From: an uncultured Clostridia bacterium
GTDB lineage: Bacteria > Bacillota > Clostridia > Oscillospirales > Acutalibacteraceae
Length of the DNA: 34,728 nucleotides
Direction: 5' to 3'
NCBI GenBank assembly: GCA_947585615.1
Contig: CANPXD010000014.1
Coordinates: 1 to 34,728, forward strand
Shown here in pieces: positions 1 to 34,728 of the stretch (its first letter is position 1; each line of letters starts with the position of its first letter). The notes under the pieces were generated by a model that did not search any database, was not told where the DNA came from, and worked only from the letters and a program-made list of their open reading frames with translations. Made by a program: the position numbers and the translations under genes.

Positions 1-3000
1 AAGGGCATCTTGATACCGTGGTTGATACAGGGAGCGTAAGCTATTATGATTGACGGACCGTGATATGCTTCTGCCTCCTTGATCGCTTTCAGGCACTGGT
101 TGTAATCAGCACCCATAGCAACCTGTGCAACATAAACATAGCCGTAAGACATAGCAATCTTTGCAAGGTCCTTCTTCTTCGTAACCTTACCGGATGCCGC
201 AAACTGTGCAACAGCGCCTGTAGGTGTAGCCTTTGAAGCCTGACCGCCTGTATTTGAATATACCTCTGTATCAAACACAAGCACGTTGACATCCTGATTC
301 TGAGCAAGGACATGATCAAGACCGCCGAAACCTATATCGTAAGCCCAGCCGTCGCCGCCGAAAATCCACTGACTCTTCTTTGCGGCATAATCTTTATCCT
401 TGAGGAAGTCCTCAGCGGCTGCCTTTTCTTCTCCCGCAAACTCTGCACTTTCAAGAGCGGCAATAAGCGCTTTCGCGGGAGCGTCGTTTGCGCGCGTATC
501 CTCAAATGTGTCAAGATAATCCTTTACCTCTTTTGCGACGGATGAATCCTTAAGCGCAAGCGCATCCTCGGCAAGTCTTGCACGAATTTGCGTCTGAGCA
601 AGGAACATACCGAGACCGAATTCGGCATTATCCTCAAACAGTGAGTTCGACCATGCGGGGCCGTTGCCGTTCTTATCTACGGTATAGGGTGTTGAAGGCG
701 CAGAGCCGCCCCAGATTGATGAACATCCTGTTGCGTTTGCAACATACATCTTATCTCCAAAAAGCTGTGTAACAAGCTTTGCATATGGCGTCTCGCCGCA
801 GCCCGCGCAAGCGCCGGAGAACTCAAGATACGGCTTAAGATACTGCGTTGAAACGATTGTTTTATCAGAAGCTACTGCCGCATTCGGCTGAAGCTCGCAG
901 AGAGCGTCAAATACAGGTTGCTGTTCCATCTGAGAAGCAATCGGCTTCATAGTAAGAGACTTTGTGGGACATACATTTGCGCATGACGCGCAGCCTGTGC
1001 AGTCTAATGTGGAAACGATAAGAGCATACTTGAGACCTGTGTTTTTCGGTACTTTAAGTTCTGCTGTCTTTGTGTTTTTGGGCGCATCCGCAAGTTCTTC
1101 GCCGGTGAGCGCAACGGGACGGATAACGGCGTGGGGGCATACCATCGAGCATCTGTTGCACTGTGCGCAGGAAGTGGGATCCCATTCAGGAACATCTACA
1201 GCAATACCGCGCTTTTCAAATGCGGCCGAACCCTGCGGGAATACGCCGTCAGCCATATCGACAAAGGTGGATACAGGGATGGTGTCGCCTTTCTGGTGAC
1301 CTACAGGATCTAGAATTTCCCTGACAAATTTTTTCATTTCGGGACGATCTGTTTTAACTTCAAGTTCTTTCTCATCATCAACGGCATTCTTCCAGCTCTC
1401 GGGAACTTCTACCTTAATAAGTTCTTTTGAGCCGCGGTCGATACCGTTATGGTTAGCTTCAACAATAGCGTCGCCCTTCTTTGAGAATTTTGCGGTTGCT
1501 TTTGCTTTCATAAGCTCAATTGCTTTGTCAACGGGAAGAATTCCCGAGATTGTGAAAAATGCGGACTGGAGAATTGTTGAAGCGCGTCCGCGCAGACCTA
1601 CCTCCTCGGCAATTTTAATACCGTTGATAATATAGAAATTGATGTCATTCTCGGCTATGTATCTCTTCATTGCGGCAGGAAGCTCCTTGTCAAGTTCCTC
1701 CGGAGTCCAGATACAGTTAAGAAGGAATGTTCCGCCCGGAACAAGATCCTGTACCATATCATACTTTGTTACATATGAGGGACAGTGGCACGCAACAAAA
1801 TTAGCCTTGTTGATCAGATATGTAGAAGTAATCGGGTTGTCTCCGAAACGAAGATGCGATACCGTGATACCGCCTGATTTTTTGGAATCGTAGAAGAAAT
1901 AGCCCTGTGCAAACTTATCTGTGTTGTCGCCGATGATTTTTATTGAATCCTTGTTTGCGCCAACTGTACCGTCCGAACCGAGTCCCCAGAATTTGCATGA
2001 CGTTGTCCCGGCAGGTGTTGTGTCTACATTTTCACCGGATTCAAGGGAGAGATTTGTTACATCGTCAACGATACCGATCGTGAACGTCTGTTTCGGTTCG
2101 GCAGCTTTCATATTGTCATAAATCGAAATGATATGAGCAGGAACAGTATCCTTTGAACCGAGACCGTAGCGTCCGTTATAAACGGGAGTCGTCTCAAATG
2201 CTGAGCCTTTGAGAGCCGCAACGACATCGAGATAAAGAGGCTCACCGATTGAGCCGGGTTCTTTAGTTCTGTCTATAACAGAAATCTTTTTAACTGTTGA
2301 AGGAATTACATTGAGAAGATGTTTAGCTGAGAACGGTCTGTAAAGATGAACCTTTACAAGGCCCGTTTTTTCACCTTTTGCGTTGAGATAATCAACCGTT
2401 TCGGCAATCGTGTCGCAGACGGAACCCATAGCTATAATTATATGCTCCGCGTCCTCCGCGCCGTAATAGTTGAACGGCTTGTAATCCGTGCCGATTTTGG
2501 CGTTTATCTCGTCCATATATTTAACAGTTGCCTCAACGGCATTGTTATAATACTTGTTGCACGCTTCTCTGTGCTGGAAGAAAAGGTCTGAGTTTTCAGC
2601 CGAGCCGCGAAGCGTGGGATGCTCAGGATTAAGAGCATGAGCACGGAAACGCTGAACGTCCTCCATATCAACCATTGATTTCAGGTCGTCATAATCCCAT
2701 ACTTCTATTTTCTGGATTTCGTGGGATGTACGGAAGCCGTCAAAGAAATGAAGATACGGAACACCGCTTTTAAGCGTAGCAAGGTGTGCAACAGCGCCGA
2801 GATCCATAACCTCCTGAGGGTTATTGGAGCAGAGCATTGCGTATCCTGTCTGTCTGCACGCATAAATATCCGAATGATCACCGAAAATATTCAGAGCGTG
2901 TGTTGAGACGCAGCGTGCAGAAACGTGAATAACCGACGGCAGCAGTTCTCCGGCGATTTTATACATATTCGGTATCATAAGCAAAAGACCCTGGGAAGCC

Positions 3001-3254
3001 GTGTATGTAGTCGTTAAAGCTCCCGCGGAAAGCGATCCGTGAACCGCGCCTGCCGCTCCGCCTTCGGACTCCATTTCCTGGACTCTTACATTCTGACCAA
3101 AGATATTCTTAGTGTCATGAGAAGAAAGAACATCTGTAACCTCTGCCATAACGGAAGAAGGGGTAATTGGATAGATGGCTGCAACTTCCGTAAACGCATA
3201 AGAAACGTGCGCGGCGGCATTGTTGCCATCCATGGTTTTCTTTTTTCTTGCCAT
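1..3254 (-). CDS. nifJ: Pyruvate:ferredoxin (flavodoxin) oxidoreductase, truncated at the left window edge (C-terminus missing)
   Basis: Manual minus-strand translation from ATG at 3254 with GGAGG upstream: MARKKKTMDGNNAAAHVSYAFTEVAAIYPITPSSVMAE...; internal ferredoxin-type cysteine motifs (CAQCNRCSMVCPHAVIRP; CTGCASCANVCPTKSL); near the edge, GYVYVAQVAMGADYNQCLKAIKEAEAYHGPSIIIAYAPCINHGI. Not in the ORF track, probably because no stop lies within the window. Confidence 0.96.
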   Translation of the reverse strand, partial: MARKKKTMDGNNAAAHVSYAFTEVAAIYPITPSSVMAEVTDVLSSHDTKNIFGQNVRVQEMESEGGAAGAVHGSLSAGALTTTYTASQGLLLMIPNMYKIAGELLPSVIHVSARCVSTHALNIFGDHSDIYACRQTGYAMLCSNNPQEVMDLGAVAHLATLKSGVPYLHFFDGFRTSHEIQKIEVWDYDDLKSMVDMEDVQRFRAHALNPEHPTLRGSAENSDLFFQHREACNKYYNNAVEATVKYMDEINAKIGTDYKPFNYYGAEDAEHIIIAMGSVCDTIAETVDYLNAKGEKTGLVKVHLYRPFSAKHLLNVIPSTVKKISVIDRTKEPGSIGEPLYLDVVAALKGSAFETTPVYNGRYGLGSKDTVPAHIISIYDNMKAAEPKQTFTIGIVDDVTNLSLESGENVDTTPAGTTSCKFWGLGSDGTVGANKDSIKIIGDNTDKFAQGYFFYDSKKSGGITVSHLRFGDNPITSTYLINKANFVACHCPSYVTKYDMVQDLVPGGTFLLNCIWTPEELDKELPAAMKRYIAENDINFYIINGIKIAEEVGLRGRASTILQSAFFTISGILPVDKAIELMKAKATAKFSKKGDAIVEANHNGIDRGSKELIKVEVPESWKNAVDDEKELEVKTDRPEMKKFVREILDPVGHQKGDTIPVSTFVDMADGVFPQGSAAFEKRGIAVDVPEWDPTSCAQCNRCSMVCPHAVIRPVALTGEELADAPKNTKTAELKVPKNTGLKYALIVSTLDCTGCASCANVCPTKSLTMKPIASQMEQQPVFDALCELQPNAAVASDKTIVSTQYLKPYLEFSGACAGCGETPYAKLVTQLFGDKMYVANATGCSSIWGGSAPSTPYTVDKNGNGPAWSNSLFEDNAEFGLGMFLAQTQIRARLAEDALALKDSSVAKEVKDYLDTFEDTRANDAPAKALIAALESAEFAGEEKAAAEDFLKDKDYAAKKSQWIFGGDGWAYDIGFGGLDHVLAQNQDVNVLVFDTEVYSNTGGQASKATPTGAVAQFAASGKVTKKKDLAKIAMSYGYVYVAQVAMGADYNQCLKAIKEAEAYHGPSIIIAYAPCINHGIKMP

Positions 3255-3373
3255 TGAATTTCCTCCTATGATGGATTTATAAATATTAATGTTTGGGACT
3301 TTTTGTCCGTAACCGAAAACATTATAACACCAGTTACATATAAATTCAATATTATATTTTTGGTATTTTCAAC

Positions 3374-3399
3374 AAAAAAGAGCGCAAAAGCGCCCTTTT
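3374..3399 (-). terminator. Likely rho-independent terminator downstream of the 3420-4172 gene
   Basis: Minus-strand reading AAAAGGGCGC-TTTT-GCGCTCTTTTTT: GC stem with one mismatch followed by a T run. Confidence 0.55.
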
Positions 3400-3419
3400 A
3401 ATATAATTTGCTTATTTGC

Positions 3420-4172
3420 TCAATCGTCAATGCCTTCCTGCTCCTCAACCTGATTAAGCGGCATAGAAATTTTTACAGAATCGCTTCCCGCAGGAACGGT
3501 CGTTTTATATTGCGAGCCGTATGATACGAGTTTTACTTCAACAGTCACATCTCCCGTATACTCTTCCGTTTCAAAATAGCGTTCACTATTCAGATCAAGC
3601 TTAACGGATTCCGATATGACGCGCTTTCCATTTATAGAGATTTCAAGTGTATCCTCTTTACCGGCGGGTAAAACGACCGTGATTTTGATTTTTCTCGGTT
3701 TGCTGACATCAGGCTGCGGCGGATCAATTGGCGGATTTACATTTCCCTCACTCTGATTGTTATTCCCTGAGCCGCTTCCCTGATTATCGCCTGCGCTGTT
3801 TCCCTGATTATCATTTCCCGAGCCGCTTCCCTGACTGCTGCTGCCGGACCCGCTGTTCTGATTACCGGCAGAGTTGCCGCTTTGTTTGTTATTTCCGGAA
3901 CCTGAATTGGCGCTGTTGTTCTTTGCCGTTGTCACAACCCGTGTAACAACCTCGCCTTGATCATCAGTCACAGGCTCTCCCTGTGCGTCGGTAACAATTT
4001 CGGTTACAATCGGTGTGTCTACATATCCGTTGTCGGATTTTCTTGTCAAAGCAAATAGAACTGCCGCTGCAATAATCGCTATGACGGCTATCGCAGCAAT
4101 TATGATTACGATTTTCTTCCTTTTTGCTTTTTCACTGCTGTTTTCATTAACATTATTAGTATTTTCTTCCAT
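3420..4172 (-). CDS. Single-pass membrane-anchored protein with Gly/Ser/Asn/Gln low-complexity linker and C-terminal beta-rich domain
   Basis: ORF of 250 aa; N-terminal KRKKIVIIIAAIAVIAIIAAAVLFAL TM segment, then a GSGNNKQSGNSAGNQNSGSGSS... linker and a KIKITVVLPAGKEDTLEISINGKRV domain. RBS upstream. Confidence 0.8.
   Translation of the reverse strand: MEENTNNVNENSSEKAKRKKIVIIIAAIAVIAIIAAAVLFALTRKSDNGYVDTPIVTEIVTDAQGEPVTDDQGEVVTRVVTTAKNNSANSGSGNNKQSGNSAGNQNSGSGSSSQGSGSGNDNQGNSAGDNQGSGSGNNNQSEGNVNPPIDPPQPDVSKPRKIKITVVLPAGKEDTLEISINGKRVISESVKLDLNSERYFETEEYTGDVTVEVKLVSYGSQYKTTVPAGSDSVKISMPLNQVEEQEGIDD
3741..3930. repeat. Degenerate short tandem repeats encoding the Gly/Ser/Asn/Gln linker
   Basis: Recurring units such as GAGCCGCTTCCCTGATTATC / CTGTTTCCCTGATTATC on the + strand within 3420-4172. 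Confidence 0.6.
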
Positions 4173-4200
4173 TGTATAAAACTCCTTTCTGAAACATCAA

Positions 4201-6084
4201 TTATATATAGTCCTGATAGGAAGCGTCCGACGGCATTCGCCAGTCACCGCGCGGAGAAAGCGAAACAGTTCCCACCTTCGGCGAATCCGGAATACAACTT
4301 CTTTTGAACTGACTTGTGAAAAATCTTCTGATAAAGACATCCGCCCAGTGCCGAATTTCCTCCTCGCTGTATTTGGCGTCAAAAGCCTTTTTCGCCAAAA
4401 AGACAAGTTTTTCTTTTGTAAACCCGAAGCGTACAAAATGATACAGAAAGAAATCGTGCAGCTCATAAGGACCAATATTTTCTTCTGTTTTCTGGGCGAT
4501 TTTTCCGTTTTTATCGGGAGGAAGAAGTTCAGGTGAAACGGGAGTGTTCAGTATGTCATTCAATACGGCGGCTGTCTTTTCATCACTTACGCTCGCGGCA
4601 TATTCGACAAGATATTTGACAAGCGTTTTCGGTACTGAGGCATTCACTCCGTACATACTCATATGATCTCCGTTATACGTACACCAGCCCATCGCAAGCT
4701 CGCTTAAATCGCCCGTTCCCACAAGCAGCTTTTTATGCTTGTTCGCCATATCAAAAAGAATCTGCGTTCTTTCTCTCGCCTGCGTGTTTTCATAGGTAAT
4801 ATCCTTTATTGCAGGGTCATGCTCAATATCTTTCATATGCTGAACGCAGGCTTCCTTTATGCTGATTTCCTTTACCTTAACCCCGAGATTTTCCATCAGC
4901 TTCAGAGCGTTTGCGTATGTTCTGTCGGTAGTTCCGAAGCCGGGCATTGTTATTCCCAGAATATCGGAGTTTTTCATACCGAGAAGTCTCATAGCCTCCG
5001 CGCAGACAAGAAGCGCAAGCGTTGAATCAAGACCTCCCGAAATGCCAAGAACCGCACCGGTTGAGCCGATATGCGCAATTCTCTTTGCAAGTCCCGACGC
5101 CTGAATCGCAAAAATTTCACTGCAGCGCTCGCGTCTCTTCCCGTTGTCAACAGGAACAAAAGGACGCGGGTCAACAAATCTGTATTTCAAATCGTTTTCA
5201 TCATTCTCAAGCTTGACAAAATCAGAGTGCCTGTCCTCCGCACTTTCAAAGCTCATATTTTTCTGACGAAGCGTGTTCAGTTTTTCAATATCAATATCGG
5301 CAAATGTAATAACATTTTCCCTGCTGAAACGCTTTCCCTCTGCAAGAACAGCGCCATTTTCCGCGATCAATGTTGCGCCGCTGAAAACAAGGTCTGTTGT
5401 GCTTTCGTAAACTGACGCGCCCGCGTAAATGTAAGCGCACACACATCTTGCGGACTGATTCGTAATCAGACTTCTTCTGTAATCGGCTTTTGAAACATAT
5501 TCGTCGGAAGCGGAGAGATTAACTATGACGTTTGCTCCGTTCAGGGCAAGCTCGGCGGACGGCGGATTCGGAACCCACAGATCCTCGCACAGTTCAACGC
5601 CCATTCTCACGCCGTTTCCGACGTCAAGTATAAAGTTTGTGCTCATAACGGCGTCGTATTTGCTTATATAGCAGTCCGTGCGGTTCCCGGAAGCAAACCA
5701 TCTTTTTTCATAGAATTCATTGTAGTTGGCAAGATTTGCTTTCGGAATGATTTTAATAATCCTGCCGTCAAAAATAACAAAAGCGCAATTATAGAGCTTA
5801 TTTTTCATTTCACAGACAGAGCCGACGACTACAACTATTTTTTTACCGTTTGTATATCTCACTATATCAAACAATGCTTTGTCCGCCGCGTTCTGCAGAG
5901 ATTTGGTAAAAAAAAGATCGCCGCAGGTGTAACCTGTTACAGAAAGCTCAGGCGTGACGATAAGCCGTGCATTTTCAGCAAGCGCCGCATCAATTGCTTT
6001 TTTTATTTCTTCCTTGTTGTATGACGGATTGGCAACCTTCAGCTTGAGTGAAGCGGAGGCTGCCCTGAAAAAGCCGTAATTCAT
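4201..6084 (-). CDS. nadE: Glutamine-dependent NAD+ synthetase (nitrilase-type amidohydrolase plus NAD synthase domain)
   Basis: ORF of 627 aa; N-terminal carbon-nitrogen hydrolase motifs (VTPELSVTGYTCGDLF, GVELCEDLWVPNPPS, IVNLSASDE); synthase P-loop GISGGLDSTLALLV; GTGDLSELAMGWCTYNGDHMSMYGVN. Confidence 0.96.
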   Translation of the reverse strand: MNYGFFRAASASLKLKVANPSYNKEEIKKAIDAALAENARLIVTPELSVTGYTCGDLFFTKSLQNAADKALFDIVRYTNGKKIVVVVGSVCEMKNKLYNCAFVIFDGRIIKIIPKANLANYNEFYEKRWFASGNRTDCYISKYDAVMSTNFILDVGNGVRMGVELCEDLWVPNPPSAELALNGANVIVNLSASDEYVSKADYRRSLITNQSARCVCAYIYAGASVYESTTDLVFSGATLIAENGAVLAEGKRFSRENVITFADIDIEKLNTLRQKNMSFESAEDRHSDFVKLENDENDLKYRFVDPRPFVPVDNGKRRERCSEIFAIQASGLAKRIAHIGSTGAVLGISGGLDSTLALLVCAEAMRLLGMKNSDILGITMPGFGTTDRTYANALKLMENLGVKVKEISIKEACVQHMKDIEHDPAIKDITYENTQARERTQILFDMANKHKKLLVGTGDLSELAMGWCTYNGDHMSMYGVNASVPKTLVKYLVEYAASVSDEKTAAVLNDILNTPVSPELLPPDKNGKIAQKTEENIGPYELHDFFLYHFVRFGFTKEKLVFLAKKAFDAKYSEEEIRHWADVFIRRFFTSQFKRSCIPDSPKVGTVSLSPRGDWRMPSDASYQDYI

Positions 6085-6205
6085 TATATCACCGTAAAAG
6101 TAAAATCATTTATTGTTCAAAAACAGTAATTCCCTTTTTATGATCAAATATCAACAGACTGCTTTCTAATACTAATTATAGCCGATAATAATTTTTATTG
6201 CAATA

Positions 6206-6234
6206 TTGAAAATAATATCGTAATGGTATAGAAT
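6206..6234 (+). promoter_or_regulatory. Candidate SigA-type promoter for the 6289 ORF
   Basis: TTGAAA - 17 nt - TAGAAT, about 55 nt upstream of the ATG; RBS AGAGGAAG before the start. Confidence 0.45.
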
Positions 6235-6288
6235 AGTATAAATAATAGAAGCGGAAAAGAATAAAGGAACAGAAAAGAGGAAGTAAAA

Positions 6289-6864
6289 ATGGATATAGAT
6301 TCCTACATTGACGAAGCAATATTTGCGGAAACACCTAAACACCTTGTATTTTACCAGTTAATATGGGAACAGTTCCGAGAGGACGGCTTTGTAATAACCG
6401 ACGAGGACGGCTATGAAATTGATTCCGTTTTCAAGGCTGTTGCTTTAAAAAATATAGTAGGAGAATTTGTATACAGAATATATGACGCGGTAAACGAAAC
6501 GGATTTTGAGGATGTAGTTGAATATCTTCAAAATCTTGGTGTAAACGAAAATGAGATTGAAGAATATTGCCGCGAAAATCCAAGAATAGAATATGATGCG
6601 GACGATTTCGGTCTCACTGTGAAAAACGCGCTTGATTACTGGACGGAGATTTCGGCGGATAAAATGCTTGAAGATTTTTCGGCGGACGATATTTTCGATT
6701 ATTTGTTCACGGCAACATATGATTTTGAGCAGGATTTCATATTTGATTTTGAGGACGCCGATGAATTTCAAGCTTTCGTTGATGCAAACACCGAAAAGCT
6801 TGATGAATATAAAGAAGAATATCCGTCTGTTATGCGCTGGATAGAGAGCGGTATGATTTGCTGA
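6289..6864 (+). CDS. Highly acidic hypothetical protein
   Basis: ORF of 191 aa with RBS; very Asp/Glu/Phe/Tyr-rich; no family recognised. Confidence 0.75.
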   Translation: MDIDSYIDEAIFAETPKHLVFYQLIWEQFREDGFVITDEDGYEIDSVFKAVALKNIVGEFVYRIYDAVNETDFEDVVEYLQNLGVNENEIEEYCRENPRIEYDADDFGLTVKNALDYWTEISADKMLEDFSADDIFDYLFTATYDFEQDFIFDFEDADEFQAFVDANTEKLDEYKEEYPSVMRWIESGMIC

Positions 6865-7048
6865 TAAAAAAGGGCAGTCATATCCCACGCAAAAATACCA
6901 TGTTTTTATAAACGTTAAATTCGGAGTGATTTGCAAACACACGGCATTTCTTTTTATATACTTTACAAGGAAAATATGAACACTCCGATCTTTTCGCATT
7001 TCAAGCCGGTCTGAGCTTTGTTATTTATCAGCTTTATATTTAAGTAAA

Positions 7049-7073
7049 AGAGGCGCTTTTAAAAAGCGCCTCT
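7049..7073. terminator. Bidirectional terminator-like hairpin
   Basis: Near-perfect inverted repeat AGAGGCGCTTTT/AAAAAGCGCCTCT between convergent ORFs (6289 + and 7263 -). Confidence 0.6.
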
Positions 7074-7262
7074 CAAACTATCAATAAAGCGGTCTGAACT
7101 ATGCCGAAATAAAACAGGCATACCGGCATAATCATCTTTACATATTAAAAAGCAGGAAAACTTCATCATTCATAAATGGATTTTGCTGCGGATTCATATA
7201 TTTAAAACATTTATTAATGCACGTGCCATGATTTTAAATGATTTATATGCCGATTCAAAACA

Positions 7263-8348
7263 CTATTTGATAAATAAAAGCCACTTTTTGATTTTCGGGA
7301 TTTTAGAGAGAATGAACGCTATAACCGCGCTAAGCACAAAAACAACGCAAAACAGCAAAACAGTATTTATATATTTCGGAAATCCAAATGCGACCACATA
7401 TTCCCTTATATCATCGAGCAGCGGCTTATGAATAAAATACATACCGAAGCTTATCAGTGAAAGTCCGGTAAACACTTTTCCGAGCGCTTGTGCCGCGGCA
7501 CTTTTGAAGCTGAATCTGCTGAACAATTCAAAAATGCACGTTGAGCACACAAAAACGCCGATAAAATCATAATAGAGATGATAATCATAGCCGTGGCGAA
7601 CCGTTGTGATTATGATAAACACGCAAAACGCAAACGATACAGCCGCCGCGATTATAAGAACTATGGAAGGAATTTTTTTGAACGCGCCGCGCCTGCAAAG
7701 CAGACCGATAAGCAAATATGAGCCGTAAACGCCGCCTAAAAATCCTAACTCAAGCTTTGCGCTCACTGTTATCTCCCACGAGTATGCTTCTGCAAAAATG
7801 TTATATAGTTTGCTTCCGTAACAGAACAGCAAAACAACGCAAATCGGTATAAGGAGTGTTTTGTCAGACAATTTTTTTATCGCGTTTGAAACAAACGGAA
7901 TCGCGATATAAATTCCGATTATAGCGGGAATATACCACATATGTCCCATAGACGGTGTTTTCAGAAACAGCATATCGCAGATAAGATCGCTTATAAGACC
8001 ATTTTTTGATTTAATTAAACTTCTGATAAAGTATATCACAATCCAGATTTCGGAAGTCAGAATAAGCGGAAGCAGATTATGCTTATAAAACGATAAAATC
8101 TTTTTATCTGTTGAATAATCACGCTCCAATAGAAGCCATCCGGTAATCGCGAAAAAAATCGGCACGCCTATTCTTCCCGCCGTGTAGCCGCAGGCACGAA
8201 AAAGACCTGATATAAAACTCAAATTCTGAACGCTTTCAAAGCTCATTCTGTATGCCGATTCAATACAGTGCATAAAAACCACGGAAACAATTGCGGCGCT
8301 TCGTGCAAAATCAAGCCAAATAATTCTTTTGCTTTCCATCTCTATCAC
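7263..8348 (-). CDS. Acyltransferase family 3 membrane protein
   Basis: ORF of 361 aa; RIIWLDFARSAAIVSVVFMHCIESAY N-terminus, GRIGVPIFFAITGWLLLERD, multiple TM helices, GMYFIHKPLLDDI. Confidence 0.88.
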   Translation of the reverse strand: MIEMESKRIIWLDFARSAAIVSVVFMHCIESAYRMSFESVQNLSFISGLFRACGYTAGRIGVPIFFAITGWLLLERDYSTDKKILSFYKHNLLPLILTSEIWIVIYFIRSLIKSKNGLISDLICDMLFLKTPSMGHMWYIPAIIGIYIAIPFVSNAIKKLSDKTLLIPICVVLLFCYGSKLYNIFAEAYSWEITVSAKLELGFLGGVYGSYLLIGLLCRRGAFKKIPSIVLIIAAAVSFAFCVFIIITTVRHGYDYHLYYDFIGVFVCSTCIFELFSRFSFKSAAAQALGKVFTGLSLISFGMYFIHKPLLDDIREYVVAFGFPKYINTVLLFCVVFVLSAVIAFILSKIPKIKKWLLFIK

Positions 8349-8474
8349 TCCAATCGAGCCTAATTATATCACAAGCAAAATAATTAAACAAGGATTCCCT
8401 TTAATGTAAATAATAGTTATTTTATAATACACGGCACATAGAACACATCAAAATCAACGTTGAAACAGAAAATA

Positions 8475-8498
8475 CCCCTCTCCCAGGTGGGAGAGGGG
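8475..8498 (-). terminator. Stem-loop terminator of cassette 1
   Basis: CCCCTCTCCC-AGGT-GGGAGAGGGG, perfect 10-bp stem directly after the 47-aa ORF; same position as the hairpins in cassettes 2 and 3. Confidence 0.8.
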
Positions 8499-8520
8499 AA
8501 AATTGTTTCATTCCGGATTT

Positions 8521-8664
8521 TTAAAATTCAACTTCCGCAGGATAACCGCCGTCGAGGTTTATCTCGCCCCAGTCAGTGCCGCTTATAAGTCCTGCTGTCG
8601 CAATATCATCACGAAGAGAATATTTAAGGATTTCAATATCCGGCTCTTTGTAAATTCTTTTCAT
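8521..8664 (-). CDS. 47-aa small conserved ORF, cassette 1
   Basis: Manual translation: MKRIYKEPDIEILKYSLRDDIATAGLISGTDWGEINLDGGYPAEVEF*; AGGAGG RBS overlaps/abuts the stop of the giant gene; homologous ORFs at 19449-19592 and 29221-29364. Below the 60-aa cutoff apparent in the supplied track. Confidence 0.88.
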   Translation of the reverse strand: MKRIYKEPDIEILKYSLRDDIATAGLISGTDWGEINLDGGYPAEVEF

Positions 8665-8676
8665 CTATAGGCCTCC

Positions 8677-11600
8677 TTATTTCAGCACCGCGTCGGAAAC
8701 AACATTTGAATATACGTATTTTTGTTCTCCGCTGCTGTCCTTGTAGCTGATATACGCAACGTATGAAATATTTGCGCTGTCGCCGGGCATATTTGAGAAG
8801 CCGATTGATACCGCGAACTGATTGCCGGTCTGATTCAAAATCTTTGATACGGGAACTGAGAGATTAAGAACCTTGTTTGTGCTGTTGACATCCGAAAGTT
8901 TCAGATTATCAAGCGGTCTGTGTGTCGTATCTAAAAATGAGCCTGCGTCAAGTACAATTCCGGCGCCTGTAATTGTTATATCGCTGTCTCTGAGCTGAGC
9001 AAACGAACCAACAAACTGTGCCTTTTTGCCTGAAATAACAGGCGCTTTGTTTACCGATACATCGAAATTGGTGTCTCCGTCTCCGCCTGTACCGTTATTT
9101 GACACATAATCCATGTAAAGGCTGTTGTAAGTGTCGATGGTAAGAGGCTTAACGTTCAGATCCTGGCAGGCGTAGAAAGAATAGGTGTTACCCATAGCTA
9201 AGATTTTATGCGTATCATTATCCATAAGCGCTGTAATCTGATCAAATCCCGAACCAATTTCGTGTTCAACCGTTACAAGCTGATTGTAGTAAACGTGCTG
9301 CGGCGTTCCGTATACACCGTCATTTTCACTGTTCAGAGTCGTTATGGTGTAATCCGCCTTGTCGCCGTTCGGAACAAATTTAACAAGCAGCGTGGTATCT
9401 TCGGTGAAGGTCGGTTCCTGTGAAGGAACATACGTTTCCCCTGTCGGCTGACCGTCTTTCATAACCGTATAGCTTTCTATGCTGTAATATAAACGCTGCT
9501 GAACAGGAGTATCGGAAAGCTGATAAGCGTTGCCTGATTCAACATAGTCAAACGCAATCGTATTCTGAACGCGTGTATTATCAATAAATCTTATCTTAAC
9601 ATACTGCGCGTCATTCTGCTTATCGTCAACATAAAGGTCTGTATCGCCTCTTACATTAAAGCTGTAGGTTTCAGCGGAAAGCAGATACTTCGGTTGCTGT
9701 TTATTAACAGTACCCTTCGCGCTTACAGTGCAGTACCAGTCAACAGAACCGTTGCTGTTTGTAACCTCAACGCTGTCGCCGTAATGGAACTTTGTCGCGT
9801 TTTCTTCTGTATCAAGACGGAAGTTTGAATAGCTCTTTGAATCTTCATCATAGTCGGCTTTCAGATACTGAACCGAATTGTCTGCGTTGTGAAGCGCTAC
9901 CGTGTATTCATATCTGGTGCCGGTCTTATTCAACTCAGACTCGATTTTTGTTATTGCGTCCTTATAATTGTAGGTAAAATAAGACTTTCCGTTTATGGAA
10001 ACGGCATCCTGTGTCAACGTTTTGCTGATAACCTGATTAATAACTTCCGTGTTATAATCATCGCCGTTGCGCGATCTTGCTTCGTCTACAACCGCAAGAT
10101 ACGCGTCACTGGATGACGGAAGAAGAAGATTGTTTGCGTTTTCGTCGGAATAGATGAGCGCCTTAAGAAGTTCGCCCTCTGCTTCTACCATAAGCTCTTC
10201 GCTCTTCGGTACGTCCATAGCCTCTTTTGCCGAGACTCCGCTGTCGTCGTTTATAAACTTGACATATTTGAAGCCTTTGAAAGTTATACCGCTGAATCTC
10301 GGCTGTGAATATACTGAATCAATGATATTTTTAATGGTTTGATATGTGTGATTATCAAGATCATATTGTTCTGTATTGAACAGCGTCTGAAGCTTGGCGT
10401 CCATCGTCTCCTCGGTAAGCGCTTCATCATATACCAAATCAAGGAATTTTCCGAGATTTGTCATCGACTCATAGGTATATTTTCCGTAGTTGAGGTCGGC
10501 AAACAGATCATATTCCTTCGCGTAGTAACCGGGCGTTTCATTACCCGAAAGAGAATCATATCTTGTTTCAAAGTTCGTGGCACGGAGCTGGAGCGCCTTG
10601 TAAGCGTTCCAAATTTTATCATATCTGTCCTGGAATGCTTTTGTTATGTCGCCTTCGTCTGCAAGCCATACCTCAAACGGAGCTTCCGCTTCAACAATGG
10701 CATTTTTAAGGTTCTCGGTGGAAGCCGCCGTATAGTCTGTCGTTGCGACAAGGGTTTCCATTTTTTCAATCAGAGCGGTAAGGTTTGTTGTGTCAATAAC
10801 CTTTGCCGTTCTTACGTAAGCAAGACTTGGAGAAGCCACCCACATATGTTGATTTGATGAAGATGTCGCACCTTGATATCTCATACGATAGTAAGCAACA
10901 AATCCGAGGTTTCCGTTTTTGGTGTATGTGATCGGTCTTGCCGCGGTGATGTTCGGATTTTCCGCGGCGCTTGCGGGGTCGTCGGGGACATTCGGAAGCT
11001 GAGCGCTGTTTCCGGTAATATTAAGTCTCTGTGACGCTTTGAGTCTGACTATTCCGCCGTTGGGTATTGTAAGAACGCCCTTAAAGTCTTCTGTTGTCGT
11101 TTTAAGTTCGTCATCCCATACATAGCTTTTGCTTGTCACTGAATTGCCGTTCTTGTCTGTGCCCAAAGAACCGGCGTTATTGCCGTCGGTTGTAGTCATA
11201 CCCATAATATCATAAATCTCAAATGTTCCCGTAGTACTACCGTCCGTGCCGGAAGTACTTGCCGTCAGTCCTCCCGGAAAGCTTGACGCTCTTGCACCGT
11301 TTTTATCATTTCCGACGATTTCTTCGTCAGCGCTGTTTCGTGGTGGAGCTATATCAAGATTTATTGAATCAAGAAGCTGCGGACTGTAGCCGTTCGACCC
11401 TTCATTATTCTGCCATTCAATTTCCGCGTCTCTTAAATCTATGGCATTTTCACCTGTCATATCAGTGGAAAGACTTCTTATAAACGTACCGGAATCCTCA
11501 TAGAATTTGTATCTAAAAGTATTCGTTGTTGTATGGTCATATGTCCAACCCCAACCTTTAACTGTATGAGAATATTTCACTTCGTGACCTTCAAAACTGT

Positions 11601-13728
11601 CGTTCCCACTTGAAGCAACGCGCGCTCCGTTCATATTATATGAAAACGCGCCGTACAAGCCCTCTATAGCGTCTACAACCGCGTAAACATAGTCTTTATA
11701 GCTTGAAACGAGCTGTTCGGCATAGCCCTGTCTTCCCGGCTCATTGAGAATCGCGGTTCCGTTTTCGGGATCCTTAAAACGCTCCGCCAGGGAAACGGCG
11801 TCCGCAAGGACTGCGTAGTTGGCGTATTTTTCGCTTTCCTGAGCAATCTTTGCCGCTTGTTCAAGCGCGCTGTTGAGCGATTCATTATTCGCGTAAGCAA
11901 CCACTGCGTCGAAATCTATTGACATATTTATGATAAGTTTTTTAATGGCCGCGATCTGCGCTATAACCTTAACATATTCGTCTCCCTCGTCATACGGTGT
12001 GAACTCATCATAGGGATAATGCTCAATGGAACCCCAGACAGCGATTTTTGCGTTGTCTATCGCGTTCTGGATTTCCGTAGCCTTGATGTTTGCTCCATCG
12101 GGATCGTCAAAGCCCTTGAAGTATTCCTTGTTGTTTACTATATACTGAGCGTTTTCTATAACATATTCAAGCAGATTCGTGTCAACGTGGTTTCCTTTCG
12201 GGATAAGCTGGAATTCATTCAGCTCCGTTGCCTTCGCGGCTGCTTCTTCCGATCTTGACGGAGGATAGTTTTCCTCTTCATCTACATTCAGAATTACATC
12301 CTGTATTATCTTGATGCTGTCTTCATAAAGCTTTCTGAAGTCCGACCAGTTGGTAAAGACATCGTCAGGGTCGCTCGGAGTATTCGGATCCTCATCATCA
12401 AAGGCAACATACCCGTCATAGCGTTCTTTATTATTAAGGATTGCTTTTTTCAGAAGATCATAACCGCTCGGATCGGGTGTTGCCTCGCTGTTATTCAGAT
12501 CGTTGACATATTTTTCCATATCCGTTTTGATTTGATCCAGTGTGGCTGTTATTCCTTTAGAGGAAAAATCATTCTTGTAGCTGTTCAAATCAAATTTCAT
12601 CGCGGCTTCATACGCCTTTAAAACATCGCGCATACCGCCGCCGCCATAGGAATTGGTTCCGCCTATATTGATTTTCTGGCTATTGTTGCTTATCGCGTCG
12701 TTGACAAGCGTGCCGTTTATCATATATATGGGTGAACTGCTGAACCAAGCATCATCGGAATCTTCAGTTTCACCGGTGCCCATATACCATATCGGATTGA
12801 TCGTCGCGTTATATTCCGTAACTGTCATCGGATAAATGATATTCATAGAATTCGCATATGCCGGCTCCTCAGCAAAATCAACCTGTTTCCCGAGTTGAGC
12901 ACTTCTATGAAGCGTAGACTGAATACCATTTGCGCCCGTAGTCATTGAATAGCCGAAAGCGTTAGCTCCGAATTGTTTCCATGCCCATGAAAAATCAAGA
13001 TGCTCAGCACCATAATTGCCGCGCCAATAATTTACAAGAGAAAACTGATTTGAATCTACAAATTTATTCTCTCCCGTAACAGGATACAGGGCATAAACAT
13101 ATCTCGTTTTGTTTTGTGTGGCAATCGCTTTTGCCATAATGGGCACTCTTGGAGTATGTTCTCCGTCATAAACTACTACAGCCGAAGTATAATAAAGCCT
13201 TACTTCTGTTGCCGGGTTCTTACTGCTTCCATTATCTGTATTTTTTGAACCTGCAAGATTCTCTCGCGTTATGTCAGGCATATATAAAATGTTTTGATAG
13301 CATTCACTTTCCAGACCGCCATAGTAGTCATTTTCAAACTGCGGCATAGTGTTAGGTACGGCAGGAGCGGTCCACGCGCCGGAATTGACCATAGTCTCCG
13401 TTGCCCCTTTAAGTTTTTCAGCGGCTTCTCTTGCGTCAGCGTCAGAAACAGCAGCCTCCGGCTGAGCAGGACCGCTTTCATTGGTTTTGTACTTCATAAA
13501 AATGTACGCGTCGTATTTCTGAAACGCTTCAATGTATGCGTTGTACGCATCGACCATACCGCTTTTGTATACCGTTCCGTTCATTGCCGATTCATAGTTT
13601 TCAATGGCAGTGTCAAGAAGTGAAGCGGGATTTTCTTCATCTGCAAATACCGTAAACGGCAAAGATGTAAGCACCATAATAAGCGAAAATACGGCGCAGA
13701 GCATCCTTTTTGATAGCTTAGCTTTCAT
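8677..13728 (-). CDS. Giant secreted/surface protein, cassette 1 (start corrected from 13905 to 13728)
   Basis: Signal peptide MKAKLSKRMLCAVFSLIMVLTSLPFTVFADE with RBS AAGGAGGTTATTTT just upstream; the 59 extra N-terminal codons in the ORF track read through the RBS/leader. 1683 aa. FIVAR-like helical segments (ALIEKMETLVATTDYTAASTENLKNAI...). C-terminal module shared with 14349-19436. Confidence 0.92.
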   Translation of the reverse strand: MKAKLSKRMLCAVFSLIMVLTSLPFTVFADEENPASLLDTAIENYESAMNGTVYKSGMVDAYNAYIEAFQKYDAYIFMKYKTNESGPAQPEAAVSDADAREAAEKLKGATETMVNSGAWTAPAVPNTMPQFENDYYGGLESECYQNILYMPDITRENLAGSKNTDNGSSKNPATEVRLYYTSAVVVYDGEHTPRVPIMAKAIATQNKTRYVYALYPVTGENKFVDSNQFSLVNYWRGNYGAEHLDFSWAWKQFGANAFGYSMTTGANGIQSTLHRSAQLGKQVDFAEEPAYANSMNIIYPMTVTEYNATINPIWYMGTGETEDSDDAWFSSSPIYMINGTLVNDAISNNSQKINIGGTNSYGGGGMRDVLKAYEAAMKFDLNSYKNDFSSKGITATLDQIKTDMEKYVNDLNNSEATPDPSGYDLLKKAILNNKERYDGYVAFDDEDPNTPSDPDDVFTNWSDFRKLYEDSIKIIQDVILNVDEEENYPPSRSEEAAAKATELNEFQLIPKGNHVDTNLLEYVIENAQYIVNNKEYFKGFDDPDGANIKATEIQNAIDNAKIAVWGSIEHYPYDEFTPYDEGDEYVKVIAQIAAIKKLIINMSIDFDAVVAYANNESLNSALEQAAKIAQESEKYANYAVLADAVSLAERFKDPENGTAILNEPGRQGYAEQLVSSYKDYVYAVVDAIEGLYGAFSYNMNGARVASSGNDSFEGHEVKYSHTVKGWGWTYDHTTTNTFRYKFYEDSGTFIRSLSTDMTGENAIDLRDAEIEWQNNEGSNGYSPQLLDSINLDIAPPRNSADEEIVGNDKNGARASSFPGGLTASTSGTDGSTTGTFEIYDIMGMTTTDGNNAGSLGTDKNGNSVTSKSYVWDDELKTTTEDFKGVLTIPNGGIVRLKASQRLNITGNSAQLPNVPDDPASAAENPNITAARPITYTKNGNLGFVAYYRMRYQGATSSSNQHMWVASPSLAYVRTAKVIDTTNLTALIEKMETLVATTDYTAASTENLKNAIVEAEAPFEVWLADEGDITKAFQDRYDKIWNAYKALQLRATNFETRYDSLSGNETPGYYAKEYDLFADLNYGKYTYESMTNLGKFLDLVYDEALTEETMDAKLQTLFNTEQYDLDNHTYQTIKNIIDSVYSQPRFSGITFKGFKYVKFINDDSGVSAKEAMDVPKSEELMVEAEGELLKALIYSDENANNLLLPSSSDAYLAVVDEARSRNGDDYNTEVINQVISKTLTQDAVSINGKSYFTYNYKDAITKIESELNKTGTRYEYTVALHNADNSVQYLKADYDEDSKSYSNFRLDTEENATKFHYGDSVEVTNSNGSVDWYCTVSAKGTVNKQQPKYLLSAETYSFNVRGDTDLYVDDKQNDAQYVKIRFIDNTRVQNTIAFDYVESGNAYQLSDTPVQQRLYYSIESYTVMKDGQPTGETYVPSQEPTFTEDTTLLVKFVPNGDKADYTITTLNSENDGVYGTPQHVYYNQLVTVEHEIGSGFDQITALMDNDTHKILAMGNTYSFYACQDLNVKPLTIDTYNSLYMDYVSNNGTGGDGDTNFDVSVNKAPVISGKKAQFVGSFAQLRDSDITITGAGIVLDAGSFLDTTHRPLDNLKLSDVNSTNKVLNLSVPVSKILNQTGNQFAVSIGFSNMPGDSANISYVAYISYKDSSGEQKYVYSNVVSDAVLK

Positions 13729-13786
13729 AAAATAACCTCCTTGTTCAAATACAAAAGATAAGTTGCATTTTTCGGCATTTTCAACC

Positions 13787-13809
13787 ACAAAATGTTGTTT
13801 TTGTATAAT
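13787..13809 (-). promoter_or_regulatory. Conserved 23-bp upstream box, cassette 1
   Basis: Minus-strand ATTATACAAAAACAACATTTTGT, identical to 14255-14277 upstream of cassette 2; contains dyad ACAAAA-N6-TTTTGT. Confidence 0.6.
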
Positions 13810-14060
13810 TGGCTTTAAAATGATGCAAAAAACAGAAATGAAACAGAAATGATTTGTGCAAATTGCAAAAAATATTCCTTCTTTTGAATAAGAAGGAAAA
13901 AACAAGTATTTATGCGGTTTTTCAAAAAATATTTTCGCGGGCTTTCTTCAAAAAAACAACAATTATAACAAATTTATAAAGAAATAATATAATAAAAGTA
14001 AACCACTTTGTGCAACTTTGACAAAATAATTTTTTAGTGATAAAAAAATTTATCAGTATG

Positions 14061-14089
14061 TTGACAATTTATATACCCTGTGCTATTAT
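14061..14089 (+). promoter_or_regulatory. Candidate SigA-type promoter for the cassette 2 giant gene
   Basis: TTGACA - 17 nt - TATTAT; would imply a ~250-nt 5' leader before ATG 14349. Confidence 0.5.
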
Positions 14090-14254
14090 ATTAACAAAAT
14101 ATGAATAAATAAAATTGGTATTTTTATACCTATTTTATTATTATTCCGATTTTTCGCCCGTTCGATTCGCGGAAAAAGGCACACGGAAAAAGGTCAGATT
14201 TCCTCTGATTACCTCGAATTTGGGCAGGCACATAGGTGTAATTTTTAGGCGAAT

Positions 14255-14277
14255 ATTATACAAAAACAACATTTTGT
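14255..14277 (+). promoter_or_regulatory. Conserved 23-bp upstream box, cassette 2
   Basis: ATTATACAAAAACAACATTTTGT, exact inverted copy of 13787-13809. Confidence 0.6.
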
Positions 14278-14330
14278 TCCTTGTTTTTGTGTAAAACGCC
14301 GAAAAATACACCTCTTAACATTTGTAATTA

Positions 14331-14407
14331 TTCAAGGAGGTTATTTTTATGAAAGTTAAGCTATCAAAAAGGATGCTCTGCGCCATGCTTTCACTCATTA
14401 TGGCGCT
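14331..14407 (+). repeat. 77-bp perfect match (RBS plus signal-peptide start) to cassette 3
   Basis: TTCAAGGAGGTTATTTTTATGAAAGTTAAGCTATCAAAAAGG...ATGGCGCT is the reverse complement of 34652-34728; the match reaches the window edge, so it may be longer. Confidence 0.85.
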
Positions 14408-17400
14408 TACGTCTTTGCCGTTTACGGTTTATGCCGAAACAGAGGAAGAAATAGCAGCTCAGGCAATATCGGCTCTGAATGAAGCAATAGAAAATTACGA
14501 AATAAAGATGAACGGCACAATTTTCACAAATATGAGCAGCGCCTATGAAGCATACAGAAACGCTCATTTATTGTATGATGATTATGTTTACGGCCCGGCA
14601 GACCAAAGGCCCGAAATAGGCGATGACGATTCAACAGACAAGACAACCGTTAAAGGTGCTGCAAAGGTGCTGAATGATGCCGTTGAACAAATGGAAGTAT
14701 GGGACGCCGCAAATGGTCAGATTGCTGTTGAGGATAAAAAAGCATCCGGTCCGGATACGCTCGAAGCTATTAAATTTGTTAATCCAACAACCAACGATGA
14801 CGGAGAACATACGAGTGCCGAAGGCACTTATCAAAATATCATCTATTCTCCGATCATTACGAGAGACAATCCGTCTGCCTCAATCGGTGTAAGTCAATCA
14901 ACAACAAAGCTTTACTACGGAACTCCCGTTGTGCTTTACACCGCAGACCCCGAGGAAGGCAAAAAGCCAAGAATACCCATTCTTGCGGCAGGTCAAAGTG
15001 ATAACGAGAGTCACGAATACTACATCTGGGCAATTTATCCGACTGCCGACACGGGTTCAATTGCATTTTCAACGGAAATATCACTACCCGATTACTGGTT
15101 GTATCATGATGCTACCAATTCGCTTGATCACTGGTGGGCGTATGATCCTGCAAAATCAATAAAACAGTCTGCATACAGTGCCTATACGGGTATGCCCGGA
15201 ATTCAGTCCGCTTCCTATAGGAGCAATCGTCTTAACTTTAATAACATTAATGGAAGCATTATGGCGAACTATATCAATGTTGATTATAAAATGGACGACG
15301 GCGAATATACAAAAACAATTAACGCTTCCTGGTTCGTCTCAACAGATGTATCTGCAAACAGTCAAAACTACAAAAACGGGGCAGGTACGCCTATCTATAT
15401 GGTGAACTATGAAGCGCTGACCGACGCCATCACAAGAAACAGCCAGAAACTTAGTATAGGTACATCACACTGCTACGGTAACGGCGGTCTTGAAGCTGTA
15501 ATCAAAGCTTTTGATGATGCCATAAAATATGATCCCACATCGTCGTTCAGTTCCGTTACGAATGTGGCGGAATCGGTAAATAAAGCAGGCGAAACAATAG
15601 AGTCTCTCGTAAACGCGCTTGACGCTTCCGAGAGAACGCCCGACCCGACTGTTTATAAAGATTTGAAAGAGCAGATTGAGGTTTACCGTGAGCGTTATGA
15701 CCAGTACAGCAACTATACGGAGGACAATCCCGCTAACAATCCGAATCTTCTATTCTCAAACTGGGAAGCTTTCAAAACGCTGTACGAAAACGCACTCCAA
15801 ATTATGTCCGACGCAACGTCTGCCGAGCCTCCATATCCCGATGACCGGGATAAGGGAGACGAGAACAGTCTCTATTTGAAAGCCGAAAAAGCGGCGGCAG
15901 ACCTTAAGGCGTTTGTTTTTCAGCCGCAGTCAAAGAGAGTTGATACGTCCGTTCTTGAAAACGTTATAGGCAACGCTGAATACGTCGCCAACAACCCGAA
16001 TTTCTTTGTTCTTGAAACAACGTATACAAATCCTGACGGCTCTTCCGGCACAAAAACGGTTACGCCACAGGAAATAAAAGACGCCGTTAAAGCAGCCAAA
16101 GAAGCAATCTGGGGAGGCAATGCCGATTATTATCCGCTTGAAGAGTATAAGCTTGAGGAATCGCCGGAAAACTTTATGAAGGTTATGGCGCAAATGGGGA
16201 ATATTACTGCTCTTATCCGTGATATGCAGATAAATTTCGAGGCAATTGTCCCCTATGCGAACGACGCAAAAAAACCCGACGGCTATTCGTTGAACGGCGC
16301 GTTGAAAAGAGCCAATGACTTTAAGCCCGAGGAATACTCAAACTATATTGTTCTTCAAAACGCTGTTGACACGGCAAACCTCTTTAAGCAAAAGGGCAAT
16401 CCGCTTGCCAATCTTTCTGAACCGGGAACACAGAATTACGCTATGAATCTTGTTGGAAGATACCAGGATACAACGCTTGCGATTGTTGACGCGTGGGGAA
16501 GTCTTTTCAAATCCTTCTCGCATGAGAATAACGGTCAGATCCTATATCCCGGTGACGACCTTATGGTTACTACGGAAAACACTGCAAACTACAATAAAAG
16601 AACGATAACACTCACATTTTCACGCCATAACAATTTAGCGTTTTTAAGAACGACCCATGACGCTATGGCGCTTGATATATGCAATCCTGTTTTTTCACTT
16701 ACTCAAGACGGTTTTAATCTTGAAGGTACCTATAATGATTCTGCCGGAGGAAAATGGACGCTTGTTGATTCCATCAACTTCAATGAGTCTGAAGATGTCA
16801 ATACAAAATATAGTGAAACAGACAACACTTATGAGCCTACAATCACAGATAACAATACAAATAAAGCTCATGATCCCACCGGCAGCGATCTAACAACCAT
16901 TCAGGGATTTAAAGGTAATCTTGAAGCGAAAGTCAAAAACACAGATACCAATTATGTAATCAGCAATATTTACGGAAAGACTACCACCAATTCAAGTAAT
17001 TTGTTCGGCAGGCTTGCAAACGGGAAAGGTGTAGGAAAAGATCTCTTAGCTACAGAAACACCTTTCGACGATGCCCTTAAAATAACAGAAGCAAACAACA
17101 CCGGCGGTCTTTTAACTGAAACAAACGGAAGTATGTCAACATATATTTCTGACTACAAACTCAATGTTTCTCCGTCTAATCCAAACACAAATCCCGGCGC
17201 TGATTTAAACGGCGCTTCAATGGTTGACTATACATACAGCGGTCATCTCGGAATGATGACAAGAGCAATGTATCGGGGAGATTATAATTGGGATTTGAAT
17301 CGAACTTATAAATGGCATATCAATTATGGTTATTCAACAGTTCCGTATTCACAGACAACAACAATTATAGACACATCCAATCTTACAGACCTCATCAACT

Positions 17401-19436
17401 GGGTAGACAATAATATCGACACAAATAAGTATACGACCGATTCGCTCAATAAACTCGCGGAGGCGGAAGCGGCGGCAGACGCTCCTATTGATTACTGGAC
17501 GATGAACGATGGTATGACTATTCAACAAAAGTATGACGAAATTGTAAATGAGGTCAATTCAAGATACAAAAAGCTCTGGGAAGCCTCTCACGAATGGAAC
17601 GCGGAAAGCGACTCCGACCAGGTTTACAATCCTGAAACGGATTTCGGCCTTATAGAGCGCGCTGACTTTGCCTCCGATTATGAGCTTGATAAGCAGGGCA
17701 GTCCCGTTCCCGACGGTGAAGGCGGCTACAAGATTGAAAATTACGGCTATATTGACACGTGGTATCTTCTTTTCAGAGATATAAACGAACATGAATATAC
17801 CTCTGAGTCTCTTAAAAAGCTTGCCGAAGCGATTCGTGATTTCAAATATTTAAACTACACCCCCGAGCAAATGGCAAATGTACCCATAACAGAGCAGGAA
17901 GCGATTGAGGCGGAACGCCAGGAATTTGCAAAATGGATTTACAATTCGGACTTTAAGGCATGGCTTGATAACAGTGAAGCAAGCCCCCTTGTTCCGGCAA
18001 ATTCAAACCACGAATACGAGAATTTATATAATGGCGTCAAATCGCTCAACGCCGATGACTACGACACGGGAAAAATCAACGACGCTATTAATGAACACCG
18101 TGAAATTACATATGTTGAGATAAACGGCGAACAAGTCAGAGCGTATGACTATGATGTTGCAATGGCGCACATTGAAACAGTAAAAAATTCTGTCAGCAGA
18201 TATGAATACACGGTTGCCGTTCATGACAGAAACAATTCGGTTCAGTATCTTAAAGCTGATTATGATGAAAGTTCAAAGAGCTATTCCAACTTCCGTCTTG
18301 ATACAGAAGGAAACGCGACAAAGTTCCATTACGGCGACAGCGTTGAGGTTACAAACGGCAGCGGTTCTGTCGGCTGGTACTGCACTGTAAGCGCTCAGGG
18401 TACTGTCAATAAACAGCAACCGAAGTATCTGCTTACCGCTGAAACCTATAGCTTCAATGTAAGAGGAAATACAGATCTCTATATAGGCGACAACGGCGAT
18501 GACAGCGAGTATGTAAAAATTACATTTATCGATAATACTCACGTTCAGAACACCATTGCCTTTGACTATGTTAAATCAGGTGAACCTTATCCTCTTTCAA
18601 ATACGACAGTTCCGAATCGTATGTTCTATACAATAGACAGCTATACCGTTATGGAAGACAGAAAACCCACGGGAGAACCGTATACTTCCGCTGACTCGCC
18701 AAGCTTTACAAAGGATACGACGCTCCTTGTCAGCTACACGCCGATCGGAACAGCTGCTTACAAAATCGTTACACTTCCGTATAACGACAATGGGGAGTCA
18801 CAAACCCAGCAAGCGAATTATAATACGCGTGTAACCGTTTACAGCCCCGGAGGAGAGAGCTTTGACCAGGTTATGGCCCTTATGGATAATGATACGCATA
18901 AATTATTAACAATGGGCAACACATATACTTTCTACGCCTGCCAGGATTTGAATGTTAAACCTCTTACCGGTAACACATACAGTGACCTCTATAAAAAATA
19001 CGGAACAGGCAACGGCGGAGACGGTGATGAGAACTTTGATGTATCTGTAATAAAATCTCCGGTTATTTCAGGCAAAAAAGCGCAGTTTGTCGGCTCATTT
19101 GCTCAGTTGAAAAGCGACGGAATAACGATTACAGGAGCAGGCATTATTCTTGACGCCGGAACCTTTGTTGATTCAATCCATAGACCGTTAGGCGATCTTA
19201 AGCTTTCCGATGTCAACAACGCCAAGAAGATTCTTAATCTCTCAGTTCCCGTATCATCGATTCTGAACCAGACAGGCAATCAGTTTGCGGTATCAATCGG
19301 TTTCTCAAATATGCCTGCGGAGCTGCAGGAAAGCGGAGCGGCAATTTCATATGTTGCATATATAAGCTACAAGGACAGCGCAGGAAATCAGAAATATGTA
19401 TATTCAAACGTTGTCGACACTGCGGTGCTGAAATAA
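14349..19436 (+). CDS. Giant secreted/surface protein, cassette 2
   Basis: ORF of 1695 aa; signal peptide MKVKLSKRMLCAMLSLIMALTSLPFTVYAE; paralogous along its length to cassette 1; C-terminal ~410 aa nearly identical (NSVQYLKADYDESSKSYSNFRLDTEGNATKFHYGDSVEVTN...KSPVISGKKAQFVGSFAQL...YVYSNVVDTAVLK). Confidence 0.95.
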   Translation: MKVKLSKRMLCAMLSLIMALTSLPFTVYAETEEEIAAQAISALNEAIENYEIKMNGTIFTNMSSAYEAYRNAHLLYDDYVYGPADQRPEIGDDDSTDKTTVKGAAKVLNDAVEQMEVWDAANGQIAVEDKKASGPDTLEAIKFVNPTTNDDGEHTSAEGTYQNIIYSPIITRDNPSASIGVSQSTTKLYYGTPVVLYTADPEEGKKPRIPILAAGQSDNESHEYYIWAIYPTADTGSIAFSTEISLPDYWLYHDATNSLDHWWAYDPAKSIKQSAYSAYTGMPGIQSASYRSNRLNFNNINGSIMANYINVDYKMDDGEYTKTINASWFVSTDVSANSQNYKNGAGTPIYMVNYEALTDAITRNSQKLSIGTSHCYGNGGLEAVIKAFDDAIKYDPTSSFSSVTNVAESVNKAGETIESLVNALDASERTPDPTVYKDLKEQIEVYRERYDQYSNYTEDNPANNPNLLFSNWEAFKTLYENALQIMSDATSAEPPYPDDRDKGDENSLYLKAEKAAADLKAFVFQPQSKRVDTSVLENVIGNAEYVANNPNFFVLETTYTNPDGSSGTKTVTPQEIKDAVKAAKEAIWGGNADYYPLEEYKLEESPENFMKVMAQMGNITALIRDMQINFEAIVPYANDAKKPDGYSLNGALKRANDFKPEEYSNYIVLQNAVDTANLFKQKGNPLANLSEPGTQNYAMNLVGRYQDTTLAIVDAWGSLFKSFSHENNGQILYPGDDLMVTTENTANYNKRTITLTFSRHNNLAFLRTTHDAMALDICNPVFSLTQDGFNLEGTYNDSAGGKWTLVDSINFNESEDVNTKYSETDNTYEPTITDNNTNKAHDPTGSDLTTIQGFKGNLEAKVKNTDTNYVISNIYGKTTTNSSNLFGRLANGKGVGKDLLATETPFDDALKITEANNTGGLLTETNGSMSTYISDYKLNVSPSNPNTNPGADLNGASMVDYTYSGHLGMMTRAMYRGDYNWDLNRTYKWHINYGYSTVPYSQTTTIIDTSNLTDLINWVDNNIDTNKYTTDSLNKLAEAEAAADAPIDYWTMNDGMTIQQKYDEIVNEVNSRYKKLWEASHEWNAESDSDQVYNPETDFGLIERADFASDYELDKQGSPVPDGEGGYKIENYGYIDTWYLLFRDINEHEYTSESLKKLAEAIRDFKYLNYTPEQMANVPITEQEAIEAERQEFAKWIYNSDFKAWLDNSEASPLVPANSNHEYENLYNGVKSLNADDYDTGKINDAINEHREITYVEINGEQVRAYDYDVAMAHIETVKNSVSRYEYTVAVHDRNNSVQYLKADYDESSKSYSNFRLDTEGNATKFHYGDSVEVTNGSGSVGWYCTVSAQGTVNKQQPKYLLTAETYSFNVRGNTDLYIGDNGDDSEYVKITFIDNTHVQNTIAFDYVKSGEPYPLSNTTVPNRMFYTIDSYTVMEDRKPTGEPYTSADSPSFTKDTTLLVSYTPIGTAAYKIVTLPYNDNGESQTQQANYNTRVTVYSPGGESFDQVMALMDNDTHKLLTMGNTYTFYACQDLNVKPLTGNTYSDLYKKYGTGNGGDGDENFDVSVIKSPVISGKKAQFVGSFAQLKSDGITITGAGIILDAGTFVDSIHRPLGDLKLSDVNNAKKILNLSVPVSSILNQTGNQFAVSIGFSNMPAELQESGAAISYVAYISYKDSAGNQKYVYSNVVDTAVLK

Positions 19437-19448
19437 GGAGGCCGACAG

Positions 19449-19592
19449 ATGAAAAGAACTTACAAAGAGCCGGATGTTGAAATCCTTAAATATTCTCTTC
19501 GTGATGATATTGCAACAGCAGGACTAAGCGGTGGGCTGGACTGGGGTGATATAAACCTCGACGGCGGTTATCCTGTGGAAGTTGAATTTTAA
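19449..19592 (+). CDS. 47-aa small conserved ORF, cassette 2
   Basis: MKRTYKEPDVEILKYSLRDDIATAGLSGGLDWGDINLDGGYPVEVEF*; RBS AAGGAGGCCGACAG, 12 nt after the stop of the giant gene. Confidence 0.88.
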   Translation: MKRTYKEPDVEILKYSLRDDIATAGLSGGLDWGDINLDGGYPVEVEF

Positions 19593-19643
19593 AAATCCGG
19601 AATGAAACAATCAATCCCCCTCTTCCGTTCGGAAGAGGGGGAT
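19560..19643 (+). repeat. Left arm of an 84-bp perfect inverted repeat (3' end of the 47-aa ORF plus terminator)
   Basis: GACGGCGGTTATCCTGTGGAAGTTGAATTTTAAAAATCCGGAATGAAACAATCAATCCCCCTCTTCCGTTCGGAAGAGGGGGAT is the exact reverse complement of 29170-29253. Confidence 0.9.
19614..19643 (+). terminator. Stem-loop terminator of cassette 2
   Basis: ATCCCCCTCTTCC-GTTC-GGAAGAGGGGGAT, perfect 13-bp stem followed by CTTTCTT. Confidence 0.85.
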
Positions 19644-19677
19644 CTTTCTTAAAATAACACATTTTTTTATTATATTG

Positions 19678-19708
19678 AAAGCGGAAGAACTGCACGCTCT
19701 TCCGCTTT
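19678..19708. terminator. Second terminator-like hairpin between convergent cassette 2 and the GH3 gene
   Basis: AAAGCGGAAGA-N9-TCTTCCGCTTT, followed on the + strand by T residues. Confidence 0.6.
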
Positions 19709-19739
19709 TTTGTCCGCTTATTTTTAATCCTTTAAATGA

Positions 19740-22175
19740 TTATCTGCGGTTCATTGCGCTTGAATTCATCGCAAACCGCAAAACATACTTTGCGCAGCTC
19801 TGCATTTCTCCGAGCGTTATGCCGTCTGCCTTGCCGTAGGTTTTGAGAAGTGTACCGTCGCATTTTTGCTTGCCCACTCTCTTTCCTCCCGGCATAAGCA
19901 CGTTTACTCCTGCCCTCACGCGATACGCATTATCGCAAAGATTCGGAAATTCGGGACTTTTTTGCGGCTTCATCCACCAATCGGTGATAACACACCCGTC
20001 AAATCCCCATTCGCTGCGGAGAATCGTTGTGCAAAGTTCATAGTTATAGTGGCTGTAAACGCCGTTGACTTTATTATAAGATGTCATGATATTATCAGGC
20101 TTTGCCTCTTTCACGCAAATTTCAAAACCCTTGAGGTAAATCTCCCTGAGCGCTCTTTCGGAAAGTCTTGAATCATTCTTATTTCTGCGAAATTCCTGAT
20201 TGTTGCACGCAAAGTGTTTTGGACAGGCGGAAACTCCGTTTTTTTGAATTCCTCTTACCGCCGCAGCGGCGATTTTACCCGTTAAGAAGGGGTCTTCCGA
20301 ATAATACTCAAAGTTTCTGCCGCAAAGAGGATTTCTGTGTATGTTCATTCCGGGAGCAAGCAGAACATCGCTTTTTTTAACTGTCATTTCATGTCCGACA
20401 GCCTCGTAGACTTCCGAAACAAGCGCTTCATCAAAGGTGCAGGCAAGCAGTGTTCCAATCGGAATAAGAGAACAGGAGTTTTTAATACGGATTCCGGAAG
20501 GTCCGTCAGTTGTTGTCACCGCAGGAATACCTTTTTCCCTCAGTGACGGCAGAACGCCTGCATATGTTCCCGCGTTTCCTGCCGCACCGAGAGGACTGTT
20601 CATCGTATAGTCGCCCCTCGTTATCGCCTCGAGTTCCTCCAAATCAAGCTGGGCGACAAAATCGTCCATACTGATCTCTCCTGATTTTACCTGACTGAGT
20701 TTATAACCCTTGTTGCCGCTATATTCAACACTGCTCGGAAGATTTGACAAAATAATATCTTTCAGCCTCGTTGTTGAGGTGCTGACGGGAGCTTTTGCGG
20801 GAATCCTCCTGCCGTTCTTCTCTTTAGCAATAAAAATATCAAAAGGATTTTTCGGTGCGGAAACCTCGGAAAGCTGCTCAACAACTGCTGTTTCCTCCTG
20901 AACATATGTATAAACAGAGCGCGCGTCTCTCACATTTTTACCGAGATAAAAGCCGTAGCGGCCCTTTTCAATAACATATGATGATTTGAAGCCGGTTTTT
21001 CCGCTGTCGTCATACGATGAAAGCAGTCTTGCCGGAACGGAAAGCGTGAGCATTTCCGTCTCGCCGGCAGCAAGTTCCTTTGTTTTTGCAAAGGCACAAA
21101 GTACGCGAGAGGGATTACCTAGCTCACCGCAGGGCTTTTCAATGTAGAGCTGAACGACTTCTTTACCGCTTCGCTCACCGATATTTTTAACTTCTGCCGT
21201 AAATGTGAAACCGCTTTTATCTTTGACGGCTGAAATAAAATCGCAGGAAAAATCAGTGTAGGAAAGTCCGTATCCGAAAGGATACAACACGGTTTCCTTT
21301 TTGAATGTTTCAAACCAGCGGTAGCCGACATAAATATCTTCTTCGTAATTATTGAAATCTTTTGCACCAAAGCAGGAAGACGGATAATCTTCATAATTGC
21401 GCGCAACCGTATCCGAAAGTCTGCCGCATGGATTTACAATGCCGCAGAGCAGATCCGCAGCTGCATTGCCGCTTTCCATACCACCCTGCCAAAGAAGCAG
21501 AGCCGCGCCGATTTTTCCGCCGAAATCATTGAGAAAGCGCAGATCCATAATGCTGCCGATATTGAGAAGAACTACTGTTTTTTCAAAGTGGGCGGTTACC
21601 TTTTCAAGCATATTTCTTTCGTCATCGGTGAGATAAAAGCTGCCTTTGACAAGAGCGTTTTCTCTGTCTTCGCCAGAAGATCTGCCTATACAGACAAGCG
21701 CGCAGTCTGAGTTTTCAGCGGCGGCTTCAGCAATATCGTCTGTAATGGGCATATCGGGACTGTATCTCGGCCAATGCCCCCAGAAGCCGTGGTCCATAGG
21801 ATTTTCCTTATCCCATGCGGTGTATCTATCAAGCAGTTCCTTATTGATTTTCAGGCTTTCACACTGCTCGATTCCCTGTGCAAGATTCACGGCATAAGGA
21901 TTGTTTACATCTCCGCCGGAGCCATAGCCTGTATAGAACCATTCAAGCTGTACTCTTCCGAAAACGGATACAACGGAATCCTTTTTAAGCGGAAGAACTT
22001 CATTGTTTTTAAGCAGTACAGCGCCCTCGGCAGCGGCACGGCGCAACAGCGCAGGCATATTCTCCGCTATGCTTTTATCACAGCTTTCATTTCCTACAGA
22101 GCCTTGAGAAAGCCCCGTGAATTTTTCGGAGAGTTTTATCACTCCATCCGCAATTTTTGTCAAAACCGACGCCAT
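19740..22175 (-). CDS. Glycoside hydrolase family 3 beta-glucosidase with swapped domain order
   Basis: ORF of 811 aa; GH3 C-domain motif AAAEGAVLLKNNEVLPLKKD at the N-terminus, Fn3-like GKEVVQLYIEKP..., then catalytic-barrel motifs GPSGIRI, APGMNIHRNPLCGRNFEYYSEDPFLTG, CPKHFACNNQE, VITDWW. No signal peptide seen. Confidence 0.92.
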   Translation of the reverse strand: MASVLTKIADGVIKLSEKFTGLSQGSVGNESCDKSIAENMPALLRRAAAEGAVLLKNNEVLPLKKDSVVSVFGRVQLEWFYTGYGSGGDVNNPYAVNLAQGIEQCESLKINKELLDRYTAWDKENPMDHGFWGHWPRYSPDMPITDDIAEAAAENSDCALVCIGRSSGEDRENALVKGSFYLTDDERNMLEKVTAHFEKTVVLLNIGSIMDLRFLNDFGGKIGAALLLWQGGMESGNAAADLLCGIVNPCGRLSDTVARNYEDYPSSCFGAKDFNNYEEDIYVGYRWFETFKKETVLYPFGYGLSYTDFSCDFISAVKDKSGFTFTAEVKNIGERSGKEVVQLYIEKPCGELGNPSRVLCAFAKTKELAAGETEMLTLSVPARLLSSYDDSGKTGFKSSYVIEKGRYGFYLGKNVRDARSVYTYVQEETAVVEQLSEVSAPKNPFDIFIAKEKNGRRIPAKAPVSTSTTRLKDIILSNLPSSVEYSGNKGYKLSQVKSGEISMDDFVAQLDLEELEAITRGDYTMNSPLGAAGNAGTYAGVLPSLREKGIPAVTTTDGPSGIRIKNSCSLIPIGTLLACTFDEALVSEVYEAVGHEMTVKKSDVLLAPGMNIHRNPLCGRNFEYYSEDPFLTGKIAAAAVRGIQKNGVSACPKHFACNNQEFRRNKNDSRLSERALREIYLKGFEICVKEAKPDNIMTSYNKVNGVYSHYNYELCTTILRSEWGFDGCVITDWWMKPQKSPEFPNLCDNAYRVRAGVNVLMPGGKRVGKQKCDGTLLKTYGKADGITLGEMQSCAKYVLRFAMNSSAMNRR

Positions 22176-22213
22176 AAAATCTTCCTTTCAAATTATTACC
22201 ATCCGACTGTTTT

Positions 22214-22735
22214 TCAGACATTTGCTTTCTTTTTACGGTGAATTATAAATCTGTTGCACGGATAAGTCCATATCGTCGGAATTGCCATTCCGAGAAGTTT
22301 TATCACAAGATCCCAAAAATTTCCGGAAAGACCTTTTGCCTGTGCAAAAGTTGTCATGGCAGAGCCAATCCAGCCGTTTGCAAAAATGGTGAATACCACC
22401 ATAATAATGTAAAGTATCATACTGAGTGTAGGGTTGACGTCTGCCTTAAACGTGATTTTTCTGTTTAAAATAAACGCAATAAGATAGCCAACCGTTGTTG
22501 AAATAAGATATGTATAAAGGTATCCTTTTGACGTTATTCCTATCATATTTAAAGCGGAATTCAGCACAGGCTGTTCGGTCAGAGCGGCAAAAACAGTGTT
22601 CAGCAACAGCATATGAACGATAAGCTCAACGACAGAAGAACCGCCTCCGGCTATCATAAATTTTATGAATTTCCAAAATTCCGTATGCTTTTCTGTCCAC
22701 ATAACAAATGAATTTTTGCTTTTATCATTTTTCAT
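22214..22735 (-). CDS. GtrA-like family membrane protein
   Basis: ORF of 173 aa; WKFIKFMIAGGGSSVVELIVHMLLL..., ISTTVGYLIAFILNRKITFK typical of GtrA-like proteins; multiple TM segments. Confidence 0.85.
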   Translation of the reverse strand: MKNDKSKNSFVMWTEKHTEFWKFIKFMIAGGGSSVVELIVHMLLLNTVFAALTEQPVLNSALNMIGITSKGYLYTYLISTTVGYLIAFILNRKITFKADVNPTLSMILYIIMVVFTIFANGWIGSAMTTFAQAKGLSGNFWDLVIKLLGMAIPTIWTYPCNRFIIHRKKKANV

Positions 22736-22785
22736 TTTTTTACCTGTACCTTTCCGATGTTCTTAAAATGATTTGTTTGCGTGAC

Positions 22786-23907
22786 TTAAAGAAATTGAAT
22801 CATGAGCACTATTGCCGCCGCAATCAGCGCAATCAGCGCCAGCGCCTTTGCGATCAGCGGCTTTGCGGCGTCAATATTTGTGGGGAATTTACTCGACAGA
22901 AAATCGAATAAAGGTCTGCTGACCTTAGTCCCGACAAGTTCTTCATACGTTCTTGTATAGGTCTTGTATTCCCGTGGGTTGTCCTCATGAATAACAATGC
23001 AGCGTACGCCTCGCTTGGTGCGGTTGCCGTATTCGTTGAAACCGGCGGACTGCGTAAATCCAAGGTCAACATTTTTATATCTGCCGACAAAGCTGTTTTT
23101 GTGGTCGTGACCCACATAGACCGCAATAACGTCGCCCTTCTCGGAAATCGCGTCAAATTCACCGGTGTTTTCATCGGGAACAGACGGCGGCTCCTCAAGC
23201 ATATCGCCCTCACGGCAGGTGTCTCCAAGCTTGTAATATTCATTCTTATGCGTTCGGTACGCGCGGATTGCACCCTTTTCTCTCTTGCCGACTCTTTTGA
23301 GAACATTGTAGTATTCGGGCAGAGGAATATGCTGGAAAACAATAGATGGAACGTATGCTCCATTCCTGTTTTTCAGTTCTTCTCTCGTTTTTTTATACCA
23401 AGTGATTATCTCTGTGCTGAAAGGATAATATCCGCCAGTTTTCATATCGGTTCCGCTGTCAAACAGATAAAGGTTAAAAACATCTTTCTCTGTTCCGTCG
23501 GACGATTTAATAGGTATATTATATGTTCCTCCGCCGTCAATTCCGTCTGCCTGAACGCCAATACAGTTCGGCAAAGCCTTATAGATATTTTCAAATTGCG
23601 CTCTGTTGGAAATGCCCACCTGGGGATCATGATTTCCGAAAGTAACCGCAAATGGAATATTTCTCTTTGTAACAGGTTCAAGCAGCCTTGCGATTGTTTT
23701 GCCGACTGCCCTTTCAAGCTCTTTGCCTTTGCCTTTATAGGAAACTCCGTAGCCTTTGATCTGGTCACCCGTATAAACAACAAGGTCGGGCATTTCTTCC
23801 TTAACTGCGGCCTCGAGAAGAGACAGCGTGTCGGGCGAAATATTAGGTATTTCCTGAATATCGGTTATCTGCATAATTTTAAAGGTTTTATCCTTATTAA
23901 ACCTCAT
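22786..23907 (-). CDS. Calcineurin-like metallophosphoesterase with C-terminal TM segment
   Basis: ORF of 373 aa; FKIMQITDIQEI, VVYTGDQI, VTFGNHDPQ, AVYVGHDHKNSF metal-binding motifs; C-terminal ALALIALIAAAIVLMIQFL. RBS GGGAGGGG. Confidence 0.9.
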   Translation of the reverse strand: MRFNKDKTFKIMQITDIQEIPNISPDTLSLLEAAVKEEMPDLVVYTGDQIKGYGVSYKGKGKELERAVGKTIARLLEPVTKRNIPFAVTFGNHDPQVGISNRAQFENIYKALPNCIGVQADGIDGGGTYNIPIKSSDGTEKDVFNLYLFDSGTDMKTGGYYPFSTEIITWYKKTREELKNRNGAYVPSIVFQHIPLPEYYNVLKRVGKREKGAIRAYRTHKNEYYKLGDTCREGDMLEEPPSVPDENTGEFDAISEKGDVIAVYVGHDHKNSFVGRYKNVDLGFTQSAGFNEYGNRTKRGVRCIVIHEDNPREYKTYTRTYEELVGTKVSRPLFDFLSSKFPTNIDAAKPLIAKALALIALIAAAIVLMIQFL

Positions 23908-24130
23908 TTTTGCCCCTCCCGTTGCAAAGATGTAAAAACGGAATACACGGGAGTTTTAAAAGCCCCGCGTATCCCGTTGCTTTTATTGTAACACAGCAAT
24001 CATTTGCCTGTCAATCACGTTTTGCGTCATATTTGCAGGGCATAATGGAACCAAGCGCCTTAGGCTGTGTTGCTTTTTCATTTTTGATACTGTATAATAT
24101 TTACATTATAAAATGAGAGGAGAAGAAAGT

Positions 24131-25162
24131 ATGAAAAAGGCTAAAAAAATAATACTTTCCGCAACGGCTGTTTTGATTGCGGCGGTCATCTGCTTTGGCG
24201 GTTATCTTGGGTACAGATTGTACTTTAACAAACCGGAAACAATCAACAGCTACGATGAAATTTACTCGCGTGAACCTGTAAGTTTGGAAGTTGCGGAGGA
24301 CGGCACATTCAGAGTCCTGAAAATCAACGATACTCATTTTTTCGACGGCGTTTGTGAAGATGACAGGAAAACCCTTGACAACCTTAAAGTCATACTTGAC
24401 AAAACTCCCTGCGACCTGATTATTGCGGACGGAGACCTTGTTGACGGATTTAATCTTAAGCCGTCGTATGACAAATATCAGGCAATTTCTCTCTTCGCTC
24501 AGCTTATAGAAAGCTATGATATACCTTGGACCTTCGCGCCCGGAAACAATGATGGGGAAATAGACGGTGAAAACGAGGACGTAATCGCTTATATGCTCCA
24601 ATATGACAATTTTATAGGCGGCAATGATGAGAATGTTGACGGCTCTATGCAGTTTTTTATAGATTTGAAATCGGGCGAAAGGCTTGTTCATTCGATAGCT
24701 GTTATGGATTCAGGTGCAAGAAAAATCAAAGCAATCGGCAGCTATGATTTTATCAAGGAAAATCAGATTGAATGGCTTCTTAACGGAATCAATGAAAGAA
24801 AAGTCGGTACAAGCGTGTTTTTCCATATGGCAACTCCCGCTTTTCAGTCCGCCTATTACAATGGCAGTCATTATGACGGATTTTACGCATCAGACTATTA
24901 TCCTCTGGATGAAATTGAAGAAAACAGGCTGTTTGATGATATGACGGCTGACAATGAATATATTTCACTTATCTCAACAGGACATATTCACAGCGATAAT
25001 ATGTGCAGCTTTTACAACAACAGATATTATCAGCTGAGCAGTGTCAGCGGCTACAGCGCGAGTCATCAGGATTTCATAACGCCCTCCTGTACCTTAACCG
25101 TTATTGATACAAATGCCGCCGATAATCAAGCAATGTATAAATTTGAACAAATACAAGCATAA
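24131..25162 (+). CDS. Membrane-anchored/secreted calcineurin-like metallophosphoesterase
   Basis: Start at MKKAKKIILSATAVLIAAVICFGGYLGYRLYF (TM/signal anchor) after GGAGAAGAAAG RBS, downstream of the track start at 24113; motifs RVLKINDTHF, IIADGDLVDG, FAPGNND, STGHIHSD. Confidence 0.88.
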   Translation: MKKAKKIILSATAVLIAAVICFGGYLGYRLYFNKPETINSYDEIYSREPVSLEVAEDGTFRVLKINDTHFFDGVCEDDRKTLDNLKVILDKTPCDLIIADGDLVDGFNLKPSYDKYQAISLFAQLIESYDIPWTFAPGNNDGEIDGENEDVIAYMLQYDNFIGGNDENVDGSMQFFIDLKSGERLVHSIAVMDSGARKIKAIGSYDFIKENQIEWLLNGINERKVGTSVFFHMATPAFQSAYYNGSHYDGFYASDYYPLDEIEENRLFDDMTADNEYISLISTGHIHSDNMCSFYNNRYYQLSSVSGYSASHQDFITPSCTLTVIDTNAADNQAMYKFEQIQA

Positions 25163-25510
25163 ATCCAAGTTTAATGGACGTCAAAACCGTAACCGTTTTT
25201 GCGAAAGAATTTGAACGTTAGAGACCTCCTGTAAGTTAAAGTTGAGGTATCGGCAGTGACGGATTGTTCGGATAAACCGTGTCGATTTGGAAGAAATAAA
25301 TTTCCGGGCTACGGTTTGTACCATTCGTTGATGCCTTTACGGACAATCGGCACCCTATGGAAATACGGGATGCTGCACACCCCGCCACTCACCTCCACGA
25401 TTCCTGCAGTGTGCCGACACTTCAGAATGCGTATAGCAAAAATGACTAAACAGTTGAAAGACCGTCGGATTAGCTGCATAACCGCTTCGGCGTCTTTCGC
25501 GGAAAGGCGG

Positions 25511-27301
25511 ATGATTACAGAAGTGAAAGAAAATTTAAAATATATAATCGGTAACTGGCTCAAATGGGACAAAAAAAGTCTGCTTTTCTTTTTTGTGCGC
25601 GTTCCTGCGCTTGTTCTCCAGCCTCTTGTAACGGCATATATACCAAAGGCGATGATAGACTGTATCAGCAACGGCGCAACACCCGGCAGACTTACACTTA
25701 TTGTCGCTCTTTTAAGTCTGCTGCTGACATTTACAATCTGGATGGATCCTTTTATGAAAGAGCTTATCAGAGGCAGTGCCCGTATTATCCGTATGAGATA
25801 TGCAGTTATGGCTTTTAGAAAAAATCTGCATACCGATTATTTGAACATAGAGAGTCTTGAGGGCAGAGAAATTCAGAAACGCGCTGAGGAATTCTATAAC
25901 GCGCGTTTTTCCTCAGGCGCGGATTTTATGGAAACTTGCAATGACTTTCTTGTTTGCGTTGTGGGAGTAATCGCTTCAGCGGCACTGATTTATAGAATAA
26001 ATATTTTAATGATTTTGATTATTCTTCTGACCTGCGCAGGTGAATTTTTCCTGCTGAGGCTGCTGAATAAAAAACAGAAAAAAACGCTTGACAGTGTCTC
26101 AAAATTCACCGCAAAACTTGATTATTTTTATAAGCTGAGTAAGAACAGCGACGCGTCAAAGGATATAAAAATCTACAACTTTCAGAATTATTTTATAAAA
26201 ACAACAGCTAAAATCACAGCGGATATAGAGAAAATCATTTCAAAATATACACATCAGAGTGCTGCCGTAAGCGGAACAAGGGCGCTGCTGAATCTTGTAA
26301 GGCAGTTTATCGCTTATGCCTATCTGATTTATCTCGTAACCGCGTCAAAGCTTTCTGTTTCCGACTTTGTTTTCTACTTCGGAATCATAACAGGATTTTC
26401 AAACTGGATTATCAACCTTGTAGTGTCCTACTCAAAATTGGAACGCTGCTGCAATGACTGCGCGTCATTCAGAAAATATGTTGAAAGCGATGAGGAAAGC
26501 AAGAATAAACCCGACGCGGATTTTGATACGATAGAATCAATAGAATTCAAAAATGTGTCATTTACATATCCCTCTGCCGAAAGCAGCACGATAAACAATA
26601 TGTCATTTAAAATTGAAAAGGGCGAAAACATAGCTATTGTCGGAGAAAACGGCGCGGGCAAAACAACTGCAATAAAGCTTCTCTGCGGTCTGTATTACCC
26701 AACAGAAGGCAATATACTTATAAATAACAGAAGCAGCCGTGACTTTTCGAGGGACAGCTATTTTGATTTGTTTTCCGTTGTTTTTCAGGATTACTATTTT
26801 ATGCCGATGACTATTGCGCAGAACATCTGCGCAAAAAAAGATTACGACAGAGAGAAGCTGTATTCTGCGCTTGAACAGGCAGGAATCGCTGATAAAATAA
26901 ACCGTCTTGAAAAAAAGGAAAATGCTCTTATGGTGCGCGAGGTTTACAGGGACGCGGCAGATTTTTCAGGCGGAGAAAAACAGAAACTTCTGCTTGCAAA
27001 GGCAGTATACAAAAATGCGCCGGTTCTTATTCTTGATGAGCCGACTGCGGCTCTCGATCCCATATCCGAAAACGAGCTTTATCTGAAATACAACGAGCTG
27101 ACTGAAAACAAAATTTCATTTTTTATTTCCCACCGTCTTTCTTCAACACGCTTTTGCGACAGAATTCTGTTTATAAAAGACGGCAGAGTGGCTGAGTGCG
27201 GAACGCACGAGGAATTGATGCACCTCAAAGGAGCGTATTACAGAATGTATCAGCTCCAGAGCTGTTATTATAAGGAAATGGGGGTTGAACTGTATGAGTA
27301 A
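25511..27301 (+). CDS. ABC transporter, fused permease/ATP-binding protein (exporter type)
   Basis: Likely start MITEVKENLKYIIGNWLKWDKKS with AAAGG upstream (track start 25256 is unsupported); Walker A GENGAGKTT, Q-loop VVFQDYYF, signature FSGGEKQK, Walker B VLILDEPTAALD, H-loop SHR. Confidence 0.9.
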   Translation: MITEVKENLKYIIGNWLKWDKKSLLFFFVRVPALVLQPLVTAYIPKAMIDCISNGATPGRLTLIVALLSLLLTFTIWMDPFMKELIRGSARIIRMRYAVMAFRKNLHTDYLNIESLEGREIQKRAEEFYNARFSSGADFMETCNDFLVCVVGVIASAALIYRINILMILIILLTCAGEFFLLRLLNKKQKKTLDSVSKFTAKLDYFYKLSKNSDASKDIKIYNFQNYFIKTTAKITADIEKIISKYTHQSAAVSGTRALLNLVRQFIAYAYLIYLVTASKLSVSDFVFYFGIITGFSNWIINLVVSYSKLERCCNDCASFRKYVESDEESKNKPDADFDTIESIEFKNVSFTYPSAESSTINNMSFKIEKGENIAIVGENGAGKTTAIKLLCGLYYPTEGNILINNRSSRDFSRDSYFDLFSVVFQDYYFMPMTIAQNICAKKDYDREKLYSALEQAGIADKINRLEKKENALMVREVYRDAADFSGGEKQKLLLAKAVYKNAPVLILDEPTAALDPISENELYLKYNELTENKISFFISHRLSSTRFCDRILFIKDGRVAECGTHEELMHLKGAYYRMYQLQSCYYKEMGVELYE

Positions 27302-29120
27302 GGTGAATACGGTATTTAAAATATACAGAGAAATACAGAGCCTTGAAAAACGTATACTGCCTGCTGTTGCCGTACAGTCCGTAACAGCCTCTGTAAGACC
27401 GTTTGTAAACATATTTTTTACGGCAAAGCTCATTGATCTGCTTCAGGCAAAAGCTGATTATAAAACGCTTGTTTTTTACATCTGCCTTGCGATAGCAATA
27501 AATTTCGTGCTGTTTTTTCTTGGAAGTTTTCTTGACGATTATTCGGAAAATCTGAGAAATCTTCTTTTAAATAAGGAAAATAAAAAGGTAGCCTCTAAGC
27601 TTTATAAAACAGAATACAGTATGCTTGAAAACAGTGATTTCAAACAGCTTGTTCACAGGCATGAGGAGGCGGAAAAAAGCCGATGGGCACGCTTTCCGTA
27701 TTTCGTTTGGACAACATTCAGGTTTTTAAACGGTTTGTTCACCCTGATAATATCGGTTATAATCATCATTCCGCTGCTAAAAGCGGGTTTTATAACAACA
27801 GGCAATTCATTCTTTGAAAAGCCGGTATTTCTTATAACGATAATATGCTCGATTCTCGCCATGGCAGTGATTATTCTGCTTGTCGCTGTCAATTTAAATA
27901 AATCATATTTAAAGGCAAATGAATCTTATGCGGAGCTTGACAGAATTTTTTATGCGTTTATTGATATTTTTGCCGATTACAGAACGGGAAAGGAAATCAG
28001 GCTTTATAAAGAGCAGGATTTGATAGACGGTATTGCTACGGATAAAATACTTACAGACGGCGAAAAAACCCTGAGGCGTATATCCATGCACACAGCGAAG
28101 GCAAGTTCATTTGTTGCCATACTCGGCGCGCTTGTAGGCTTCGGCGTTTATCTCTTTATAGGAATAAAGGGACTGTTCGGAATTTTCGGAATCGGCTCTC
28201 TTGTGCTTTATTGCGGTTCTTTTATGCAGATTATAAACGGGATAATGATGATGGCAAACACCCTTGGCAAGCTCGAGGAGATAATACCGCTTGCCGAATG
28301 TTATTTTGAAATTCTTAATACAAAAGACAATATGCGCTTCGGCAGCAAAGAGCTTGATCCGAACGGAAAATTTAAAATAGAATTCAAGAACGTATCGTTT
28401 AAATATCCCGGCACTGAAAATTACGCGCTCAGAGATATTAATATAAAAATTGAAAACGGCGAAAGTCTTGCCGTAGTCAGCAGAAACGGCAGCGGCAAAA
28501 CAACATTTATAAAGCTGCTTTGCAGACTTTATGATGTTACCGAAGGAGAAATTCTGATTAACGGAATTAATATTGCGCAGTATAGTCAGGATAGCCTGAA
28601 CAGAATTTATTCTGTTGTTTTTCAGGATTTTAAAATTTTTTCCACCACACTTGCGCAAAACATTTCAGCCGGCGGCAGTTATAACAAAAATAGGCTTATG
28701 ACCTCGCTCGAAAAGGCAAATATAAAGAACCGCGTGCTGGAAATGAAGAATGCCGAAAACACATATATGTATAAAGATCTGGACAGAGCAGGCGTTGAAA
28801 TTTCAGGCGGAGAGGCGCAGAGGCTTGCGCTTGCAAGAGCGCTCTATAAGGACGCGCCTATTGTGATTCTTGATGAGCCGACTGCGGCGCTGGATCCGAT
28901 TGCCGAAAATGAAATATACAGCCGTTTTAATTCTTTTGTTGATAATAAAACAGCAATTTATATTTCTCATAGACTTTCAAGCTGCGTTTTCTGCGACAGA
29001 ATAGCTGTTTTTGACAATGGCGCTCTTGTTCAGACAGGAACGCATTCATCGCTCCTGTCCGACAAAACCGGTGTGTATAAAAAACTCTGGAGCTCACAGG
29101 CTGAATATTATATTCATTAA
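27294..29120 (+). CDS. ABC transporter, fused permease/ATP-binding protein (partner of the preceding gene)
   Basis: Start ATG at 27294 overlaps the upstream stop (ATGAGTAA, 8 nt); Walker A SRNGSGKTT, VVFQDFKIF, signature ISGGEAQR, Walker B VILDEPTAALD, SHR. Confidence 0.9.
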   Translation: MSKVNTVFKIYREIQSLEKRILPAVAVQSVTASVRPFVNIFFTAKLIDLLQAKADYKTLVFYICLAIAINFVLFFLGSFLDDYSENLRNLLLNKENKKVASKLYKTEYSMLENSDFKQLVHRHEEAEKSRWARFPYFVWTTFRFLNGLFTLIISVIIIIPLLKAGFITTGNSFFEKPVFLITIICSILAMAVIILLVAVNLNKSYLKANESYAELDRIFYAFIDIFADYRTGKEIRLYKEQDLIDGIATDKILTDGEKTLRRISMHTAKASSFVAILGALVGFGVYLFIGIKGLFGIFGIGSLVLYCGSFMQIINGIMMMANTLGKLEEIIPLAECYFEILNTKDNMRFGSKELDPNGKFKIEFKNVSFKYPGTENYALRDINIKIENGESLAVVSRNGSGKTTFIKLLCRLYDVTEGEILINGINIAQYSQDSLNRIYSVVFQDFKIFSTTLAQNISAGGSYNKNRLMTSLEKANIKNRVLEMKNAENTYMYKDLDRAGVEISGGEAQRLALARALYKDAPIVILDEPTAALDPIAENEIYSRFNSFVDNKTAIYISHRLSSCVFCDRIAVFDNGALVQTGTHSSLLSDKTGVYKKLWSSQAEYYIH

Positions 29121-29169
29121 AAGGCAATACCCTGACTGAAAAAAATGACGCGTAAATAATCATCATAAA

Positions 29170-29199
29170 ATCCCCCTCTTCCGAACGGAAGAGGGGGAT
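29170..29199. terminator. Stem-loop terminator of cassette 3, shared bidirectionally with the ABC operon
   Basis: ATCCCCCTCTTCC-GAAC-GGAAGAGGGGGAT, same stem as cassette 2 in inverted orientation. Confidence 0.85.
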
Positions 29200-29253
29200 T
29201 GATTGTTTCATTCCGGATTTTTAAAATTCAACTTCCACAGGATAACCGCCGTC
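29170..29253 (-). repeat. Right arm of the 84-bp perfect inverted repeat
   Basis: Exact reverse complement of 19560-19643. Confidence 0.9.
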
Positions 29254-29364
29254 AAGGCTTATATCGCCCCAGTCCGGCGCGCCGCTTAGTCCTGCTGTTG
29301 CGATTTTATCGCAAAGATTATATTCAAGAATTTCAATATCCGGCTCTTTGTAAGTTCTTTTCAT
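29221..29364 (-). CDS. 47-aa small conserved ORF, cassette 3
   Basis: MKRTYKEPDIEILEYNLCDKIATAGLSGAPDWGDISLDGGYPVEVEF*; RBS GGGAGGCCGACAG, 15 nt after the stop of the giant gene. Confidence 0.87.
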   Translation of the reverse strand: MKRTYKEPDIEILEYNLCDKIATAGLSGAPDWGDISLDGGYPVEVEF

Positions 29365-29379
29365 CTGTCGGCCTCCCAA

Positions 29380-32300
29380 TCATTTAAGCTCAGCTTTTAC
29401 AACATCGGAGTATACGGTATGCCTGCCCGTTCCATCTTTGTATATTACATATGCGCAATAAGAAACCGCAAGTCCTTCAGGATGATTTTTGCCGTAACCT
29501 ATTGAAGCCGCAAATTCGTTGTCAGCCATCATTGTTGCCAACGGTGCGGAAAGGTTGAGAACCTTCTTTGCATTGCTTACATCACTGAGCGTGATTTTTT
29601 CTGACTGATTGCCGCTTGCGTCAAGTACAATGCCGACTCCCTCAACAGTTATATCTTCTTTTGTCGCGAAGAAGCCTACAAACTGTGCTCTCTTTTCCGG
29701 ACTTGTAACAGGTGTGCTGATTACGGAAACCTCAACCGTGTCTGTATGTCCGGCAAGTTCACTTTCGCTTACCTGCTGAATGGCAACGCTCTGGCAAGCG
29801 TAGAAACTGTAAGTGTCGCCGTATTTAAGGATTTTTCCTGTATTCGCGTCTTTCAAAGCTGCCGCGCCCGGAATGGATACGGTTATATATTGATTCCATA
29901 CAATGCCTGTCTTCGGGTATCCGTCGACACTGCTTCCGCTTTCGTCGCGAAGATCTATTTCATAACCGCCTGATCTTTCTTCCGGCTTGTAATTTACAAG
30001 GAGCGTAACTTTCTCCGTTCCTTCGTCAAAGGTTATTGTTCCGTCTGTCTGATAGGTCTGCTCGTTTGCCATATCCTTGAAACCGTCTACCGTGAAGAAG
30101 ATACGATTCGGAACAGGAGCGTCGGACAAATTATATTTGATTGTTTTGTCCGGCTGTATTTCCGCATAATCATACGCGATCGGAACTTTTGAATCCGGAT
30201 TATTTATAAATGTAATCTGAATAAATTTGCTTTCTTCTTCTTCGTTCTTCGCGGTTGTGTAAAGCTCTGTGTCACCTCTTACATTAAATGTATAGGTTGG
30301 AGCGGTGAGCATATAAGAAGTTTCCTGAGTCTGGTTCGTGCCTTTTGCCGTTACCTTGCCGGACCACGCGACCGCTTCTTCGCCTCCCGTGGGGTTTTTA
30401 AGTTCAATGGCGTCGTCATAATAGAACTCTCCCGCCTCAGACGCTGAGGTTGAATAACCGACCGTATAACCGATACCATCCGCGCCATTTGTTCTTGTTA
30501 CATAATACGGTTTCTTGTTCGCGCCGTAAACCGTAATCTTGTACTTGTAATGGTAATTGTTGATAGCGGTTTGTATAGTCTCTGCGGAAGCGTCATAATT
30601 ATAGCCTGTATAATCCTTGCCTGCGATTGTTATTGTTTCGCTGACGCTTGCCTTTGCCTTTTCAACTTCCTTGCGGATTTCATCGATGTTGTATTCGTCC
30701 GCATTGTCTATCTTTTCAAATTTTTCAAGCTCGTCATCATATGCGTCGGAATTTGTTGTATTTTCTTCCAGCTTAACCTGGGCGGCGGCTAACTTTCTGC
30801 GTTCGCTCGTAATTTGACTGTTTTCTTTGTCACTTGTTCTGCTCTGCTTATAGGTTGAGTAATCAAAATATGATGCGCTGTCAACAATATTTTTGACCTC
30901 TTTAAGAGCCGCGGCGGTATACGTATACGTTTCGCTTTCAAGTGCGCTGAGAAGATCGTTTTTGTTTGAATTATAAACCGCCCAGTCAGCAGGTGTATAT
31001 AGCTCCTGACCGCATTCGTCGCATTTTCCGTTACTGTCTAATGTATCTACACATTCTACATAGCCGTCGGATTTTGCGGGACAGCCGTTTTCGCATACAT
31101 AGGAATGAGAATGTCCGTCACCTTTAAGCTCATCTTTGTCTTCAGGTCCCGCTAAATCTTCGTTGAGATTTGGAGAATATACGAATTTATGTTCAACATA
31201 ATTTGAGCAGAATTCGCACTTGCCGTCTGAATTGTCGCCGTCCGTGCATCCTTCAATTATTCCTGTGTTTAATTCGCACGGTTCGTTAGCGCAGGTTTTG
31301 GTGTGCGTTCCGCATTCGTCGCTTGCGGCATAGTTCAGATCATGCTCTAAATATCCGCGGCAAAGGTCGCACCTTCCGTCGGCAAAGAGATCTCCTTCGC
31401 TGCATTTTTGAGCCTGCTTCGCCTCTTCCAATTCCTCACCTGTGAGATCGTGATTATGGCAGTCATAGGTATGCGTGCCGCAGGAGGTCTGTATATATTC
31501 AAGGTGATGTTCCATTGTATCATGGCAGTAGTCGCAAAGCAATGAGCCTGCTTCGGCAGCTTCATTGGTGCATGATTCAGGAACTCTCGTGTGCTCACTG
31601 CAGTCTTCTCTTGAACAGTATTTGTAATGTTTACCGCAGTATGCCTGCTCGTCAGTTCCTTCCAGAGGTTCTGAGTCATAAATATAGTCATGACCGAGAG
31701 CGGCAACATTCGTATCTGTTTTTTGATTCGAGCATATGCCGCAAAGATAAACAGCTGTTCCCGTTTCCGTACAGGTAGGCGCTTTTGTCGTTCCGTCAAC
31801 AGTTATCTCGGAATAATTGTGCTCTCCGTCGGGATTAATTGCAGCCTTTACGGCTTCAAGAGCGGAATTAAGATTGTTGTATCTCGTCTGGCATTCATTT
31901 ACAATCGCGTCGTTTGACATAGTTTTATATTCCATGTCCTTTTTGGCGGCACCGAGCTTAGCTATAAAATCAGCGTATTTTGCCTGATCGTAGCAGCCGT
32001 AAGCGTTATCGAACGATTCTGCCAGAAACTGGTTTGCCTCGTCTATTTTTTCAAACAGGGGAACTACGTCAATAACCGTTATGGTTTGAGTTAAATTCGA
32101 AAAAGTTCCGTCAAAAGTTTTGTGATTATTACCTGAACGAAAAGCAAAGTAGTAATGAATCGGAGGAGAAGCATAATTATATATTTTTATATCTTCAACA
32201 GTATATTCCTTATTTTCATTTACTTTGGAAATACTAGTGGTTATATCTCCAAGAACAGTTAAATTCCCTTCTTGAGTAATATTAATATAGTTTTTGGTGT

Positions 32301-34710
32301 CATCACCTATTTGAGATTTTGTCAATGCACCATGGTAGGTTAAACCTGCATCAAAATTATCACTTTTTTTGGCAGATCCGCCCTCTTTCCAAGTGACAGT
32401 CATTGTAGAGCCGTCTTCATAGGCATATTTGTCAAATGGTGAAGTTGAAGAAAAAGCTAAAAAATGAAGCCGATAACCGTATCCTGCTGTATTGTTAAAA
32501 GCAATATTATAAGGCGTTGTTAGCTCTAATTTTTTTCTATTGGTTCTGAATACCGTTTTTTGAGTTGTTACTCCCGCCAAAAAAGCAGACAAAGAATTAT
32601 TATTTCCTGTTGTAGAAGCTTCGGTATCACCAATGGTCTCATTGACTATTTCTCCGTTTGGCATTGTCGTAAATGCCAGTGTAAGTTTTTTTATTGCTTC
32701 GCGCAGCGCGTTCACATGATCTTGATAAGCATTCCACTCTTTGGCTTCCGCCTCCATATAATTATTTGATTTGATTTCATTGTCCGGAAGCGTCGGATAG
32801 TCGGTAACTTTAAGCGAATCCGAATACTGTTGCGCCACGCCGATTGCTTCTGCCAATTGCGCGTAATTTATATAATCATTTGAATTATAATTTTTAGCTT
32901 CTGAGATAAGTTCGTCAAGGCTTGTTGTGTTAAGCCGCAGCGCCTTTATTGCGTCCATAACGGCAAGAGCCGCCTGCTCAACCTTATACTGTTCTTCTTT
33001 CCTTACGGGGAGATTTTGTTCGCCGTCAGGGTAAATGATGTTAAATTGTTCCTCAACAACCTCAAGGAGCGCGTTAAAGGATTTCGCTGTATAATAGATG
33101 TTTGTAAGACCTTTGGCTATCGCTCTTGCCTGGTCAAATATCGTTGTGTCGGCAACGTCCTCGCTGAAATAGGTGAGATCGAAATACGCCGCGTCAAGGT
33201 CGCTTTGAAGTTTGTCTATCTCCGTCTGGGAAAGCGTGTAGCCGTTATTTTTAACATCCTTAACAGCCTGGATGGCGGCGTCATATGCTTTTACAAAATT
33301 ATTCCATGTCGTATTAGTATAAATCTGCTGTTTTGTATCCGCGGTCGTGTTGCCGTTATTGTAAATCGTCATCATATCTTCAACGGTATCGCTGAGGGTA
33401 TACATAATTCCTGCGGGATTTTTAAGAAGCTCATTTTTTATACCGTCATAGTCATTTACGGCACCGGATATTTCATTTGCGACAGATTTAACCTGCTCTC
33501 TTGTGTATGTGTAATTGGAACTATTTCCTTTTTTATTATCATCATTACCATAAACACTATTGTAGGGTATTCCTGTAAGTCTGTCAATTGCGCTGATATA
33601 TTGGAGCGCTTTATCGGTAGATGTACTTGTTAATAATGAAAGTCCGCTAAGCGTATCATCATCTTCTACATATACTGCTTCAGCAAGTCTGGTCTGAACA
33701 GGAATATAGTTCACTATGAACAATGGAATTGCTGACGCCGAAATCGTTCCGGCGTTATGCTGAAGTTTATTATTTTCTTGCTGTTGAAAATTCCAAACAA
33801 TTGTATTGATTTCCTTGCTGTATTCTTTGTCGCCTAAAGTACAATCAATATACATAGTGTTTGAGTAATATACGGTTTGATTTGTTTTAGGCATAACTGC
33901 AGTAGAAACATAAGTATTTTTGTGGTTTAATTTGTTTATAGCCTGCGTTTGGTATCCCGGAGACCCAGTGGCATAGCCGTGAGACATTTGATTAAATGAA
34001 ACTGTAACACTCAAATCGGTTGATGACGGATACATATACGCAATTGTTCTTCCTGTTGTCTGTCCAAGATATGATAATCCTTTTCCAAAAACGGTAACAG
34101 GCATCGCCATTGTGTTTCCGTCATAGAGAAATACAGCCGTTCCATATTGAGCTCCCTGTTGTGTTTTTTTATTCGATTGTATACCTGATGCACCATCATA
34201 GTCACTTTGAACATAATTGGACTTATCGCTTACGCCGTCAGTATAAAGGGCATTGGAAAGCTGGTCGCCTGATACAAGCGAATGTGCCTGACCAGGCTCT
34301 GACGTATAAGAACCGTCTGCCGCCGATGTGGCGAGTGTCGGAGAGGAGTAATCACCCATTTTCCCGATAGCTGTCTCAAGGGCGCTGATTTTCTGATTCA
34401 TTTCGTCCTCTGAAAACGTGTATCCATCCGCGCCGACCTTGCAGAGATCATAGTATTTTCGTGCGTCAAGATAAGCGTCATACGCCTGTTTCATATTTGT
34501 TTTTACAGTTGTAAGATTCCTCAAAGTTACCGAATAATTGTTCAGAGCGTCAATCAGAGGAAGATACGGATCTGAACTTTCAATAGCCTCAACTGCCGCT
34601 GAAGCGCTTTCGGGCTTTGCAAGGCTGAGTCCGATAAACGGAATGGAAGTCAGCGCCATAATGAGTGAAAGCATGGCGCAGAGCATCCTTTTTGATAGCT
34701 TAACTTTCAT
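29380..34710 (-). CDS. Giant secreted/surface protein, cassette 3, with Cys/His-rich repeat region
   Basis: ORF of 1776 aa; signal peptide MKVKLSKRMLCAMLSLIMALTSIPFIGLSLA; diverged version of the cassette 1/2 C-terminal module (YTFNVRGDTELY..., EKRAQFVGFFA..., VLDASGN..., YCAYVIYKDGTGRHTVYSDVVKAELK). Confidence 0.95.
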   Translation of the reverse strand: MKVKLSKRMLCAMLSLIMALTSIPFIGLSLAKPESASAAVEAIESSDPYLPLIDALNNYSVTLRNLTTVKTNMKQAYDAYLDARKYYDLCKVGADGYTFSEDEMNQKISALETAIGKMGDYSSPTLATSAADGSYTSEPGQAHSLVSGDQLSNALYTDGVSDKSNYVQSDYDGASGIQSNKKTQQGAQYGTAVFLYDGNTMAMPVTVFGKGLSYLGQTTGRTIAYMYPSSTDLSVTVSFNQMSHGYATGSPGYQTQAINKLNHKNTYVSTAVMPKTNQTVYYSNTMYIDCTLGDKEYSKEINTIVWNFQQQENNKLQHNAGTISASAIPLFIVNYIPVQTRLAEAVYVEDDDTLSGLSLLTSTSTDKALQYISAIDRLTGIPYNSVYGNDDNKKGNSSNYTYTREQVKSVANEISGAVNDYDGIKNELLKNPAGIMYTLSDTVEDMMTIYNNGNTTADTKQQIYTNTTWNNFVKAYDAAIQAVKDVKNNGYTLSQTEIDKLQSDLDAAYFDLTYFSEDVADTTIFDQARAIAKGLTNIYYTAKSFNALLEVVEEQFNIIYPDGEQNLPVRKEEQYKVEQAALAVMDAIKALRLNTTSLDELISEAKNYNSNDYINYAQLAEAIGVAQQYSDSLKVTDYPTLPDNEIKSNNYMEAEAKEWNAYQDHVNALREAIKKLTLAFTTMPNGEIVNETIGDTEASTTGNNNSLSAFLAGVTTQKTVFRTNRKKLELTTPYNIAFNNTAGYGYRLHFLAFSSTSPFDKYAYEDGSTMTVTWKEGGSAKKSDNFDAGLTYHGALTKSQIGDDTKNYINITQEGNLTVLGDITTSISKVNENKEYTVEDIKIYNYASPPIHYYFAFRSGNNHKTFDGTFSNLTQTITVIDVVPLFEKIDEANQFLAESFDNAYGCYDQAKYADFIAKLGAAKKDMEYKTMSNDAIVNECQTRYNNLNSALEAVKAAINPDGEHNYSEITVDGTTKAPTCTETGTAVYLCGICSNQKTDTNVAALGHDYIYDSEPLEGTDEQAYCGKHYKYCSREDCSEHTRVPESCTNEAAEAGSLLCDYCHDTMEHHLEYIQTSCGTHTYDCHNHDLTGEELEEAKQAQKCSEGDLFADGRCDLCRGYLEHDLNYAASDECGTHTKTCANEPCELNTGIIEGCTDGDNSDGKCEFCSNYVEHKFVYSPNLNEDLAGPEDKDELKGDGHSHSYVCENGCPAKSDGYVECVDTLDSNGKCDECGQELYTPADWAVYNSNKNDLLSALESETYTYTAAALKEVKNIVDSASYFDYSTYKQSRTSDKENSQITSERRKLAAAQVKLEENTTNSDAYDDELEKFEKIDNADEYNIDEIRKEVEKAKASVSETITIAGKDYTGYNYDASAETIQTAINNYHYKYKITVYGANKKPYYVTRTNGADGIGYTVGYSTSASEAGEFYYDDAIELKNPTGGEEAVAWSGKVTAKGTNQTQETSYMLTAPTYTFNVRGDTELYTTAKNEEEESKFIQITFINNPDSKVPIAYDYAEIQPDKTIKYNLSDAPVPNRIFFTVDGFKDMANEQTYQTDGTITFDEGTEKVTLLVNYKPEERSGGYEIDLRDESGSSVDGYPKTGIVWNQYITVSIPGAAALKDANTGKILKYGDTYSFYACQSVAIQQVSESELAGHTDTVEVSVISTPVTSPEKRAQFVGFFATKEDITVEGVGIVLDASGNQSEKITLSDVSNAKKVLNLSAPLATMMADNEFAASIGYGKNHPEGLAVSYCAYVIYKDGTGRHTVYSDVVKAELK

Positions 34711-34728
34711 AAAAATAACCTCCTTGAA
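34652..34728 (-). repeat. 77-bp match to the 5' end of cassette 2
   Basis: Reverse complement of 14331-14407, truncated by the window end. Confidence 0.85.

Follow-up and report, generated by a model that had tools for sequence, protein, structure and literature searches.

Three giant secreted proteins encoded in the window analysed here, which is the whole stretch of 34,728 nucleotides from the genome of an uncultured Clostridia bacterium (a draft assembly of 1.98 Mb, 96.65% complete), are each followed by a short open reading frame (ORF). The one behind the first giant, on the minus strand at positions 8521-8664, begins with ATG and encodes a peptide of 47 amino acids (MKRIYKEPDIEILKYSLRDDIATAGLISGTDWGEINLDGGYPAEVEF). 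The locus raises the question of whether so short a reading frame is a gene and, if it is, what it does behind so large a protein.

The Peptide Gene and Its Copies

A sequence-only reading of the locus had claimed a 47-residue peptide with two further conserved copies, and both were found, at 19449-19592 on the plus strand (copy 2) and at 29221-29364 on the minus strand (copy 3, which starts at the ATG at 29364; the 53-aa version in the ORF list starts further upstream, at a TTG). A fourth copy is located on another contig of the same genome (G000:C57:13533-13673) and is 74% identical to copy 2. All four copies start 12-17 nt past the stop codon of a giant ORF (12 nt for copy 1), and a GGAGG or AGGAGG ribosome-binding site (RBS) precedes every one of them, as the claim of a strong site had implied; for copy 1 it is the GGAGG at 8672-8676 on the minus strand. 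Copy 1 is followed by a terminator-like hairpin (8471-8501, minus strand; -22.1 kcal/mol when folded, z -2.5), and terminator-like inverted repeats lie after copy 2 (19613-19643, plus strand) and copy 3 (29169-29199, minus strand). The concentration of changes at residues 27-30 was also borne out by the comparison of the copies; the description of the differences as mostly conservative, however, fails for some residues outside that stretch (R18C and D20K in copy 3).

Nucleotide identity between the copies is 78-90% within the peptide ORF; over the final ~300 nt of the neighbouring giant ORFs it is 51-57% for most pairs and 79% for copies 1 and 2. In comparison with the fourth copy, nucleotide identity drops to 47% directly past the stop codon. 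The NG86 dN/dS ratio was 0.26-0.43 in every pair of the four copies, and a ratio near 1, which would have refuted the peptide, was thus not obtained. In every pair, simulated neutral change yielded more amino-acid differences than the real copies show (P = 0.0015-0.07 for the single pairs, which are not independent). Synonymous divergence between copies 1-2 and 1-3 amounted to 0.24-0.36 in the peptide versus 0.99-2.0 in the giant end. This difference points to gene conversion or additional nucleotide constraint as well. Because of this lowered synonymous divergence dN/dS is not decisive by itself; the decisive evidence is the protein motif, which is kept across genera. Judged from these sequence comparisons, the 47-residue peptide is encoded by a real, conserved gene, and the genome contains at least nine genes of this kind.

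The homology among the copies in the window extends into the 3′ UTR. A repeat shared by copies 1 and 3 (8491-8676 versus 29191-29376) stops at the stop codon of the giant; the peptide, its RBS and the 3′ flank are 84% identical between these two copies, and the giant ends are 51% identical. The position of this boundary in the aligned sequences suggests gene conversion or a separate spread of the peptide gene.

Distribution and Conserved Features of the Peptide Family

No models among those of Pfam, NCBIfam and PHROGs matched the peptide, nothing resembling it was found in phage records, and no Rfam family was matched anywhere in the window. The search with a single sequence returned only the peptide's own genome and two weak relatives; a profile built from eight sequences gave matches in 56 of the 201 genomes of the taxonomic family and in 52 of the 61 sampled genomes of the genus, with up to 14 peptides per genome. 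Nine peptides were found in the genome of the window itself, on contigs C14 (three), C57, C22, C1 (two), C40, and C10. Beyond the taxonomic family the peptide is rare, with two further genomes in a 399-genome sample of the phylum that included few members of the family. Weak matches of the peptide profile (A1) in genomes G148 and G192 lay inside long ORFs and are probably false.

The family is characterized by the motif MKxxYxxPxxE[IV]Ex[FY]xxxD[VI][IV][TA]xS|G, anchored on its Tyr and followed by an acidic tail. The peptides were collected by similarity to this very motif, a procedure that sharpens it. The tails are rich in Asp, Glu, and Gly and poor in Lys (1.1%) and Arg (0.3%); their net charge is -2 or lower in 94% of cases, and an aromatic residue occurs among the last five positions of 48 of 72 peptides. 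An RBS-like sequence was recognised for 66 of the 74 distinct peptides. On the strength of these profile matches, the peptide belongs to a large, previously unnamed family. The conservation of the DWG...EVEF tail, pointed out by the sequence-only reading, applies to the four paralogues of the genome but not across genomes, where the N-terminal half is conserved instead and the tails are hypervariable. No tail of the type of the four copies was found beyond them, either in their own genome or in the genus sample.

Pairing With Large Secreted Proteins

Copy 1 is the last gene after a secreted protein of 1,683 aa (8677-13728, minus strand), which has a signal-peptide-like N-terminus (MKAKLSKRMLCAVFSLIMVLTSLPFTVFA) and the C-terminal domain of alignment A4. 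The giants that precede copies 2 and 3 have 1,695 aa (14349-19436, plus strand) and 1,776 aa (29380-34710, minus strand). The pairing was also observed across the family: 64 of the 74 distinct peptides have an ORF of 200 aa or more ending no further than 600 nt upstream, and for 47 of them the distance is no more than 60 nt. A crude signal-peptide rule was passed by 24 of the 31 preceding ORFs with a visible start, and further partner ORFs, among them those of loci L045, L051, and L054, look secreted when read from a non-ATG start. The A4 domain is common to many partner proteins, and its carriers are followed by a peptide in six of ten cases in the genome of the window (G000) and in six of eight in G227; directly after another carrier in G000, on contig C72, lies the second PqqD gene of that genome. 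The C-terminal domain of the giants is modelled as an Ig-like sandwich, for which no significant match was found in the PDB, and domain searches of the giants gave no significant matches. A scan of genome contigs with the giant returned no relatives. We found no description of this pairing of a peptide with a secreted protein in the open-access literature without preprints.

At a few loci (L074:9124-10408, minus strand; L077:4309-5300, plus strand; L045:8787-9332; L111), the tails of some YxxP peptides recur in the C-termini of neighbouring secreted proteins or lipoproteins, as in ...DKGWSDWWTPEF versus ...DEGWSDWWTPEY and ...IELPIIPVK versus ...VIELPIITV, and, across loci, ...DDEGWINKWY versus ...DKDGWITKWY. 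In the window, a 250-aa protein encoded at 3420-4172 on the minus strand has a membrane segment at its N-terminus, followed by a linker rich in Ser, Gly, and Asn, and its end is acidic (...EEQEGIDD); it resembles the linker proteins found beside peptides in other loci.

Co-occurrence and Linkage of the Putative Maturation Machinery

Among the 201 genomes of the taxonomic family, an HPrK-like kinase was found in 53 of the 56 peptide-positive genomes versus 47 of the 145 negative ones (Fisher p = 5e-17), a PqqD protein in 54 of the 56 (p = 2e-11) and an NTP_transf_5 protein in 52 of the 56 (p = 2e-14). The association was retained at the genus level for the kinase (p = 4e-12) and for PqqD (p = 8e-8); no correction for phylogeny was made past that level. 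In about 47 genomes the kinase is present and the peptide was not detected. Physical linkage was observed as well: a kinase gene lies less than 3 kb from 22 of 108 peptide matches, where about 0.4 would be expected. In L046, L054, L058, L075, L076, and L084 the order is secreted protein, peptide, kinase, and PqqD, followed by the genes of an S26-like peptidase, an ABC protein and/or NTP_transf_5; the same parts occur in another order in L060, and the cassette order recurs in L172, which belongs to another bacterial family. The cassette often includes a small lipoprotein or membrane protein that has a Ser/Thr/Gly-rich linker (L018/L048, L020/L049, L060, L076, L077, L173) and a C-terminus resembling (V/I)ELPxxP, e.g., ...KYELPIIPLN and ...VELPFVPFD. 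Longer relatives of the peptide that contain Cys were noted at L079:9825-11182 (minus strand) and L085:8665 (minus strand); in L079 this relative lies behind a radical SAM-like ORF and ahead of HPrK-like and NTP_transf_5 genes, which is a more conventional RiPP arrangement.

All five types of machinery are present in the genome of the window, scattered over several contigs: the kinase on C88, PqqD with NTP_transf_5 on C74, the second PqqD on C72, and the S26-like peptidase with an ABC protein on C25. These loci have counterparts in relatives of the genus, and the association of the peptide with PqqD in this genome is genomic, not local. The window also encodes an ABC pair (25256-29120, plus strand), two adjacent and mutually similar half-proteins that converge on copy 3. 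The pair was considered as a candidate exporter: its identity to the ABC proteins of the compared loci is 22-42%, mostly over partial alignments, and the closest of these lies outside the cassette in L074. Owing to this low identity and to the cassette-type S26 and ABC pair on C25, an exporter role was not assigned to it.

PqqD and NTP_transf_5 were confirmed by Pfam; in NCBIfam, lasso-type PqqD models rank among the top matches for the PqqD proteins but score below cut-off. The kinase had no match in the Pfam search; its alignment (A2) contains a P-loop GxGKST and an NDDKP motif, and a modelled member of the family (pLDDT 92.8) matched PEPCK and HPr kinase folds in the PDB with E values of about 5e-7 to 1e-4. 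According to this model, the kinase partner has the PEPCK/HPr-kinase fold. No enzyme installing a known class-defining RiPP crosslink was identified.

Predicted Leader, Tail, and Maturation

The YxxP motif is an established recognition motif of PqqD-type RiPP recognition elements (RREs; PMC12710340), and in lasso precursors HPrK-like kinases carry out phosphorylation and a nucleotidyltransferase carries out hexosylation (PMC9266682). In copy 1, residues 1-24 (MKRIYKEPDIEILKYSLRDDIATA; 8593-8664, minus strand) form the predicted leader, which contains the YxxP motif and, ahead of G25, an A-x-A box, and residues 25-47 (GLISGTDWGEINLDGGYPAEVEF; 8524-8592, minus strand) form the predicted acidic tail or core. 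The division is inferred from the switch in composition and from a -3/-1 pattern: at one aligned position, small residues occur at -3 and -1 in 57 of 72 peptides, and the window copies read A-T-A|G25 there. Small residues at these two positions are favoured by signal-peptidase-type enzymes. The end of the leader is probably near residue 24, in which case both the variable stretch at residues 27-30 and the DWG...EVEF tail would be part of the predicted product.

Drawing on YxxP recognition, on the precedents for the kinase and the nucleotidyltransferase and on the -3/-1 rule, we propose a maturation by recognition, modification, cleavage, and export. A PqqD-type recognition element would bind the YxxP motif of the leader (residues 1-24), and the HPrK-like kinase, probably together with the NTP_transf_5 protein, would act on the bound peptide. 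The S26 peptidase, of the SipW/Sec11 type, would then cleave the small-x-small box, (T/A)-x-(S/A)|G in general and A-T-A|G25 in this peptide, and the ABC exporter of the cassette would release the acidic, aromatic-ended tail of ~18-23 residues. Since the precursor gene closes an operon that also encodes a large secreted protein, the peptide would be made in step with that protein, and the two would probably act together at the cell surface.

We favour, with a probability of roughly 0.7, the reading of the peptide as a RiPP-like precursor, made up of a leader and an acidic tail that is exported, whose gene is transcriptionally tied to a surface protein; its chemistry and role are inferred. The leader/core layout and the likeness to RiPP precursors suggested in the sequence-only reading are supported by the YxxP half and by the co-occurrence of the kinase, PqqD, and NTP_transf_5; modification and export are unproven, and the binding by PqqD, the type of modification, the cleavage site and the function are likewise deduced. 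Counting against this reading, no product, modification or binding has been observed for the peptide, and the machinery in its own genome is not adjacent to it. The kinase-bearing genomes with no detected peptide, the missing C-terminal Ser and the failure to identify an enzyme for a known class-defining RiPP crosslink count against it as well.

It is also possible, though doubtful, that the tails serve the surface proteins themselves, the kinase/PqqD-matured peptide being bound or attached to its own Ig-like-domain giant at the cell surface. The hint comes from the few loci in which a neighbouring secreted protein or lipoprotein carries the tail sequence of a peptide at its own C-terminus. 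Such an attachment, if true, would be a novel way to decorate or sort the surface proteins of Gram-positive bacteria after translation.

If the peptides are RiPP-like precursors, a genome of this family would harbour as many as a dozen or so unannotated precursors, every one of them coupled to a large surface protein, with a single common maturation set serving all precursors of a genome. RiPP mining keyed to known class-defining enzymes would miss them. The orphan stand-alone HPrK-like kinases and NTP_transf_5 proteins of these Clostridia would acquire a testable role, and peptide maturation would be tied to the display of cell-surface proteins.

Alternative Explanations

The tight coupling to the giant, at 12-17 nt, and the C-terminal domain common to the partner proteins, with a peptide after most of its carriers in both genomes counted, would also suit an unprocessed small partner of the giant translated just before it, such as a cytoplasmic chaperone, a secretion adaptor or an assembly factor. 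We regard this explanation as unlikely, because it leaves aside the co-occurrence and linkage with PqqD, the kinase, the peptidase, and the exporter; moreover, tandem peptides occur behind a single secreted protein (L059, L075), and a generic chaperone would have no need of hypervariable tails. Conservation at the nucleotide level only, of a 3′ UTR, a terminator or a recombination block without a functional peptide, could explain the low synonymous divergence of the peptide relative to the giant end and the homology that continues into the 3′ UTR of the window copies, but it is hardly credible in view of the dN/dS ratios, the end of conservation at the stop codon in the comparison with the fourth copy, the maintenance of the protein motif across many genera and the lack of an Rfam match.

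A true lasso precursor, with T23 in position -2, a core beginning at G25, D31 as residue 7 of the ring and a cyclase encoded elsewhere to thread it, would agree with the YxxP leader, with the T23-x-G25 spacing and a core Asp at position 7, both present in every one of the four copies, with the lasso-type models among the best matches of the PqqD proteins, and with the tailoring of lasso peptides by an HPrK-like kinase and a nucleotidyltransferase (PMC9266682). However, the lasso leader protease PF13471 had no match above cut-off in the genome of the window and 19 relatives, and although G25 and D31 suit core positions 1 (Gly, Ala, Ser or Cys) and 7-9 (Asp or Glu) of a lasso peptide in the four copies of this genome, many relatives have no acidic residue at core positions 7-9 (L019, L021, and L022 do not fit). 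Nor was an Asn-synthetase-like cyclase (PF00733) recognised in any of the cassettes read. For the absence of PF13471 and of a ring-closing residue in many relatives, the peptide is not classed as a lasso peptide, and we consider that identity very improbable.

Comparison With Known Systems

The RiPP-like reading may be placed beside several described systems. The S26-like peptidase shares the GxSMxPL and VLHR motifs with SipW/Sec11-type signal peptidase I and weakly matches TIGR02228; signal peptidases in the PDB and SEC11A are its only sequence matches, none of them significant. In contrast to SipW/Sec11, it has no Pfam match and is encoded beside PqqD, kinase or exporter genes. For the SynChlorMet cassette, the kinase matches only ScmC in NCBIfam, and ScmD appears in the match list of the PqqD proteins, both far below their cut-offs (20.9-39.1 bits versus 125 and 20.7-31.3 bits versus 100, respectively). 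A difference from this system is that a radical SAM-like ORF was seen in one relative (L079) and not in the standard cassette.

The lasso clusters of Firmicutes, such as those of paeninodin and pseudomycoidin, likewise combine a short precursor with a YxxP leader, a discrete PqqD-type B1 protein, an HPrK-like kinase, a nucleotidyltransferase, and an ABC exporter (PMC9266682, PMC7533575). Unlike them, the present system has no PF13471 B2 protease in the genome of the window or the relatives and no cyclase was seen, an S26-like peptidase being present instead; its precursors are scattered, usually one per secreted protein, and have no C-terminal Ser. That Ser is the residue phosphorylated by the PadeK/PsmK kinases (PMC9266682), whereas the window copies end in Phe and 6 of 72 relatives end in Ser. 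The peptide would work like the front half of a lasso peptide.

Two papers on RRE mining do not mention kinases or nucleotidyltransferases, and the recognition-sequence map of 2025 kept only RREs near a lasso cyclase, YcaO, rSAM, LanB or other listed enzymes (PMC12710340), so that a cassette of kinase, S26-like peptidase, and NTP_transf_5 without such enzymes would fall outside it. The broader likeness is to RRE-dependent RiPPs, in which a YxxP leader is likewise combined with a discrete RRE (PMC12710340, PMC7470986). The criterion for an RRE precursor, a short ORF together with an RRE gene, is met by this family, with the two linked in L046, L054, L058, L075, L076, L084, and L172.
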